From Pedobacter mucosus (GTDB taxonomy: Bacteria; Bacteroidota; Bacteroidia; Sphingobacteriales; Sphingobacteriaceae), in contig NZ_CP087585.1 in the NCBI RefSeq assembly GCF_022200785.1, positions 930,001 through 994,000 of the forward strand: DNA of 64,000 bases. Direction: 5' to 3'. A model generated the notes under the pieces. It saw only the letters and a list, made by a program, of their open reading frames with translations, ran no database searches and had not been told where the DNA came from. Of this stretch, positions 1 to 64,000 are shown piece after piece (the first letter of the stretch is position 1; each line of letters begins with the position of its first letter). Both the position numbers and the translations under genes were made by a program.

Positions 1-1
1 T

Positions 2-3000
2 CAAAAATCTACAGGAGAATGCATAAATTTTTCACATACTGATTACAATTCAAACTCCATTCTTTCGGATTTTGTGAGGGACATACTGGCTAATAAACCT
101 AATGAGCTTTGGATCGGAACACGAAGCGGACTCAGCGTTTTTAATAAACAGACAAGAAAGTTTACCAATTATGAACACCATAGCGAAGATAAAGGCAGCT
201 TAAGCTACAACACAATATGGAAGATAATGAAGGACAGAACGGGGAGCATTTGGCTAACCACTTATGCTGGCGGACTTAATTTATATCATCCAATTAACGC
301 CAACTTTTCAAGTATAAATGAAAGAGTAGGGAATGGAGTTGGGCTAAATAAACCATTGGTGAATGCCATTTTAGGCGACCCGGATGGAGGGATTTGGGTG
401 GGCACAGACGGAGGCGGGTTAAATTATATTCATACTGAAAAACAGATTTCAAAATACTATTCCGTGCAGGAAATTACCAAGAACAAAACAAGTAATATTG
501 TTAAGGGCTTGGCACGAGACAAGTTTGGCAACTTGTGGTTGGCCACACTTGACGGACTTGCAAAATTTAATTCTACTACGGGTGGCGTAAATTATATAGA
601 TCTAAAAGCAGGTAAAAAAATCAAAAATTTACGTACCAACGGTTTGCTATGTACCGAGAGTGGAATTTGGATAGCTGGTGATGTTGATGGTTTAAAGTTT
701 TGGAACTATGATGGAACAATTACAGAATATCGTAATGTTTTCGGTCGCAACAGCGTTAGTAGTAATCACATCAACAGCCTGTTAGAGAGTATAGATAAAA
801 AAGGAATTTGGATTGGCACAAATGATGGGTTAAGCTATTTAGAAATTGCCACTGGCAAGTTTACCATTTACAAACATGGCAGGCCAGGTGAACTAAATAA
901 AAATGATATAGTGATCTCTTTATTTCGAGATGCTAAACAAAGAATGTGGCTGGGTACGCATTCAGGTTTAAGGTTATTTAATTATCATTTAAACAAGGGT
1001 ATATCCATTACCCAAACTGATGGTTTAGCAGATAATATTGTACAGGCGATAACCGAAGATAAGCAAGGTAATATATGGGTAAGTACAAACAACGGAATCT
1101 CTAGAATAACCTTTAAAAACAGCTTTCAGAAACAAGGTAAAAAGAACTTTGCAATTTCGAGTTATACTGCGGTTAATGGTTTATCAAGTAATTTGTGGAT
1201 GGCCAATTCGGTGTATAGAAGCGCCAGTGGACAAATCTTTTTTGGCGGTGTTAACGGTATTAATTCCTTTGATCCTACCAAAATTATTAAGAATATACAT
1301 AGGCCCACAGTTGTTTTAACTGATTTCATGATTAGAAATGAGCCCGTAGGTATAGCTTCCAATAATTCGCCGCTAAGCAAACCGATCGAATCAACACGTT
1401 CTATAGTTCTTAAGTACGACCAAAATTCGATCTCGTTTAAATTTTCTGCACTCAACTTCTTAAATGCACAGAAAAATAGCTACGCCTATAAAATGGAAGG
1501 ACTTAGCTATAATCAGGATTGGAATTTTAGTGGTTCACAAAGATCTGCAGTTTATACTGGTTTAGAACCCGGACATTATACTTTTATGGTGAAGGCAGCT
1601 AACAATGATGGCGTGTGGAGCAGTTCGCCCCAAGTTGTTAAGGTAATTGTTTTACCTCCTTTTTGGCTTACCTGGTGGGCATATTTGTTTTATACACTTG
1701 TCCTAATTACAGTTTTTTATTTTATCGTTAGATTTTTTAATCGCCAGGCGAAGCTTGAACGGGATCTATACTATGAGCATATACAGTTCGAAAGGCAGCA
1801 GGAATTACATTTAATGAAATTGAATTTTTTCACTAATATTTCTCACGAAATTAGGACTCCACTTACCTTAATTGCGGCCCCGATTGAAAAACTGGTGATG
1901 GAAACACATCAGATTCCATATTTGAATAAGCAGCTAAGCATGATTCAGAATAATACCAACAGGTTATTAAAACTTATTAATGAACTAATGGATTTCCGTA
2001 AAACGGAAACGGGCAAAATGGAATTAAATGTTCAAGAAAATGACATCAATGCCTTCACTTTGCAGGCTTATAACTTTTTCATTGAGCTTGCGATTGCAAA
2101 TAACATTAATTATAATTTTAAAGGTTTTGAACAGCCTGTGTTATTATATTTCGATAACAATCACATGGAGAAAGTACTATTTAACTTGCTAAGTAATGCC
2201 TTCAAATTTACGCCAAGGGGAGGTGAAATAACTTTAAGTTTATTAGAAGAGCAGGATCAAATAAATGTAGTGATTTCTGATAACGGCTCAGGAATACCAT
2301 TTGCAGACCAAGATGGCATTTTTACAGATTTTTACCAAGGTGGTTCGCAGCATCCAAATCATATTGGAACTGGTATCGGACTTGCGTTTTCAAAAAGTAT
2401 TATTGATTTACATCATGGAGAAATATCTTTTATAAGTAATCCAATTGGTGCTAATGATAAGCAGCAAACCGTTTTTACAGTTGCATTACTGAAAGGTTTT
2501 AGTCACTTTGTAGATGGGGAGCTTGACAGAATTGAAACACACAAAATTTTAGACCTTTTTCATAGAGATGAAGACCTAAATATAATTCAAGAATTTACAC
2601 AAGAAATTATACCTGACCAAAATACAGTTAAGAAGTTTATTTTGGTTGTAGAAGACAATGATGAAGTACGGGAATTTATTATCGAATCCCTTATGAGCCA
2701 ATATCAGGTTATGGGTTGCAGAAATGGGCTTGAAGGTTATGAAACAGCAATAGTAGAAATTCCAGATTTAATTATAACAGATGTGATGATGCCAGAAATG
2801 GATGGTATGGAGCTTTGCGAAAAAATCAAATCTGATCAAAGAACTAATCACATTCCCGTGATACTTTTAACTGCCAGAGCGGCGCCAGTTCATCAAGTAA
2901 GTGGTTTAGAAAAAGGTGCAGATGTTTATGTGGCTAAACCCTTTAGTTTACAAATACTGCAACTAAATATACGCAACCTTTTAACGCTGCGAAGTGCAAT

Positions 3001-3418
3001 GCAAAGTAGATTCTCTGAACAGGTAACGCTGCTTCCGAAAGATGTAATCATTCCATCTACCGAAGGGAAATATTTAACAAAGCTGCTGAATATTTTGGAA
3101 ACGAACATGGAAAATTCAGCTTTTGGTGTGGCAGAACTTGCCTGCGAAATCGGAATGAGTCAGCCTGTTTTATATAGAAAAGTGAAAGCACTAACGGATC
3201 TGTCTGTTGCCGATTTTATTAAATCTATTCGTTTAAAGAGAGCTGCCATGCTATTGGCGCAAAATAAAATGAGTATTGCTGATGTGGCGTTTGCTGTTGG
3301 GTTTAATAATCGCAAGCACTTTAGTAAAGAATTCCGAAAACAGTTTAACCAATCTCCAACTTCCTTTATTGCTGAACATAACGGTGGTATTATAGTAGAG
3401 GAAACTGAAGAAGTATAG
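2..3418 (+). CDS. Hybrid two-component system regulator (HTCS), 5' partial
   Basis: Inner-membrane sensor fused to its own response regulator, which in Bacteroidota senses PUL-derived oligosaccharides and activates the adjacent susCD operon. The reading frame is open to the window edge, so the true start and signal peptide lie upstream. Seen in order: many WIGT/GLW-type beta-propeller (Reg_prop) repeats; a Y_Y_Y-like domain before a membrane segment at about 1676-1738; a histidine kinase with phospho-acceptor His in NISHEIRTPL (codon 1844-1846); N, G1 (DNGSGIP) and G2 (GTGIGLAFS) ATPase boxes; a receiver domain with Asp in ITDVMMPEMDG (codon 2780-2782); and a C-terminal AraC-type helix-turn-helix from about 3110. 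Family and architecture are certain. Control of the downstream PUL is inferred from position, since the next gene is susC in the same direction. Confidence 0.96.
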   Translation, partial: QKSTGECINFSHTDYNSNSILSDFVRDILANKPNELWIGTRSGLSVFNKQTRKFTNYEHHSEDKGSLSYNTIWKIMKDRTGSIWLTTYAGGLNLYHPINANFSSINERVGNGVGLNKPLVNAILGDPDGGIWVGTDGGGLNYIHTEKQISKYYSVQEITKNKTSNIVKGLARDKFGNLWLATLDGLAKFNSTTGGVNYIDLKAGKKIKNLRTNGLLCTESGIWIAGDVDGLKFWNYDGTITEYRNVFGRNSVSSNHINSLLESIDKKGIWIGTNDGLSYLEIATGKFTIYKHGRPGELNKNDIVISLFRDAKQRMWLGTHSGLRLFNYHLNKGISITQTDGLADNIVQAITEDKQGNIWVSTNNGISRITFKNSFQKQGKKNFAISSYTAVNGLSSNLWMANSVYRSASGQIFFGGVNGINSFDPTKIIKNIHRPTVVLTDFMIRNEPVGIASNNSPLSKPIESTRSIVLKYDQNSISFKFSALNFLNAQKNSYAYKMEGLSYNQDWNFSGSQRSAVYTGLEPGHYTFMVKAANNDGVWSSSPQVVKVIVLPPFWLTWWAYLFYTLVLITVFYFIVRFFNRQAKLERDLYYEHIQFERQQELHLMKLNFFTNISHEIRTPLTLIAAPIEKLVMETHQIPYLNKQLSMIQNNTNRLLKLINELMDFRKTETGKMELNVQENDINAFTLQAYNFFIELAIANNINYNFKGFEQPVLLYFDNNHMEKVLFNLLSNAFKFTPRGGEITLSLLEEQDQINVVISDNGSGIPFADQDGIFTDFYQGGSQHPNHIGTGIGLAFSKSIIDLHHGEISFISNPIGANDKQQTVFTVALLKGFSHFVDGELDRIETHKILDLFHRDEDLNIIQEFTQEIIPDQNTVKKFILVVEDNDEVREFIIESLMSQYQVMGCRNGLEGYETAIVEIPDLIITDVMMPEMDGMELCEKIKSDQRTNHIPVILLTARAAPVHQVSGLEKGADVYVAKPFSLQILQLNIRNLLTLRSAMQSRFSEQVTLLPKDVIIPSTEGKYLTKLLNILETNMENSAFGVAELACEIGMSQPVLYRKVKALTDLSVADFIKSIRLKRAAMLLAQNKMSIADVAFAVGFNNRKHFSKEFRKQFNQSPTSFIAEHNGGIIVEETEEV

Positions 3419-3751
3419 TTGGATCGCTATTGAATATTGGCTCGTTTGAATTTTTGGAAAAACGTGACACGTACTATTGCTAAAATTCATTTGGATTGGA
3501 TTTTAATTTCATTATCAATTTTTATTGTTTGTTCTTTTTTCTTCATTTAGTTTACACAAACGGCTATTTAGTCTATTTTAAGCCTATTTTGAATGATTTG
3601 ACACCCTATATTTTTAGGATAGCCACCCTTGCATTCAATTATAATTATCAAAATTTGTATTGTTGGTATAGGATATCAGAGAAGAGTATAACTATTTTCG
3701 ATGTTAACGTATCCAAATGAATAAACAAGAAACTAACCAAATAAACAGCTT
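3419..3751. other. Intergenic region between HTCS and susC, presumed regulatory
   Basis: This 333 bp AT-rich gap separates the regulator from the first PUL structural gene and is where the HTCS DNA-binding domain would be expected to act. I see no convincing gene in it; a 74-codon open frame (3496-3720) has no recognisable protein features. I found no exact TAnnTTTG -7 box and no strong inverted repeat, so no individual site is called. Confidence 0.4.
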
Positions 3752-6700
3752 ATGATTAAAAGATTACTCTTGCTAGTAAGCATATGCTTATCAGTAATCT
3801 TCTGCTCCGCACAAACACGCAAAATTACAGGCACTGTATTAGAAAGCGGATCAGGAGATGCCCTCCCCGGAGCGAGCATTAAAATTAAAGGTACCACAAC
3901 AAGTGCTATTACAGATGCAAATGGAAAGTTTACCATAACAGTACCTGGAAATACAACAATTCTGGTTATATCCTACATCGGCTTCATTCAACAAGAAATT
4001 AACGTTGGTGCCAATGCTCAAATAAATGTTAGTTTAAAACCTACGTTGAGTACAATGGACGAAGTAACGATTATCGGTTATGTTGCGCAACCCAAAAAAG
4101 ACCTTACAGGTTCGGTAACTTCACTTGATGCGGCCAAACAATTAAAAGATTCGCCTGTAAATTCGGCTGCAGAAGCACTTACTGGTCGCTTAGCTGGTGT
4201 ACAGATAACAGGTTCCGAAGGCTCATTGGAATCCGATCCAAGAATTGTTATTAGGGGCGGCGGATCCATCACACAAGACAATGCGCCACTTTATGTAATA
4301 GATGGAATTCAGGTAGATGATGGTTTTAAATCTTTATCACCGCAGGATATTGAGCGCATTGATGTTCTAAAAGATGCTTCTGCGACATCAATTTATGGAT
4401 CGCGTGGTGCAAATGGAGTCGTCTTAATTACAACTAAAAGTGGTAAACCCGGAACAGCCATTGTAAGTTACAACGGACTATTTGGTACCAGTACACTTCC
4501 AGCAACACTTCCTGTAATGTCTCCATACGATTTTGTAGTTTACCAATATGAACGCTTTAAAGGCAGTGCATCAGAAAGGCAAACATTTGCGCTGCGTTAT
4601 AATACCCAACCAGATGATCCTACACTTCCACGAGTTATCATTCCAAATTTTGCCGATCTCGATCAGTATAAAAATGTTGAAGTTGTAGACTGGCAGCGAG
4701 AGGTAATGGGCAATGTTGGCTATACACAAACACATAATTTGAGTGTAAGTGGGGGTACGACTAAAGGAACTCGCTACAATTTCAGTTACACAAATAATAA
4801 TCAAAGCGGTATTGTACTTAATACCGATCTCATTCGTAATTTATTTAATGTAAAACTAGATCAAACCGTTAGCGACAAGTTTAAATTAGGATTTACACTA
4901 CGTTATTCTAACACCGCAAATAGTGGTTCAGGAATATCTGACGGTGGAAATGCACAATTAAACGGCCTGCGGAACTTTGTGAAATATAAACCTTATTTAA
5001 ATGATGGCGAACAAGTTGATGAATTTAATGAAGAGTATTTTGATGCAACCAATCAGGGTGGTGGACTTGGGCTGCTAAATCCTGTTGCAGGTACATTGGC
5101 AAAATATAGAAAGGTTAATACTGCGGTAACAAATTTTGGTGGCAATCTCGATTACTCATTTAATTCTTGGTTATCTATTAGGGCTACTGGTGGAATTAAT
5201 TTTACCAATCAAAAGCTAGATTTATTTAGACAAGCACTGCGAACAATAGAACTGCCAAGCGCAAGCTTTATGACTAATTTAGACAAAACGATAAATCAGT
5301 CTAATGTTTTAACCTACAATAACAGCAAATCTAAATCAAGCTTTGCTAAAAAAAATAAAATAACTGCATTATTAGGGCAAGAAATTTTTATTGCACAAGC
5401 TGATGATCTTGCAAATTCTTTGCGTTATTATCCAAGGGGAATCACTCCCGAGCTTGCATTAACACAACTTACGCAAGGTACTGTTGTGCCAGGTTTTCCA
5501 AATAAAGATTATAACAAGAGTACATTGTTATCATTTTTCTCAAGAGTAAATTATGCATATGGAGATAAATACTTGGCTACAATTACAATTCGAGCAGATG
5601 GATCATCAAAATTTGCTGAATCAAACCGTTGGGGCTATTTTCCGGCCGCATCATTGGCATGGCGAATCTCGTCTGAAAAATTTATGGAGAATGTTAAGTG
5701 GGTAGATGATGTAAAGTTACGCCTGAGTTATGGTGCATCTGGAAACAATCGCATTCCGGATTATGCTTACATGTCTATATATGACGCCGGTGCATTGTAT
5801 GGTTTAAACGATGGAATCACAACTTATGGTTATCAATCTACCAATTTGCCAAATCCAAATCTTAAATGGGAAACCAATATTCAGAGTAATATAGGGTTGG
5901 ATTTTTCCTTTATGAAGAGTAGATTTCAAGGGTCGATTGATGCTTATAGCAACCACACAAACGATGTAATTACAAGGGTAGCCATCAATCCGTCTACAGG
6001 TTATCAATCGCAATTGCAAAATACAGCAGATACCTGGAACAGAGGTCTTGAATTTCAACTTTCTGGCATGTTGCTTAAAGCGAAAAAGTTCCAATGGAAT
6101 GCGGATTTCAATATTTCATTTAATAAAAATACCGTAGAGCGATTATCGAGCGGTTTAGAATCTCAGGAATTTCAATCTGGATGGCAATCGCTTGGTGTAC
6201 CTGCAGATTATCTCGTACAAGTTGGTAAATCGGTAGGGAATATATATGGTTTTGTAAATGATGGTTTTTACTCGGTAGATGATTTTGATTATGATGCCGT
6301 AACCACACGTTATACACTTAAATCAGGTGTGGTTAACTCCACTTTTTTTGCAGCTCCACAACCTGGTTCAATAAAAATAAAAGACTACACAGGAGATGGA
6401 CTGATTAGTCGTGAAGACAGACAAATTATCGGCAATGCCGTTCCATTATTTTTCGGAGGTATTAATCAGCAATTCTCGTATGGAAGTTTTGATGCCAGTG
6501 TATTTGTAAATTTCTCGGTGGGCAATGATATTTTAAATGCGAATAAAATCGAATTTACCAATGGCTATTTATCCAACAATAACCTTTCAAAAATTATGGA
6601 AGAACGGTGGAAAACCATTGATGCAAACGGAGTTTCTATCCAAACATTATCTGGAACAACCGTTACCGGCGTAGCTCCGGAGATTCTTAGAGAAGCAAAT

Positions 6701-7018
6701 AAAAATGCCACCATTTGGCAGCCAATTAGGAGTACACAGGGATATTACACAACTGATTGGGCTGTAGAAGATGGGTCATTTCTCCGCATAAACAACATTA
6801 CCATTGGTTATACTTTTAAAGCAGAATTACTGAAACGGATAAAAATTAAACGGGCTAGATTATATGCAACTGCTAATAACTTGGCAGTAATTACCACCTA
6901 TAGCGGTTACGACCCTGAAGTAAACACCAGAAGAGCCACAGGTTTAACGCCAGGAGTCGACTATTCTGCATATCCACGCAGTCGTAATTTCGTTTTCGGA
7001 TTAAATATTTCATTATAA
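3752..7018 (+). CDS. SusC-like TonB-dependent outer-membrane transporter (PUL 1)
   Basis: TonB-dependent beta-barrel that imports oligosaccharides together with the SusD lipoprotein encoded 11 bp downstream. The 1088-residue protein has a signal peptide (about 1-20, ending CSAQ), then a carboxypeptidase-regulatory-like/CNA-B domain (about 24-105, motif [19 protein letters not shown]). A plug domain follows, with the SusC signature of [41 protein letters not shown] at about residues 175-230, and then the barrel. There is no N-terminal STN domain, unlike the two other SusC proteins in this window. That fits control by the upstream HTCS rather than by a sigma/anti-sigma trans-envelope relay. The substrate cannot be read from the sequence. 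Confidence 0.96.
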   Translation: [1088 protein letters not shown]

Positions 7019-7029
7019 AATTTAAAGAG

Positions 7030-9066
7030 ATGAAAAAATTAATAACAAATAAATACTTAGCTCTAATAATGCTTTGCCTGCTAAGTGTTACCTCATGTAA
7101 AAAATTTCTTGATGAAAAGCCACTTGCATCATCATCCGAAGAAGCTGTATTTGAAAACCCAAATACTGCTTTAATGGCATTGCTTGGCGTATATAACCAG
7201 TTAGCTGGCGACAATGCCTTTGGTCAGCGTTTATCACTTATTTTTCCTTTTGATACCGATGAGATGACTGGTTATAAAAACGGAACAGATGATCAATACT
7301 TGCTAAACACTTACAATACAACATCGAGCAACAGTTTGTTAGCAAACGTTTATAATCAATTATTTAATGGCGTAGAACGTGCAAATATTTGCATTTATAA
7401 CATCCCGAGGATGGCGATGTATACTAATGGAACAGAGGCGCAAAAAAGAGATTTACAACGTTTGCATGGCGAAGCGTTAACATTACGTGCAGTTTTTTAC
7501 TTTGAACTTATTAAGCTTTGGGGCGATTTACCTGCACATTGGGAGCCTACAACTACAACAAACGAATATAACCGCCCGAAAACCAATAGAGATTTAATTT
7601 ATGATCGTTTAATAGCAGATTTAAAAACTGCTTCTACACTTGTGCCATGGCGTGGAGAAGTAGCATCTGATGAGCGCATTACCAAAGGTGCCGTTAAAGC
7701 ACTTCGTGCCAGACTTGCCATGTTTAGGGGAGGATATGCTTTGCGAAGTGAAACCAATCAAATGGAACGTAGAACAGATTACCTTAGCTATTATGCAATT
7801 GCAAGAGACGAATGTGCAGAGATTATGCAGCGTACAGATATCCATAATTTAAATCCGAGTTTCGAAAGCGTTTTCCGGGATGCATTACTTGGGCATAGGA
7901 TTGAGCCAAATGGCGAAGTGCTTTTTGAGGTTGCAATGGCCGGGAACGATGCAGATTCTGACAGTAAAAATGGCTCCTATAATAGTGTTCCAATTGGTAA
8001 TGGAACAACATCAATTGTATATTTTGGAAATTATCGCAACAGGATGCTCCCAACTTTATTTTATGCTTATAGTCAATTTGATAAGCGAAGAGATGTTAGT
8101 ATTGCTCCTTTTTCTGTTGTTAACGATAATCATATTGGCTTGCCTATGGCTGGAACCGCAACAGTTGGTCTTTATGATGGCAAATGGCGCCGTACTTGGC
8201 TTACTCCAGCAATTCCAACCACAACTAATTTAGGTCATTTTGGAATCAATTGGCCGATGATCCGTTATTCAGATGTTTTGTTAATGTATGCCGAAGCTGT
8301 AAACGGCATTACTGGCGTTACTCCAGAAGCAATAGAGGCTGTTAATTTAGTTAGAAGAAGAAGCTGGAATTCGAATGCTTTAAAAAATGTAACAGTAATT
8401 AACGGCGGATCAAATTTTACAACTGCTCCAATAGTGACTATAACTGGCGGTGGTGGAACTGGCGCTTCAGCATTGGCAACTATAGATGCAACAACAAGAA
8501 GAGTTACACGAATAGATGTAGTCAATTTAGGTAGCGGCTATACAACTGCTCCAACAATTACCATTAGCGGTGGTGCTGGTACAGGCGCAACGGCAACTGC
8601 TGCGGTTACTACGTTGTCTGAGGCGAATTTAACTTCAACACAAACCTCATCACCATCATCATTTTTAGAAGCTATTCAACAAGAAAGATTATTAGAATTT
8701 GCCAGCGAAGCAATACGCAAATATGACTTGATTCGCTGGAATCTTTTGGCTTCAAAAATTGCAGAAACCAAGACTGAACTTATAAAAATGGAAACTAGGG
8801 CAGCCCCTTATGATGCGTATGCTTTAAGGATGTTTTATCTACCAAATAGCAAAACCGGAATAGTTTGGGGAAATTCATTTTATGCGCCTGCGCCGGCAAC
8901 TGTTACCGGATATACTGGAATAAACTGGATTGCGTCTGTAACTGCGCCACTAATTAGAGAGAAGTTTGCAGTAAGCTTTGTAATTAATAAAAGTGAGATT
9001 TTACCACTTCCATTGCATGTAATTACAAATTCTGGAGGCGTAATTAAACAAGATTATGGATATTAA
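7030..9066 (+). CDS. SusD-like glycan-binding lipoprotein with Gly-rich repeat insert (PUL 1)
   Basis: Cell-surface lipoprotein that forms the lid of the SusC transporter. The 678-residue protein has a lipoprotein signal (LSVTSC, then KKFLDEKP) and SusD features: ALTLRAVFYFELIKLWGDLP at about 155, YSDVLLMYAEAVN at about 415, and C-terminal IQQERLLEFASEAIRKYDLIRWN. It is longer than the 477-residue SusD of PUL 2. One visible reason is an insert at residues about 454-525 made of two copies of a GS..TTAP..TI.GG.GTGA.A repeat. The insert sits between the VRRRSWNS helix and the conserved C-terminal ERLLEF block, where PUL 2 SusD has only a short linker. It pairs with the SusC encoded immediately upstream. 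Confidence 0.94.
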   Translation: MKKLITNKYLALIMLCLLSVTSCKKFLDEKPLASSSEEAVFENPNTALMALLGVYNQLAGDNAFGQRLSLIFPFDTDEMTGYKNGTDDQYLLNTYNTTSSNSLLANVYNQLFNGVERANICIYNIPRMAMYTNGTEAQKRDLQRLHGEALTLRAVFYFELIKLWGDLPAHWEPTTTTNEYNRPKTNRDLIYDRLIADLKTASTLVPWRGEVASDERITKGAVKALRARLAMFRGGYALRSETNQMERRTDYLSYYAIARDECAEIMQRTDIHNLNPSFESVFRDALLGHRIEPNGEVLFEVAMAGNDADSDSKNGSYNSVPIGNGTTSIVYFGNYRNRMLPTLFYAYSQFDKRRDVSIAPFSVVNDNHIGLPMAGTATVGLYDGKWRRTWLTPAIPTTTNLGHFGINWPMIRYSDVLLMYAEAVNGITGVTPEAIEAVNLVRRRSWNSNALKNVTVINGGSNFTTAPIVTITGGGGTGASALATIDATTRRVTRIDVVNLGSGYTTAPTITISGGAGTGATATAAVTTLSEANLTSTQTSSPSSFLEAIQQERLLEFASEAIRKYDLIRWNLLASKIAETKTELIKMETRAAPYDAYALRMFYLPNSKTGIVWGNSFYAPAPATVTGYTGINWIASVTAPLIREKFAVSFVINKSEILPLPLHVITNSGGVIKQDYGY

Positions 9067-9090
9067 AATCGAGGAAATCTAATAAAGATA

Positions 9091-9119
9091 GGCTCAGTAA
9101 AAGAAACTATTGCTAAGCC
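9091..9119 (+). terminator. Imperfect hairpin plus T-rich tail between susD and GH3 (possible attenuator)
   Basis: GGCTCAGTAA pairs imperfectly with TTGCTAAGCC (one C-A mismatch, one U-G pair, 9-nt loop) and is followed by ATTTTATTATTTAT. It lies in the 138 bp gap between susD and the enzyme operon. It may lower transcription of the enzyme genes relative to susCD. This is structure seen by eye, not a computed fold. Confidence 0.4.
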
Positions 9120-9204
9120 ATTTTATTATTTATGAGTTTGATTTTTAATTACTCATTCACACTTTCTAAATTATCCTGATCAATAAAAAAATTAAATAAA
9201 AGTA

Positions 9205-11505
9205 ATGGGTTATAGATATAGTACGCTTACAAAACTGATTTCAATGTGCTTAATCATAGTAAGTGGAACTAAATCTATTTGCGCTCAAACTTTATATCAA
9301 AATTCAAAATTACCAATTGAAACCCGTGTTAATGATTTGCTTAAGCAAATGACTTTGGAAGATAAGGTTGCACAAATGTGCCAATACGTTGGTTTGGAGC
9401 ATATTAAAAACGCAGAGAAGAAAAGGGCTGCAAATAATAAGTTAAACAATGACGCTCAGGCTTTTTATCCAAATGTTAGTGTATCAGAAATTGAGAAGAA
9501 AATTGCCGCCGGTCAGATAGGTTCTTTTCTACACGTTCTCACTGCAAAGGAAGCGAATTACTTACAAGCACTCGCTCAGAAAAGCAGGTTAAAAATTCCT
9601 CTGCTTATCGGGATTGACGCTATTCATGGAAATGGAATGGTAAAGGGTAGTACCGTTTTTCCTTCTCCAATCAGTATTTCATCCTCTTGGGATATTGATA
9701 TCCAAAAGGAGATAGCAAAAATTACTGCCATTGAAATGAAAGCTACCGGTTCTCAATGGGCATTTAGTCCGAATTTAGATATAGCCAGGGATCCTCGTTG
9801 GGGCCGAATAGGAGAAACTTTTGGCGAGGATCCATATTTAGTTTCACAAATGGGTGTAGCTACAATTAATGGGCTGCAAACTTCGGGTGTGGCTGCAAGT
9901 GCAAAACACCTGATAGCTGGTAGTCAGCCTGTAAACGGTTTGAACAAAGCACCTACTGATATATCTGACCGTACTTTAGAAGAGATTTTTTTACCACCTT
10001 ATGAAGCTGCGGTTGCGGCAAACGTAATGACAATTATGCCCGCCCATAATGAATTAAATGGCGTTCCATCTCATGCAAATGGTTCGTTAATGGATGGTTT
10101 GCTAAGAAAAAAGTGGGGATTTAAAGGTTTTTATATCAGTGATTGGATGGATATTGAGCGCATGGCAAACTTGCACCGTACCGTTGCAAATGATAAGGAT
10201 GCCGTTTTAGCTTCAGTTAGTGCCGGGATGGATATGCACATGCACGGACCAGATTTTTATGAATATATATTGCAATTGGTTAAGGAAGGTAAGCTTTCAG
10301 AAGATAGAGTTACAGCATCAGCCCGTAGAATTTTAGAAGTAAAATTTAAAGTTGGCCTATTTGAAAACCCATTTGTTGATGAAACTAAACAAGTAATATT
10401 TTCGAAAGAACATCAAAATATAGCGCTAAGTGCAGCAAGAAAATCAATTGTATTGTTGAAAAACGACAACATATTGCCGTTAAAGACAGGAAAATATAAG
10501 CGAATTCTAGTAACAGGTCCTAACGCAGATAACCAAGCCATGTTGGGCGATTGGAGCCAACAACAACCAGACGAAAATGTGACTACGGTTTTTGAAGGGA
10601 TTAAAGCAGCAGCGCCTAAAGATTGTGAAGTCATTTTGCTTAATTCAGGTAGATTTATTCCTGAATTAAATGATAGTTTGCTGAATGATGTGGTTAAACA
10701 GGCTGCGGATTTCGATCTGATTATTGCCGTAGTAGGTGATAATTCTTTGCGTTTTGAAGGAAACAAAAGAACGGCAGGAGAAAATACTGATTTTGATGAT
10801 ATCATTTTACCAGGTCTACAGCCTCAGTTTTTGAAAGACTTACATGCTTTGGGAAAACCGATAATTGCAGTGATGGTTAATGGCCGACCGCTAGCTATTC
10901 CTTGGTTAGAAGAAAATTTGCCAGCAATTGTGGAAGCCTGGGAGCCAGGAAGTTTTGGCGGTCAGGCTATCGCTGAAATTCTCTTCGGGCAAGTTAACCC
11001 ATCTGGAAAATTGACAGTAAGTATGTTGAGAAATGTTGGGCAGATTGGGAATTATTATAACCATCGACCGTCGCAATATGCTTTAAAATATATCGGTAAA
11101 GCAACTGGTCCACTTTATCCATTCGGTTTTGGGTTAAGCTATACCAATTACAGCTATGCAAATGTACAGCTCGATAAAGTAACTATTCGTGATAGTGAAT
11201 CTGTAAAACTTAGTGTACAAGTAACTAATACTGGAGAAATGGATGGTGATGAAATTGTACAACTCTATTTAAATGGTTCCTTGAGTGCAGTAAGCAAACC
11301 AGTTAAAGAACTCAAAGGCTTTCAAAGAATTAGTCTTAAAGCTGGTGAAACTAAAAAGGTAGAATTTAACCTTCCGCCAGTAACATTTAAAAACTATGAT
11401 ATCAACATGAATTATAGTGTAGAACCCGGGGAGTTTACCTTAATGGTTGGTAGCTCATCGTTAGATAAAGATTTAACGGCGGTTAAACTGCAAATCACTA
11501 AATAA
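9205..11505 (+). CDS. GH3 beta-glycosidase, exported
   Basis: Retaining exo-beta-glycosidase (beta-glucosidase-like) that removes terminal sugars from oligosaccharides in the periplasm. The 766-residue protein has an N-terminal signal peptide (ending ICAQ) and the three-domain GH3 layout. The TIM barrel contains IDAIHGNG, DIARDPRWGRIGETFGEDP and AKHL, with the nucleophile Asp in FYISDWMD (Asp313, codon 10141). The alpha/beta sandwich carries ILVTGPNAD and WEPGSFGGQAIAEILFG. A C-terminal fibronectin-III-like domain follows (about 690-760, GDEIVQLYLN). It is the first of a closely spaced enzyme run; the next gene starts 21 bp later. Exact sugar specificity (glucose, xylose or other) cannot be read from the sequence. 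Confidence 0.95.
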   Translation: MGYRYSTLTKLISMCLIIVSGTKSICAQTLYQNSKLPIETRVNDLLKQMTLEDKVAQMCQYVGLEHIKNAEKKRAANNKLNNDAQAFYPNVSVSEIEKKIAAGQIGSFLHVLTAKEANYLQALAQKSRLKIPLLIGIDAIHGNGMVKGSTVFPSPISISSSWDIDIQKEIAKITAIEMKATGSQWAFSPNLDIARDPRWGRIGETFGEDPYLVSQMGVATINGLQTSGVAASAKHLIAGSQPVNGLNKAPTDISDRTLEEIFLPPYEAAVAANVMTIMPAHNELNGVPSHANGSLMDGLLRKKWGFKGFYISDWMDIERMANLHRTVANDKDAVLASVSAGMDMHMHGPDFYEYILQLVKEGKLSEDRVTASARRILEVKFKVGLFENPFVDETKQVIFSKEHQNIALSAARKSIVLLKNDNILPLKTGKYKRILVTGPNADNQAMLGDWSQQQPDENVTTVFEGIKAAAPKDCEVILLNSGRFIPELNDSLLNDVVKQAADFDLIIAVVGDNSLRFEGNKRTAGENTDFDDIILPGLQPQFLKDLHALGKPIIAVMVNGRPLAIPWLEENLPAIVEAWEPGSFGGQAIAEILFGQVNPSGKLTVSMLRNVGQIGNYYNHRPSQYALKYIGKATGPLYPFGFGLSYTNYSYANVQLDKVTIRDSESVKLSVQVTNTGEMDGDEIVQLYLNGSLSAVSKPVKELKGFQRISLKAGETKKVEFNLPPVTFKNYDINMNYSVEPGEFTLMVGSSSLDKDLTAVKLQITK

Positions 11506-11526
11506 GATTATAATCAATTAAAAAAG

Positions 11527-12753
11527 ATGAATAAAAAACTTTTAATAATGATGTTGTTTACTGGTTTCGGCTTTGTAACACATGCTCAAAAAGCCAATTC
11601 TTTAAGTACAAAAAAGGAAATTTTATCGCTGATAAATCAAAGGTTAGTGAACGCAGCAGATCAGTACCGCTACTTTACTACACAGGTTGCAGACTCTCTT
11701 TTTCCTAAAACAATTAAAAAAGATGGCACATTAGAAAGCAGCAAAAGCTATTGGTGGTGCAGCGGTTTTTATCCAGGTACAATGCTTTATCTAAATGAAA
11801 ACCAATCCAATAAGGTTTTTACCAGAGAAATTACACATCGATTAAATTTATTAGAACGAGAGAAAAACAATAAGGGAACCCATGATTTAGGTTTCATGAT
11901 GTATTGTAGTTATGGCAATGCCCAGCGGCTTAAACCGAATAAAAGGTATGAAAATATTTTAGTCCAAAGCGCAAAATCTTTGGCAACAAGATTTAATCCT
12001 ATCACTGGAACAATCAGATCCTGGAATGCCAAAAAACCAGGCGATTTTATCGTGATTATAGATAACATGATGAATTTAGAACTATTGTTTTATGCAACAA
12101 AGGTAACCGGAGATTCATCATTTTATAAAATAGCGACAACCCATGCGGATCAAACGCTAAAAAACCATTTTAGAGAAGGTTTCAGTTCTTATCATGTTGT
12201 AGATTATAACCCTACCGATGGCTCCGTTACTGAAAGAAGAACCCATCAGGGTGCGGCAAATTCTTCAGCTTGGGCTCGAGGACAGGCTTGGGGTCTATAT
12301 GGTTTTACGGTTATGTATCGTGAAACCAAGCAGCAGAAATATTTAGATTTAGCCAATAATATTGCCGAATTTGTTCTGAATCATCCTAATATGCCGAAAG
12401 ATAAAATTCCTTACTGGGATTTTAATGCTCCAAATATTCCAAATGCGCTACGCGATGCTTCGGCGGCTGCCATAATTTCTTCTTCATTAATTGAATTGGC
12501 AACTTATAATAAAAATGCTGTGGTAGGCAAAAAATACATTAGTGCTGCTGAAGATATGATTAGCTCGCTATCAAGCTCAGCTTATTTTAATAAACTTAAG
12601 GACGATAGGGGTTTTCTGTTGAAACACAGCGTGGGTAGCTTACCACATAATTCTGAAATTGATGTGCCCTTAACTTATGCAGATTATTATTATGTAGAAG
12701 CAATGATGCGCTATAAAAGATTAGCCGCCGGGAAAAACTTATTAGGTGAATAA
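11527..12753 (+). CDS. GH88 unsaturated glucuronyl hydrolase, exported
   Basis: Hydrolyses the 4,5-unsaturated uronic acid left at the non-reducing end by polysaccharide lyases. The 408-residue protein has a signal peptide (ending THAQ) and an alpha/alpha-barrel of GH88/GH105 type. HDLGFMM supplies Asp120 and IDNMMNLELL supplies Asp179. Their spacing resembles the Asp88/Asp149 catalytic pair known in Bacillus unsaturated glucuronyl hydrolase. HQGAANSSAWARGQAWGLYG and a late YADYYYVEAMMRY segment support the family. Its presence with two lyase-like genes downstream is the best evidence that the PUL substrate contains uronic acids. Only one base separates its stop from the likely GH5 start. Confidence 0.92.
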   Translation: MNKKLLIMMLFTGFGFVTHAQKANSLSTKKEILSLINQRLVNAADQYRYFTTQVADSLFPKTIKKDGTLESSKSYWWCSGFYPGTMLYLNENQSNKVFTREITHRLNLLEREKNNKGTHDLGFMMYCSYGNAQRLKPNKRYENILVQSAKSLATRFNPITGTIRSWNAKKPGDFIVIIDNMMNLELLFYATKVTGDSSFYKIATTHADQTLKNHFREGFSSYHVVDYNPTDGSVTERRTHQGAANSSAWARGQAWGLYGFTVMYRETKQQKYLDLANNIAEFVLNHPNMPKDKIPYWDFNAPNIPNALRDASAAAIISSSLIELATYNKNAVVGKKYISAAEDMISSLSSSAYFNKLKDDRGFLLKHSVGSLPHNSEIDVPLTYADYYYVEAMMRYKRLAAGKNLLGE

Positions 12754-12754
12754 T

Positions 12755-13894
12755 ATGAAAGGGTGCTTAAAATATAAAAAGCAATTTTGGATTAAGTTTA
12801 ACTTAATGATGATGGTCGCAATATTACCATTTTTTGGAATTGCAGGCGAAAGAGATGCTAATCCGAAGGTAACCACTTTCCTAATTACAAAAGGCATAAA
12901 CATTAGTGCATGGTTATCGCAAGCTAATTTAACGCCAAAAGAGAAAGTTGATTATTTCACAGAAAAGGATTTACAACAATTGGCGGCTCTTGGCTTTGAT
13001 CATATCAGACTGCCTTTTAACGAAAATCAACTGTATAGCGTTGATGGTAAAAGAAATGAAGCAACTTTTACGCTTATCCACAATGTGATAAAATGGTGTA
13101 AAGAAGCCAACATGCGGGTTATTTTAGATTGTCACCAAACTTATGATCATGATTTTTCAAAATATAGCAGCATCGTTTTATTTAAAGAACCAGAAGCATA
13201 CAACCGTTTCGAAAAACTATGGCAAAAATTGAGTTCAGAGTTTAGGGAATATCCAAATGAGTTAGTGGCCTATGAAATTTTAAACGAACCAAATTCAAAA
13301 GAAAATGCGTCCTGGAATATAATATCAAACAAAATCATTAAAGCAATACGCAAATCAGAACCTGAGCGAATCATTTTATTAGGTTCAAATAAAGCAAACC
13401 GAGTAACTACTTTTCCTGATTTACAAATTCCAAAAAACGATCCTAATATCATTTTGAGTTTTCATTTTTATTACCCGTATTTGTTAACACACTACAAAGC
13501 AGATTTTTACAAGGCAATAAAAGATATTAATGTTCCAATTAATTACCCTGGCCAAATCGTAACTGACAGCGTGGTGAACACACTTAATGATGAGGGAAAG
13601 AAAGTTATGAAAAGCTACAATGGTATTAATAATAAGCAAACGATGTTCGCTTTAATTAAACCCGCAATTGATATTGCAAAAAAAGCCGGTTTAAGAATTC
13701 ATTGTGGCGAGTTTGGTAGCAATTTCGCCTATCCAAATAAAGATCTTCAACTGCGTTGGATGCAGGATATCGTTGCAATTTTTAAAGAAAATGATATCCC
13801 GTACACAGTTTGGGGTTATAGAAAGCAATTTGGAATTTTTAATGATAACAGACAAATAAAGGATCAGCGATACCTAGATGCATTGGTAAAATAA
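12755..13894 (+). CDS. GH5 family glycoside hydrolase (cellulase-like), exported
   Basis: Endo- or exo-acting retaining beta-glycosidase of the GH5 clan-A fold. I use the ATG at 12755; a GTG at 12746 would overlap the previous gene and add three residues. An N-terminal hydrophobic segment (MMMVAILPFFGIAG) is a signal peptide. Visible motifs are GINISAWL, HIRLPFNE, ILDCHQTYDHDF, the acid/base Glu178 in YEILNEPN, HFYYP, and the nucleophile Glu319 in IHCGEFGS. The closing VWGYRKQFGIF is also typical. Length (380 residues) is normal for a single-domain GH5, with no carbohydrate-binding module. Substrate is uncertain because GH5 subfamilies include glucanases, mannanases and others. It is co-transcribed with GH88 (1 bp apart) and the pyruvyltransferase-like pair (20 bp downstream). 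Confidence 0.9.
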   Translation: MKGCLKYKKQFWIKFNLMMMVAILPFFGIAGERDANPKVTTFLITKGINISAWLSQANLTPKEKVDYFTEKDLQQLAALGFDHIRLPFNENQLYSVDGKRNEATFTLIHNVIKWCKEANMRVILDCHQTYDHDFSKYSSIVLFKEPEAYNRFEKLWQKLSSEFREYPNELVAYEILNEPNSKENASWNIISNKIIKAIRKSEPERIILLGSNKANRVTTFPDLQIPKNDPNIILSFHFYYPYLLTHYKADFYKAIKDINVPINYPGQIVTDSVVNTLNDEGKKVMKSYNGINNKQTMFALIKPAIDIAKKAGLRIHCGEFGSNFAYPNKDLQLRWMQDIVAIFKENDIPYTVWGYRKQFGIFNDNRQIKDQRYLDALVK

Positions 13895-13914
13895 ATTAAT
13901 TAAGGAAATAGCTT

Positions 13915-15180
13915 ATGACACAAGATAGAAGAACATTCATTAAAAACATTTCATTTGCCTCTGCTGGCGCAATGCTATTGCCGATAACTGATGCAATTGC
14001 AAACAGCGTTTTCAAAGGAAAAAAGATACTTATTCGTTCGGGTTGGCAAACTGTAAATATTGGAGACATTGGACACACTTTCGGCTTATTGGCCATTATG
14101 GAAAAATTTTTGCCAGAGATGGAATTGGTGCTTTGGATAAAATCTTACGATAGGGGTGTTGAGCCGTTGTTGCGGAAAAACTTTCCAAAAGTGAAAGTAA
14201 TTAAGAGCAAAATGGAAGATAATGCTGCTGATTTGAAAGAAGCTTTCGAGGAATGCGCATTTATGATTCATAGTTCTGGACCATTTGTAACTGCACAAAA
14301 AGAACTTGAAATGTGGTCTAATACGACAAAGAAGCCATTTGGTATCTACGGGGTTTCATTGGATGAAGTTAGTCCTGAATTACAGAATTTAATTTCAAAA
14401 GCAGCATTTTTTTATTGTCGAGATACAGAGTCTTTAAAGTATTTTAAATCGTTGAACAACAAATGTCCAATACAGGGCTTTGCACCTGATTCTACCTTCG
14501 GAATTAAAGTTTATGATGATGAAAAGGCAAATGCATATCTTGATAAGGTTGGATTAAAAAGAGGAGAATTTATTTGTGTTATCCCCAAATTGCGCCATAC
14601 GGCTTATTGGCAGCTTGTAGGTAGAGAACCATCAGAAAGTGAAAAAGAAAAATATGCCATTTCAATGGCACATAAAAAAAATGATGGTGAAAAAATGCGA
14701 AATGTAATTATTGCTTGGGTAAAGGCTACAAATCTCCAAGTATTAATTTGTCCAGAAGTTACATATCAAGTCGAACTTGGAAAGGAAACTTTATATGATC
14801 CGCTTCCATCAGATATCAAAAAGAATGTTGTTTGGAGAGATGCTTTTTGGGGACCAGATGAAGCTACAAGTGTGTATAAACATGCTCGGGCAATGGTGTG
14901 TTGCGAGCCGCATTCATTGATTATGGCGGTAGCAAATAATATTCCAAGTATCCATGTAAAACAAGCTCAAGATACCCGAAAAGGGCAGATGTGGCGAGAT
15001 ATAGGTTTAGGAGATTGGTACTTTTTAATGGATGAAACCCCATCATCACAGATTTCTGCAAAGCTGCTTGACATACATAAAAACTATGCAGAAGCACAAA
15101 AAACCACCAAAAAAGCATTTGATTTTGTGGTTAACATTCAAAAGGAAACCATGCAGGTAGTAAAGAAATTTGTAGTTTAA
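13915..15180 (+). CDS. Polysaccharide pyruvyltransferase-like protein 1 with Tat-type leader
   Basis: Member of the polysaccharide pyruvyltransferase (PS_pyruv_trans/CsaB-like, GT-B fold) superfamily. The leader has a twin-arginine motif (DRRTFIKN, residues about 4-11) followed by a hydrophobic stretch, predicting Tat export. The body begins ILIRSGWQTVNIGDIGHT, the usual N.GD start of this family, then HSSGP, GIYGVSLDE, CRDTESLKYF and the C-terminal EPHSLIMAVANNIPSIHV block, where the family keeps a histidine. A paralogue follows after 10 bp. Known members use cytoplasmic phosphoenolpyruvate to add pyruvyl ketals during synthesis, so an exported copy inside a degradative PUL is odd. It may instead bind or remodel pyruvylated glycan. 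The fold is fairly certain; the function is not. Confidence 0.82.
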   Translation: MTQDRRTFIKNISFASAGAMLLPITDAIANSVFKGKKILIRSGWQTVNIGDIGHTFGLLAIMEKFLPEMELVLWIKSYDRGVEPLLRKNFPKVKVIKSKMEDNAADLKEAFEECAFMIHSSGPFVTAQKELEMWSNTTKKPFGIYGVSLDEVSPELQNLISKAAFFYCRDTESLKYFKSLNNKCPIQGFAPDSTFGIKVYDDEKANAYLDKVGLKRGEFICVIPKLRHTAYWQLVGREPSESEKEKYAISMAHKKNDGEKMRNVIIAWVKATNLQVLICPEVTYQVELGKETLYDPLPSDIKKNVVWRDAFWGPDEATSVYKHARAMVCCEPHSLIMAVANNIPSIHVKQAQDTRKGQMWRDIGLGDWYFLMDETPSSQISAKLLDIHKNYAEAQKTTKKAFDFVVNIQKETMQVVKKFVV

Positions 15181-15190
15181 TTCAAAAGAT

Positions 15191-16462
15191 ATGCTCAATA
15201 GAAGAACTTTTGTTAAAAGCACTGCAGCACTGGCATTTTTAGCTGCAATTGGAAATGCAGGCAGCGTAACAGCAGGTATAAAAGCAAAGAAAACTGTTTT
15301 ACTTTGTTCTTCGTGGCAAACTTTTAACATTGGCGATATTGCCCACACACCGGGTGTTTTAGCAATTTTAGAGAAACAACTCCCCAATGTTGATGTAATT
15401 TTGTGGCCTCACGATGTGGCAAATGGTGTTAAAGAAATGTTAGAAAAGCGTTTCCCAAAATATAAAATTGTGCAGAGTGAGGTTGATATACAGGCTGCCT
15501 TTAAAAAAGCCGATCTTTTACTTCATGGGAGTGGACCCTCGCTCGTTGGGCGAAATAGCATTGTTAAATGGGTAAAACAAACAGGGAAACCATATGGAAT
15601 TTATGGTATCACTTTTCCTGGTGTTTACGCTGCAAAAAATGTTACTATAAAAGCCACGCCTTTAGATATTGATTTGGTTAATAAAGCGGCATTTGTATTT
15701 TTTAGAGATTCTATTTCGCTAAAATTTGCGAAAGATAATGGTTTAACCTGCCCGATTATGGAATTCGGACCTGATGGAACGTTTGCTGTAGACTTAAATA
15801 ATGAAGCTGCAGCGCTTGCTTTTATGAAAGAACATGGGTTGGAAGAAGGAAAATTTATGTGCTGCATTCCACGATATCGTTTTACGGAAGAATGGTTGGC
15901 AAAAGGTAAAAATAGACCATTCAACCAACAACATGTAGACTATAATATGAAAATGAAAGACCATGATAATGGGCCATTAAGAGATGCGATTACCGCCGTA
16001 GTTAGACAAACAAATATGAAAATATTGATCTGTCCGGAAGATGAAACACAGGTTGCGTTAGGAAAATCGCTATTGCTGGATCAACTACCGGAAGATGTAA
16101 AGAAAAAAGTTGTATGGCGAGATAAATATTGGCTTACTGATGAAGCTTTAAGTACATATAAACGTTCTGCAGGATTATTTGGTCTGGAAATGCACTCTCC
16201 GATTATTTGTATTGGCCAAGGTATACCGGCTGTTGTTTGTCGCTTTTACGAACAAAGTACAAAAGGTTTTATGTGGAAGGATATTGGTTTAAACGACTGG
16301 CTTTTCGATATGGATGAACCCGCTCAGGTAGAGAAATTGGTGCCAACTGTATTGTCGATTGCCTTAAATCCTAAAGCTGCAAAAGCAAAAGCCCTAAAAG
16401 CAAGAGCATTCGTGCAAAAAAGGCAAAAAGAAACCATGCAAACTGTATTTAAATCTTTATGA
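15191..16462 (+). CDS. Polysaccharide pyruvyltransferase-like protein 2 with Tat-type leader
   Basis: Paralogue of the preceding gene, 423 residues. The leader is again Tat-like (NRRTFVKSTAALAFLAAIG) with a small-residue cleavage region. The body shares the same landmarks: VLLCSSWQTFNIGDIAHTPG, HGSGPSLVG, GIYGITFPG, FFRDSISLKFAK, ICPEDETQVALG, VVWRDKYWLTDEA, and LEMHSPIICIGQGIPAVV with the conserved His. The parallel order of blocks makes a tandem duplication followed by divergence the simplest history. Its stop overlaps the LamG-like gene by 4 bp, implying translational coupling. No obvious catalytic loss is visible by eye, but the acceptor and donor are unknown. Confidence 0.82.
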   Translation: MLNRRTFVKSTAALAFLAAIGNAGSVTAGIKAKKTVLLCSSWQTFNIGDIAHTPGVLAILEKQLPNVDVILWPHDVANGVKEMLEKRFPKYKIVQSEVDIQAAFKKADLLLHGSGPSLVGRNSIVKWVKQTGKPYGIYGITFPGVYAAKNVTIKATPLDIDLVNKAAFVFFRDSISLKFAKDNGLTCPIMEFGPDGTFAVDLNNEAAALAFMKEHGLEEGKFMCCIPRYRFTEEWLAKGKNRPFNQQHVDYNMKMKDHDNGPLRDAITAVVRQTNMKILICPEDETQVALGKSLLLDQLPEDVKKKVVWRDKYWLTDEALSTYKRSAGLFGLEMHSPIICIGQGIPAVVCRFYEQSTKGFMWKDIGLNDWLFDMDEPAQVEKLVPTVLSIALNPKAAKAKALKARAFVQKRQKETMQTVFKSL

Positions 16463-17337
16463 GAAACCTAATATTTTTTTTGCTGATGCTGTTCAGCTTA
16501 AACTTAATTTTTAGCGGAGAAATCATTGCACAAGAAAAGCCAAACAGCATTTTAAGTGTTATGAAAAAACGGAACAACTTAGTCGCATTTTGGGATTTTG
16601 GAGATACCACAGGAAAGCCGATCGGTGGTACAGCAAAAAATATTAAACTTTTACCTTTCAAAAAACCAAAATATAGTAACGAAGGTCCCATATCAGGACG
16701 ATCAATTTCACTAGATGGGAAGTCGGATTATTGGTATATCCAACATGATAAAAGCAGCGGATTGGATATAAAAACCAATGCGGTAACAGTTATCGCCTGG
16801 GTAAAATGGAGCGGTGAAACTGGTTTTGTAGCTGGTAAATGGAACGAATCTGAAAATGGTGGCAAACGGCAGTATGGTTTGTTTGTCTCGCTTCCACATT
16901 ACAATGGAGCCAGCAAGGTTTGTGGTCATATCTCTAAAAATGGTGGAGCCACACCGCCGTTTCCTTATAGCATTGATTATTCAGCAAGTCCGCAAAAAGT
17001 GGAAACCAATATCTGGACTTGTATTGCATTTACCTATGATGGTAAGTATATCAAATCTTACTGGAACGGTGAATATAAATCGAGCGAACCCGAACTAATC
17101 AATAATACAAAAGGCTTTTTAACAAACCAACCAAATGGCTTAACGCAAGTTAAAAATCCATACTACTATCTTGATGGCATGGGAAATAACGGTTCTGATT
17201 TTACAGTTGGTGGTGTGCAATTGAAAAAAGGAATGGGCAATTTTTTTAAAGGTGAAATAGGGGGCATTGCGGTTTTCAATAGTGCTTTAACGCAAGCTGA
17301 AATCCTAAAAATATCCAATACAGCAAACATTAAATAA
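16459..17337 (+). CDS. LamG/concanavalin A-like secreted protein
   Basis: Secreted 292-residue protein of jelly-roll (LamG/laminin-G-like) type. An N-terminal signal peptide (FFLLMLFSLNLIFSGEIIA) is followed by a region opening with LVAFWDFGD and containing VTVIAWVKWSGETGFVAGKW, YGLFVSL, TCIAFTYDGKYIKSYWNGE and a closing GEIGGIAVFNSALTQAEI. This is the standard signature of LamG-like sandwiches. Such domains bind or sometimes cleave glycans. There is no recognisable glycosidase motif, so it may be a free carbohydrate-binding protein or an unrecognised enzyme. The ATG overlaps the upstream stop by 4 bp (ATGA), so translation is likely coupled to pyruvyltransferase-like protein 2. Confidence 0.8.
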   Translation: MRNLIFFLLMLFSLNLIFSGEIIAQEKPNSILSVMKKRNNLVAFWDFGDTTGKPIGGTAKNIKLLPFKKPKYSNEGPISGRSISLDGKSDYWYIQHDKSSGLDIKTNAVTVIAWVKWSGETGFVAGKWNESENGGKRQYGLFVSLPHYNGASKVCGHISKNGGATPPFPYSIDYSASPQKVETNIWTCIAFTYDGKYIKSYWNGEYKSSEPELINNTKGFLTNQPNGLTQVKNPYYYLDGMGNNGSDFTVGGVQLKKGMGNFFKGEIGGIAVFNSALTQAEILKISNTANIK

Positions 17338-17347
17338 TAAACTTAGC

Positions 17348-18811
17348 ATGATTTTTAAAAACTGCAGGTTGCTGCTTTACAGCATGAGGAAAACAAGATA
17401 CTTGCCATTAGCAATTTTACTATTTGGTAATTTCATAGCCACAGCTCAAACACCAAATTGGGGCATGTCTAGGGTAGCCAATGTGCAATTGCCTTCAGGT
17501 GAAAAGACGCAACGCATCAATAATACACCTAAAATAATCGCGGCTGCTACGCCTCCAATGGGCTGGAATTCATGGAATAACTTTGGCCTGCAGGTTACCG
17601 AAGATGAATTTAAAAAGCAGGTCGATTATGTAGCTGAAAAATTAAAGCCAGTTGGATATAGTTATGTAATAATTGATGCAAGCTGGTATTCGCCAAGTGT
17701 TTCTGCTGATAAAAAAAGCAAATATCACCATGCGACATATGCCAAACATGATGCGGTTTTAGATAAATACGGCCGGTATTTGCCTGCTGATAACAAATTT
17801 CCATCTGCAAAAGGCTCATTTAAATATATGGCAGATTATGTTCATCGTAAAGGTTTAAAGTTTGGATTACATATTCAAAGGGGTATTCCTTGGCAGGCAG
17901 TTGAACAAGATTTACCAATTAAAGGCAGTAGCATGAAAGCCAAAGATATTGCTAATCCAGCTGATATATGCCTTTGGTTTAATGCAACTTATGGTATAGA
18001 CATGAGTGTTTCTGGGGCGCAAGATTATTATAATTCCTTATTTGAACTTTATGCTAGTTGGGAAGTGGATTTTTTAAAAGTCGACGACCTTTCGATGCCA
18101 TATCACGCTGATGAAATTACAGCGATCAGAAAAGCTATAGAAAAATCTGGCAGGAATATGGTATTTAGTACTTCACCCGGCTCAACGCCAATTTCGGCAA
18201 GGTATCATGTGCTAAACAATGCTGATATGTTTAGGGTTTCTTCTGATTTTTGGGATACCTGGCCGCAGTTAAAACAACAATTTTCTTACGCAAAGTCGTG
18301 GGCAACATTTGCAGTAAACGCACCTGGTAGGTGGGCCGATTTGGATATGCTTCCAGTTGGTAAAATAGCGACACGAAGCGGCGATTCTGGCGGAGAACGT
18401 TTTACCCGATTTACGAAGGATGAACAGTATACGTTGGTTACATTGTGGAGCATCTGCCGATCGCCACTTATCATTAGCAATGACTTAACTCAAAATGATG
18501 ATTTCACGCTTAAACTCCTGACAAATAAAGAAGTAATAGCTGTAAACCAAGAAGGTTCCATGCAAAAGGAAGCTTTCAATGACAAGGGAATAGTGATCTG
18601 GGAGGCTAATGCTAAAGAAAATGCAAAATACTTATCCATCTTTAATTTAAATGATCAAGAAGAAAACATTAATATTCCTTTTATTAACCTAAAGCTGGGG
18701 CAGAAATATAAGGTAAAAAATTTATGGAGTGGAGAAGAAATGGGTAAAATGGAGAATAATTTAACCGCAAAAATCCCTGCACATGGGGCAGTATTATATC
18801 ATTTAAAATAA
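17348..18811 (+). CDS. GH27 alpha-galactosidase-like hydrolase, exported
   Basis: Retaining exo-hydrolase that removes alpha-linked galactose (some GH27 members act on alpha-N-acetylgalactosamine or beta-L-arabinopyranose). The family signature TPPMGWNSWNNFG is followed by YVIIDASWY. The nucleophile is Asp246 in DFLKVDDLSMPY, and the acid/base is Asp300 in FRVSSDFWDTW (numbering from 17348). GRWADLDMLPVG, a WSICRSPLIISNDL segment and a C-terminal beta-sandwich (about 395-487) complete the layout. An in-frame ATG at 17384 would give a more typical signal peptide (ending ATAQ), so either start is possible. An insertion around residues 115-145 (KSKYHHATYAKHD..) is longer than in the classical enzymes. 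Gaps of 10-11 bp on both sides place it inside the operon. Confidence 0.9.
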   Translation: MIFKNCRLLLYSMRKTRYLPLAILLFGNFIATAQTPNWGMSRVANVQLPSGEKTQRINNTPKIIAAATPPMGWNSWNNFGLQVTEDEFKKQVDYVAEKLKPVGYSYVIIDASWYSPSVSADKKSKYHHATYAKHDAVLDKYGRYLPADNKFPSAKGSFKYMADYVHRKGLKFGLHIQRGIPWQAVEQDLPIKGSSMKAKDIANPADICLWFNATYGIDMSVSGAQDYYNSLFELYASWEVDFLKVDDLSMPYHADEITAIRKAIEKSGRNMVFSTSPGSTPISARYHVLNNADMFRVSSDFWDTWPQLKQQFSYAKSWATFAVNAPGRWADLDMLPVGKIATRSGDSGGERFTRFTKDEQYTLVTLWSICRSPLIISNDLTQNDDFTLKLLTNKEVIAVNQEGSMQKEAFNDKGIVIWEANAKENAKYLSIFNLNDQEENINIPFINLKLGQKYKVKNLWSGEEMGKMENNLTAKIPAHGAVLYHLK

Positions 18812-18822
18812 TTTCTAACGAT

Positions 18823-19737
18823 ATGAAAACGCTAATAAAATTTTATGTTGTCTCATTTCTGACAATATTATTAGGCTTGCAACTACACGCTCAAACTAAC
18901 AAAACGTTGCGTGTATTGATGATTGGCAATAGCTTTTCGCAAAATGCGACTAGGTTTTTACCACAAATGGCTGCTGAAGTAAATACCAAAATCATTTTTG
19001 GTCGTGCAGAAATGGGTGGTTGCTCACTACAAAGACATTGGGATTCTGTTGTCGTAAATAACCTCGATACCAGCAGAGGGAAAGCATATAATGGCAAGTC
19101 CTTAAAACAACTTTTATCCTCACAAAAATGGGATGTAGTAACGCTGCAACAATATTCGCTATTATCTGGTGATGAGGCAACTTATTTTCCATATGCAAAA
19201 AATCTATTCGACTTGGTAAAAAGCTATCAACCTAGTACTCAAGTTATAATTCACCAAACTTGGGCATATCGTGCAGACGCAAAAAGTTTCGGGAAAATTA
19301 GCAATGAAAAAAGGGCGAAAAACCAAGAAGAAATGTGGCAAAAATCAAGAGCTGCTTATCATAAAATGGCAGCGATGTTAGGTAATTTAAATATTCTTCC
19401 TTCTGGTGATGCATTCTATAATATTGCCACTGATAAAAAATGGAGTTTTGTAAAAGATGCCAATTACGATTATAAAAACCCGCTTTATCCAGCCTTGCCA
19501 AATGAAAAAAATTCAATCAATGTAGGCTACACCTTCGGCGATGATAAAAAATTAAAATTTGATCCAAACCATGCAAATGATGCTGGTTGTTACCTCGCAG
19601 GATTAATCTGGTATAAAATGCTGCTAAAACAAGATCCAATAAAGCTGGCCTTTAAACCAAAAACGGTTGATGATGATTTTTCAAAATTTTTAAAGGAAAC
19701 TGCCGTAAATACCATAGATGGTAGTGAAAGAAAATAG
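18823..19737 (+). CDS. SGNH-fold hydrolase (DUF4886-like), probable carbohydrate esterase
   Basis: Secreted 304-residue protein with a signal peptide ending LHAQ. SGNH blocks are visible: block I LMIGNSFSQN (catalytic Ser), block II around AEMGGCSLQRHW, block III VVTLQQYSLLSGD, and block V DPNHANDAGCYLAG with the Asp-x-x-His pair. This matches the DUF4886 group common in Bacteroidota PULs. The likely role is removing acyl groups such as acetyl from the polysaccharide so that glycosidases or lyases can act. The substrate is not determinable here. The gene ends 7 bp before the preferred start of the heparinase II/III-type gene. Confidence 0.8.
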   Translation: MKTLIKFYVVSFLTILLGLQLHAQTNKTLRVLMIGNSFSQNATRFLPQMAAEVNTKIIFGRAEMGGCSLQRHWDSVVVNNLDTSRGKAYNGKSLKQLLSSQKWDVVTLQQYSLLSGDEATYFPYAKNLFDLVKSYQPSTQVIIHQTWAYRADAKSFGKISNEKRAKNQEEMWQKSRAAYHKMAAMLGNLNILPSGDAFYNIATDKKWSFVKDANYDYKNPLYPALPNEKNSINVGYTFGDDKKLKFDPNHANDAGCYLAGLIWYKMLLKQDPIKLAFKPKTVDDDFSKFLKETAVNTIDGSERK

Positions 19738-19744
19738 AATTGTT

Positions 19745-21655
19745 ATGTATAAAAAGTTAAAAATATTACTTACTTGTTTATTTCTATTTGCACTGGTTCT
19801 GCAAACTAAGGCACAAACAGATCCTTATGCTTTATTAACATTGGCGCCTGTTGATTTATCAAGGGTAAAAGAGATTGAAGCCATGTTGCCTAATCAACCA
19901 AAAGGTATTGGAGATCCAATTGAAATGCGTGCCAGGTGGGATAGTTTATACAGGACAAATAAATTCAAGAAACTAATTTCAGAGGCTGATTCCATCAGTG
20001 TTTCGCCTTTTCCAAAACTAACTCCAGCAATTTATATGAGCTATTTTGGTGGTAAAGATTCCGAGACTTCGAAACGCTTTATCATGAAACGTAGAATGTT
20101 GTTAACCAAATTGGTTTGGGCAGAATGTTTAATCAATAAGGGTAAATATATGCCCGCAATTTTAACTGCTTTAACTGACATTTTAAATACACCAACCTGG
20201 ACTTTTCCAGCAGAAGATCAGAAAAAATTAAATTATGATGGTAAATTATACACTATAGGTTTAAGTTCATCAGCTTATGGAAGTGATATTGCGGAATCTT
20301 ATTATTTATTGAAAAGCAAATTCTCGGCCCAAATGAGGCAACAAATACTAACCCTTTTACACCAGCGGATTTTTGAACCTACTCTTAACGCCATCAAAAA
20401 TAAAAATGCCAATGGTGAATTTACTTCCTTAATGGATACTGGAAATCATAATTCTGTAACGTTAGCTTATGTAACAATGGCCGCACTAGCCGTAATTGAA
20501 AATAAAGAACAGCGAGCAGTTTTTGTAGCCATAGGAGAAAGATATTCGAAAAATTTTTTAAGAGGTTACCTTGAAGATGGTTATTGTACCGAAGGTGTGG
20601 GTTATTACAGCTATGGTTTTGGTCACTACACATTTTTAAGAGACGCACTTTGGCAGGCGACAAAAGGAAAGATAGATTTATTCTCCGATCCTAAAGTGTC
20701 AAAAATGGCGATGTTTGCCCCTAAAGCAGAAATAATTAATAATATGTTCCCAGCAATTGGCGACTGTGTACAATACGCAAAACCCGAAGGCCAGCTAATG
20801 CACTACCTCAACAAAAATCTTGGTTTGGGTTTAGCTGCATATAATGATGCGCCCTCCTACATGGAACAGCCTGCACTTTGTTACCTCATGTACTATTTTC
20901 CAAATGCTGCAACAGCTGCGAAACTTAATGAAATTGAAAAAGAAGGTACAATTAGAGATTATTTTGAGAAAGCAGGCGTATTGACTGTTCGTCCGATAAA
21001 AGGTTCTTCATTTAATTTTGGTGCAACTTTAAAAGGCGGACATAATGCTGAACATCACAACCACAATGATGTTGGATCTTACACAATTTTTGTTGGTACT
21101 GAACTTCTTACGGGCGACGTTGGACTTGCCACTTACACGCCAAAATATTTCGGCAAAGAGAGATATGATTTGTATAAAACAACAGCTTCTTACGGTCATA
21201 ATGTGCCTTTGGTTAACGGTATTCAACAACACTTTGGAAAAGATGCCCGGGCTGTAGTTAGTAAAACAAGTTTTACCAACAATAAAGATGTGTTTGAATT
21301 AGATATCACTTCCGCCTATAAAGATCCATCATTAAAACAACTAATAAGAACTTTTACCTATGATCGATCTGCCAAGGGTTATTTAATGGTTACCGATCGG
21401 TTTTCTTTTAATACAGCAAGTACGTTTGAAACGACAATAATTACACGTTACGGATGGAAAAAAACAAGTGATAACACCATTGAAATTAATGGAGAAAAGG
21501 AAAAGCTGAAAGTGACAATTACATCATCAAAAAGTAGTTTTACAATTAGTGATGAAGTGATTGATGAGGGCCCAAAACCATTTACCAGAATTGCAATTAA
21601 ATTAAATGATAAATCTTCAGCTGGTTTTGTGACCATGAAATTCGACAAACTATGA
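19745..21655 (+). CDS. Heparinase II/III family polysaccharide lyase, exported
   Basis: Lyase that cleaves uronic-acid-containing polysaccharides by beta-elimination, producing the unsaturated ends that GH88 removes. I prefer the ATG at 19745 (MYKKLKILL, signal peptide ending KAQ) over the upstream 19718 ATG, which overlaps the SGNH gene and lacks a better leader. The N-terminal two-thirds is an alpha-toroid (MDTGNHNSVTLAYVTMAAL, EGVGYYSYGFGHYTF). The C-terminal beta-sandwich starts near residue 415 with the hallmark GGHNAEHHNHNDVGSYTIF (His437, His440, Asp442) and ELLTGDVGLATYTP. The length (636 residues) fits PL12/15/17/21-type families, but I cannot assign one. The gene end overlaps the next by 4 bp. 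Confidence 0.87.
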   Translation: MYKKLKILLTCLFLFALVLQTKAQTDPYALLTLAPVDLSRVKEIEAMLPNQPKGIGDPIEMRARWDSLYRTNKFKKLISEADSISVSPFPKLTPAIYMSYFGGKDSETSKRFIMKRRMLLTKLVWAECLINKGKYMPAILTALTDILNTPTWTFPAEDQKKLNYDGKLYTIGLSSSAYGSDIAESYYLLKSKFSAQMRQQILTLLHQRIFEPTLNAIKNKNANGEFTSLMDTGNHNSVTLAYVTMAALAVIENKEQRAVFVAIGERYSKNFLRGYLEDGYCTEGVGYYSYGFGHYTFLRDALWQATKGKIDLFSDPKVSKMAMFAPKAEIINNMFPAIGDCVQYAKPEGQLMHYLNKNLGLGLAAYNDAPSYMEQPALCYLMYYFPNAATAAKLNEIEKEGTIRDYFEKAGVLTVRPIKGSSFNFGATLKGGHNAEHHNHNDVGSYTIFVGTELLTGDVGLATYTPKYFGKERYDLYKTTASYGHNVPLVNGIQQHFGKDARAVVSKTSFTNNKDVFELDITSAYKDPSLKQLIRTFTYDRSAKGYLMVTDRFSFNTASTFETTIITRYGWKKTSDNTIEINGEKEKLKVTITSSKSSFTISDEVIDEGPKPFTRIAIKLNDKSSAGFVTMKFDKL

Positions 21656-22710
21656 AAATAATCCTAACTACATTCTTTTGTATCTTAACTAGCGTAACAT
21701 TTTCTCAGAATAAAAATGAGGGAATACTGTTATTCCAATCTGGCTTTGAGAAAGGAACTAAGCTTGTTAAATCTAATGCACAAAGTGATATTTTAATTGG
21801 CGTAGATAATTCAGTAGCAGCACCAAACGATTGGACAAGATTCAGCAAAAAGGATGGATATCCAATTGCTGGAGAGTTTCGCATATTTTACGAAGGTGGC
21901 GACAGTACTAAACGTAAATCGGCATTAGTGCCCGATCCGAAAAATCCAAAAAATACGGTGCTCAAATTTTCAGTTTTTGAATCGAATGCTGTAAAAAAAG
22001 AAACAGATGAAGTTGCATATAAAACAAGAATACAAGGGCAAGTAAATAATGTTTCTGAGGGAATACAGCGTTATTATCAGTCGGTAAGAATGTACTTTCC
22101 ATCTACAACAATGGATTTATTGAAGAAATATCCTGAGCAAATTAATTGGTATTCATTAGCCGAGTTTTGGAATAACGCAGCTTGGGGAAATGTGCCTAAA
22201 GATCCTTACCGGCTTACGGTTGGGATGGGGCATAAGCCCGGGACAGAAAACCCATTTTATTTTCATTTTAGCTGCGATAAATATCGTATCCAGTTTAAAG
22301 CTGATGGAAAGACTCCTGAAAAATATATCCCTACCGATATTAAAAATGCAAATAATGAGACATTCAATATCCCGTCAGATACTTGGATAACTGTGGAATA
22401 TTATTTCCAAGAAGGAAATTGGAAAGCTACAACTACTCGTCCTGCTGGTCATTTTTACATGACTGTCCAGGCTGATGGCGGGAAGAAAATAGTATTGTTT
22501 AATGAAAGGGTGGCAACAATTCATCCAAATGCTACTCAACCTGATGGATTAACAGTTTACCATCCGATGAAATTTTACACCAATAAACAAATCGCAGATT
22601 ATATGAAGGCAAATCATACGCCAATGGAAATTCTTTGGGATGATTTGAAAATTTACAGTAATAAAATTCCAAATGATGACGCTTTACAAGTAGAATTAGC
22701 AAAACCATAA
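21652..22710 (+). CDS. Secreted polysaccharide lyase-like jelly-roll protein
   Basis: 352-residue exported protein with a signal peptide (ILTTFFCILTSVTFSQ). The body resembles the concanavalin A-like polysaccharide lyases (heparin lyase I/glucuronan lyase-like group). It opens with LLFQSGFEKGT and has the strand pattern KNPKNTVLKFSVFESN, GIQRYYQSVRMYFP, NWYSLAEFWNNAAWG, PFYFHFSCDKYRIQF, DTWITVEYYFQEGN and MEILWDDLKIYSN. These are features of that fold, but no catalytic triad can be fixed by eye. The ATG overlaps the heparinase II/III stop (ATGA), suggesting the two are made together as a lyase pair. It could instead be a binding protein or an unclassified lyase family. Confidence 0.65.
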   Translation: MKIILTTFFCILTSVTFSQNKNEGILLFQSGFEKGTKLVKSNAQSDILIGVDNSVAAPNDWTRFSKKDGYPIAGEFRIFYEGGDSTKRKSALVPDPKNPKNTVLKFSVFESNAVKKETDEVAYKTRIQGQVNNVSEGIQRYYQSVRMYFPSTTMDLLKKYPEQINWYSLAEFWNNAAWGNVPKDPYRLTVGMGHKPGTENPFYFHFSCDKYRIQFKADGKTPEKYIPTDIKNANNETFNIPSDTWITVEYYFQEGNWKATTTRPAGHFYMTVQADGGKKIVLFNERVATIHPNATQPDGLTVYHPMKFYTNKQIADYMKANHTPMEILWDDLKIYSNKIPNDDALQVELAKP

Positions 22711-22732
22711 TCAATTTATAATTAGGAGTCCT

Positions 22733-22748
22733 TGGTTATAAATAACCA
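22733..22748. promoter_or_regulatory. Short palindrome before the MFS gene
   Basis: TGGTTAT and ATAACCA form a 7-bp inverted repeat around AA, ending 12 bp before the MFS start in the only gap (50 bp) of the late operon. It could be an operator or a small RNA hairpin. Arms this short occur by chance several times in a window of this size. Confidence 0.25.
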
Positions 22749-22760
22749 CTAAACAACAAT

Positions 22761-23993
22761 ATGGAAGAAAAAACAAATTTACAACACCTTTTAAGTATCC
22801 CAGTTATTGTGGCAGCATTGGGCTATTTCGTAGATATCTACGATTTGTTACTTTTTGGAATTGTCAGAATCCCCAGTCTAACAGATCTAGGTCTTAATGA
22901 GGAACAGCGTTCGTTAGTAGGTGCGTCAATTTTAAATTGGCAAATGACAGGGTTATTGTTAGGAGGTATTTTATGGGGAGTTGTTGGAGATAAAAAGGGA
23001 AGATTATCAGTTCTTTTCGGCTCTATACTCACTAACTCTATTGCAAATATTGCTTGTGGATTTGTACAAAATCCAGATATTTATAAAATACTAAGGTTTG
23101 TTGCGGGTATCGGCCTTGCCGGAGAACTTGGTGCTGGCATTACTTTAGTTTCAGAGATTTTGCCTAAAAAGCTACGTGCAATAGGAACATCATTAGTTGC
23201 CGGGATTGGCCTTTGTGGTGCAATTGTAGCCTATTTTACAGTGGAATTATTTGGTAGTTGGCGAACGGCATATTTTATTGGTGGCGGTTTAGGGATTTCT
23301 TTATTGCTCCTTAGAGTTGGCGTTTTTGAATCTGGAATGTTTACTTCAATTAAACATGAATCCAAAATTGCAAAAGGAAATTTTTTAGCTTTTTTTACAA
23401 ATCGAAGGCGGTTTGTAATCTACCTTAAATGTATTGCTATAGGTTTACCAACATGGTTTGTAATTGGCATTCTTTCTACATTCTCTAACGAATTTGGTTT
23501 AGCACTCGGTATCGCTGAACCAATTAAGCCAGGTTTATCAATTATGTGGTGCTACATAGGTTTAGCAAGCGGCGATTTAATGAGTGGTTTCATTAGTCAT
23601 AGCTTAAAATCTAGAAAAAAAGCCGTTGCATTGATGATGTTATTTACATTAATTGGCACTGCGATTTTCTTGTCAGGAATAATAAATTCGGCATTTTGGT
23701 TGTACGCGTTTTGTTTATGGATGGGGTTAGGTATTGGTTATTGGGCAATGTTCGTAACCATCAGCGCAGAACAGTTTGGTACAAATTTACGGGCAACGGC
23801 GGCCACAACGGTGCCCAATATGGTTCGTGGTGCTTTGGTACTGATGACGTCTCTTTTTGCATATTCAAAACCAACTACGGGCGTATTAATGGCTGGTGCA
23901 ATCGTCGGACTTATTGCTTTTGTACTTGGGTTTTATGCAGTGCTAACAATCCCTGAAACGCATGATCGTGATTTAGATTTCCTTGAATATTAA
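22761..23993 (+). CDS. MFS transporter (sugar/sugar-acid symporter-like)
   Basis: Inner-membrane major facilitator protein, 410 residues with about 12 hydrophobic segments. GDKKGRLSVLFG after TM2 is the conserved MFS motif A loop. The start VIVAALGYFVDIYDLLLF and RFVAGIGLAGELGAGITLVSEILP match the sugar/organic-acid transporter branch. Position at the end of the enzyme run suggests it imports the final mono- or disaccharide product, possibly a uronate or modified sugar, into the cytoplasm. Direction and substrate are inferred from context only. The 50 bp upstream gap is the largest in this part of the operon. Confidence 0.85.
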   Translation: MEEKTNLQHLLSIPVIVAALGYFVDIYDLLLFGIVRIPSLTDLGLNEEQRSLVGASILNWQMTGLLLGGILWGVVGDKKGRLSVLFGSILTNSIANIACGFVQNPDIYKILRFVAGIGLAGELGAGITLVSEILPKKLRAIGTSLVAGIGLCGAIVAYFTVELFGSWRTAYFIGGGLGISLLLLRVGVFESGMFTSIKHESKIAKGNFLAFFTNRRRFVIYLKCIAIGLPTWFVIGILSTFSNEFGLALGIAEPIKPGLSIMWCYIGLASGDLMSGFISHSLKSRKKAVALMMLFTLIGTAIFLSGIINSAFWLYAFCLWMGLGIGYWAMFVTISAEQFGTNLRATAATTVPNMVRGALVLMTSLFAYSKPTTGVLMAGAIVGLIAFVLGFYAVLTIPETHDRDLDFLEY

Positions 23994-24003
23994 TTTTTAC
24001 AAT

Positions 24004-24963
24004 ATGAAAGTTAGATTAATCTGTTTTACATTATCAATTTTATTGGGCTATCAAATATCTTTTGCAAAGCCTGCTGATAGTCTTTTAAATATTACCTATG
24101 GAAAAGCAAAAACCTGGAAAGGTGAGCAGCAAACACTCAACTTAGATTTTTATTTTCCGAAAAAAGAACCAGGTAAGAAGTATCCTTTAGCACTCATGAT
24201 TCATGGAGGGGGCTTTTCTACTGGAAGTAAAGAAGCCATGAAAGCCCATTGTAAAATATTGGCAGATTCAGGATTTATTGCAGTAACAATAAATTACCGT
24301 AAAGGATGGGATAAAGGTGTTAATTCATTCAGTTGCGAAGGAAATGTTTCTCAATTATTGGCTGCTGTGTATCGTGCCACACAAGATGCCAATACCGCAT
24401 TACATTTTCTGGTATCTAAACAAATTGAATACAACATCGACACAGCTTGGATTTTTGTGGGTGGAAGCAGTGCAGGTGGAGTTTTAGCGCTCAATTTAGC
24501 TTATTTAAAACAGCAAAGCGCAGCGAAAATTTTTCCAGATGTTAATAATGAATTGGGCTTACTAAATTTAGAAACGAATACCTCAAAACAAAATTTTTCA
24601 ATTAAAGGAATATGCAATATGTGGGGCGCAATAGCAGATTCTACGCTCATAACAAAGGAAAATGCGATACCAACAATATTTTATCATGGTACAGATGATA
24701 TAATTGTTCCTTTCGATACTGGGCGGTTTGGAACTTATTGCGATAAATACCCACTCATGTTTGGGTCGGCATGTGTTTACCGTAGAACTATTGCTGCAGG
24801 AAAAGCAGCTATTTTAAACGTTGCTAAAGGAGCAAATCATGGGCCGAAAGAATTTTATAGTAAAGTAACAATGAGCAATACGGCCTGCTTTTTCCATCAA
24901 ATAATGCAGGGAACAACACTTAAATCAAACATTTACTATTCTGCGAAAACTGGATGCCGATGA
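24004..24963 (+). CDS. Secreted alpha/beta hydrolase (esterase/lipase-like)
   Basis: Exported serine hydrolase, 320 residues from the ATG at 24004. A TTG at 23983 would overlap the MFS gene, while 24004 gives a good signal peptide ending SFAK. The oxyanion loop MIHGGGFSTGS and the nucleophile elbow GGSSAGGVLAL are clear, with TIFYHGTDDIIVPFDTG for the acid region and GANHGPKEF for the likely His. This arrangement resembles carboxylesterases and carbohydrate esterases that remove acetyl or aromatic esters. It would be a second deacylating activity beside the SGNH protein. Its end overlaps the start of the deacetylase-like gene (ATGA). Confidence 0.83.
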   Translation: MKVRLICFTLSILLGYQISFAKPADSLLNITYGKAKTWKGEQQTLNLDFYFPKKEPGKKYPLALMIHGGGFSTGSKEAMKAHCKILADSGFIAVTINYRKGWDKGVNSFSCEGNVSQLLAAVYRATQDANTALHFLVSKQIEYNIDTAWIFVGGSSAGGVLALNLAYLKQQSAAKIFPDVNNELGLLNLETNTSKQNFSIKGICNMWGAIADSTLITKENAIPTIFYHGTDDIIVPFDTGRFGTYCDKYPLMFGSACVYRRTIAAGKAAILNVAKGANHGPKEFYSKVTMSNTACFFHQIMQGTTLKSNIYYSAKTGCR

Positions 24964-25691
24964 AAAAGAATTTTCTATTCGTAATCTTAATATTCATTAG
25001 CTTACAAATTGTTGCCCAAACAAAAGTAGTACTTAAGCTGGATGATATTAGTGCACAAAACGGTGAATGTAAGTCATTGCCTGTTATGACATATTTACTC
25101 AAACGTAATGTTAAAGCTTCGTATGGCGTTATTGCCAATAGGCTAGATGGGAGTGCTAAGTCGCTATTAAACGATATCATTTCTGCAGTAGATAATCAAG
25201 GTAATCGTATGGTAGAAATTTGGAATCATGGTTTAAACCATTCAAAAAATGGAGATGTTTTTGAATTTAAAAATTCAACTTTCAATGAACAGTTGCAACA
25301 TTTAGATTCTGCACATTTTCTTGTTCAAAAAGATCTTGGAGTTAGTATGACAACTTTTGGTGCACCATATAATGCTACTGATTCAGTTTGCTTAAGGGTA
25401 ATTAATGAGCATAAAAACTATAAAAAAATCTTTTTTTCAAGTGTGAAAGTTGAATTTGAAACAAATTTTGAGCGATTAAACAATAACGTTCCAATGGAGA
25501 TAGAAACCGGTAAACCCGATTTTGATTTTTTTATTAAATCTTATAATAAATATCCAGCATATTTATCTTCAAATATTATATTGCAAGGTCATCCACCGTA
25601 CTGGACAGATGAAGGTTTTGCAGAGTTTAAAAAAATTCTTGATTTTTTAGATTCGAAAAAATGTATTTATGTTTTGCCAGCCACTTTGTGA
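24960..25691 (+). CDS. Polysaccharide deacetylase-like (NodB-fold) secreted protein
   Basis: Predicted metal-dependent deacetylase-like protein, 243 residues from the ATG at 24960 (MKKNFLFVILIFISLQIVAQ, signal peptide). This start overlaps the preceding TGA; the ATG at 24954 would add two residues. Features compatible with the NodB/DUF2334-like fold are VVLKLDDIS (Asp pair), EIWNHGLNHS (His-x-x-x-His metal motif), TTFGAPYNATD (the usual FxxPyG position) and IILQGHPPYWTD near the C-terminus. It could remove N- or O-acetyl groups from the PUL substrate, or be an inactive relative. It is the last gene of the tightly packed run; 210 bp separate it from the LacI gene. Confidence 0.72.
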   Translation: MKKNFLFVILIFISLQIVAQTKVVLKLDDISAQNGECKSLPVMTYLLKRNVKASYGVIANRLDGSAKSLLNDIISAVDNQGNRMVEIWNHGLNHSKNGDVFEFKNSTFNEQLQHLDSAHFLVQKDLGVSMTTFGAPYNATDSVCLRVINEHKNYKKIFFSSVKVEFETNFERLNNNVPMEIETGKPDFDFFIKSYNKYPAYLSSNIILQGHPPYWTDEGFAEFKKILDFLDSKKCIYVLPATL

Positions 25692-25868
25692 TATTTTTGG
25701 TGCTTAGGCAGTGAAATTTAAATATTAAATAAAGCTATTGAAAGGGAGAAAAAGGCCTCCTATTAATGTGGATTATTTACAGATTGTACACCAAATTAAG
25801 GAAATCAAAAATAATGACAAGTGGTTTAAAATTGCCACAATCAATTAAAGAATAAGGCTTAATGCTAG

Positions 25869-26928
25869 TTTTCATTTCAAAAAAACATTACCTATTAATA
25901 AATGTCTCGACAAATTTCTATTAAAGATATTGCCAGCCATGTTGGTACTTCAATTACTACGGTATCATTTGTAATCAATGGCAAGGCTAAAGAAAAACAC
26001 ATCAGTGAAAAAGTAGCTAAAAAAATTCTTGATTTTATTTCGGAAGTTGGCTACAAACCCAACTCCATTGCCAGGGGATTGCGCACCGGTAATTCAAAAA
26101 CAATAGGGTTTTTAGTTGATGACATTTCTAAACCTTTTTTTTCTTCGATAGCCAGTGTGATCGATGAAAAAGCAGCGCTCTATGGCTACAATATCATTTC
26201 TTCGAGTATTGGTACCAAGAACAAAAGCGCCAGATCGATCCTTGATATTTTTGCTGAGCGGCGTGTTGATGGATATATTATTGCCGTAACTGACGGTATA
26301 GAAGATGAAGTAGCAAAGCTTGTAGAGGGAGGTAGACCTGTTGTGCTTTTTGATAGGTATTTGGAAGGGATAAAGGCCGATTATGTACTTACCGATAATT
26401 TGCTGGCTACTCGAGATGCAACCTGCCATTTGATAGACAATGGCTATAAAAATATTGGTTTCATTACTATTGAAACTACACAACAGCAAATGGTAGACAG
26501 ACTGCAGGGCTATCTTGAAACGGTAAATGAAAGTAATCTACAATCATTTGTTCTGAAAATTGATTATCAGAATGCGCTCAATCCAGCAGATGAGATTAAG
26601 CAGTTTCTGATAGATAATCCTGAAATAGATTCGTTGATATTCTCCACAAATTATCTTACAAAGCAGGGTTTGAAGCTATTGATTTCAGGCGAGGACAAAC
26701 TTTTACTATCAAAAGCATTGGTCTCATTTGATGACTTCGAATTATTGGAGTACATAAAGCCGCCACTAACGGCCGTTGAGCAACCAATTGAAGCATTGGC
26801 GGATAACATTATTAATTTGCTCATCAAAAAAATTACGGAGGGAGCTAAGGGTGCCAAGCAGGAAGAATCTATCGTAAAATTAAAAGCAAAGCTTAAAATC
26901 AGGGAATCTACTATGCCTAAGTAGGATA
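25869..26928 (+). repeat. Duplicated block, copy 1 (LacI gene plus about 33 bp of leader)
   Basis: This block from TTTTCATTTC to just past the LacI stop is repeated almost exactly at 41972-43030. Identity begins about 33 bp upstream of the ATG (one A added in the leader) and ends within a few bases of the stop codon. Sequences outside are unrelated. The copies lie at the 3' ends of two different PULs, in the same orientation. Confidence 0.9.
25902..26924 (+). CDS. LacI-family transcriptional regulator, copy 1
   Basis: Cytoplasmic regulator, 340 residues. The N-terminal LacI helix-turn-helix is ISIKDIASHVGTSITTVSFVINGKAKEKHIS, followed by hinge GYKPNSIARGLRTGNSKTIG and a periplasmic-binding-protein-like effector domain (FLVDDISKPFFSSIASVIDE, GYIIAVTDG, NGYKNIGFITIE, ALVSFDDFELLEYIKPPLTAVEQP). 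Such proteins repress or activate genes in response to a small sugar ligand. A 96%-identical copy at 42004-43026 (13 differing residues by my count) has the same DNA-binding domain, so both should recognise the same operators. It lies 210 bp after the PUL 1 enzyme run and may have its own promoter in the shared leader. Confidence 0.95.
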   Translation: MSRQISIKDIASHVGTSITTVSFVINGKAKEKHISEKVAKKILDFISEVGYKPNSIARGLRTGNSKTIGFLVDDISKPFFSSIASVIDEKAALYGYNIISSSIGTKNKSARSILDIFAERRVDGYIIAVTDGIEDEVAKLVEGGRPVVLFDRYLEGIKADYVLTDNLLATRDATCHLIDNGYKNIGFITIETTQQQMVDRLQGYLETVNESNLQSFVLKIDYQNALNPADEIKQFLIDNPEIDSLIFSTNYLTKQGLKLLISGEDKLLLSKALVSFDDFELLEYIKPPLTAVEQPIEALADNIINLLIKKITEGAKGAKQEESIVKLKAKLKIRESTMPK

Positions 26929-27094
26929 GCTAAAAATTATTTTAACCAAGATTTGCGTTAAATTTGTATTTATTATATTTATGGTATCGGCAATCATATT
27001 TGCACATAAGATACTTTAATAACTAACGAGGAATCTAAATCATCTTTCCACGCTTAGTCATCACTATTTTCAACTTCATGTTTTCTTTAGAGAT

Positions 27095-28345
27095 TTAACG
27101 CTCATCCCCGTCTTTTACCAACTTATTTACTAAAGGGTTTAGCGTTAATCCCTGCACGATTATGGAAAAGACTACAATTACAAAGCAGCCACTAAGGATC
27201 ATATCCCGATAGGATGATGGTGGTAATGATAAGGCCATGGCCACAGAGATTCCGCCCCTAAGTCCGCCCCAAGTAAGTATGGTGATGCTGCTATAATCTA
27301 GTTTTAGGGATCGTCTAACCAAAATTACTGGAGCGATAATACTCAATGCCCTAGCCAAAAGAAGGATCACGATACCAGCTAGTCCAATCCATAGAAATGC
27401 CAAGTTGAATTTCATAATCACCATTTGTAAGCCAATCATCACAAACAAGATCGTATTTAATAATTCATCCATCAATGACCATATTTTTTCAAGATATTGA
27501 TTGAATTCGCTCGTTTCCTCTTTGCTAATGGACTTGCTACTCAGCAGTAATCCTGCGGCAACAACCGCAAGCGGAATGGATACGTGGAGGATTCCAGATA
27601 TAACCGAGATGACCATAACCAAAGTAATGGAAAGCATTAGCACAGTTTGAAAATCTTTGATAGATCTCATCATTAGAAATGCCACCCATCCCATTGCTAG
27701 GCCTAACGCCAATCCACCAAAAACCTCCTGTCCAAAGAGCTGGCCAGCTTCGAGGAATGAAAAACCTTTGTCTGGCGTTTGGGCAACTTCCAAAAAGCTA
27801 ACAAAAAGGACCAATCCAATTCCATCGTTAAATAGTGATTCCCCGGAGATGATTGTTTCCAACCTTGCAGGCATTTTAGAGCGTTTTAGCAGCGCCGCCA
27901 CCGCTACAGCATCTGTTGGGGAGATTAAAGCACCAAACAACAAACAATAAATAAATGGAATCTCTATACCAAAAGTGGTTAATAGGTAATGCAAAATGCC
28001 GCCGAAGATTAAAGTGGAAATAACTACGCCTACAGTACTGATAATCATGATTCCACTTAAGCTATTTTTCAATTTTTTTATATCGAAATGAAGCGCACTT
28101 GCAAAAAGGAGAAACCCTAACATCACATCCAGTAAAGTTTTTGAAAAATCAATGGAGCCAGTAAGCTCGCTAATAAAACCACTCACTCTAGGAAAGGTCT
28201 TTCCAGCAAAAATAGTTAGCAGCGAGGTTAGTATCGCCATAATCATCACGCCAATAACCCCGGGTAATTTGATGTAACGGGCATTTATAAAGCTAAACAA
28301 TGATGCAATGGCGAATATAGAGGTGATTATGACAAATAAGTCCAT
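27095..28345 (-). CDS. CPA1-type Na+(K+)/H+ antiporter
   Basis: Inner-membrane cation/proton antiporter, 416 residues with about 12 transmembrane segments. The family core LISPTDAVAVAALLKRSKMP and SGESLFNDGIGLVLF contains the conserved Asp residues of the CPA1/NhaP ion site, and LTWGGLRGGISVAMALSLP is the characteristic late motif. There is no C-terminal TrkA or cyclic-nucleotide domain. It is downstream of the MscS-like gene by 43 bp on the same strand, suggesting an osmotic/ion-homeostasis operon. It converges with the LacI gene; the 170 bp between them contain no strong terminator that I could see. Confidence 0.92.
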   Translation of the reverse strand: MDLFVIITSIFAIASLFSFINARYIKLPGVIGVMIMAILTSLLTIFAGKTFPRVSGFISELTGSIDFSKTLLDVMLGFLLFASALHFDIKKLKNSLSGIMIISTVGVVISTLIFGGILHYLLTTFGIEIPFIYCLLFGALISPTDAVAVAALLKRSKMPARLETIISGESLFNDGIGLVLFVSFLEVAQTPDKGFSFLEAGQLFGQEVFGGLALGLAMGWVAFLMMRSIKDFQTVLMLSITLVMVISVISGILHVSIPLAVVAAGLLLSSKSISKEETSEFNQYLEKIWSLMDELLNTILFVMIGLQMVIMKFNLAFLWIGLAGIVILLLARALSIIAPVILVRRSLKLDYSSITILTWGGLRGGISVAMALSLPPSSYRDMILSGCFVIVVFSIIVQGLTLNPLVNKLVKDGDER

Positions 28346-28388
28346 TAATGATAATGATTTAAGGTGGGCGTTTAAAAATGTAATTTAA

Positions 28389-30161
28389 TTATTCTTCCTT
28401 CCGGACTACAAAATAATTTGGAGAAAGTAGTTCAATACCTGCAATACTTAGCTCATCTTGAATATGCTCTAAGAGATTGCTGTAGATTAATGCTTGCTTG
28501 CTAGCCTCATGTGTATAGGCATTAATTTGATAGGAAACATAAAAGTCGTTAAGTTTGGTTTGTAAAACAAAGGGCGCCGGTTCTGAAAGGATTGAATCTG
28601 TTTTCAGCGCCGCCTTAATAAGTATGTTATATGCTTGTTGCCAAGGTACGTCGTATCCGAGCGTTACTTCATAATGGATAATAAGGCCATTTGTTTTAGC
28701 CTGACTGGAATAATTTACTGTACTGCTTGAAAGCACCATGGAATTTGGTACGGTAATATCTTCATTTTTTATTGTTCTAATTCTGGTAACAAGCATTGTT
28801 TTTTCAATAATATCACCCGTTACTTCGCTAATTTTTACCCGATCACCTACGCGAAACGGCCTCATGTAAGTAATTACCAATCCGGCTACAATATTGGTTA
28901 TTGCACTTGATGAGCCTAATGAAATTAATATCCCCAAAAAAACAGAAACCCCTTGAAATGCTGCGGAGCCCGATCCTGGCAAATATGGAAAGATAATAAC
29001 CAACATAAAAGCATAAAGTATAAACCTTAATATGTTGAAGGTTGGAACCGACCATTCTGCATGAAATCCATTAATTAATATGTTGCCCCGTTTAACTTCA
29101 TTGAAAAAATACTTGATCGCCTTGAGCGCAAACCTAAAAATAAAGTAGATTACCAGTATGGTAAAGAGGTTTGGTAGATAATCTGCAATTCCATTCAGCG
29201 CAATTTTTAATGGTCGTAAAACCCAGTTCAGTAAAGTATTGGTCCAGCTTTCTGTTTCTGGGAATACGCTAAAAAGTAGCGGGAGAGAAAGGTAAATTAT
29301 TAATATGGTAACAATTAATCTTATTGTACTATTAAATTTTAGGAAGATAAGCTCGAGATCCTTTGGAGGGACAACCTTTACTGCTCCTAATTTTAAGCCG
29401 GCCTTAATTTTTTGGGTTTTGGTAATGATGTAATTTCGAATTTTTCTGAAAACCCAATTGATCATTGCAACCACAACAATCAATAAGACCAAGATTAAAA
29501 TTACCAATCCAATTTTTTTTGCCCAGCTTGCTAAACTATGTGATTCCCTTTCACTTTGAATGGTATTTTTTATTTTGAGTAAATATTCTGCCGCCAGTTT
29601 AGAATTGGTTTTTCCAAACCATAGGCCATCTAGATTGGAAATCGTCATAATAATTTCCTGGTCCCTGTAAATGATATCAAAGTTATCTGTAGATGACCTT
29701 ATCTTTAAAGAATCAGGTGAATAAAAAGCATCATCGTAAAGACTAATAATCTTTTTAGTTATTCCAATTGATCTTTCTTTAGCGCTAAATGACCCTGTTC
29801 TTGTAAATATGTTAAATAGTGTGTCCTGATTAAGTACAACAGGATATCCTTGTGCATGAGCTTTTAGCTTTTTAATTTCTGATGCCTGCTCAAGATATCT
29901 TATCGAATCACTTACGGCTATTTTTCTGAGTTTTTCCTCGAGTATTCGTGTTTTTGATTTATCACCAACAGCATTTTTCAATTGCTCTTCAAGCTGAATT
30001 TTAACAAGTGAGTCGATTTGTCTTTGCTGGTGATCTTTAATCAATTTGCCTTCATCGATGGCCAAGCTTTCCTTAGAAACAGAGTCGATAATTTCCTGCG
30101 CCGGAAGTTGATATGCAAAGGCAAATAGGCAACAAATAAGTAATAGTTTAAAACCCATCAT
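28389..30161 (-). CDS. MscS-family mechanosensitive ion channel with long N-terminal domain
   Basis: Tension-gated channel that releases solutes under hypo-osmotic shock. The 590-residue protein has a signal peptide (ending LPAQ), then about 190 residues of charged periplasmic domain with coiled-coil character, an early membrane segment (IGLVILILVLLIVVVAMINWVF), further TM helices, and the MscS pore/beta domain. Visible there are VSVFLGILISLGSSSAITNIVAGLVITYMRPFRVGDRVKI and TIKNEDITVPNSMVL. The layout is like the larger MscK/YbdG-type proteins. Its start overlaps the small upstream gene by 14 bp, indicating co-transcription, with the CPA1 antiporter downstream. Confidence 0.93.
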   Translation of the reverse strand: MMGFKLLLICCLFAFAYQLPAQEIIDSVSKESLAIDEGKLIKDHQQRQIDSLVKIQLEEQLKNAVGDKSKTRILEEKLRKIAVSDSIRYLEQASEIKKLKAHAQGYPVVLNQDTLFNIFTRTGSFSAKERSIGITKKIISLYDDAFYSPDSLKIRSSTDNFDIIYRDQEIIMTISNLDGLWFGKTNSKLAAEYLLKIKNTIQSERESHSLASWAKKIGLVILILVLLIVVVAMINWVFRKIRNYIITKTQKIKAGLKLGAVKVVPPKDLELIFLKFNSTIRLIVTILIIYLSLPLLFSVFPETESWTNTLLNWVLRPLKIALNGIADYLPNLFTILVIYFIFRFALKAIKYFFNEVKRGNILINGFHAEWSVPTFNILRFILYAFMLVIIFPYLPGSGSAAFQGVSVFLGILISLGSSSAITNIVAGLVITYMRPFRVGDRVKISEVTGDIIEKTMLVTRIRTIKNEDITVPNSMVLSSSTVNYSSQAKTNGLIIHYEVTLGYDVPWQQAYNILIKAALKTDSILSEPAPFVLQTKLNDFYVSYQINAYTHEASKQALIYSNLLEHIQDELSIAGIELLSPNYFVVRKEE

Positions 30162-30471
30162 AAATAACTTTTTCTGAATTGTTTATTTGGTCCTGCCAGT
30201 AATCAATAGAATTATTTAATTGCCTTATGGCATTAATGGTTATTGTACTCGTTAATTCTATTAGAAAACCGATACTTTGTAATTTACTTTTAAAGTAAGT
30301 TGAAAAGAGTTTTTGATATGCAATTGCAACATTTCGAACAACTTGTACCCTGGTCCGGCAAACCTTGCGTAGTAGAATTAAGGGGGCCATGGTGAAAGCA
30401 AAAATGGTTGCGACCATGCCAAGAATTTGTACTTGTATAAATTGGCGTATGAGCATCAAATTTTTTTTCAT
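30148..30471 (-). CDS. Small hypothetical membrane protein overlapping the mscS-like gene
   Basis: 107-residue protein not recognised as a known family. One hydrophobic segment (about 10-35, VQILGMVATIFAFTMAPLILL) is followed by a basic, helical tail (RKVCRTRVQVVRN..YWQDQINNSEKVIYDGF). The end overlaps the first 14 bp of the MscS-like gene on the same strand, typical of translational coupling, which supports its being real. A regulatory or accessory role for the channel is possible but unsupported by any motif. Confidence 0.6.
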   Translation of the reverse strand: MKKNLMLIRQFIQVQILGMVATIFAFTMAPLILLRKVCRTRVQVVRNVAIAYQKLFSTYFKSKLQSIGFLIELTSTITINAIRQLNNSIDYWQDQINNSEKVIYDGF

Positions 30472-30604
30472 ATAATATCGACAAGTGAAATTGAAAAATG
30501 TTTTTTTAAATTAGGTGCTCAAAGCTCTCCAATGAGGTTCGCTGTTTTATGAATTCTCCACTTCATATCATGCTGCCACTTTGTATTGTACTTAAAACGA
30601 AACA

Positions 30605-31276
30605 ATGGAAAATCTACCAATTTACGTTTACTTAGCCTTCGGTGTAACGGTATTACTCGCCATCTGGTTATTTTACAGGGCCACTAATCACTCAAAAAGT
30701 TTTTTAATAGGGATCTTGTTTTGGATCATCATCCAATCGCTACTTGCTTTAGGCGGTTTTTACAATAACCCTGATAAGCTCACATCACGCTTTCCACTTT
30801 TGATTTTGCCACCGCTGCTGTTTCTAATCTCGCTGTTGGTAACTAAGAGCGGGAGAGTGTTTCTTGATAGACTAGATCTGCGTTCTCTAACTTTATTTCA
30901 CGTGATCCGAATTCCAGTGGAACTGGTTTTATTTTGGTTATGCGTAAGTAAAGCGGTTCCCGAGGCAATGACATTTCACGGAAGGAATTTTGATATTTTT
31001 TCTGGTATTTCAGCTCCAATTATTTATTATTTTGGTTTTGTAACTAAGCGACTCAACAAATGGGCAATCATTGCATGGAACCTAATTTGCCTTTTACTGC
31101 TACTTAATGTAGTTTCTTCAGCTATTCTTTCATTGCCTGATAGGTTTGCTCAATTTGGCTTTGAGCAACCTAATATTGCCCTTGGGTATTTTCCATTCGT
31201 TCTGCTGCCGTCTTTACTGGTGCCATTAGTTTTGCTATCAACAATTGCCGCTATAAAGCAGTTACTGAAAAAATAA
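30605..31276 (+). CDS. Hypothetical polytopic membrane protein
   Basis: 223 residues with about seven hydrophobic segments (for example VYLAFGVTVLLAIWLFY, FLIGILFWIIIQSLLALGG, IIAWNLICLLLLLNVVSSAIL, FVLLPSLLVPLVLLSTIAA). A conserved-looking loop RFAQFGFEQPNIALGYFPFVLLPS lies before the last helix. I do not recognise a characterised family. It is divergent from the MscS operon (134 bp gap) and 150 bp before the DUF92 gene. No enzymatic motif was seen. Confidence 0.75.
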   Translation: MENLPIYVYLAFGVTVLLAIWLFYRATNHSKSFLIGILFWIIIQSLLALGGFYNNPDKLTSRFPLLILPPLLFLISLLVTKSGRVFLDRLDLRSLTLFHVIRIPVELVLFWLCVSKAVPEAMTFHGRNFDIFSGISAPIIYYFGFVTKRLNKWAIIAWNLICLLLLLNVVSSAILSLPDRFAQFGFEQPNIALGYFPFVLLPSLLVPLVLLSTIAAIKQLLKK

Positions 31277-31395
31277 ACATAGACTGGCCTGCTATTCAAA
31301 CGAATGCTAAATTTTGGTGGTGACGTATTCTTCAAGCGCTTAAAAGGCTTAACAAATTTTAGGATAATCATAATCCTATTGTATCTATTAAAACA

Positions 31396-31403
31396 TAAAT
31401 TTG
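31396..31403 (+). promoter_or_regulatory. Candidate Bacteroidota -7 box (TAAATTTG)
   Basis: An exact match to the Bacteroidota -7 consensus TAnnTTTG lies 23 bp before the DUF92 start. No matching -33 TTTG at the usual spacing was found, so only this element supports it. Confidence 0.3.
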
Positions 31404-31426
31404 GCGCCTAATATTCATATGAATTG

Positions 31427-32152
31427 ATGCTTGTTACCATGTCCAATGATCTAATTTTTTTGCCTATTATCATTTTCATAGGGATGATTTATGCTATCTT
31501 CTCAAAAAAGCTTACTGTTCCAGGTGCTTTTACTGGTGGGTTACTAACATTCGTTATTTTTATAGGTTCAGGGTACACCGGTATTGCCATGATGACTACC
31601 TTTTTTATATTAGGATCTCTTGCCACTTCCTGGCAGCAGCAGCTAAAGCAAGCATCTGTAATAACAAAAGAACATAAAATAGGGCGATCGGCGATGCAGG
31701 TTTTGGCCAATGCGGGCATTTCAGCTATCGTAGCTTTGATTATCTTTTTTTATCCTGAGCTGCGTAATTTGATGTTACCTGTATTAGCTGCGGCTTTTGC
31801 CTCGGCTACGGCAGATACACTGTCTTCGGAAATGGGAATGGTTTATGGCCGGCGTTTTTTTAATATTATAACCCTCAAGCCTGATCATTGTGGCTTGGAT
31901 GGCGTTGTCAGTATGGAAGGTACATTAATTGGTGTTGCAGGAAGCTGTATTATAGCTATGGTATACGGGTTAGGTTTTGGATGGGAGATTGATGTGATCT
32001 TCATCATAATTGCGGGTACGGCTGGTAACCTTATGGATTCAATATTAGGCGCTTTGGTCGAAAGAAAAGGGATGATTGAAAATAATTTGGTGAATTTCTT
32101 GAATACCCTTACTGCGGCGCTGGTGATGCTTTTGTTGGGTGTACTGTTTTAG
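31427..32152 (+). CDS. DUF92 family (TMEM19-like) integral membrane protein
   Basis: 242-residue membrane protein of the DUF92/TMEM19 family, function poorly known (some relatives act on phytyl or isoprenoid phosphate). Supporting segments are LTVPGAFTGGLLTFVIFIGSGY, FILGSLATSWQQQLK, the highly typical AAAFASATADTLSSEMGMVYGRR and LDGVVSMEGTLIGVAGS, and AGTAGNLMDSILGALVERKGMIENNLVNFLNTLTAALV at the end. The ATG at 31427 is used; another lies at 31439 and a TTG at 31424. It is a single gene, convergent with the sigma-factor gene at 32409. The 256 bp between them are AT-rich and hold no gene that I can support. Confidence 0.88.
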   Translation: MLVTMSNDLIFLPIIIFIGMIYAIFSKKLTVPGAFTGGLLTFVIFIGSGYTGIAMMTTFFILGSLATSWQQQLKQASVITKEHKIGRSAMQVLANAGISAIVALIIFFYPELRNLMLPVLAAAFASATADTLSSEMGMVYGRRFFNIITLKPDHCGLDGVVSMEGTLIGVAGSCIIAMVYGLGFGWEIDVIFIIIAGTAGNLMDSILGALVERKGMIENNLVNFLNTLTAALVMLLLGVLF

Positions 32153-32408
32153 TGAAACAGTAAAAAAAAATGTTCAGTGATTTAAAATTATCTTTTTGTA
32201 ATGGAAAATTCTATTTCTACAAAGAATTTACTGCAAGATTGTTAAAAAATGTATTTGTTATCTCTTATAATTCTTGAACTCAATTATACAAATCAGAATT
32301 TATATTTCTTTTCACTATAAATCAAAAGGCATAAATAATCATTGAGTTTTAAATAAAAAGTCTAAGTAAGCTTAAGATTAATCAAAATTAAAAATGAACT
32401 GTTATCTG

Positions 32409-32993
32409 CTACAAAAAGAATAGATAGTTGTTTTTAAGCAGGGCTTTTAAATGCTTTAACGCAATGGTAATTTGATTTTCTACGGTTCTTTTAGATATGT
32501 TTAATTTTTCAGCAATTTCAGATATACTTAGCTCTTCTTTTCTACTTAGTAAATAAATTTCACGGCAACGTTTTGGTAATTCCGCTAAAGAATTAAGGAC
32601 TTTAGCATCTAACTCTTCCATTAACATTTTTTCGTGACCTTCATTATTATTGGAAACTTGTTCATTCAAAACACTTTCGCCATCATGTTGGTAACGCTCA
32701 ATATATTTTAGTGATATGGACTTTTTTTGCCGAATTTTTTTAATACCATGATAACTGGCAGCGGCTAATACATAATTTCTGAAGCATGAAATAGTAAGCG
32801 TATCGCGTTTATTCCAAATATTCATGAATACATCGTGAGTAATTTCCATAGCCATTGCCTCATCCTTTACGTACCTTAAGGATACCATATAAACTCTCGA
32901 CCAATGACGCTCAAAGAGTTCATTGAAGGCTTGTTCATTATTACAAATGGTGCTTTGTAATAATTCAAGATCAGAAAGTTTACTGATAGACAT
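32409..32993 (-). CDS. ECF-type RNA polymerase sigma factor (PUL 2)
   Basis: 194-residue ECF sigma factor of the Bacteroidota FecI-like type. Region 2 is seen in AFNELFERHWSRVYMVSLRYVKDEAMAMEITHDVFMNIWNKRD. Region 4 is seen in LPKRCREIYLLSRKEELSISEIAEKLNISKRTVENQITIALKHLK, a clear helix-turn-helix. It is encoded divergently from its likely anti-sigma partner FecR, 180 bp away. It probably directs transcription of the susCD-GH92 operon after a signal passed from the STN domain of SusC through FecR; this is known logic for such trios and is inferred here. Confidence 0.95.
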   Translation of the reverse strand: MSISKLSDLELLQSTICNNEQAFNELFERHWSRVYMVSLRYVKDEAMAMEITHDVFMNIWNKRDTLTISCFRNYVLAAASYHGIKKIRQKKSISLKYIERYQHDGESVLNEQVSNNNEGHEKMLMEELDAKVLNSLAELPKRCREIYLLSRKEELSISEIAEKLNISKRTVENQITIALKHLKALLKNNYLFFL

Positions 32994-33173
32994 GTTGATT
33001 TTATGAAGATAAAGCTAGTATTAAATAATGAAATAAAAATCATTTAATGTGCCATTATTAGAGCTGGTATAACTAAAACATAATTCTTATTTTTTTTTAT
33101 GTGTGTGAACATATCTTTTTGGTCTCTATACCTATAACTATCCAAGTATATCAGAATATTACTTTAATCGCTA

Positions 33174-34331
33174 ATGACCGAAGATCAATATTTACACCTT
33201 TGTAAGGCTTATCTCCAGGGGAAATGTTCCAAGGAAGAAGAAAATTTACTTATCACCTATCAAGAGGAAAATGGTATGTATAATTTGGATTTGTCTATCC
33301 ATAATAATTCACGTATTCGAGAATCTATTAGATCTAAAATTGAGGAAAGTAAAAAACTCAAAAACCGTTCATTTAACTTACGAATAATAAATTGGAAAGT
33401 TGCTGCATCAGTTGCTGCTTTAATTATCCTTACTACTTACTTTTTTAACCGCTACACTAACGGATTAAATCAGACAACATTAACAGTAGCAACAAAAAAA
33501 AAATCTATAAAAGCATCTGATATCACTCCAGGTTCTGCAAAAGCTATATTGACGCTTTCTGATGGCCAAAGTATTGAACTTTCCAGTGCCAAAAACGGGC
33601 TTATTTCCACAAAAGACAATGCGTCAATTTCTAAATCAGGAAATGGAATTTCAGTATCTTCAAAAGATAAAGATTCTAAAATAAATAGTGGTTCGCTTAA
33701 TACAATTTCTATTCCACGGGGCGGTAAATTTGATATAGTTCTTCCCGATGGAACTCATGTTTGGCTTAATTCATCCTCTTCTCTTCGTTTTCCCGTAGCA
33801 TTTGCTAGTAATGAGCGCAGGGTTATATTAGAAGGTGAAGCCTATTTTGAAGTAACCAAAAACATAAATAAACCCTTTAAAGTAGACGTTGCCGGCAAGC
33901 AACTTATTGAAGTTTTAGGTACCCATTTTAACGTTACCGCATTTAATAATGAGGATCATATTGAAACCACTTTATTAGAGGGCTCAGTGAAAATCAACTC
34001 CCAAAAGTCTGCAATAAAAATTATTCCTGGGCAAATGGCCTACAATAATCTTCAGGGTGGCCTTAAAGTTGTTTCTGCAGATTTAGATGAAGTGATGGCC
34101 TGGAAAAATGACATGTTCATTTTTAAAAACGAAAACATTACCTCAATTATGAAAAAAATTTCCCGTTGGTATGACGTGGATGTAGATTTTAAAGGTGACA
34201 TGTCTGCAATTAACTTCGAAGGCAATTATTCACGCTCTAAAAGCCTTAACAGCTTACTTAAAAATATTGAGCTAACCGATAAAGTTCGATTTAAAATTGA
34301 TGAAAGGAGGATTACAGTCACAGCCAAATAA
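33174..34331 (+). CDS. FecR-family anti-sigma factor (PUL 2)
   Basis: Inner-membrane anti-sigma regulator, 385 residues. The cytoplasmic N-terminus (about 1-70, with CKAYLQGKCSKEEENLLITYQ) is followed by one TM helix (VAASVAALIILTTYFF, about 77-92). The periplasmic FecR domain contains ISIPRGGKFDIVLPDGTHVWLNSSSSLRFPVAF, VILEGEAYFEVTKNINKPFKVDVAGK and VLGTHFNVTAFN. A C-terminal DUF4974 region is seen (ENITSIMKKISRWYDVDVDF, FKIDERRITVTAK). It should sequester the divergent sigma factor and receive the SusC STN signal. A hairpin follows before susC. Confidence 0.94.
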   Translation: MTEDQYLHLCKAYLQGKCSKEEENLLITYQEENGMYNLDLSIHNNSRIRESIRSKIEESKKLKNRSFNLRIINWKVAASVAALIILTTYFFNRYTNGLNQTTLTVATKKKSIKASDITPGSAKAILTLSDGQSIELSSAKNGLISTKDNASISKSGNGISVSSKDKDSKINSGSLNTISIPRGGKFDIVLPDGTHVWLNSSSSLRFPVAFASNERRVILEGEAYFEVTKNINKPFKVDVAGKQLIEVLGTHFNVTAFNNEDHIETTLLEGSVKINSQKSAIKIIPGQMAYNNLQGGLKVVSADLDEVMAWKNDMFIFKNENITSIMKKISRWYDVDVDFKGDMSAINFEGNYSRSKSLNSLLKNIELTDKVRFKIDERRITVTAK

Positions 34332-34353
34332 ATATTAACTGTAAATCCAAAAA

Positions 34354-34378
34354 CCGGAAGTGTTCGTACCACTTCCGG
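34354..34378 (+). terminator. Hairpin between fecR and susC (PUL 2)
   Basis: CCGGAAGTG and CACTTCCGG form a perfect 9-bp stem around a 7-nt loop, starting 23 bp after the FecR stop. The tail (AAATAGTT) is not a clear U-tract. It may therefore be an attenuator or mRNA-stabilising hairpin rather than a full terminator, letting susCD be expressed separately from fecR. A comparable hairpin occupies the same place in PUL 3. Confidence 0.55.
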
Positions 34379-34445
34379 AAATAGTTGGCGTTAAGCCAAT
34401 AAGGATGAAACTAATCGATCAAACAACTAATTAAATCTTAACCAA

Positions 34446-37400
34446 ATGTATAAAATTTTTACTGCACATCGGTGCGGGGATACCACTTGCTATAAGCAAA
34501 AAATCCTTAGAGTTATGAGACTTACCATCTTTTTCATAGTAGCTGCAATGATGCAGGTTAGCGCAGGCAGTTTTGCCCAGCTAGTCAGCATAAATGTTAA
34601 GGATACGCCTGTAAGGGAAGTACTTGGCAAACTTACCAAACAAACAGGCTACAATTTTATTTGTGATGCCAGTATTATAAATAATAGCACACCTGTTACT
34701 ATAAAATTCAAAAATAAATCTCTTCAAACCGTTCTTGAAGCTTGTTTTTCCACTCAGAAAGTAGAAATGCTTTTTGGAGATAACTTAACAATCGTGATCA
34801 AAAAGAACGTTCAAATTATAAAGCCAATACAAGCTGTAATCACCGTTACCGGTAAAATTACGGATAACAAAGGCGGACCATTGCCTGGCGTTAGCGTTCT
34901 TGTAAAAGGAACTAAAACAGGCGTAGTTTCTGATAACAATGGAAATTATGCTATAAAAGTTCCTGAAACCAATGCTGTACTTGTATTCTCATTTATTGGT
35001 ATGGTGAGTCAGGAAGTTTCTGTTGGAAACAGAACAAATATCGACGTGGTTCTTGCAGAAACGCCGCAATCACTTAGTGATGTAGTTGTTGTGGGTTACG
35101 GAACTCAATCTCGTACTACGGTAACCTCTTCTATTACCAAAGTAGAAGGAAAAAATATTAGTAATCAGCCGGTAAGTACGCCGGGAGAAGCCTTAGCCGG
35201 ACTAGCAGCTGGTGTACAGGTTCAATCAGATCAGGGAGGAAAACCTGGTGCTGCGCCAACAATTAGGGTTCGTGGGGTTAGTTCATTGAGTTCGTCGAAC
35301 GATCCACTATATGTTGTGGATGGTTATCCGCTAGAAAATGCTTCAAACTTTAATTTAATTAACCCAAGTGATATCGAATCTATTGAAGTTTTAAAAGATG
35401 CAGCTTCTGCTGCAATTTATGGTTCAAGAGCAGCTAATGGCGTTGTTTTAGTAACTACCAAAAGAGGTAAAGCAGGTAAAACGGTATTTTCCGTATCTGC
35501 ATATACCGGCATTCAAGAGGTTAATAAATATATTGATGTGTTAACAAAAGATCAATATGTACAACAGGTAAAAGCGCTAAGCCGTATCAAAATCCTTCAA
35601 TATCCAACTGTTTTAGATGGAGATATTTCGGGATTACCTGATGTAGATTGGCAAAAAGAAATTTTTAGAACTGTTCCAATCAGAAGTTTTGAATTTAATG
35701 CTTCTGGTGGTAGTGAGAAAGTGCGTTTCAGCGCTTCAGCGGGAATTTTTAAACAAAAAGGGGTGCTAATCGGCACCGAATATACGCGTTACAATACCCG
35801 CTTAAACTTAGATGCTGATATCGTTAAAAATGTAAAATTTGGTTTTTCTGTTTCTCCTTCCTATGCGGAGCAATATAGACAGCCATCTTCTGGTCAGGCA
35901 AGTGGAGCAGGCGCAAATCCTAGTGATTATATTATTGGTGTACCAGGATTATTGGCAGATTTGAATTTGCCAAGTCCATTGAATCAAGCACTTACTTTCC
36001 AGCCAATTGTTCCTGTATATCGTGCAAATGGAGATTTTGCTCAACCTTATGACAGGGATTTAAACTACAATCTTTCTCCAACTGCAGTATTTTCAGCTTC
36101 TAATTTTTATAACCCCGTAGGAATATTAAGCCAGTCGATTAACCGTTCCAGAGCTTTCAGGACATTAAGTAATGCCTTTTTAGAGTATACTCCAATAGAA
36201 GGACTAAAATTGAAAACCTATATCGGCGCTACTTTAGAAAATGAAATGGTTCATGGTTATGTACCAGGAACAATGGCCTATAGTTCTGCACCAACTGCTT
36301 CAGGAGCCAATCCTCAGCTTGCAGGTATTTATGCTTCAGATAATGTTCGTAATAGTTTTGACTGGGTTTGGGAAAATACCGCAACTTATGATAAGCAGAT
36401 TAGTAAACATCATTTTAATGTTTTGGGTTTATTTTCTGCACAGAAATACGAATCACAAATTAATTACACTGCAGGTTTACCTGGTACTTTTATAACTACA
36501 TCAGTACAAAGTCCTTTGGCCTCGCCAAATACAGTGGGAACTGAACTTTTTGATGCCAATACTTTCGTATCCTATGCGGGAAGATTCACTTATGATTACA
36601 GCAAAAAATATTTATTTACCGCTGCTGTTCGTCAGGATGGTTCATCCCGTTTTGGAACTAATAATAAATTTGCAGTATTTCCATCTTTTTCATTGGGATG
36701 GCGATTGGCTGAAGAACCATTTTTAAAAGAAGCACTTTCTAAAATTGGAATTAATGAATTTAAGCTTCGTGGAGGTTATGGAAGAACAGGTAACGCAAAT
36801 ATCGGAAGTTTCACCTACATCAATTCCATTGCATTAAATAGAAATTATTCCTTTGGCGGAAGCAGGATATTTGGTACGCAGCAAACCGGTTTTGCTAATC
36901 CAGATTTAACCTGGGAAAAGAATGATCAGACCAGTATTGGTACAGATATAGGCCTTTTACAAAATAAAATAGTATTGACATTTGATTATTTTATACGAAA
37001 CTCCAACGGAATGTTATTAAACAAGGCACTTCCTTTTGTCGTTGGTTATACCACAACTTCTCAAGCCAACACTTCCTATGCATCTTCGTTTCAATCTAAT
37101 TTAGGTAAACTACAAAACAAAGGATTTGAATTTACGGCCAATACTAATTTTAAACTTGGAGCGGTAACCTGGAATGCCAATGCCAATTTTTCTACTTATA
37201 AAACCAAGGTATTAGATTTAGGCGGTCCTGCCGCATTACCTGCTGTTCGTGCTATTAACGGATGGAATAATGTTTACCAAGTGAAAGTTGGTGATCCGTT
37301 AGGGTATATGTACGGCTATGAAATTACAGGCGTATTTAAAAACGCAAATGATTTAGCTACTCATCCAAAGGCAACTACAGGTAATAATATTGGTGATTAC

Positions 37401-37979
37401 ATAATCAAAGATCAAAATGGCGACGGAAAAGTTGATGTTAACGATGTAACCAATTTAGGCCATGGCTTACCCGATTTTACCTATGGTTTAACCAATAGTT
37501 TTCAATATAAAAATTTCGATTTAAATATTTTAGTTCAAGGTGTACAGGGTGTAAATATTATTAATGGTAACAATAGGCAAACCATAACCGGTAACCATAA
37601 CCAAAACTCGGTAGCTAAATATTTCAATAACTATTTTGATCCTGCCTTTCCAGATAGAGATGTTTTGTATTCAAGTCCAATAGCTACAGGCGCATTACCC
37701 GGTGCAGCTTTAACAAATTTAGCTGTTGAAAATGGTTCTTATTTGCGTGTTAGAAATATTACCTTAGGCTATAGGCTGGGTGATAATTTATTACGTAAAC
37801 TTTCAATTCAGTCGGCCAGATTTTATGTAACTGCTCAAAATCCATTCTTGATTACGAAGTACTCCGGCTACAATCCTGAAGCTAATGTTATGGGTGGCGA
37901 TCCTACAACTCCTGGAGTAGATCAGGGTACCTATCCAACCGCACGAACATTTATTTTAGGTATCAATTTTGGCTTTTAA
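34446..37979 (+). CDS. SusC-like TonB-dependent transducer with STN domain (PUL 2)
   Basis: Outer-membrane TonB-dependent receptor of 1177 residues that both imports glycan and signals to FecR. After a long leader (signal segment [20 protein letters not shown]; an alternative ATG is at 34515) comes an STN domain (about 48-115: [41 protein letters not shown]). Then come a carboxypeptidase-regulatory-like domain ([23 protein letters not shown]), the plug ([49 protein letters not shown]) and the barrel. The STN domain ties it to the sigma/FecR pair upstream. Partner SusD starts 22 bp downstream; the GH92 neighbour suggests alpha-mannose-containing glycans. Confidence 0.96.
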   Translation: [1177 protein letters not shown]

Positions 37980-38001
37980 TTATATTAATACGTAGATTAT
38001 C

Positions 38002-39435
38002 ATGAAAATTAATAAAATCATTATATGCAGTATTTCCATGCTTACATTTAGCTTGGTTATTACATCCTGCAAAAAATCTTTTGTAGAATTAACACCAAAA
38101 GGAATCGTTCCTGTAAACACTTTTTACACTACAGAAATTGATATTAAATCTGCACTAACCGGAGCCTATAGCAGTCTTCGTCCAATTTACAACGAACAAT
38201 ATGGCTTTGGAGAATTACCATCAGATAATGCGCAAACTTATGGCGAAAGTGAGGCACTATATGGCGAACAGGATAAATTAACCTGGAATGCAACCTCAAC
38301 TAATTTACAAAATGCCTGGGCTCGGTTTTATGCCACAATTGCCTACAGCAATATTGTTCTAGATCATGTAGCAACACCAAGTATGATGGAAGCCAACCGA
38401 AATGGCTATATAGGGCAGGCCAAATTTATTCGTGCATTAATGTATTTTAATCTCGTTAGAATGTTTGGTGGTGTTCCTTTAGTTTTAAATGAAATTACTT
38501 CTGAAAGCCAGGCTTACAGTTATAATAGGGCTACTGCTGCAGCCGTTTATACGCAAATTGAAAAAGATTTAAGCGAAGCAGCAGCGGTATTGCCTGCTAG
38601 TTATACAGGAGCTGATGTTGGCCGGGCAACAAGTACTGCGGCTAATGGCCTTTTAGGCAAGGTTTATATGTACCAAAATAAATTTACGCAAGCAGAAACC
38701 ATTCTTGCAACTGTTGCTGCATCATCAGGCGCTTTGTTGCCATATGATCAAATCTTTGGTCTTGGAAAGGATAATAACAGAGATATTATTTTTGCAGTTC
38801 AGTATTTAGGTGGCGGCTTTGGTGAAGGGAATACTTTTGCAAGGAGTTTTGTGCCACAACCATCAGGAACTACTATTACCGCAGTAACGGGAAATAGTAA
38901 CAATAGCGGAACAAAAGATCTTTTTGATACTTTCGAAGCAGGTGATAGCAGATTAAACACTGCAATAGGGGTTTATAATGCAGGAACCCTAGCGTATTGG
39001 TATGCAAAGAAATTTGTTTACCAGAGTGTTGGTGCAAATAGCGAAGGCGATAACGACTGGCCGGTTTTAAGATATAGCGACATTGTTTTACTATATGCAG
39101 AAGCCTTAAATGAAAATGGCAAAACAGCTCAGGCGCTAACACAATTAAATTTAATTCGTACACGATCCAATTTAGCTGCTAGAACAGGTTTATCACAGGT
39201 TGATGCAAGAACAACCATCCGCCATGAGAGAAGGGTAGAGCTTTGTTTTGAAGGCGAAAGATGGTTTGATTTAATTAGATGGGGTATAATGGTTGATGTT
39301 ATGCAAGCACATAAAACCAATTATGTATCTGCTAATGGTTTAATTGGAAATGTTGTACCTACTTTGGTCTTATATCCAATCCCGACCAGGGAGATTCAGC
39401 TTAATCGAAATTTAACGCAAAATCCAGGCTATTAA
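38002..39435 (+). CDS. SusD-like glycan-binding lipoprotein (PUL 2)
   Basis: Surface lipoprotein partner of the PUL 2 SusC, 477 residues, normal length. Lipobox LVITSC then KKSFVELTPKG. SusD/RagB features are YIGQAKFIRALMYFNLVRMFGGVPLVL, RATSTAANGLLGKVYMYQNKFTQAE (TPR-like helices), VLRYSDIVLLYAEALNENGK and C-terminal TIRHERRVELCFEGERWFDLIRWG. It should bind oligosaccharide at the cell surface and close over SusC. It is followed by a strong inverted repeat and then the GH92 gene. Confidence 0.95.
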   Translation: MKINKIIICSISMLTFSLVITSCKKSFVELTPKGIVPVNTFYTTEIDIKSALTGAYSSLRPIYNEQYGFGELPSDNAQTYGESEALYGEQDKLTWNATSTNLQNAWARFYATIAYSNIVLDHVATPSMMEANRNGYIGQAKFIRALMYFNLVRMFGGVPLVLNEITSESQAYSYNRATAAAVYTQIEKDLSEAAAVLPASYTGADVGRATSTAANGLLGKVYMYQNKFTQAETILATVAASSGALLPYDQIFGLGKDNNRDIIFAVQYLGGGFGEGNTFARSFVPQPSGTTITAVTGNSNNSGTKDLFDTFEAGDSRLNTAIGVYNAGTLAYWYAKKFVYQSVGANSEGDNDWPVLRYSDIVLLYAEALNENGKTAQALTQLNLIRTRSNLAARTGLSQVDARTTIRHERRVELCFEGERWFDLIRWGIMVDVMQAHKTNYVSANGLIGNVVPTLVLYPIPTREIQLNRNLTQNPGY

Positions 39436-39444
39436 ATTAAAGTT

Positions 39445-39470
39445 TTCCGAAATCAACTTAGATTTCGGAA
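39445..39470 (+). terminator. Hairpin after susD (PUL 2)
   Basis: TTCCGAAATC and GATTTCGGAA form a perfect 10-bp stem with a 6-nt loop, starting 10 bp after the SusD stop and followed by TAACTTT. It is a plausible weak terminator or processing/stability hairpin that would set the susCD to GH92 expression ratio. Confidence 0.6.
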
Positions 39471-39517
39471 TAACTTTATGACTACAATTTATTAAACATA
39501 AATCTCAAATCCTGAAC

Positions 39518-41812
39518 ATGATTTTTTTAAAAAGAACTAGTATTACCGTGTTATTTTTTAGCTTTTTTTATTTGCAGTGTGATGCACAGGATTTAATAAA
39601 ATACGTTCAACCAATGGCTGGAACAGCATCAGCAACAACCGCTTCTGCAAAGAAACATGGTTCTGTTGAGGCCAACTATGCAAATACAATTCCTGCAGTA
39701 ACATTGCCTTTTGCAATGACACAGTGGACCCCGCAAACACAAGGCACAGAAACCAAATGTGTTGCGCCCTATTATTATAAGGATAGTTTCTTCAACGGTT
39801 TTAGAGCGTCACACTGGCTAAGTGGTTCGTGTACCCAAGATTATGGAAGCTTTACGATTATGCCCATTAGCGGAAAGCTCAAAACTTTGGTGAAAGATTA
39901 TCAGACGAAAATTTCGCATGATAAAGAAAGTTCGTCGCCCAGCGAATATCAAATAATCATTGATAATTATGGTTTGCAGGCTAGTATGACTTCCACACTA
40001 CGTGCTTCCATCATGAGATTTAAGGCACTGAAAGCAGACAGTGTTTATTTGCTAATTACGCCTAATAGTGATTATAAAGAAGGTTATGTAAAAATAGATC
40101 AGCTTAAAGGAGAAGTAGTAGGGTATAATCCTGTTCACCGGATTTATCAGGGTTGGGGCAAAAAAGCTGGTTTCAGTGGTTATTTTGTAATTCAGATTAA
40201 CAAGAATACTAAAAATTCAGGCGTATATAGTGGATCTGATATTTCTAAAGCAAATCTAATTCAAAATCAAGAAGCGATTGGTGCATATTTAGGTTTCAAG
40301 CTTAATAAAGGCGAAGAAATTACTTTAAAAGTTGGAACTTCTTTTTCCAGTATTGAGGCTGCAAGAGCTAATCTGCTGAAAGAAATACCAGATTATAACT
40401 ATCAGCAGGTTTTAACAAAAAGCAAAAATATTTGGGAGCAGGAATTAGGAAAAGTTAAGCTGGTAACAAAGGATGAAAAACGAAAAGAAATCTTCTATAC
40501 CAGTCTTTATCATGCTATGCAACAACCACGTTTATACAATGATGTTAATGGAACTTATCCTCGTTTTGCATCCGATTATGTAAATGAAAAACTTAAATCT
40601 GGTGATTACTATGATGATTTTTCCCTGTGGGATACTTACCGGGCGCAACTTCCATTATTTGAAATACTTAAACCTGCTGTAGCGGAAAATGTTGCTAATT
40701 CCCTCATTATAAAAGGTAAAGAAGGGGGCTGGCTTCCTATTTTTCCCTGCTGGAACAGTTACACTTCAGAAATGATTGGCGATCACTGCTCATCAGTTAT
40801 TGCTACGACTTATTTAAAAGGAATCGGAAATATTAATATGGACGAAGCCTATAAATTGATGAGACAAAATGCTTTCGATATTCCCTCAAGTAAAGCCGAT
40901 TACATTGAAGGTAAAGGCAGGAGGGCTTTAGATAGCTATTTAAAATATGGCTACATTCCTGTTGAAGATGATGTAGCTGATGCTTTTCACAAAAAAGAGC
41001 AGGTAAGCAGAACCTTGGAATATGCATACGACGATTATGCACTTGCACTTGTTGCGAAAAAAATGGGTAAAAACGGAGATTATCAACTATTGTTAAACCG
41101 TTCGCTTAACTACAAAAATGTGTTCGATCCAACCGTTAAAATGGTAAGGGGAAAGCATGAGGATGGTAAATGGGTAACACCGTTTGAACGTGATAAAAAG
41201 GAATATTATATTACTGAGGGCACTCCAAGGCAATATACGTTTTATGTACCGCATGATGTTCCAGGTTTGTATGGCATTATGGGAGGCAGAAAAGAGCTGG
41301 AAACAGCCCTTGATAGTCTTTTCGCTAAAGGTGAATACTGGCATGGCAACGAGCCAGGGCATCAAACTCCGTTTATGTATAATTTTACCGCTTCGCCTTG
41401 GAAAACCCAGCTGGAAGTACATAAAATTTTAGAAGGTGAATATTCAAATGGGCCAGGGGGCTTGGGAGGAAACGACGATTCTGGTCAGATGTCTGCCTGG
41501 TACATGTTTTCTTCAATGGGTTTTTACCCACTCAACCCGGTTTCAGGAGAATATATCCTTTGTGCACCAGCATTTGATCAGGTTTCCCTAAATCTTCCTT
41601 CAGGGAAACGTTTTGAAATCGTTGTTCATAAAAAAACAGATAAAGCGATATATATCAACGCTGTAAAACTAAATGGAAAGCCTTATAACTTAAACTTTAT
41701 CCGCTACGCGGATATTATTAAAGGCGGGAAATTAGAATATTATTTAGAAGAAACTCCAAATAAAAATTGGGGATCAACCATTCAAAATCAACCAAATGGA
41801 GTTGGAAGATGA
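39518..41812 (+). CDS. GH92 alpha-mannosidase-like enzyme, exported
   Basis: Calcium-dependent inverting exo-alpha-mannosidase family, common in Bacteroidota acting on N-glycan or yeast mannan-type chains. The 764-residue protein has a signal peptide (FFSFFYLQCDAQ). The N-terminal beta-sandwich contains YVQPMAGTA, NTIPAVTLPFAMTQWTPQT, FNGFRASHWLSGSCTQDYGSF. The (alpha/alpha)6 domain contains SLYHAMQQPRLYND, FSLWDTYRAQLPLFEI, and IPVEDDVADAFHKKEQVSRTLEYAYDDYALALVA. The acid candidate is Glu612 in WHGNEPGHQTPFMYNF; the base/calcium region is GNDDSGQMSAWYMFSSMGFYPLNP (Asp653/654). It is the only glycosidase in this PUL. The linkage specificity is unknown. Confidence 0.95.
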   Translation: MIFLKRTSITVLFFSFFYLQCDAQDLIKYVQPMAGTASATTASAKKHGSVEANYANTIPAVTLPFAMTQWTPQTQGTETKCVAPYYYKDSFFNGFRASHWLSGSCTQDYGSFTIMPISGKLKTLVKDYQTKISHDKESSSPSEYQIIIDNYGLQASMTSTLRASIMRFKALKADSVYLLITPNSDYKEGYVKIDQLKGEVVGYNPVHRIYQGWGKKAGFSGYFVIQINKNTKNSGVYSGSDISKANLIQNQEAIGAYLGFKLNKGEEITLKVGTSFSSIEAARANLLKEIPDYNYQQVLTKSKNIWEQELGKVKLVTKDEKRKEIFYTSLYHAMQQPRLYNDVNGTYPRFASDYVNEKLKSGDYYDDFSLWDTYRAQLPLFEILKPAVAENVANSLIIKGKEGGWLPIFPCWNSYTSEMIGDHCSSVIATTYLKGIGNINMDEAYKLMRQNAFDIPSSKADYIEGKGRRALDSYLKYGYIPVEDDVADAFHKKEQVSRTLEYAYDDYALALVAKKMGKNGDYQLLLNRSLNYKNVFDPTVKMVRGKHEDGKWVTPFERDKKEYYITEGTPRQYTFYVPHDVPGLYGIMGGRKELETALDSLFAKGEYWHGNEPGHQTPFMYNFTASPWKTQLEVHKILEGEYSNGPGGLGGNDDSGQMSAWYMFSSMGFYPLNPVSGEYILCAPAFDQVSLNLPSGKRFEIVVHKKTDKAIYINAVKLNGKPYNLNFIRYADIIKGGKLEYYLEETPNKNWGSTIQNQPNGVGR

Positions 41813-41971
41813 AAGTTTAGCAGTCATGATACTTAGCAAAGTTAATAGTAATTTGGCGATGCTGCTGCAAATTACAATCTAATATTGCTTATGCTGATCA
41901 AAACTAGATAAAGACATTACAAATTTTCAGTTTAAAAACCCGACGTATCAACATTAAAGATCATTTTCTAA

Positions 41972-43030
41972 TTTTCATTTCAAAAAACATTACCTATTAA
42001 TAAATGTCTCGACAAATTTCTATTAAAGATATTGCCAGCCATGTTGGTACTTCAATTACTACGGTATCATTTGTAATCAATGGCAAGGCGAAAGAAAAGC
42101 ACATCAGTGAAAAAGTAGCTAAAAAAATTCTTGATTTTATTTCGGAAGTTGGCTACAAACCCAACTCCATTGCCAGGGGATTACGCACCGGTAATTCAAA
42201 AACAATAGGGTTTTTGGTTGATGACATTTCTAAACCTTTTTTTTCTTCGATAGCTAGTGTAATTGATGAAAAAGCAGCGCTCTATGGCTACAATATCATT
42301 TCTTCGAGTATTGGTACCAAGAACAAAAGCGCCAGATCGATCCTCGATATTTTTGCTGAGCGGCGTGTTGATGGATATATTATTGCCGTAACTGACGGTA
42401 TAGAAGATGAAGTTGCCAAGCTTATAGAGGGAGGTAAACCTGTTGTACTTTTTGATAGGTATTTGGAAGGGATAAAGGCCGATTATGTACTTACCGATAA
42501 TTTGCTGGCTACCCGAGATGCAACCTGCCATTTGATAGACAATTGCTATAAAAACATTGGTTTCATCACTATCGAAACTGCACAACAGCAAATGGTAGAC
42601 AGACTGCAAGGCTATCTTGAAACGGTAAATGAAGGTAATCTACAATCATTTGTGCTGAAAATTGATTATCAGAATGCGCTCAATCCAGCAGATGAGATTA
42701 AAAAGTTTTTAATAGATAATCCTGAAATAGATTCGTTAATATTCTCCACAAATTATCTTACAAAGCAGGGTTTGAAGCTATTGATTTCAGGCGACGACAA
42801 ACTTTTACTATCAAAGGCATTAGTCTCATTTGATGACTTCGAATTGTTGGAGTACATAAAGCCGCCCCTAACGGCCGTTGAACAGCCGATTGAAGCGCTG
42901 GCGGATAACATAATTAAGTTGCTCATCAAAAAAATTACGAAGGGAGTTAAGGGTGCCAAGCAGGAAGAATCTATCATAAAATTAGAAGCAAAGCTTAAAA
43001 TCAGGGAATCTACTATGACTAAGTAGGATT
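41972..43030 (+). repeat. Duplicated block, copy 2 (LacI gene plus leader)
   Basis: Second copy of the block at 25869-26928. Matching starts at the TTTTCATTTC about 32 bp before the ATG and stops just after the stop codon. One A is missing from the leader relative to copy 1 and scattered substitutions occur, mainly in the effector-domain half. Confidence 0.9.
42004..43026 (+). CDS. LacI-family transcriptional regulator, copy 2
   Basis: Same length (340 residues) and domain layout as copy 1: N-terminal helix-turn-helix (ISIKDIASHVGTSITTVSFV), hinge, and sugar-binding effector domain. The first 150 or so residues are identical to copy 1. Differences by my reading include Val/Ile and Arg/Lys in the AKLxEGGxP segment, NGYKN to NCYKN, GED to GDD, and several in the last 45 residues. 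Identical DNA-binding domains imply shared operators and possible cross-regulation between PUL 1 and PUL 2. It stands 191 bp after GH92 and lies on the same strand. Confidence 0.95.
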   Translation: MSRQISIKDIASHVGTSITTVSFVINGKAKEKHISEKVAKKILDFISEVGYKPNSIARGLRTGNSKTIGFLVDDISKPFFSSIASVIDEKAALYGYNIISSSIGTKNKSARSILDIFAERRVDGYIIAVTDGIEDEVAKLIEGGKPVVLFDRYLEGIKADYVLTDNLLATRDATCHLIDNCYKNIGFITIETAQQQMVDRLQGYLETVNEGNLQSFVLKIDYQNALNPADEIKKFLIDNPEIDSLIFSTNYLTKQGLKLLISGDDKLLLSKALVSFDDFELLEYIKPPLTAVEQPIEALADNIIKLLIKKITKGVKGAKQEESIIKLEAKLKIRESTMTK

Positions 43031-43105
43031 ATAAATTTTCTATTTTAATGTTGCTCAAACAATTTTCAACAAGTATAGATTAATACTTTAAATTATTGTT
43101 AGCAT

Positions 43106-43603
43106 ATGATAACCGACATCCTTACTGCTAGATTAGATAGCAATGCGCAAGAAATCTTTAACAATTTAAGGCAAAAATATTTCCCGGGAGAATTGAACTT
43201 TTTGGATGCTCATTTAACATTATTTCATAAATTACCTCAGGCTTTAGAGATTCAACAGATCTTAGAATCCGTATCTTATACTCAGTTTAAGGCAACAGTT
43301 GACACGATAAAAAGTATAGGAAGAGGAGTTGCTTATTTTATTCACAGTCCAGAGCTCTCCAATTTGCATCATCACTTAGTAAAGGACTTTAAGAAGCATT
43401 TAATTTCACAAGATCTACAACCTTTCAGGCCACATATAACCATTCAGAATAAAGTAAATCCGGCAGAGGCTCAAGCTTTGTTAAAAGAACTAAATCAAAA
43501 TTTTAAGCCATTTGAAATATCATTTCATGGACTAGATCTGTGGCACTATCTTAATGGGCCATGGCAACATTCTCGATTTTTCCCTTTTAAAGAACTGGAT
43601 TGA
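43106..43603 (+). CDS. 2'-5' RNA ligase superfamily (2H phosphoesterase-like) protein
   Basis: 165-residue cytoplasmic protein with the two HxTx motifs that define 2H phosphoesterases: AHLTLFHKLP at about residue 36 and RPHITIQNKV at about 112. These form the catalytic site for 2'-5' linkages or cyclic phosphates. The C-terminal FEISFHGLDLWHYLNGPWQHSRFFPF strand is typical of the short bacterial group. It is a stand-alone gene 80 bp after the LacI copy; the natural substrate is unknown. Confidence 0.85.
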   Translation: MITDILTARLDSNAQEIFNNLRQKYFPGELNFLDAHLTLFHKLPQALEIQQILESVSYTQFKATVDTIKSIGRGVAYFIHSPELSNLHHHLVKDFKKHLISQDLQPFRPHITIQNKVNPAEAQALLKELNQNFKPFEISFHGLDLWHYLNGPWQHSRFFPFKELD

Positions 43604-43645
43604 CCAAGAAATATGATTAGGCTTTACCTAACCAAAAACTCCTCA

Positions 43646-43993
43646 TTACTTTTTGTATTGATCACGTTTAGCAGCTTCATTTTTTCGCATTGGCATAGCG
43701 TCTACAATGCTATAAAGCTTCTGAATTGGAAAAATAGATTTTGAAGTATACTTGACCTCGGCATCTTTGCCAGTTAACGTTATTTTAAAAGCAGAAGCAC
43801 CAAAATGCTCTTTAACGATAATGTCCCTTTCTTTCATTCCACCTGTGTTTGCAGCAAAAACTTTTGTTTGTTCAATGAATAGTTTGTCAAACTTATCTTT
43901 TGCATATATATCTATAATTCTTTTTGAGGAATTGGTTTGTAGTACGGATAAAAAGATGAAAATTACAAACTTCGTCATAAAATATAGTTTCAT
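43646..43993 (-). CDS. DUF4174-like small exported protein
   Basis: 115-residue protein with a signal-like N-terminus (MTKFVIFIFLSVLQTNSS; ATGs at 43993 and 43978). The body SKRIIDIYAKDKFDKLFIEQTKVFAANTGGMKERDIIVKE, FKITLTGKDAEVKYTSKSIFPIQKLYSIVDAMPMRKNE matches the thioredoxin-like DUF4174 pattern (R.I.I.A, ERDI.V, L.GKDG.VK, L..IDAMPMR). There is no CxxC, so no redox function is implied. It converges with the 2H gene. Function unknown. Confidence 0.7.
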   Translation of the reverse strand: MKLYFMTKFVIFIFLSVLQTNSSKRIIDIYAKDKFDKLFIEQTKVFAANTGGMKERDIIVKEHFGASAFKITLTGKDAEVKYTSKSIFPIQKLYSIVDAMPMRKNEAAKRDQYKK

Positions 43994-44157
43994 TATAAAC
44001 GCCTTTTTATACGAATTTGTTTATTTATATTTTTTGCTACATTTATTAGGGAGTGTTAGGTAAAGAAGTTAGTTGAAAGGGACTTATCTAAAACAATAAC
44101 CATGTAAGCTTCATTTCACTAAAAATAAATTGATAGCACACTTAATCTTACTTAACA

Positions 44158-44850
44158 ATGGAAAATTTAGACTGGACTAAAATCATGGTCGGTGAGGAGG
44201 ATTGGGGATTTCTAATAGAAATTTCAATTAGAACAATCCTGATGTATTTCATCATACTTATTGGCCTTCGCTTGTTGGGCAAGCGTGGCGTTCGGCAGCT
44301 CTCAGTCTTTGAAATGGTTGTTATTATAAGCCTTGGCTCTGCTGCCGGTGATCCCATGTTTTATAAAGAGATTGGTTTAATGGTGCCCATTGCCATATTT
44401 GCAATCATTGTTGGGGCATATCGCCTAACTACTTTTTTTATGGTAAAAAGTAAGGCATTTGATGACCTTGTAGAGGGAAAGGCAACCTATATTATTGAGG
44501 GTGGCGTATTTTCTATAGCCAGTTTCCAAAAAGAAACCTTGGCGCAAGATGAGTTTTTTGCTGAACTTCGCCAACAAGGAATTTCTCACCTCGGGCAGGT
44601 TAAAACAGCTATTTTAGAAACATCGGGAAGTGTGAGTGTGTTCTTTTTTTCTGAACATGAGCTGCGACCAGGGCTACCAATTTTACCTAAGGATTTTGAG
44701 CTTAGTTCTGCCATTATTCCGAGTAATGGCAACTATGCATGTATTTTCTGTGGGAATGTTGAGCTGATGGTGAAGGGAAAAGGGACGCTTTGTAGTAATT
44801 GTAGCCATAATGAATGGGTTTGTGCAATCTCTGATGCAAGAGTGCAATGA
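44158..44850 (+). CDS. DUF421 (YetF-like) membrane protein with C-terminal zinc ribbon
   Basis: 230 residues. The N-terminal part has about three TM helices (ISIRTILMYFIILIGLRLLG, IGLMVPIAIFAIIVGAYRLTTFF) with the family motif GKRGVRQLSVFEMVVIISLGSAAGDPM. The cytoplasmic DUF421 domain follows (KAFDDLVEGKATYIIEGG, ETLAQDEFFAELRQQGISHLGQVKTAILETSGSVSVFF). The last 40 residues carry two CxxC knuckles (CIFCGN and CSNCSH), a likely zinc ribbon absent from the basic YetF form. YetF-type proteins are membrane proteins of unclear function. It has its own promoter region and no operon partner. Confidence 0.88.
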   Translation: MENLDWTKIMVGEEDWGFLIEISIRTILMYFIILIGLRLLGKRGVRQLSVFEMVVIISLGSAAGDPMFYKEIGLMVPIAIFAIIVGAYRLTTFFMVKSKAFDDLVEGKATYIIEGGVFSIASFQKETLAQDEFFAELRQQGISHLGQVKTAILETSGSVSVFFFSEHELRPGLPILPKDFELSSAIIPSNGNYACIFCGNVELMVKGKGTLCSNCSHNEWVCAISDARVQ

Positions 44851-44940
44851 AAAATCCTATTTTTAAAATTCTCTTGTATCATAAAAACTTTGTTTTAGAG
44901 AAATTGGATCTGTAGATACTTAAAAGAACATCGATTTTAT

Positions 44941-46101
44941 TTATTTCATACTGATATCTGCTTTCATTAAATAAACGTTATAAGGTTCCCATTGAGACAT
45001 TGTAAAATATAACTTATTGTCGTTATTCCTTAGTGGATATATGTATGGACAATACAATCCCTTGAAATGGGTCACATCAGCTAAAATTTTTAAATCGCTC
45101 CAAACTCCATTAATCGTTTTTGCATCTCGATAAACTAATGCATGAAATTTACTTTTAGCAGTTGGATCATATGCAGAATCATAGCTGTAGGCAATTATCC
45201 ACCTTTTAAACTTTTCGTGATATAGCAAGGACGCTTCGCCAATTGGACCCGGTATAATTACTGTTGCCTTACTTTCATCACCTTTGAACCACTTTCTTGA
45301 ATCGCCATTCCAATATTCGTACTGATTGAGATTAAGCATATTTTTTTCTAAAATCCTTGCTAAATACCCAGGTCCGCCACGGCCAGATAGGCTACCAATC
45401 ATGAAAACATATCCATCTTTTTTAGCGTAACACACTTGCGAAAACTTGCTGTCATCTTTAAAAGTAACCTCGCTTTTTCTTGTCCAGGTTTTCCCATCAT
45501 CTGTTGATGTGTATAGAGATGAAAAGTTTGTCAACCATCGTCCATTTCCACCAGCCCAATCATAAATATTCATGTAGTGCACATAATCTGTAGATTTTAC
45601 TCTTATTGCAGCCGTTGGGATTGAAGAATTATACTTCTGTGGGTTCGTTTTTCCGCCGGCACAAATTTCTCGGGCACTGCCATTATTATCTAAGGCCATG
45701 GAATCGATTTTGATACCGTCCTCTATATTGTCATCGCTTGAAAATGCAAGAACGTTCGATCTCCAATTGGCACCGTTTCCACCTCCTTTGCCACCTTTCT
45801 CTGCAATAAATTCACGGCCATGGGTATCACCAAAAAAAATCCCGACTTTTTTGCCTTTCATCTGCCAAAAGATGCCTAGGTCAGTTCCGCCAACGTCGTA
45901 TTTTTCGGCTGTATTATTTGGACTTGGTAGTTGTTCTCCTTTCAAGGGCGTTCCCGTTAAACGAGAAACTTTTTGCACATTACTTAATTGTAAGCCTTCT
46001 GTGGAGTTTGTTTGTGATGATCCTGTATAACCAAAGCTAAAAAGTAATGCTGTAGTTAACCAAAAAAGATTTATTGATTTAATAAGTTGACTCATTTTCA
46101 T
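44941..46101 (-). CDS. Secreted DUF4185 family protein (glycosidase-like propeller fold)
   Basis: Exported protein with the DUF4185 signature: YDVGGTDLGIFWQMKGKKVGIFFGDTHG, then NVLAFSSDDNIEDGIKID, NFSSLYTSTDDGKTWTRKSEV, and GPIGEASLLYHEKFKRWIIAYSYDS with a late YCPYIYPLRNNDNKLYFTMSQWEPYNVYLM. The repeated aromatic/Asp blades resemble five-bladed propeller enzymes (GH43/GH32-like), but catalytic residues cannot be fixed by eye. I start at the ATG at 46101 (MKMSQLIKSINLFW, signal peptide ending GSSQ); the open frame extends upstream to 46146 without a better leader. It is divergent from the ArsB/NhaD gene, with a palindrome between them. Confidence 0.8.
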   Translation of the reverse strand: MKMSQLIKSINLFWLTTALLFSFGYTGSSQTNSTEGLQLSNVQKVSRLTGTPLKGEQLPSPNNTAEKYDVGGTDLGIFWQMKGKKVGIFFGDTHGREFIAEKGGKGGGNGANWRSNVLAFSSDDNIEDGIKIDSMALDNNGSAREICAGGKTNPQKYNSSIPTAAIRVKSTDYVHYMNIYDWAGGNGRWLTNFSSLYTSTDDGKTWTRKSEVTFKDDSKFSQVCYAKKDGYVFMIGSLSGRGGPGYLARILEKNMLNLNQYEYWNGDSRKWFKGDESKATVIIPGPIGEASLLYHEKFKRWIIAYSYDSAYDPTAKSKFHALVYRDAKTINGVWSDLKILADVTHFKGLYCPYIYPLRNNDNKLYFTMSQWEPYNVYLMKADISMK

Positions 46102-46292
46102 TATTATTTGGTTAGTTCGCCAAGATAAAAACATTTTAAATATCAAAAAGAAATCTAAAGCAAATGTTACTTTGTTTGATTTACCAGAAGGTTATAACTA
46201 AAAAGATAAAGAATTGTGTAATTAATAGATACAGTTGCTTGCTTCTTGCTATAGTTGATGCCTGAAGTTTAAAGCTAGATGAATAAGAAAAT

Positions 46293-46306
46293 CTTAATCG
46301 ATTAAG
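46293..46306. promoter_or_regulatory. Palindrome CTTAATCGATTAAG, candidate LacI-type operator
   Basis: A perfect 14-bp palindrome with a central CG, the usual layout of LacI-family operators, sits 49 bp before the ArsB/NhaD-like start and 192 bp before the DUF4185 start in their divergent gap. A related site, CTAATCGATCAA (34411-34422), lies in the PUL 2 susC leader. Palindromes this long are expected a few times by chance in 64 kb, so only position favours it. Confidence 0.35.
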
Positions 46307-46354
46307 TCATGCTTAATTTTTTCTACAATTAATTGGCGATTATAATAAATCAAA

Positions 46355-47602
46355 ATGACTACAATATTTTTTATTCTCTTTATTTCATTCTTGGCAATTG
46401 CTGGAGTAATTATAAGGCCATTTAAGATACCTGAATATGTATGGGCCTGTACCGGTGCAAGCTTTCTGTTGCTGTTTGGACTTATAAGCTTTTCCAGCGG
46501 TATTGCAGCAGTTGCAAAGGGAACCGATGTTTACTTTTTTTTATTAGGAATGATGCTGTTAGCTGAAGCTGCTAGGATAGAGGGACTATTTGACTGGCTT
46601 GCAGCCCACGCTACAAAACTAGCCCAAGGATCGGCTATAAAGCTTTTTTTTCTAATTTATTTAGTCGGTACGATTGTAACTATATTCTTGTCTAATGATG
46701 CAACAGCTGTAGTTTTAACTCCGGACGTAATTGCAGCAATGAACACCAGTCAAGTAAAAAATCCAATGCCTTATCTATTTATATGTGTTTTTATTGCGAA
46801 CGCCGCATCATTTGTTCTACCTATATCTAATCCTGCAAACCTAGTTATTTATGTTGAGAGGCTTCCTTCGCTTATCGAATGGCTTTCACATTTTATAATT
46901 CCATCACTAGTATCCATAATTGTTACTTTTATTATATTATTCTTTCTTCAGCGTAAACAGTTGCGCCAATCCATTAGCATAAATATTGCTATTCCTTCTT
47001 TATCAAAAGGTGGAATAACTGCTATGGTTGGAATTGTATTATCAGCAACTATTCTAATTAGCTGTTCTGCAATGGGTATTGCACTTGGACTGCCAACATT
47101 CTTAGCTGGATTAGTTACCATGATAATTATTTATTTCGGTACTGGAAGAAATCCAGTAGAGATTGTCAAGGGCCTTACTTGGCAAGTTATACCACTCGTG
47201 GCAGGGTTGTTTATAATTGTGAAGGCATTGGCGAAAACCGGATTAATGCAGTCGGCTGCCGTTTTACTTATGCATTTTGTACAAAAAGATATTATCGCCA
47301 CTACGTGGGGAAGTGGTTTTTTAACTGCCTTCGTTTGTAATTTGATAAACAATTTACCAGCTGGTTTAACCGCTGCAGATATTATGACAGTGGCAAATCC
47401 TCCTGAAATCGTACGCAAAGCCATCCTAATTGGTATCGATTTGGGGCCAAATCTTTCTCCTACTGGCTCGCTTGCCTCCATTCTTTGGCTGTTGGCTTTA
47501 CGTAGGGAAAATCTTAATGTAAATGGATGGGAATTTTTGAAGCTAGGAATTTTTGTTATGCTTGTTCCGCTTATATTTACCATTGCCTCTTTGTATGTAT
47601 AA
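46355..47602 (+). CDS. ArsB/NhaD-type ion transporter
   Basis: 415-residue inner-membrane protein with about 11-12 TM segments from the ion-transporter superfamily (ArsB/NhaD/CitM). Two repeat-related re-entrant motifs are visible: VTIFLSNDATAVVLTPDVIAAM and CNLINNLPAGLTAADIM, each with the Asn/Pro signature. The end GIDLGPNLSPTGSLASILWLLALRRENLNVNGWEFLKLG is very close to the ArsB consensus. It may export arsenite or transport an organic or inorganic anion. No arsR or arsC neighbour is present, so arsenic resistance is not shown. It is divergent from DUF4185 and convergent with the M1 peptidase. Confidence 0.86.
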   Translation: MTTIFFILFISFLAIAGVIIRPFKIPEYVWACTGASFLLLFGLISFSSGIAAVAKGTDVYFFLLGMMLLAEAARIEGLFDWLAAHATKLAQGSAIKLFFLIYLVGTIVTIFLSNDATAVVLTPDVIAAMNTSQVKNPMPYLFICVFIANAASFVLPISNPANLVIYVERLPSLIEWLSHFIIPSLVSIIVTFIILFFLQRKQLRQSISINIAIPSLSKGGITAMVGIVLSATILISCSAMGIALGLPTFLAGLVTMIIIYFGTGRNPVEIVKGLTWQVIPLVAGLFIIVKALAKTGLMQSAAVLLMHFVQKDIIATTWGSGFLTAFVCNLINNLPAGLTAADIMTVANPPEIVRKAILIGIDLGPNLSPTGSLASILWLLALRRENLNVNGWEFLKLGIFVMLVPLIFTIASLYV

Positions 47603-47802
47603 TATATCTGCTATCAAATGTTAAGGATTTGAAGAACGTTTGGTTATATCGAGATGATATTATGAAAGGCGGAAAGCTCAGCTCATAGCTGAATACAAAA
47701 TGAGAAGCAAGACATTCGCTTACCTAAATTTTTATCCAAGTCTCATTCCTAAGTAGATTCGCAATCGTTATAATTTATTGCATGGAGGCGATGCTAAATG
47801 AT

Positions 47803-47845
47803 ATTTGAGTCTGTAACAAAACATTAATTTACTACAGACTCAAAT
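47803..47845. terminator. 13-bp inverted repeat between convergent genes
   Basis: ATTTGAGTCTGTA and TACAGACTCAAAT are a perfect 13-bp inverted repeat around a 17-nt loop. It lies in the 289 bp between the ends of the ArsB/NhaD and M1 genes, closer to M1. No strong U-tract follows on either side (TTAGGTTCTTTT to the right). It is best read as a bidirectional terminator or barrier hairpin; a transcription-factor site is less likely at this place. Confidence 0.5.
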
Positions 47846-47891
47846 TAGGTTCTTTTAATAGAAGATTGAAATTACTAAAATGTGGTTAAAC

Positions 47892-49916
47892 TTAATTTTT
47901 TGGCCAAACGTTATCAGCAATATTAGCGTCAGGAAAACGACCATTCGGATCTAATGTAATCTTTTTAATCTTACGTCCGCCAAAATCCAAAACTGCATTA
48001 AACGTTCGGTTGCCATTAAACCAAACCGATGCAGGCCAGGTAACTTCAGCTGTTGCTGCATCTATCATTTTTGCGTTCGATACTTTCTTAATAGATGGTC
48101 CTGTTGCCTCAAATTCGACTTTTAAAACAATTGGCGATGGCATTTGTCCTGCCTGGTGCACCTTTACTGTTGTTTTTCCTTTAATTGTTTTCGCATCTTG
48201 GATTGATCCTTCTACAGTTTCTGTTGTGAACAACCAATAATACCAGAACCATTCCAAATCCTGTCCTAATTCATTGTCCATAAAAAACATATAATCCCAT
48301 GGAGATGGATGCTTGAATGACCAAGTTGCGGTGTATTTTTTCATCGCGTTAATAACAGCCTCATCGCCCACAATTCCACCTAGCATAGAAAGCATCAAGG
48401 GAGTTTTTCCATATGTCTGAAAGCTGTATCCTGAGCCTGCATCATTTGCGCTCCACATCATAGGCGCTTCACTTTCGCTTCCACTATTTCTACCGTAACT
48501 TTGTCCAAGGCCATCTAAACTATAAGGTTTTGATCTGGTATCAGCACCTGATAAAATATTCATGTACTGGTTAAAGCCTTCATCCATCCAACCATAACGC
48601 GTTTCATTATTTCCGACTACCATTGGCCACCACTGATGTGCAGTTTCATGATCTGCCGCACCCTGATTCGAGTTGATAACCATTGGGTACTCCATACCTG
48701 CACTTGGCCCATCCTGCATAGTAAATTGTGGAAATGGATAAGGTGCCCAAAGTTTTGAATAAAATTCGAGTGCATGGCGTGAAACCTGACCAGCCCTTTC
48801 AAAAGATTTTGCTCTTTCTGGTGCATAAACCATATGTATTGGAATTGGCCCTTTACCTGGAATTATAGCTCGTGTTGCCTTCCAAATAAAATTATCTGCA
48901 GTTGCCCATGCAAAATCGTTTACCTTATCAGCAAGGAAATGCCAAGTAAGTTTTTCACCTGCGGCAGTTGCTTTGCCAGCTCCTTTTTCTGTTTCTCCAA
49001 CAATAATTACGTCAGCATCTGACGAAAGTACAGTTGAAAGGCGCTGTCTAGCAGTTTCTGTCAACACTTCCTTTGGATTTTGAAGTACACCTGTACCACT
49101 TACAATCCAACCACCGGGCACTGTCAAGTAAACATCGAATTTGCCAAAGTTATTATAGAACTCTGAAGGACCTAAATATGGACTTGTTTCCCAACCACGT
49201 AAATCATCATATTTCGCAAGGCGAGGATACCATTGTGTAGGCTGAAAGAGCTTGTTATCAAATCGCTGTGTCATTCGGTGACCTCGGCCAATCGTACCGC
49301 CTGGAAGTTTGGTGTGCCAGGCAACTTCCACCTCAACCGTTGTTCCGGCTTTAATAGGATCTACTAAATTGATGGTAGCTATAGTTTGTGTAAGACCAGA
49401 AACCGTCATTTTAGTTGGTGTGGCTGCGGGTTGGTTTTGATTGCCGCGAGCTGCAAAAGGCGCCACAGCAGTAAGATCAACTAATTGACCTGCTATTTTT
49501 AAACTGGTTAATACCATTCCATCGGTTGCCTCGGCAGGTACCGATGAACCGCGTTGTGCTTCTGGTCGGAAGATGTTGTGATCTAAGCGCAACACGATTG
49601 TTTTTAAATCATCTTTGCTGTTGTTGTGCATGCTAATTTTTTCCGAGCCGGTGATGGTTTCTTTTTCTGGATCAAGACTTGCATTAATGTTATAATCTGC
49701 CTCAAGTTGCCAATAATTTGGTCCTGGCTTACCAGAAAAATCGCGTGTACCAGAAGCAAAAGCCTTTTTGATGGAATTTGTCATCGGTACATCGAGCCGA
49801 ATTGAACGTTTTGAAGTTTCAATACTTTTACGAAGTGCAAGTGGCGCTTGCTGCGCTGATGCAGCAGTAATTGAAGTAACTAAGGCAATAAAAGTGGTTC
49901 GTAAATTTTTGATCAT
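47892..49916 (-). CDS. Secreted M1-family metallopeptidase
   Basis: Zinc aminopeptidase-type enzyme of 675 residues, from the ATG at 49916 (a TTG two codons upstream is less likely). A signal peptide (ending TAASAQQ) precedes the N-terminal beta-domain (YWQLEADYNINASLDPEKETITGSEKISMHNNS). The catalytic domain has AGMEYPMVI (the GxMEN-like exopeptidase position), zinc motif HETAH (423-427) and the third ligand Glu446 in WMDEGFN, exactly 18 residues after the HExxH. This spacing is diagnostic for M1. A C-terminal domain of beta-strands follows. It probably degrades peptides in the periplasm or outside the cell. Confidence 0.93.
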   Translation of the reverse strand: MIKNLRTTFIALVTSITAASAQQAPLALRKSIETSKRSIRLDVPMTNSIKKAFASGTRDFSGKPGPNYWQLEADYNINASLDPEKETITGSEKISMHNNSKDDLKTIVLRLDHNIFRPEAQRGSSVPAEATDGMVLTSLKIAGQLVDLTAVAPFAARGNQNQPAATPTKMTVSGLTQTIATINLVDPIKAGTTVEVEVAWHTKLPGGTIGRGHRMTQRFDNKLFQPTQWYPRLAKYDDLRGWETSPYLGPSEFYNNFGKFDVYLTVPGGWIVSGTGVLQNPKEVLTETARQRLSTVLSSDADVIIVGETEKGAGKATAAGEKLTWHFLADKVNDFAWATADNFIWKATRAIIPGKGPIPIHMVYAPERAKSFERAGQVSRHALEFYSKLWAPYPFPQFTMQDGPSAGMEYPMVINSNQGAADHETAHQWWPMVVGNNETRYGWMDEGFNQYMNILSGADTRSKPYSLDGLGQSYGRNSGSESEAPMMWSANDAGSGYSFQTYGKTPLMLSMLGGIVGDEAVINAMKKYTATWSFKHPSPWDYMFFMDNELGQDLEWFWYYWLFTTETVEGSIQDAKTIKGKTTVKVHQAGQMPSPIVLKVEFEATGPSIKKVSNAKMIDAATAEVTWPASVWFNGNRTFNAVLDFGGRKIKKITLDPNGRFPDANIADNVWPKN

Positions 49917-50138
49917 GAGCAATTATATTTAATAAGGATGAGCTAGATAGCTAACTTAATAAAAGTTTGTTAATGAAACGAAAAGTAATGGCTATTTTAC
50001 CCAACATGATAAAATGATCTTGAGGAGAATTTTAAGTTTGGTTATTTATTGATTTAATTACTGCAGAATAAGCGGAAAGTGTGGGTTTATAACGAATAGA
50101 CAATCGAAGCAATAAATTTACTTAGAAGGCACAAAAAA

Positions 50139-50162
50139 GCCCTTTAAGAGATCTTAAAGGGC
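50139..50162 (-). terminator. Strong terminator hairpin downstream of the tRNA remnant
   Basis: GCCCTTTAAG and CTTAAAGGGC form a perfect 10-bp stem with an AGAT loop. On the minus strand it is followed by TTTTTTGTG, a good U-tract, and on the plus strand by GACTTTTTG. It lies 13 bp past the 3' end of the truncated tRNA and is most simply that tRNA's original terminator. It may also act bidirectionally. Confidence 0.85.
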
Positions 50163-50175
50163 GACTTTTTGTTTG

Positions 50176-50222
50176 TGGGCCCACCTGGGCTCGAACCAGG
50201 GACCAAAAGATTATGAGTCTTT
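50176..50222 (-). pseudogene. Truncated tRNA (CAT anticodon), 3' half only; probable integration scar
   Basis: Read on the minus strand, the bases fold exactly as positions 27-73 of a tRNA. They give anticodon stem AAAGA/TCTTT around CTCATAA (anticodon CAT), variable TGGTC, T-arm CCTGG-TTCGAGC-CCAGG, acceptor strand TGGGCCC and discriminator A. The expected D-arm and 5' acceptor strand (GGGCCCA) are absent from the adjoining 50223-50300 sequence, so this is only the 3' half. A CAT anticodon means tRNA-Met or tRNA-Ile2. Integrative elements that use tRNA genes duplicate such a 3' half. GATTATGAGT (50209-50218) recurs at 50245-50254. Confidence 0.85.
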
Positions 50223-50444
50223 TAGTTTTGTCTTTTAATATATTGATTATGAGTTAGTTGTATAGATTTTATTTTCAGTTCGCAAGTATTTATTAAGTAT
50301 TGTGTGACGCTTTTTTTACAAAAAAAAAGTCTTTAGGTCGTCTACGAATTTTTGCTCCTTAAAAATTCACCTGTGTATCAACAAAATTTTTCTTCAAATT
50401 TTCTTTCTCTCAAATAAATTACCCCAGATACTATAGAAACTTGA

Positions 50445-50654
50445 AATGGTTATATCCATTTCAAAGTTTCGATACCCCTGCCGGCAGGTTATCGTTTCAG
50501 TTTTACTGGTAATGATATCTTCTATCCTAATGGACGAGAAAATCAACGTGTTGGAATCAAACCAGATACATATTTTCAAGCATCTGCCAAAGATTTGAGT
50601 GGAGTAGAAGATGCAAATCTGCAAAGAGCATTGAAGTATATCAAAGAAGGGTAA
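50445..50654 (+). pseudogene. C-terminal remnant of an S41-family (C-terminal processing) peptidase
   Basis: A 69-codon open frame immediately follows a stop (50442-50444) and has no start codon in a plausible position. Its translation contains RFSFTGNDIFYPNGRENQR, VGIKPD and LQRALKYIKEG, the typical last strand-helix segment of S41 proteases (F.G.D..YPDG...QRVGI.PD). The PDZ domain and catalytic Ser/Lys region are missing. It is a decayed fragment located about 220 bp from the truncated tRNA, consistent with debris at an integration site. Confidence 0.75.
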
Positions 50655-51259
50655 TAAGGGTTCAATTTAATAGTCTGTGTAAAATTAAGCTGCTGAAAGT
50701 ATGTATCTCTAAACAGCATTTTGCTTTCATTACAGAAAATTTTCGTTTTGTGAGACATTTTTTCTCTTTGCTGTAATTGGTGCAAGTAAACTTACATCTG
50801 AAAGGAAGATATACAGTAGGGGATAAATACTTTCGTTTAATAAGTCACTTTACTTCTCTTTTGTCGGAAACCTTTACTACATAATAAAAAATTTCTCTAG
50901 TATTTTTTTAGCATGAACAATAAATCAATAGTTTAAACGCTTTAGTATATGAGAGCGTTAATTTAGATAAGGGGATTATGATCACAGATCACGGTCCCTT
51001 TTTCTTTATATCATTATACGTTGACAAAACTCATCATATTCTAGGCAGAACCTTCATTATTTGAGACAAAACTAATGACGAAATTTTTCATGTCTGAAAT
51101 TTAGAGCTTTTGGGATTAAAGAAGAAGTGATTGAAATGAATTCAAATAATTATATTTTGTAAACGATCAACAGTTTTAAAGACAAATAAAATTTTGTAAT
51201 GACCTATTCAGCTTTGTGGAATCTCTAAGCTAAGTATATAATTAATTAATTTTTAAATT
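50655..51259. other. Non-coding stretch with two degenerate copies of a dispersed repeat
   Basis: I see no gene here; short open frames on either strand have no protein-like features. It contains the weak repeat copies TCGTTTTGTGAGAC (50743-50756) and TCATTATTTGAGAC (51054-51067), related to better copies at 51726, 54858 and 57181. The rest is AT-rich. Confidence 0.5.
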
Positions 51260-51649
51260 ATGAAATACTTTAAAATAATTTTTCTTTGTTTTCTAATCTC
51301 CTCAGTTGTCAGCCTGATGGGAGTATTTGTCATGCAATCCACTGATTTGATTGGTAAAGCAGATACAGACTTTAAAAACTTGCCTTATGGAATTGCTATC
51401 GGAATTAATCTATGCTTTTTTTTGGGAAGCTTAACTGTTTTGCTGAATCAGAAACAAGTTGTTCGGAGTAATATCTTTTCGAATGCGCTAAGTTTTTTTC
51501 TCCTACCTGGCTTGCTTGTATTAGTTTTATTGTTAGCAATGTGGGATGAGCCTTGGCCTGGTGTGTTATTTTGCATCCCTTACCTGATTGTGTTGTTTAT
51601 CTTTTTCATTCGTTCGAAAAAAAGTAACAGATTCAGCTATCAGAAATGA
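51260..51649 (+). CDS. Small hypothetical membrane protein (4 TM)
   Basis: 129-residue protein with four hydrophobic helices: IIFLCFLISSVVSLMGVFV, YGIAIGINLCFFLGSLTVLL, FFLLPGLLVLVLLLAM and LFCIPYLIVLFIFFI, ending in a basic tail (RSKKSNRFSYQK). No family is recognised. The codon pattern and clean helix spacing suggest a real gene, standing alone in an otherwise decayed stretch. A dispersed repeat copy begins 76 bp after its stop. Confidence 0.65.
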   Translation: MKYFKIIFLCFLISSVVSLMGVFVMQSTDLIGKADTDFKNLPYGIAIGINLCFFLGSLTVLLNQKQVVRSNIFSNALSFFLLPGLLVLVLLLAMWDEPWPGVLFCIPYLIVLFIFFIRSKKSNRFSYQK

Positions 51650-52132
51650 ATTGTTCTTGAGTATTGTGAAGATTGCAATCAACTTTGGTAGCAGGATCTC
51701 TAGGATCAATTTATTTTGGTAATCTTCGTTTTTTGAGGCAAATTATCACTATTGGCAATCTAGGGCTTATCTAAAAAGTGACCGTTTTTTGATAGTTTTC
51801 AAAAGCTTATGAAATGTTTAACTTTTTTGAGTGGTACACCTTATTCCACTTCATCTTTTGAGCGATTTGGCAAAAATTTTTGGAAAGTGCCCTTTTCGAT
51901 TTATCAAGTTTTCTGGTATCTAAATATAAATTGTTTTTTAACCTCAGAAGATCCTTTATGTTAACTTTCTTATTCTAATGCCAAAAGCGATTGTTCGCTT
52001 CTGGACAGGGACTGTTCATTATCGGACAACAAGGTTTCTGAAATTATAATAAATAGGCGATAAATACGTGCTAAACGGATAATTTTAATTTGGAATAGAA
52101 TTGGTATCGGTTGTATTAATAAAATATTTGCC
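51650..52132. other. Intergenic 483 bp containing dispersed repeat copy (51726-51770)
   Basis: No gene is supported. Position 51726-51770 carries the clearest form of the dispersed repeat, starting TCGTTTTTTGAGGC and ending GGGCTTAT. The remaining sequence upstream of the FtsX-type permease is AT-rich; it should include that gene's promoter, but I see no exact consensus. Confidence 0.45.
51726..51770 (+). repeat. Dispersed about 46-bp repeat, copy A
   Basis: Begins TCGTTTTTTGAGGC, then 31 bp ending CTAGGGCTTAT. Copies B (54858) and C (57181) share the same 14-bp start and a 32-bp second half with matching TA/AATG/CTT.G..T.AT positions. Each lies just downstream of a plus-strand gene. Confidence 0.6.
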
Positions 52133-54505
52133 ATGTTTGAATTAAACCTAAAAATCGCATTTCGAAATCTCTGGAAAGATAAAACGGTATCTCTGATTAA
52201 TATAATCGGTTTGGCAACCGGCCTGGCGGCATGTGTGTTACTTCTTTTGTATGCTAATTACGAATTGAGCTATGATCGCCAAGGTAAGGAGTCGAGTAAG
52301 GTTTATCAGGTGATGACCAATTTTCAGGATGCGAAAGGAAAGATAACTAGTACGGGAGGATCACCAGGAGATGGAATTGCTGAAGCCATTCGCGAAAAAA
52401 TACCCCAAGTTCAAAAGATTGCGAGGGTTGGCGGCGGAGACAGATCTGTAATTTCTACAAAGCAAAAATTATTCAAAAGAAAAGATTTTTTTGCCGATCC
52501 ACAAATTCTGGAAATTTTTCAATATGATTTTATTGTCGGCAATCCTAAAACTGCACTGAATTCTCCTGATGGTATTATCCTAACCTCCGAGACTGCTAAA
52601 CTCCTGTTTGGAACTGTTGATGTGTTAGGAAGGGCAGTGAAATATAAGAATTCAAAAGATTTGAAAGTTACAGGAGTAATCAAAGATCTTCCAAAAAATA
52701 TGTCCCTTAGATTTGATTACCTCATGTCGTGGGAGTTCTTCAAAAGCATCAATGATTATGTTAGAAATCCTAGTTGGGGTAATTTCAACTTTTTAGCATT
52801 TGCTAAAGTAGATAATCCGAGAAGTATTGACATTATCAATTCCAGCGTTAAAAGACTTTTCAATGAAAACTACAAAGATCAAAAAGCGGAAAATTTTCTT
52901 TTCCCTTTTTCCGACATGCATTTACACGGTGAGTTCTCAGGCGGCAAAAGTATTGGAGGCGCAATCGAAAGAGTCTACCTGTTTATAGGACTAGGTTTAG
53001 GTATCTTACTTATCGCCTGTATCAATTTCATGAACCTGGCGACTGCGAGGTCAGCCCGTCGAGCTAAAGAAGTCGGGATAAAAAAGACCATTGGCGCAAC
53101 CAGACTTTCTCTGATAGTCCAGTTCTTAATGGAAGCATTTCTGCTCACCGTTCTTTCCGTCCTTATCGCAATTATTATAGTAGAAACTACTTTACCATTA
53201 TTCAATAATTTACTGGAAGTTGGAGTAAAAATTCCATATTCCAGTTGGGGATATTGGATAGGCATTCTAATCGTGACTTTATTTACAGGCGGAATTTCTG
53301 GAGCTTATCCGGCAATTTATCTTTCTGCTTTTAATCCCCAAAGTGCACTAGTAAACAAAAATGGCCGCGCGGGTTTTTTTTCGATAAATTTCAGACAGCT
53401 GTTAGTTGTTGCTCAATTTTCCTTCGCAATAGTCCTTCTAATCGCTACACTAGTCATTTACAGGCAATTGCAGTATATAAAAAACAGACCAATTGGATAT
53501 TCAACAAATTTACTTGCCGAAATCCCTCAGGATTACCAATTCCTCACTAGGTTCGAGTTGCTTAAATCACAGCTTATCAAATCCGGGGCTGCAATTTCCG
53601 TTAATCAATCCTCGCAAAGTATGACCGGAGTGAGCAACTGGTTCTATGGCCTAAAATGGCCGGATATGGAAGAGAAAGGGAAAGAGATTGTGTTTAACCG
53701 TCTGCAAACCCAATATGATTTACTGAAAACTACAGGCATAGAATTAATTCAGGGACGGGATTTCTCAAAGGACTTTGCCTCCGATACCGCTGGAGTTATG
53801 CTCAGCAAGAAGGCCGTAAATATGATGCAGCTTAAAAATCCAATAGGGAAAAACATTGACCTTTTTGGTCAACAGCTTAAAGTTATTGGAGTATTTAAGG
53901 ACTTTATTTGGGACTCCCCATACCACTCCGGCCGTCCGATGATTATTAACTTTAGTAAAAATGAAGGAGGAAATATTAACCTGAGATTGAATCCAAAGAA
54001 CAGTTTGAGTCATAATGTTGAGCTGATTGCTGCAGTAGCTAAAAACATTGACCAGAATTACCCATTGGAGCTTGCCTTTGTCGACGACCTTTTATCCCAG
54101 AAACTTCAGTCTGAAAAAGTATTGGGATTGCTAGCCAATGTATTTGGTGGTATCGCAATTTTAATCTCTTGCCTTGGCCTGTATTCCTTGGTGAGCTATA
54201 GTGCAGAACAACGCACAAAAGAATTTGGTGTACGAAGAGTACTTGGCGCTTCAGTTGCCAGTATCATTCAGTTATTGTCATTTTCATTTTTGAAAATGGT
54301 TCTCATCGCTGCCGTAATTAGTGTACCAATTGCATATTTTTTGATGAAAAAATGGTTGAACGGTTTCGAATTTCATGTGGGACTGTCAGTTTCAATATTT
54401 ATAATCTCGATATTCATAGCCGTTTTCATAGCATTTTTAACTGTGTTTTTTCAAGCTTACAAAGCTGCTGTGGCAAATCCCGTCAGCGCATTGAAATATG
54501 AATAA
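52133..54505 (+). CDS. FtsX/MacB-type ABC transporter permease
   Basis: 790-residue inner-membrane permease of the FtsX-like (MacB) group with two FtsX domains. The N-terminus NLKIAFRNLWKDKTVSLINIIGLATGLAACVLLLLYANYELSYD is typical. A periplasmic MacB core (about 45-270) is followed by ERVYLFIGLGLGILLIACINFMNLATARSARRAKEVGIKKTIGATR, then four TM helices. A second periplasmic domain follows, and a last block ISCLGLYSLVSYSAEQRTKEFGVRRVLGASVASI with C-terminal helices ending NPVSALKYE. No ATPase gene is adjacent. Bacteroidota often carry such orphan permeases near signalling genes; the partner and cargo are unknown. Confidence 0.93.
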   Translation: MFELNLKIAFRNLWKDKTVSLINIIGLATGLAACVLLLLYANYELSYDRQGKESSKVYQVMTNFQDAKGKITSTGGSPGDGIAEAIREKIPQVQKIARVGGGDRSVISTKQKLFKRKDFFADPQILEIFQYDFIVGNPKTALNSPDGIILTSETAKLLFGTVDVLGRAVKYKNSKDLKVTGVIKDLPKNMSLRFDYLMSWEFFKSINDYVRNPSWGNFNFLAFAKVDNPRSIDIINSSVKRLFNENYKDQKAENFLFPFSDMHLHGEFSGGKSIGGAIERVYLFIGLGLGILLIACINFMNLATARSARRAKEVGIKKTIGATRLSLIVQFLMEAFLLTVLSVLIAIIIVETTLPLFNNLLEVGVKIPYSSWGYWIGILIVTLFTGGISGAYPAIYLSAFNPQSALVNKNGRAGFFSINFRQLLVVAQFSFAIVLLIATLVIYRQLQYIKNRPIGYSTNLLAEIPQDYQFLTRFELLKSQLIKSGAAISVNQSSQSMTGVSNWFYGLKWPDMEEKGKEIVFNRLQTQYDLLKTTGIELIQGRDFSKDFASDTAGVMLSKKAVNMMQLKNPIGKNIDLFGQQLKVIGVFKDFIWDSPYHSGRPMIINFSKNEGGNINLRLNPKNSLSHNVELIAAVAKNIDQNYPLELAFVDDLLSQKLQSEKVLGLLANVFGGIAILISCLGLYSLVSYSAEQRTKEFGVRRVLGASVASIIQLLSFSFLKMVLIAAVISVPIAYFLMKKWLNGFEFHVGLSVSIFIISIFIAVFIAFLTVFFQAYKAAVANPVSALKYE

Positions 54506-54613
54506 TTGATAAAGTATCTGATCCTTCAAACCTAAATACTTCGATTTCTAAGCACATTAATGTGGCATTTTTTTAAAAAATTCTTTAAATATTTCCTCTA
54601 CAAGTAATAGACG

Positions 54614-54835
54614 ATGGATATAAAAATTCAATCCGACGGAGAGAAAAGAATTGTTATTGTGACAAAAAATAATCCTTTTACCTTAAAGTTATTGCAATCT
54701 TTCTTTGAGGTACAAGACAATTTGGATGATAATATCAAGATTAAATATGAAGATGTTGACCAAATTCCAATGATATGCCGGCTGCTTGTTGAGGAAAACA
54801 TCGATATTTTACAAATATTCATTCAGACTAGTTGA
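54614..54835 (+). CDS. Small hypothetical protein, possibly an ABC-ATPase C-terminal (DUF4162-like) fragment
   Basis: 73 residues, no signal peptide or TM. The segment KIKYEDVDQIPMICRLLVEENIDILQIF recalls the end of the DUF4162 domain found at the C-terminus of ABC ATPases (IPEINRLLVE.GIDV.. pattern). No Walker A or B motif is present here or upstream. It follows an ABC permease by 108 bp. It could be a remnant of a lost ATPase gene or an unrelated small protein; a repeat copy begins 22 bp past its stop. Confidence 0.4.
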   Translation: MDIKIQSDGEKRIVIVTKNNPFTLKLLQSFFEVQDNLDDNIKIKYEDVDQIPMICRLLVEENIDILQIFIQTS

Positions 54836-54857
54836 TATTGTAAATACCTAATAAGTT

Positions 54858-54903
54858 TCGTTTTTTGAGACTAATAACATCTAATGAACATCCTTAGTCT
54901 TAT
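54858..54903 (+). repeat. Dispersed about 46-bp repeat, copy B
   Basis: Begins TCGTTTTTTGAGAC and ends CTTAGTCTTAT, 22 bp after the stop of the 73-residue gene. It aligns without gaps to copy C and with one gap to copy A. Confidence 0.6.
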
Positions 54904-55041
54904 GAAAAAATCTACATTTCATTGATAACAACAATTATAGCCAGTTGCAAATTTGAGCGCTGGTATTACTTTTTGCTAAATGAGAATACTAATAGCAAGT
55001 AAAATTATAGGCTACATTTTTATTATTATGTAGGCAATAAT

Positions 55042-55446
55042 CTACATTCGTTCATCCATACAAACTATATTAAACTTATGTCCATCCGGATCGGAAAATA
55101 CACAAACATAAAAACCGTTTTCATCGATTTTAGGACCCATATTAAGAGTACCTATAGACGATTTTACCAGTTCAGCCCATTGATCAACTTCTTCATTACT
55201 CTTGGCTGCCATTGAAAAGATCACTTCATTACCATCTCTGGTTGAGCTGACATTGCCATTCATACTAGAGGCAAGGCGATCAGACTTAAAAAAATTAATT
55301 ACGAACTGATTATCTCCAAACTTGAAACTAGCGAGGTTTTCGACTTCATCATATCCATTGCTTTTAAATCCTAATTGCTCATAAAAAAATTTTGTTCTTT
55401 TTAGATCTTCTACAGCTAGGTTACCCCATATCATTGACGTTTGCAT
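55042..55446 (-). CDS. VOC (glyoxalase/bleomycin resistance-like) superfamily protein
   Basis: 134-residue cytoplasmic protein with paired beta-alpha-beta units. The start MIWGNLAVEDLKRTKFFYEQLGF is the standard first module. FKFGDNQFVINFF and the end NGFYVCVFSDPDGHKFNIVCMD match the second, including the DPDGH.. metal-ligand end typical of glyoxalase-like proteins. The actual reaction is not determinable (isomerase, dioxygenase or antibiotic-binding types exist). It is followed on the same strand by an NTF2-like gene upstream (59 bp away), so the two may be co-transcribed. Confidence 0.87.
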   Translation of the reverse strand: MQTSMIWGNLAVEDLKRTKFFYEQLGFKSNGYDEVENLASFKFGDNQFVINFFKSDRLASSMNGNVSSTRDGNEVIFSMAAKSNEEVDQWAELVKSSIGTLNMGPKIDENGFYVCVFSDPDGHKFNIVCMDERM

Positions 55447-55504
55447 GGTGAATTTGTTTAAGGATGTTTATTATACAATTAATAACGTTAATATGACGCA
55501 GACC

Positions 55505-55867
55505 CTATACGTTATCAATAACATATGAAGTCATGAGAATAATCTTATCATTTGAAAAATGATAGATATCACAAGATGATCCCTGATAAGGACTTCCATT
55601 AGGTCTTTCTCCGGTAGTGGTACACTCTACGGATGCCATTTCTCCGTCGATGATTATTGTTCCGAATTTGAAATACATTCTTTCGGGCATATCCTCTCCA
55701 GCATCCATGTTTTTAATCTCATCTTTACCCCTCAATGTGGTATGCCCAGTGGATGAGCTATACATTTCCCATATGATTTCATCCGAAAGGAATTCTATAA
55801 ATTCCTCCATTTTGTTTTCTTCGAAGATCTTATTGACCTTAGCGATAAGTGCTCTTGTAGTAGTCAT
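55505..55867 (-). CDS. SnoaL/NTF2-like small protein
   Basis: 120-residue protein with the cone-shaped NTF2-like pattern. It has an N-terminal helix (ALIAKVNKIFEENKMEEFIEFLSDEIIWEM), a strand region with GKDEIKNMD, and DGEMASVECTTTGERPNGSPYQGSSCDIYHFSNDKIILMTSYV. This resembles SnoaL-like ketosteroid-isomerase relatives (W..y.. then G.e.i..), which often bind small hydrophobic ligands. No catalytic Asp/His pair can be assigned. It is probably co-transcribed with the VOC gene downstream. Confidence 0.78.
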   Translation of the reverse strand: MTTTRALIAKVNKIFEENKMEEFIEFLSDEIIWEMYSSSTGHTTLRGKDEIKNMDAGEDMPERMYFKFGTIIIDGEMASVECTTTGERPNGSPYQGSSCDIYHFSNDKIILMTSYVIDNV

Positions 55868-56091
55868 ATAAAATAAACAAATTGAAATAAGAAATGTTTT
55901 TTCAATAGCCTTTGCATTAGGTGTTTAATTAAAATAATATGTTGTGCCTGACTTCTTAATACTTGTAATTTTCATCTTTCATACTTACGCCTATTTAGTA
56001 AATTAAAAGAATAATATTATCTTGCTATCGCTTTACAGGTCTAGGCTTCCTATTTGTTATGCCCGTGAGTTGCAATGATTAATGGCGACAT

Positions 56092-57138
56092 ATGAGATTT
56101 TATATCATTATATTCTTGGTATTAGGCATTCTTGCTGAAGGATTTGGGCAGAAGGTGAAGATTCTTCTTATTGGAGCTTCTCATGATTACAGCAAATCTC
56201 AGGACCAAAATTTTTCAAACATTCATCGAAGAATACGGGCATTTAAGCCAAATGCATTTTTTGGAGAGTTCGTTAGTTCAGAAGATGAAGCAACCCTGAT
56301 GGACTATTGGTGTAAAGCTGATAATCTCAAAAGAGTAAAAAAATTACGTTCTACCAGGAGTATTCCAAAAGACAAGATCACCCATGTTATTGATAGTTTA
56401 AAGGCAATTTCAGAACAAGACAGTAATAATCTCTATCTGAAATCAGATCTTGCTCATGCCTATTACCTGGCTGAGGATGCCGCCAATGGCCATTATTTAT
56501 ATTGGCAGGTATATGACCACCTGAAGAAGTCAGCAGACAGTAAGCTAGAGAAATATGTTGACAGTTTACTTTGCCCAAAGCAAGATGTGTCCGGAAGAAG
56601 TATGAAAAGACTGGCTACCTCAGAGTATGCTTTTATAGCATTTCCTATGATGAAGGAGTTTGGACTAACGGAAATGTTGTCGATGGATTGCCAGGATTAT
56701 GATTTGAACTGGACCGCTTCTGCAATAGCTTTTCATAATAAATTTGAAGTATTTCAAAAAGATTCACTGGCAACAGCTTATAAAGCTATATCTGCTTTAT
56801 TAGAGAGAAGAGATAAAGGTTTTAAGAAATACCAGGAAATGGAAAGTTCATCGAATGTTTTTACAGAATGGTTAAACACTGATGAGGCCGCAGGTATATT
56901 AGCATCTGGGGATTTTTACTTTAACGAACTTTATAATTTTAAAAATTTCCCTAAGCAGGAGATGTTATCTAAAATTCATTGGTGGAAAAAGCGGAATGAA
57001 GGAATGTGTATGAATATTGTGAATAGAGCAAAAGAAAATCAGGCTAAACGGGTAGTTGTAATGGTAGGAGCTAACCATCTACAGTTTATGCAAGAAATAT
57101 TCCAAACAATACCGAATGTTGAGGTATTAACACTATAA
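56092..57138 (+). CDS. DUF5694/TraB-like exported protein
   Basis: 348-residue protein with a signal peptide (FYIIIFLVLGILAEGFG). The first strand KVKILLIGASHDYSKSQDQ carries the His of TraB-like folds (expected GT.H.). It is followed by the FKPNAFFGEFVSSEDE segment with a conserved Glu, and the closing strand KRVVVMVGANHLQFMQEIF with another His. This arrangement is characteristic of the TraB/Tiki/DUF5694 superfamily of metal-dependent hydrolases, found secreted in many Bacteroidota. Substrate unknown. Its stop is 42 bp from dispersed repeat copy C. Confidence 0.72.
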   Translation: MRFYIIIFLVLGILAEGFGQKVKILLIGASHDYSKSQDQNFSNIHRRIRAFKPNAFFGEFVSSEDEATLMDYWCKADNLKRVKKLRSTRSIPKDKITHVIDSLKAISEQDSNNLYLKSDLAHAYYLAEDAANGHYLYWQVYDHLKKSADSKLEKYVDSLLCPKQDVSGRSMKRLATSEYAFIAFPMMKEFGLTEMLSMDCQDYDLNWTASAIAFHNKFEVFQKDSLATAYKAISALLERRDKGFKKYQEMESSSNVFTEWLNTDEAAGILASGDFYFNELYNFKNFPKQEMLSKIHWWKKRNEGMCMNIVNRAKENQAKRVVVMVGANHLQFMQEIFQTIPNVEVLTL

Positions 57139-57180
57139 TGCCCTCAATAAGTAAAGGACAGATGTAGTATCAAATGTTTC

Positions 57181-57226
57181 TCGTTTTTTGAGGCTAAAAT
57201 TATTCAATGAAAGTCTTTGGTTTCAT
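57181..57226 (+). repeat. Dispersed about 46-bp repeat, copy C
   Basis: Begins TCGTTTTTTGAGGC and ends CTTTGGTTTCAT, 42 bp after the TraB-like gene. It is the last clear copy; none was seen before about 50.7 kb or after 57.3 kb. Confidence 0.6.
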
Positions 57227-57369
57227 TGAATAATTTACCGATTTTTGATAATTTGAATTCTAAATTAGAACCTCCATTATTCCACTTTAAATCCATTTTT
57301 GAGAAGAATAAAATTCTTAAATAATTTGATAGGATTTATTTTTAGAATTAATTTATAAAAAAATAATTA

Positions 57370-57692
57370 TGTGACACATGTTGCATGATTTCGGTTGGCC
57401 ATTAATTAAAACGCTTTATGATAAATACAAGGAACGTGGATTAAAGGTAGTTTATTTTAATAATGATGATGATGAGGTTAGATGGAAAAGTCATGTTGAA
57501 AAAAATCAACTTACATGGATTAATGTGTCGGAAAAGCAAAAATTTTTAGAAAGCAAAATTCCCAAATCCTTTGGCATTTATGCCGTACCTACCTGCATTT
57601 TAGTAAATGCAAACGGTAAAGTCACATACAATTCGGATCAAGAAGATACTGGATTAGATAAACTCGAAGTAGCTATTATAAACGTTATCTAA
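57370..57692 (+). pseudogene. Frameshifted thioredoxin-like (TlpA/ResA type) remnant
   Basis: The open frame from 57378 reads as the C-terminal two-thirds of a thioredoxin-like protein: HDFGWPLIKTLYDKYKERGLKVVYFNNDDDEVRWK, KIPKSFGIYAVPTCILVNANGKVTY with the cis-Pro in AVPT. The expected N-terminal strand and WCxxC are missing from this frame. TGTGACACATGT (57370-57381) in the other frame reads Cys-Asp-Thr-Cys, followed by two bases and then the His-Asp-Phe of the open frame. A single-base deletion after the CxxC would explain this. Upstream stops show that the rest is gone. Confidence 0.72.
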
Positions 57693-58530
57693 GTGTCTAT
57701 GATAAAATTTGAGGTTTATAAATAGTTGATTTAAGTCGCATATTCATCCCTTTTTTACTAAAAAAAATATAAATATAGGATAAGAGGTTAATACCTTACT
57801 TAAAAAATTTTTTGGTCGCATTTGATGCAGATAAGAATGAAATCTTCAAAAATTAAATGCACTAATTCTTTTATTAGCTTTTCGTGAGGTTTTGAATTCT
57901 TTATTGTAATTATTTTTGATAAAACTAATTGCCGGTGAACATCTGAAATTCCCAGAAAATTGATTTCGCACTATCAGTTCCCATCTGTTAACATTTTTGT
58001 ATAAAAATGTGGTTATGCCTCGTCTAACTGGTATGTCATATACAATTATGTACCTTTCACGAACGATTTTGTCCTTTTCACTATTAAATATTCTAATAGT
58101 TCATTAAATAACACTTTTATTGCTTTAGATAAGTAAAAGGTAAACACGTAAATAAGCGCTTAATTACTTTCCTGATACAATATTAATACCATTCAACTAC
58201 TCCAATGCTTTAATCTATCTTTCATTGGTTTGACTTAAAATTTGACACCCGTAGAGAAGTGTAATGTAGATTAAATAAAACATTTCCAAGCAACCGGTAA
58301 TGGTAATTAGCTGGAAGGACCAGTGTTCCAGATGCAGTTGAGAATTGGTGACACAATGTTGAATGGTCTCCCTCGGAGAACTGGATTGTGGAGGTATTAT
58401 ATATTGTTTAATATCGCATATGCCCAGAATGAGGTAATGTACATAAAAACATGTTTACCGCCTCTTATACTAGCTCTTGGTTACAAACATACTGCAATTA
58501 ATGCTAACCAATTTTATATGAACTGTTCGA
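57693..58530. other. Intergenic 838 bp before the PUL 3 sigma factor
   Basis: AT-rich stretch with no gene that I can support. An open frame at 58323-58553 overlaps the sigma start and has no recognisable features. The promoter of the sigma/FecR/SusC locus should be in its right half; no exact TAnnTTTG box was found. No repeat copy or inverted repeat stands out. Confidence 0.4.
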
Positions 58531-59103
58531 ATGATGGATTTAAGTGTACATAGTGATGAAGATTTATTTCTGCTCACCAAACAAGGTGATAATCATGCAT
58601 TCGCTCAAATCTATACGAAGCATTGGCAGATAATGTACAATACAGCAAGAAATATTCTTAGAGACGAAGATGCGGTACATGATATATTACAAAATATCTT
58701 CGTCAGCTTATGGCAACGCAGGAATGATTTGGAAATCACATCCCTAAAATCATACCTTCAACAGGCAACCAGATTTGCCGTATTCAAGGCCATTCGGCAA
58801 ACTCAGCACGACAAGGAGCTTTACAAAAGAATCTCAGCTATTACGGTTGAAATCATTACAGAGGAACCGCTATTGATAAAAGAACAAAGTCAGTTATTGA
58901 AAAGATTAGTTGATAAACTTCCTGAAGATTGTCGTGAATCTTTTCGATTGAGCAGGGAAGAAGGGCTGACTTACAAGCAAATTGCCGCTTTATTGGGGAT
59001 TTCTGAGAAAACAGTGGAAAAACGGATATCAAAGTCCCTTAAACTCCTTAGGCATGGGCTAAGTTTTGGCATATGTATATCACTTCTCAACGGAATAAAC
59101 TGA
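58531..59103 (+). CDS. ECF-type RNA polymerase sigma factor (PUL 3)
   Basis: 190-residue FecI-like ECF sigma factor. Region 2 is seen in NHAFAQIYTKHWQIMYNTARNILRDEDAVHDILQNIFVSLWQRRNDLEI. Region 4 is seen in LPEDCRESFRLSREEGLTYKQIAALLGISEKTVEKRISKSLKLLRHGLSF. ATGs at 58531 and 58534 are adjacent and either may be used. The gene is co-directional with FecR 80 bp downstream, unlike the divergent pair of PUL 2. Confidence 0.95.
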   Translation: MMDLSVHSDEDLFLLTKQGDNHAFAQIYTKHWQIMYNTARNILRDEDAVHDILQNIFVSLWQRRNDLEITSLKSYLQQATRFAVFKAIRQTQHDKELYKRISAITVEIITEEPLLIKEQSQLLKRLVDKLPEDCRESFRLSREEGLTYKQIAALLGISEKTVEKRISKSLKLLRHGLSFGICISLLNGIN

Positions 59104-59183
59104 AAATATAAGACTTCAAATATTTTTACATTTTACCGTAGGGTATCATCCTGTTTCCGGTACTTATATACGACTGACCAAAA

Positions 59184-60401
59184 ATGGAAAAACATATTTT
59201 TTTAAATATCATAAATAGATATCTGAAGGGAACTGCTTCGGAAAGCGAAATCCTGCTGTTGGAAAATTACTATCGCAAATTAGAAGAGCACAGCGCCCTA
59301 CCGATCGACCTTAATCAACTGTTGCACACCAAGGAAATTATTTTCACCGACATCATTAACGAAATTAAATCGCGTGAAAATCCTGGCCTCTCTGGTTCTA
59401 AAGGTGGGAAATTCATTGAACAAGTGTTTCATGGGTATTCTACAGAGGAAACTGGTTATATGATTATCGGCAAGGCCCGGAAAGCAAAAACACGCAAGTT
59501 ATGGATTAAAATAGCAACTGCCGCTATGATATTGGTTACCGTAGGCTTATCGGTATTTTACCGAAATATTAGGGTTAATAATGAGCTCAATTTGATAAAT
59601 GAAATTCCAACTGGCAAACAAGCCGCTACACTTACCCTTTCCAATGGAAAAAAAATCAGGCTGTCGGGTGCGGCAAAGGGAGATTTGGCCACAGAAGCAG
59701 GCGTAGTAATTTCCAAAACAAATACTGGTCAGATTGTGTATCGTATTGCTGAAAGCGAAAAAGGTGAAACGAAATTGAATACATTAACCACTGCTGAGGG
59801 AGAAACTTTTATGGTTGTCATGCCGGATCTAACCGAAGTGTGGCTTAACGCTGCCTCATCCTTAACCTATCCTACTAATTTCAAAGGAAATATGAGAGAG
59901 GTTTTCCTTACAGGCGAGGGCTATTTCCAGGTTGCTCATCGAGCAGCGATGCCATTTATAGTACATACAAAAATGCAGGATGTTGAGGTTTTGGGAACTC
60001 ATTTTAATATTAATGCCTATGGAGACAACGGAAAAACGAAAACCACATTGCTGACAGGATCTGTAAAAGTTAGGCACAGACATTTATTTGCCTTGTTGCG
60101 GCCGGGTGAAGAATCTGTATTAACCCAAAATGCTATCACTACAAATCCGGCAGATGTCGATGTAGCAATTGCATGGAAGGACGGCTATTTCAGGTTTAAT
60201 AATGCCAGCATTGAAGAGATTATGGGAGAACTTTGCCGATGGTATAATATCGATGTAGATTATGAAGGCAAAGTAACTAAAACAGGCTACACTGGAAAAA
60301 TTTCCAGATATAAAAATATAAGTCAGGTATTAAAAATGCTCCAAAGAACAAAGGCAGTTCACTTTAAAATTGAAGGAAGGAGGGTGATCATAAAGTTATA
60401 A
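59184..60401 (+). CDS. FecR-family anti-sigma factor (PUL 3)
   Basis: 405-residue inner-membrane anti-sigma factor. The cytoplasmic N-terminus (IINRYLKGTASESEILLLENYYRKLEEH) is followed by one TM helix (IATAAMILVTVGLSVFY, about 110-126). The FecR domain (TTAEGETFMVVMPDLTEVWLNAASSLTYPTNF, EVFLTGEGYFQVAHRAAMPFIVHTKMQDVEVLGTHFNINAY) and a C-terminal DUF4974 segment (NASIEEIMGELCRWYNIDVDYEGKV, FKIEGRRVIIKL) complete it. It should control the sigma factor upstream in response to the SusC STN domain downstream. The cytoplasmic part is about 30 residues longer than in the PUL 2 copy. Confidence 0.94.
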   Translation: MEKHIFLNIINRYLKGTASESEILLLENYYRKLEEHSALPIDLNQLLHTKEIIFTDIINEIKSRENPGLSGSKGGKFIEQVFHGYSTEETGYMIIGKARKAKTRKLWIKIATAAMILVTVGLSVFYRNIRVNNELNLINEIPTGKQAATLTLSNGKKIRLSGAAKGDLATEAGVVISKTNTGQIVYRIAESEKGETKLNTLTTAEGETFMVVMPDLTEVWLNAASSLTYPTNFKGNMREVFLTGEGYFQVAHRAAMPFIVHTKMQDVEVLGTHFNINAYGDNGKTKTTLLTGSVKVRHRHLFALLRPGEESVLTQNAITTNPADVDVAIAWKDGYFRFNNASIEEIMGELCRWYNIDVDYEGKVTKTGYTGKISRYKNISQVLKMLQRTKAVHFKIEGRRVIIKL

Positions 60402-60431
60402 ATCTACCTAATCTGATTTCCAAAAGAAAGC

Positions 60432-60451
60432 CATTCCGTTAGAGCGGAATG
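60432..60451 (+). terminator. Hairpin between fecR and susC (PUL 3)
   Basis: CATTCCG and CGGAATG form a 7-bp stem with a 6-nt loop, 30 bp after the FecR stop, followed by ACTTCTTTAGG. It sits where PUL 2 has its 9-bp hairpin. A role in reducing readthrough into, or separately stabilising, the susCD mRNA is inferred. Confidence 0.45.
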
Positions 60452-60556
60452 ACTTCTTTAGGTCTTCATCAATAATCAAACTAACTATTTCTGAACCGCA
60501 GGGCGCTTTATTCATCTGGAAAATTTAGCAGCGCATTGCATAACCCTTCTTGACAA

Positions 60557-63500
60557 ATGTACAAATTTTACCCTAAAATTTTTGTGCAGCCTCCCGGCTG
60601 CATAATTAAACTATTGTTAACGATGAAGCTTATCATACTTCTTACGTGCCTAGCGATTCTAAATGTAAGTGCGGCATCTTTCGGACAGAAAATTTCTTTG
60701 TCTGAAAACAGCGCACAACTTGGAAAAGTTTTTGAAAAAATCAGTGCCCAAACCGGTTACGACTTTCTATTTCCCACGACCCTGTTAAAAGGGACCAGAC
60801 CCGTAAGCATTAACGTGCGAAACGAAGACTTGAGCGCGGTACTCAAAAAAGTATTCGAGGATCAGCCATTGGAGTATTCTATTGAAGATAAATCCATTGT
60901 CGTATTCGCCAAAGAGAAATCGGTTTTTCAAAAAATCAAAGACCTGGTCATCAGTTCTGCAATTACGGTAAACGGATCGGTGACCAATAAAGAAATGGAA
61001 CCGCTATCCGGAGCCACAGTGGTCAATAAAAGAACCAATACAGGTACTACAACAGATGTTAACGGGGTGTTTAGCCTGTCGCAGATTGAACAGACAGACA
61101 CGCTGGTGGTCAGTTATATAGGGTATGCTAAAGTATTTTATCCCATAGGAAAGGGCGGATACCAAAAAATCGTCATGAGCCAAACGACTAATGGATTAGA
61201 TGAGGTTGTTGTGCAGGCATATGGAAAAACTACAATTAGAACAGCTACTGGTAATATAGGCCAGGTAACTGCAAAAGAAATTGCTGTTCAACCAGTGACT
61301 GATCTGCTTTTGGCGCTTCAGGGAAAAATCCCTGGAGTAGTGATTACCCAGCAAAACGGTTTCGACAGCGGACCGATCAAAGTAGAAATCAGGGGCAGAG
61401 CTTCTATTAACAGTAAAATCGCTAGTGATCCCCTGTACATTGTAGATGGTGTGCCTCTAACCGTTTCCGAAGTGGCACCTACCAATTCAAGCACATCATT
61501 AAATGCGATATCCCAGGGGTTTGACCAAACTGGAATGTCGTTTTCCAGGGGTCAAAATCCCTTATTCAGTATTAATCCAAGCGATATCGAATCTGTTTCA
61601 ATCTTAAAAGATGCAGATGCAACGGCTATTTATGGTAGCCGGGGTGCGAATGGTGTAGTATTGATCACCACCAAAAGAGGTAAAGCAGGCCAAACACAAT
61701 TTAATTTTTCGGCCTCTCAAGGTGTGAGATCAGTGGTTAGGCACTGGGAGATGTTGAATACACAGGAGTATCTTGAGATGAGAAGAGAGGCATTTCGCAA
61801 TGATAATATAGCCCCAACTATTGACAATGCACCGGACTTGCTGGCCTGGGACCAAAATGCTTACACTGATTGGCAGGATTACGCCTACGGAGGGACGGGT
61901 AAGTGGACGGATGCACAGGTTAGTTTATCAGGAGGAAATCCTCAGACCACCTTCAGATTGAGCGCCAACTTTAATCATACCACAGACATTACTGCGGTTA
62001 GTGGGGCAAATATGCGGGGCGGCGCTGGCGTTAATGTTAACCATAATAGTCCCAGCCAGCGATTTAAGGTGTCTTTTAATGCTAATTACACGTTTTCTGA
62101 GGTGAACCAAATTTTGTTGCCCGCTAGTATTGCAATACTTCCTCCCAATGCACCAGCTGCATTTACCAGTTCCGGAAATTTTAATTTTGATGGTTGGGGT
62201 ACTGCTAGGGCGTCTTTCCCATTTAATCCATTATTGAGGCCGTACACTGCAAGAGGTAAATTTTTAACCGCCAACGCAGTGCTATCTTATTCAATCCTTA
62301 AAGGTCTGGTGATCAAAACAAATTTAGGCTATAACAACTCCATTAACGATCAGGAGAAATTTAGCCCCATAATTTCTTTTGATCCAATAGCGACTACACC
62401 ACCGACTGGTTCTGCTACATTTGGGTTTACCAAAAACAACAATTGGGTTGTTGAACCGCAGATGGAATATAACGGTTTGATTGGTAAAGGAAATCTAAGT
62501 GTGCTTTTAGGTGGTACCCTTCAATCTACTGAAACCGGTGCTTTAAAGACTGAAGGAACAGGGTATACCAGCGATGCGCTGCTTTATACCATTACCAATG
62601 CGTTGACAAAAACTGTAACCGATATATACAGTGAATACAAATACGCCGGTATCTTCGGCAGAATTGGCTATAATTGGTTAAATAAATACATCATCAATCT
62701 CAATGGCAGAAGAGATGGCAGCAGTCGCTTCGGAGCGAACAACCGATTCGGAAATTTTGGTTCATTGGGTGTTGCATGGATAATGAGCGATGAGAAGTTC
62801 ATTGAGAAGTTTCTACCTAAAGCCATAAGTCTCGTTAAGCTGAGAGGAAGTTATGGACTAACAGGAAGTGATGGGGTGCAGGATTACCAGTACCTATCAC
62901 AATATGGAAACTCGGCAAATTTATTGCCATATGGGGGAGCAGTTCCAAGCGTGCCGCTAATTCAACCCAATGAAGAATTCCATTGGCAGGTAAATAAAAA
63001 ATTAGAGGGTGCGATAGATATCAGTCTTCTTGAAGACCGGTTAAATTTAGAAGCAGTTTATTACAGCAACCGCTGCAATAACCAGTTATTAGCTTTTCCA
63101 ATACCAGCGTTTTCGGGATTTACTAGCGTTACGGGAAATTCGCCGGCTAACGTTAGGAACAGCGGTTACGAATTTAGTGCAAATGGAACAGTGATTAGAG
63201 GAAAGAATTTTAGCTGGAGCAGCAGTTTCAACATCGGCTTTAACAAAAATGTGTTACTGAGTTATCCTGATATCGCTCGGTCACCATATGCCAGAACATA
63301 TAGGGTAGGCGAATCTCTGGACATCAATTATATGTTTAATTATCTAGGCGTTAATCCGCTGACTGGTCAATACACTTTCGAGGACTATAACGGCGATGGA
63401 AAATCTTCTCAAAATATCTCTGTACTTCCCGGAACACAAGCCGACGACCGTTATATCGCCATCTTTTTTGCTCCTAAATTTTCCGGCGGGTTAACCAATC

Positions 63501-63934
63501 AATTTAATTATAAGGGAATTTCCCTTACCGCTAATTTTACTTTCCGTAAACAGACGGGAATCAATGCGCTGACGAATATTGGTGGACCTACGAATATTTC
63601 AGCCTATCAATATGATAACCGTTGGCAGTATCCGGGCCAGGTTGCCTTGACAGCTAGAGTAACCACTACGAGTAATATTTCTGATTTGCAAATTGCCAGT
63701 TCTAATGCAGGTTATACTGATGCAAGTTTCATCAGGTTACAGACCCTTGCCCTTGGTTACCAATTTCCGAAAAAATTGATTAACAAACTAGGGGTGCAGA
63801 ATCTTGGAATCAGCGTAAACGCACAGAACATTTTTGTCATTACTGGTTACAAAGGTTTGGATCCGGAGATTACCAATTTTGGATCATTGCCATCTGTCAG
63901 AACAATTACTTCGAGTTTAACATGTTCCTTTTAA
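60557..63934 (+). CDS. SusC-like TonB-dependent transducer with STN domain (PUL 3)
   Basis: 1125-residue outer-membrane transporter/transducer. The long leader (signal segment [20 protein letters not shown]) precedes an STN domain (about 48-115: [50 protein letters not shown]). Then come a carboxypeptidase-regulatory-like domain ([21 protein letters not shown]), a plug ([51 protein letters not shown]) and a barrel ending in TCSF. As in PUL 2, the STN domain pairs with the FecR/sigma genes upstream. A SusD-like gene begins 17 bp downstream. Confidence 0.96.
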   Translation: [1125 protein letters not shown]

Positions 63935-63951
63935 TATTTAATTAAGACAAA

Positions 63952-64000
63952 ATGAAATCTCTAAAAAATAATAAAGTATTGAAAATGATCCTGCCAGCGG
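63952..64000 (+). CDS. Start of a gene downstream of susC, presumed SusD-like (3' truncated by window)
   Basis: An ATG 17 bp after the SusC stop opens MKSLKNNKVLKMILPA, a basic start leading into a hydrophobic stretch, as expected for a lipoprotein signal. Only 16 residues are visible, so the SusD identity rests on position in the invariant susC-susD order. Confidence 0.6.
   Translation, partial: MKSLKNNKVLKMILPA

Follow-up and report, generated by a model that had tools for sequence, protein, structure and literature searches.

Why does a locus equipped for glycan breakdown encode two relatives of polysaccharide pyruvyl transferases, each with a twin-arginine-type leader? The question arises from genes A and B of Pedobacter mucosus, which lie in a 64,000-nucleotide stretch of contig NZ_CP087585.1 (positions 930,001 to 994,000), here called the window. 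The genes around them (Table 1) include a SusC/SusD pair, CAZymes and a sensor, the features by which a polysaccharide utilisation locus (PUL) is recognised. SusD and the CAZymes were assigned by Pfam, SusC and the regulator by their translations and homologues. The regulator gene may extend at its 5′ end past the window start. For the GH27 protein, the next solved relatives are a putative alpha-N-acetylgalactosaminidase and alpha-galactosidases. In Niabella, 12 PUL proteins are found in the same order, with A and B in tandem.

Table 1. Features in and around genes A and B, numbered from the first letter of the window.
Feature	Position	Strand	Remarks
HTCS-like hybrid two-component regulator	74..3418	+	translation reading; homologues in G042 and G087 loci
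SusC-like TonB-dependent receptor	3752..7018	+	translation reading and homologues
SusD-like protein	7030..9066	+	Pfam
GH3	9205..11505	+	Pfam
GH88-like unsaturated uronyl hydrolase	11527..12753	+	Pfam, weak (27.2 bits); best solved relative 3wiw (348 bits)
GH5	12746..13894	+	Pfam; best solved relative CelC endoglucanase (1cec)
PSPT-like protein A	13915..15180	+	421 aa; PF04230; Tat-type leader MTQDRRTFIKN
Leader of A	13915..14010	+	about residues 1-32; model pLDDT <50 for residues 1-34
A: E331-P-H333-S334	14905..14916	+	place of classical R-x-H motif
PSPT-like protein B	15191..16462	+	423 aa; PF04230; Tat-type leader MLNRRTFVKS
Leader of B	15191..15277	+	about residues 1-29
B: E333-M-H335-S336	16187..16198	+	replacement as in A
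LamG / concanavalin-like protein	16459..17337	+	Pfam
GH27	17348..18811	+	Pfam; best solved relative Abp beta-L-arabinopyranosidase (4nx0)
DUF4886 protein	18823..19737	+	Pfam
Heparinase II/III-type (Hepar_II_III) lyase, PL33-like	19718..21655	+	closest solved relatives PL33 8r75, 8r6z, 8r70
Protein without family assignment	21652..22710	+	kept in Niabella copy of locus
MFS transporter	22761..23993	+	794-bit relative adjoins PSPT-like gene in G087
BD-FAE-type alpha/beta esterase	23983..24963	+	
DUF2334 / polysaccharide-deacetylase-like protein	24954..25691	+	

Both proteins scored above the curated PF04230 (polysaccharide pyruvyl transferase) cut-off of 25.3 bits (Pfam; A 54.5 bits, B 62 bits), and they are the only PF04230 matches in the P. 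mucosus genome (4.93 Mb). NCBIfam holds no name for A or B, and neither the two proteins nor a subfamily profile matched any sequence in the PDB. According to the ORF list the genes lie on one strand, separated by 10 bp. The proteins are 40% identical and fall into separate clades of a PF04230 tree calculated by a quick method with midpoint root, which suggests that they are probably old paralogues; a recent tandem duplication was rejected on account of the separate clades. Support for dividing the main group (60 rows) from the remainder of this tree is weak (49), and the two remotest subfamily members (L120, L121) are found on the classical side of that division. The classical protein L133, with a branch length of 10, sits within the B clade, surely as a result of long-branch attraction.

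Members of the subfamily were collected by giving 67 fetched loci and the first 30 kb of the window to the ORF finder. A member was found in 58 of the 67 fetched loci and in the window, making 59 loci. The other nine (L014, L016, L071, L072, L078, L080, L112, L115, L122) probably gave none owing to retention of a longer overlapping ORF, a broken gene or a remote match. Dropping identical proteins reduced 65 members to 63. The 59 loci are not independent, as L012 and L104 represent one place and several loci share a genome. In this sample the subfamily occurs in Bacteroidota, Verrucomicrobiota, one Oscillospiraceae MAG and one actinobacterium. For the phylum draws the best few candidates per genome were scored at E 1e-30, so that the counts are lower bounds; 4 of 29 Verrucomicrobiota genomes gave a partial, remote match only. 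The Acidobacteria copy (L016) is an interrupted gene and was excluded. An origin of A and B from phages or plasmids was rejected: there was no phage match, none of 72 pattern matches in viral contigs was confirmed as a relative, and the plasmid collection contributed two matching records, Spirosoma and Nonomuraea.

Each leader has a hydrophobic stretch downstream of its twin-arginine motif (RRTFIK in A, RRTFVK in B). This combination was present in 48 of the 63 distinct members, with 2.5 expected from shuffled leaders, and in none of 14 classical PF04230 proteins; 10 of the 63 members have no leader. Moreover, TatC, the Tat component searched for, is encoded in the P. mucosus genome (231 bits). 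Motif, hydrophobic stretch, shuffle control and TatC together indicate that A and B are probably Tat substrates. The original prediction had described two paralogues of the pyruvyltransferase superfamily with RRTFxK leaders in a glycan-degrading operon, with which ORFs, Pfam and neighbours agree, and it had proposed their export, a proposal backed by the leader statistics.

The donor site was compared with two characterised enzymes, for which we draw on excerpts of the sources. In the model of Pvg1p from S. pombe, R217 and R337 contact PEP (PMC4872226); in CsaB from Paenibacillus alvei, R148, H308 and K328 are critical, and R306 was docked (PMC10435577). In the column of the R-x-H arginine (Pvg1p R337, CsaB R306), 62 members have Glu and one has Asp. 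The 14 classical proteins have Arg in ten cases, Ser in two, Ala in one and Lys in one; with four of them lacking it, this Arg is not absolutely required within the superfamily. R169 (Pvg1p R217 / CsaB R148 position) was conserved in 62 of 63 members, the exception being a masked X, and in 14/14 classical proteins, while H333 (Pvg1p H339 / CsaB H308 position) was present in all 63 and all 14. N48, G50 and D192 occur in 63/63 members and D51 in 60. E281, W312 and K356 (63/63) and H54 (61/63) were found in none of the 14 classical proteins at those columns. K356 lies 23 residues past the His; the Lys of CsaB lies 20 past, likewise in 8 of 14 classical proteins. MAFFT did not align these residues, and by eye K356 is probably equivalent to the Lys of the PEP site (Pvg1p K361 / CsaB K328). 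An HMMER alignment to Pvg1p (5ax7) placed R337 on the E331 column in a 17.3-bit stretch and R217 on R169 in a weak stretch of 3.1 bits.

With two of four PEP-contact positions kept and a third probably kept, the pocket is, to judge from its residues, modified and not lost, and PEP binding is predicted to be weakened, though not necessarily abolished. A and B share PF04230, the N-x-G-D and R-(D/E) motifs and the equivalents of D192 and H333 with CsaB, Pvg1p and E. coli WcaK, and probably also the PEP-site Lys. The subfamily differs from the CsaB/Pvg1p type by Glu or Asp for the R-x-H Arg, by its own H54, E281, W312 and K356 columns, by a Tat-type leader in most members and by the gene context described below. 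The best structural matches of the predicted A and B models were UDP-GlcNAc 2-epimerases, with GT-B glycosyltransferases close behind. No solved pyruvyltransferase was among the 50 matches listed, which does not count against a relationship; we propose that A and B retain a saccharide ketal-pyruvyltransferase cleft.

Gene context separates the subfamily from classical family members. Operon neighbours comprised 120 proteins, counted outside the window, L012, L063-L066, L103 and L104; 25 of these, picked as informative, were scanned singly along with 5 others, and 81 of the remaining 95 were tallied. As the tally covers the top 25 of 127 families, single glycosyltransferases could hide there, and the loci were therefore searched for homologues of eight E. 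coli glycan-assembly proteins (phmmer, E 1e-5). Such homologues occurred in 0 of 59 subfamily loci compared with 9 of 9 classical loci, for which 77 of 80 ORFs, including the pyruvyltransferases themselves, had been scanned with Pfam. The Pfam tallies agree with this result. Among the 30 singly scanned neighbours, 4 of them without a family, were glycan-degrading enzymes, esterases and transporters, as well as FAD oxidoreductases, amidase-like, Antibiotic_NAT, BNR-repeat and AP_endonuc_2 proteins and a DUF7133/cytochrome protein. A gene for a 3-keto-disaccharide hydrolase-domain protein is also present in some loci. Copies in Verrucomicrobiota are often solitary or have neighbours of various kinds, which makes the context there non-biosynthetic more than specifically glycan-degrading.

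A biosynthetic role of A and B was rejected on this context and on the acidic residue 331, and their catabolic, exported character is well supported. Neither counter-case named by the original prediction was observed: homologues did not lie in biosynthesis clusters (59 loci), and the donor site is not complete, the R-x-H Arg being acidic in 63/63. Beyond that prediction, R169, H333 and probably K356 are kept.

Furthermore, clade A is closely associated with the heparinase-type lyase of the PUL. Five of 148 related genomes, including that of P. mucosus, encode this lyase at more than 540 bits; the next-best lyase reached 142 bits. The same five encode a clade-A PSPT-like protein at more than 450 bits, and in all five the two genes lie within 10 kb. 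The co-occurrence has a p of 1.8e-9 if genomes are taken as independent, though they are related. Of 10 Bacteroidota genomes, 9 had a heparinase-type lyase within 10 kb of a PSPT-like gene; the expected 0.18 derives from PF07940 counts, which miss divergent lyases. The exception was G487, with no such lyase within 10 kb. None is annotated across the 31 kb surrounding the Spirosoma copy, a record outside the ten genomes. Lyases beside Verrucomicrobiota copies were surveyed for part of these copies. PL33 lyases (PMC11848413, excerpt), the closest solved relatives of the window lyase, are related to the partner of A and B and not to A and B themselves; the match to 8r75 is only 134 bits, so that the window lyase may act on a different substrate.

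Taking these observations together, we prefer a reading to which we assign a probability of about 45%, namely that A and B are exported enzymes of glycan catabolism and free the pyruvate bound as ketals on a uronate-containing exopolysaccharide. The PUL would dismantle such a polymer, probably of bacterial origin and bearing pyruvate ketals. The retained cleft residues could hold the pyruvyl carboxylate, and E331 in A (E333 in B) would take the place of the Arg thought to help PEP binding. E331 and H333, perhaps with E281 or D192, might then hydrolyse the 4,6-O-pyruvyl ketal to free pyruvate and the diol sugar, a reversal of synthesis for which PEP would not be needed. The presence of two paralogues may reflect ketals that differ in position or stereochemistry, or two different sugars. 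It is homology alone that points to pyruvyl as the target group, and a group similar to pyruvate might instead be removed from slime sugars. Members of PF04230 need not all be pyruvyl-specific.

Pyruvate ketals occur on many bacterial exopolysaccharides, among them xanthan, succinoglycan, other rhizobial EPS and some capsules (excerpts of PMC6801904, PMC4270759, PMC10881899). Candidate substrates of the PUL include gellan-, xanthan- and rhizobial-EPS-like polymers. An EPS of the S. fredii type would fit GH27, the uronate lyase, GH88, GH5, GH3 and the esterases. As described in part of PMC4270759, its side chains contain 4,6-pyruvyl-alpha-Gal-(1-4)-alpha-GlcA-(1-3)-alpha-GlcA on a beta-linked Glc/Gal backbone with O-acetyls. 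Two known systems, again taken from excerpts, resemble the proposed role in attacking pyruvylated glycans. PvGal-ase of Bacillus HMA207 (PMC6090015), however, is a GH1 beta-galactosidase that cuts at the glycosidic linkage and sets galactose free with its pyruvyl attached, and PL8 xanthan lyases (PMC12827396), which act on a pyruvylated glucuronate exopolysaccharide, work by beta-elimination, the mannose keeping its pyruvyl. Since both can release the pyruvylated sugar intact, such pathways do not all require a depyruvylase. In the open-licence literature searched, no carbohydrate pyruvate-ketal hydrolase was described.

Four other readings were weighed. A and B might be exported GT-B-fold enzymes acting on another bond of the uronate glycan, by glycosidic cleavage or transglycosylation or at a different ketal or acetal, with no pyruvyl involved. 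GT-B folds host varied chemistry, as the model matches illustrate, the subfamily-specific E281 and E331 could form an acidic catalytic pair, and the FAD oxidoreductase, AP_endonuc_2 and 3-keto-disaccharide hydrolase-domain neighbours of some loci would suit such an activity. Nevertheless, retention of R169, H333 and probably K356 would be surprising without a bound carboxylate-bearing group, and we regard this reading as unlikely, though worth serious thought. Improbable is a lectin-like, non-catalytic role in which A and B bind a pyruvylated or uronate glycan and aid the lyase or SusCD. The close lyase partnership and the LamG protein of the PUL are consistent with it, but ten polar positions (N48, D51, H54, S121, R169, D192, E281, E331, H333, K356) are alike in at least 60 of 63 members, more than binding seems to require; soluble Tat export is typical for folded enzymes, and leaderless forms occur.

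Quite improbable is a PEP-free transferase that moves pyruvyl, or another acyl-ketal, from the polymer to a small acceptor in salvage or protection. The superfamily is named for transferases and two paralogues could act in sequence, but the idea is otherwise conjecture and the loci show no sign of an acceptor. Least probable of all is a PEP-dependent ketal-pyruvyltransferase, exported or held in the cytoplasm despite its leader: R169, H333 and probably K356 match R148, H308 and K328 of CsaB and 10 of 63 members are leaderless, but the R-x-H Arg is acidic throughout, assembly homologues are absent from all 59 loci and we know of no PEP supply in the periplasm. The precedent in its favour is Pvg1p, which acts outside the cytosol, in the Golgi, on imported PEP (PMC4872226, excerpt).

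Beyond P. mucosus, the preferred reading, pyruvate release from exopolysaccharide ketals, leads us to propose, tentatively and at somewhat longer odds, a widespread and unrecognised class of exported PF04230 glycan depyruvylases. In these enzymes a catalytic acid would have replaced the PEP-binding Arg, so that ketal chemistry runs backwards, and gene transfer across Verrucomicrobiota, Bacteroidota, Firmicutes and Actinomycetota would have spread a means of unlocking pyruvylated bacterial exopolysaccharides for uronate lyases. If A and B do remove the ketal, they would fill a missing step in the recycling of pyruvylated polymers and could serve as a tool for trimming or analysing them. They would also represent a rare conversion of a biosynthetic transferase fold into a hydrolase by a single charge reversal at the donor site.

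The two tandem polysaccharide pyruvyltransferase-like (PSPT-like) proteins of the window, A and B, are the only PF04230 matches in the whole 4.93-Mb genome. Both start with an RRTF(I/V)K motif followed by a hydrophobic stretch. They are encoded in a PUL of approx. 25 kb with the gene order HTCS-like regulator, SusC, SusD, GH3, GH88-like, GH5, A, B, LamG, GH27, DUF4886, heparinase II/III-type lyase, unknown protein, MFS, esterase and deacetylase-like protein. The leaders and the surrounding genes confirmed the original prediction of two leader-bearing PF04230 proteins within a PUL. The closest named copy of A derives from a Niabella MAG (75%; Pedobacter arcticus: 57%), whose locus keeps 12 of the PUL's proteins in identical order including the A-B tandem; no counterpart of the GH3 or the MFS turned up within the 20 kb examined at that locus. 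One of the PUL proteins conserved there, of 352 aa, is without Pfam or significant PDB match and may be an unknown lyase or a binding protein. A direct repeat rich in glycine lies inside the SusD-like protein, at about residues 456-529 (VINGGSNFTTAP...GASA and VVNLGSGYTTAP...GATA), and looks unusual within a SusD fold. A second PUL-like set further on, named from reading translations, comprises a sigma factor (- strand), an anti-sigma-like protein, SusC, SusD and a GH92-like protein.

Positions of the described features in the window
Feature	Position	Strand	Length	Named by
A, PF04230 protein	13915-15180	+	421 aa	Pfam
B, PF04230 protein, adjoins A	15191-16462	+	423 aa	Pfam
SusD-like protein	7030-9066
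352-aa protein	21652-22710		352 aa
Second PUL-like set	32409-41812			reading translations
GH92-like protein	39518-41812			reading translation

A Tat-type leader was recognised in 48 of 63 distinct subfamily members, A and B counted, where shuffling the leaders predicts 2.5, and in none of 14 classical PF04230 pyruvyltransferases. TatC is encoded in the genome. In five other members, a hydrophobic segment close to the N-terminus is all that is present; in three of these it lies in an upstream extension or short start and may not be a leader. The remaining ten lack any leader. One of these is an Oscillospiraceae protein whose gene directly follows a GH28 gene at a distance of 22 bases, indicating that the catabolic context is able to persist without export. 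At this locus (L015:5832-12564), three paralogues of a protein of approx. 400 aa without Pfam match surround the two genes.

The neighbourhood survey of homologues pointed away from biosynthesis clusters. Homologues of eight E. coli colanic-acid assembly proteins were found at none of 59 subfamily loci, window counted, but at all nine classical loci. Pfam families of 77 proteins from classical neighbourhoods included Glycos_transf_1 (17), Glycos_transf_2 (6), flippases (4) and Wzy-type proteins, none of which ranked among the 25 families most often seen in 81 neighbours of subfamily genes. Hand-chosen, singly scanned neighbours included GH88, GH28, GH29, GH65/95, rhamnosidase, GH39, GH35, GH123, GH43, GH2 and Hepar_II_III lyases, accompanied by GDSL and BD-FAE esterases, SSF and MFS transporters, FAD oxidoreductases and further proteins. 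Four of these 30 neighbours had no family match. As many verrucomicrobial copies are solitary, the context is less specific in that phylum.

Subfamily relatives occur in six of 147 other related genomes, all of the same genus, and in at least one out of a phylum-wide sample of 394 further Bacteroidota genomes. At least 29 of 240 Verrucomicrobiota genomes, counting an Opitutaceae MAG, were positive with up to six copies each, four of them by a partial, remote match only. The Oscillospiraceae MAG is the sole positive among 245 genomes of its order; further copies reside on a Spirosoma plasmid and in Nonomuraea. A quick maximum-likelihood tree, whose root and deepest split are unsure, placed A and B in separate well-supported clades. 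The clade of B (27 rows) is rich in Verrucomicrobiota, a placement in the sequence tree that suggests gene transfer. B shares 54% identity with the Oscillospiraceae protein that lacks a leader. A second type of tandem was observed in a verrucomicrobial genome (G700, locus L070), where a near-clade-A copy lies beside one from a third clade, confined to Verrucomicrobiota genomes in the sample used. Pairing of unlike paralogues may thus have arisen more than once.

The best solved relatives of the window lyase are 8r75, 8r6z and 8r70 (134-130 bits), structures of the PL33 paper (PMC11848413). A lyase of the window type (>540 bits; next match 142 bits) was present in five of 148 genomes, exactly the five encoding a clade-A protein above 450 bits, and lies 1.4 to 6.8 kb from the clade-A gene in each. 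Such a coincidence is expected once in 5.5e8 random deals if genomes are treated as independent, while they are in fact relatives. In nine of ten Bacteroidota genomes (0.18 expected; exception G487) a heparinase-type lyase is located within 10 kb. Outside those ten, the Spirosoma plasmid locus has none among its annotated genes. G042 and G087, with 40%-identical copies, possess a different heparinase-type lyase, and in G087 a close relative of the window MFS adjoins the PSPT-like gene. In P. arcticus (L012:2255-11662), two heparinase-type lyases, one a 1401-aa protein with an additional part, are flanked by two clade-A genes; a GH88-like gene behind this set looks broken.

In the proposed mechanism, a PEP-type donor site would have been turned over to hydrolysis. 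R169 and K356 (numbering of A) would grip the pyruvyl carboxylate, while E331 and H333, perhaps with E281 or D192, would serve as acid and base for a water molecule opening the ketal. Pyruvate and the diol sugar would be released, and the lyase, GH88, GH27, GH5 and GH3 would take apart the rest of the glycan. The S. fredii EPS is a glycan of a suitable kind, with 4,6-pyruvyl-alpha-Gal-(1-4)-alpha-GlcA-(1-3)-alpha-GlcA branches, a beta-linked Glc/Gal backbone and acetyls (PMC4270759); our guess is that it may serve as substrate of this PUL. In the open-licence literature we found neither a described carbohydrate depyruvylase nor an exported PF04230 protein inside a PUL, and the accessible part of a review (PMC6801904) names no depyruvylating enzyme.

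The original prediction of an exported pair with an activity other than PEP-dependent synthesis is partly supported: the pair belongs to a mostly exported, catabolic PF04230 subfamily with an altered active site, while the proposed pyruvyl chemistry remains predicted. In Bacteroidota, this subfamily is tied to a uronate lyase.
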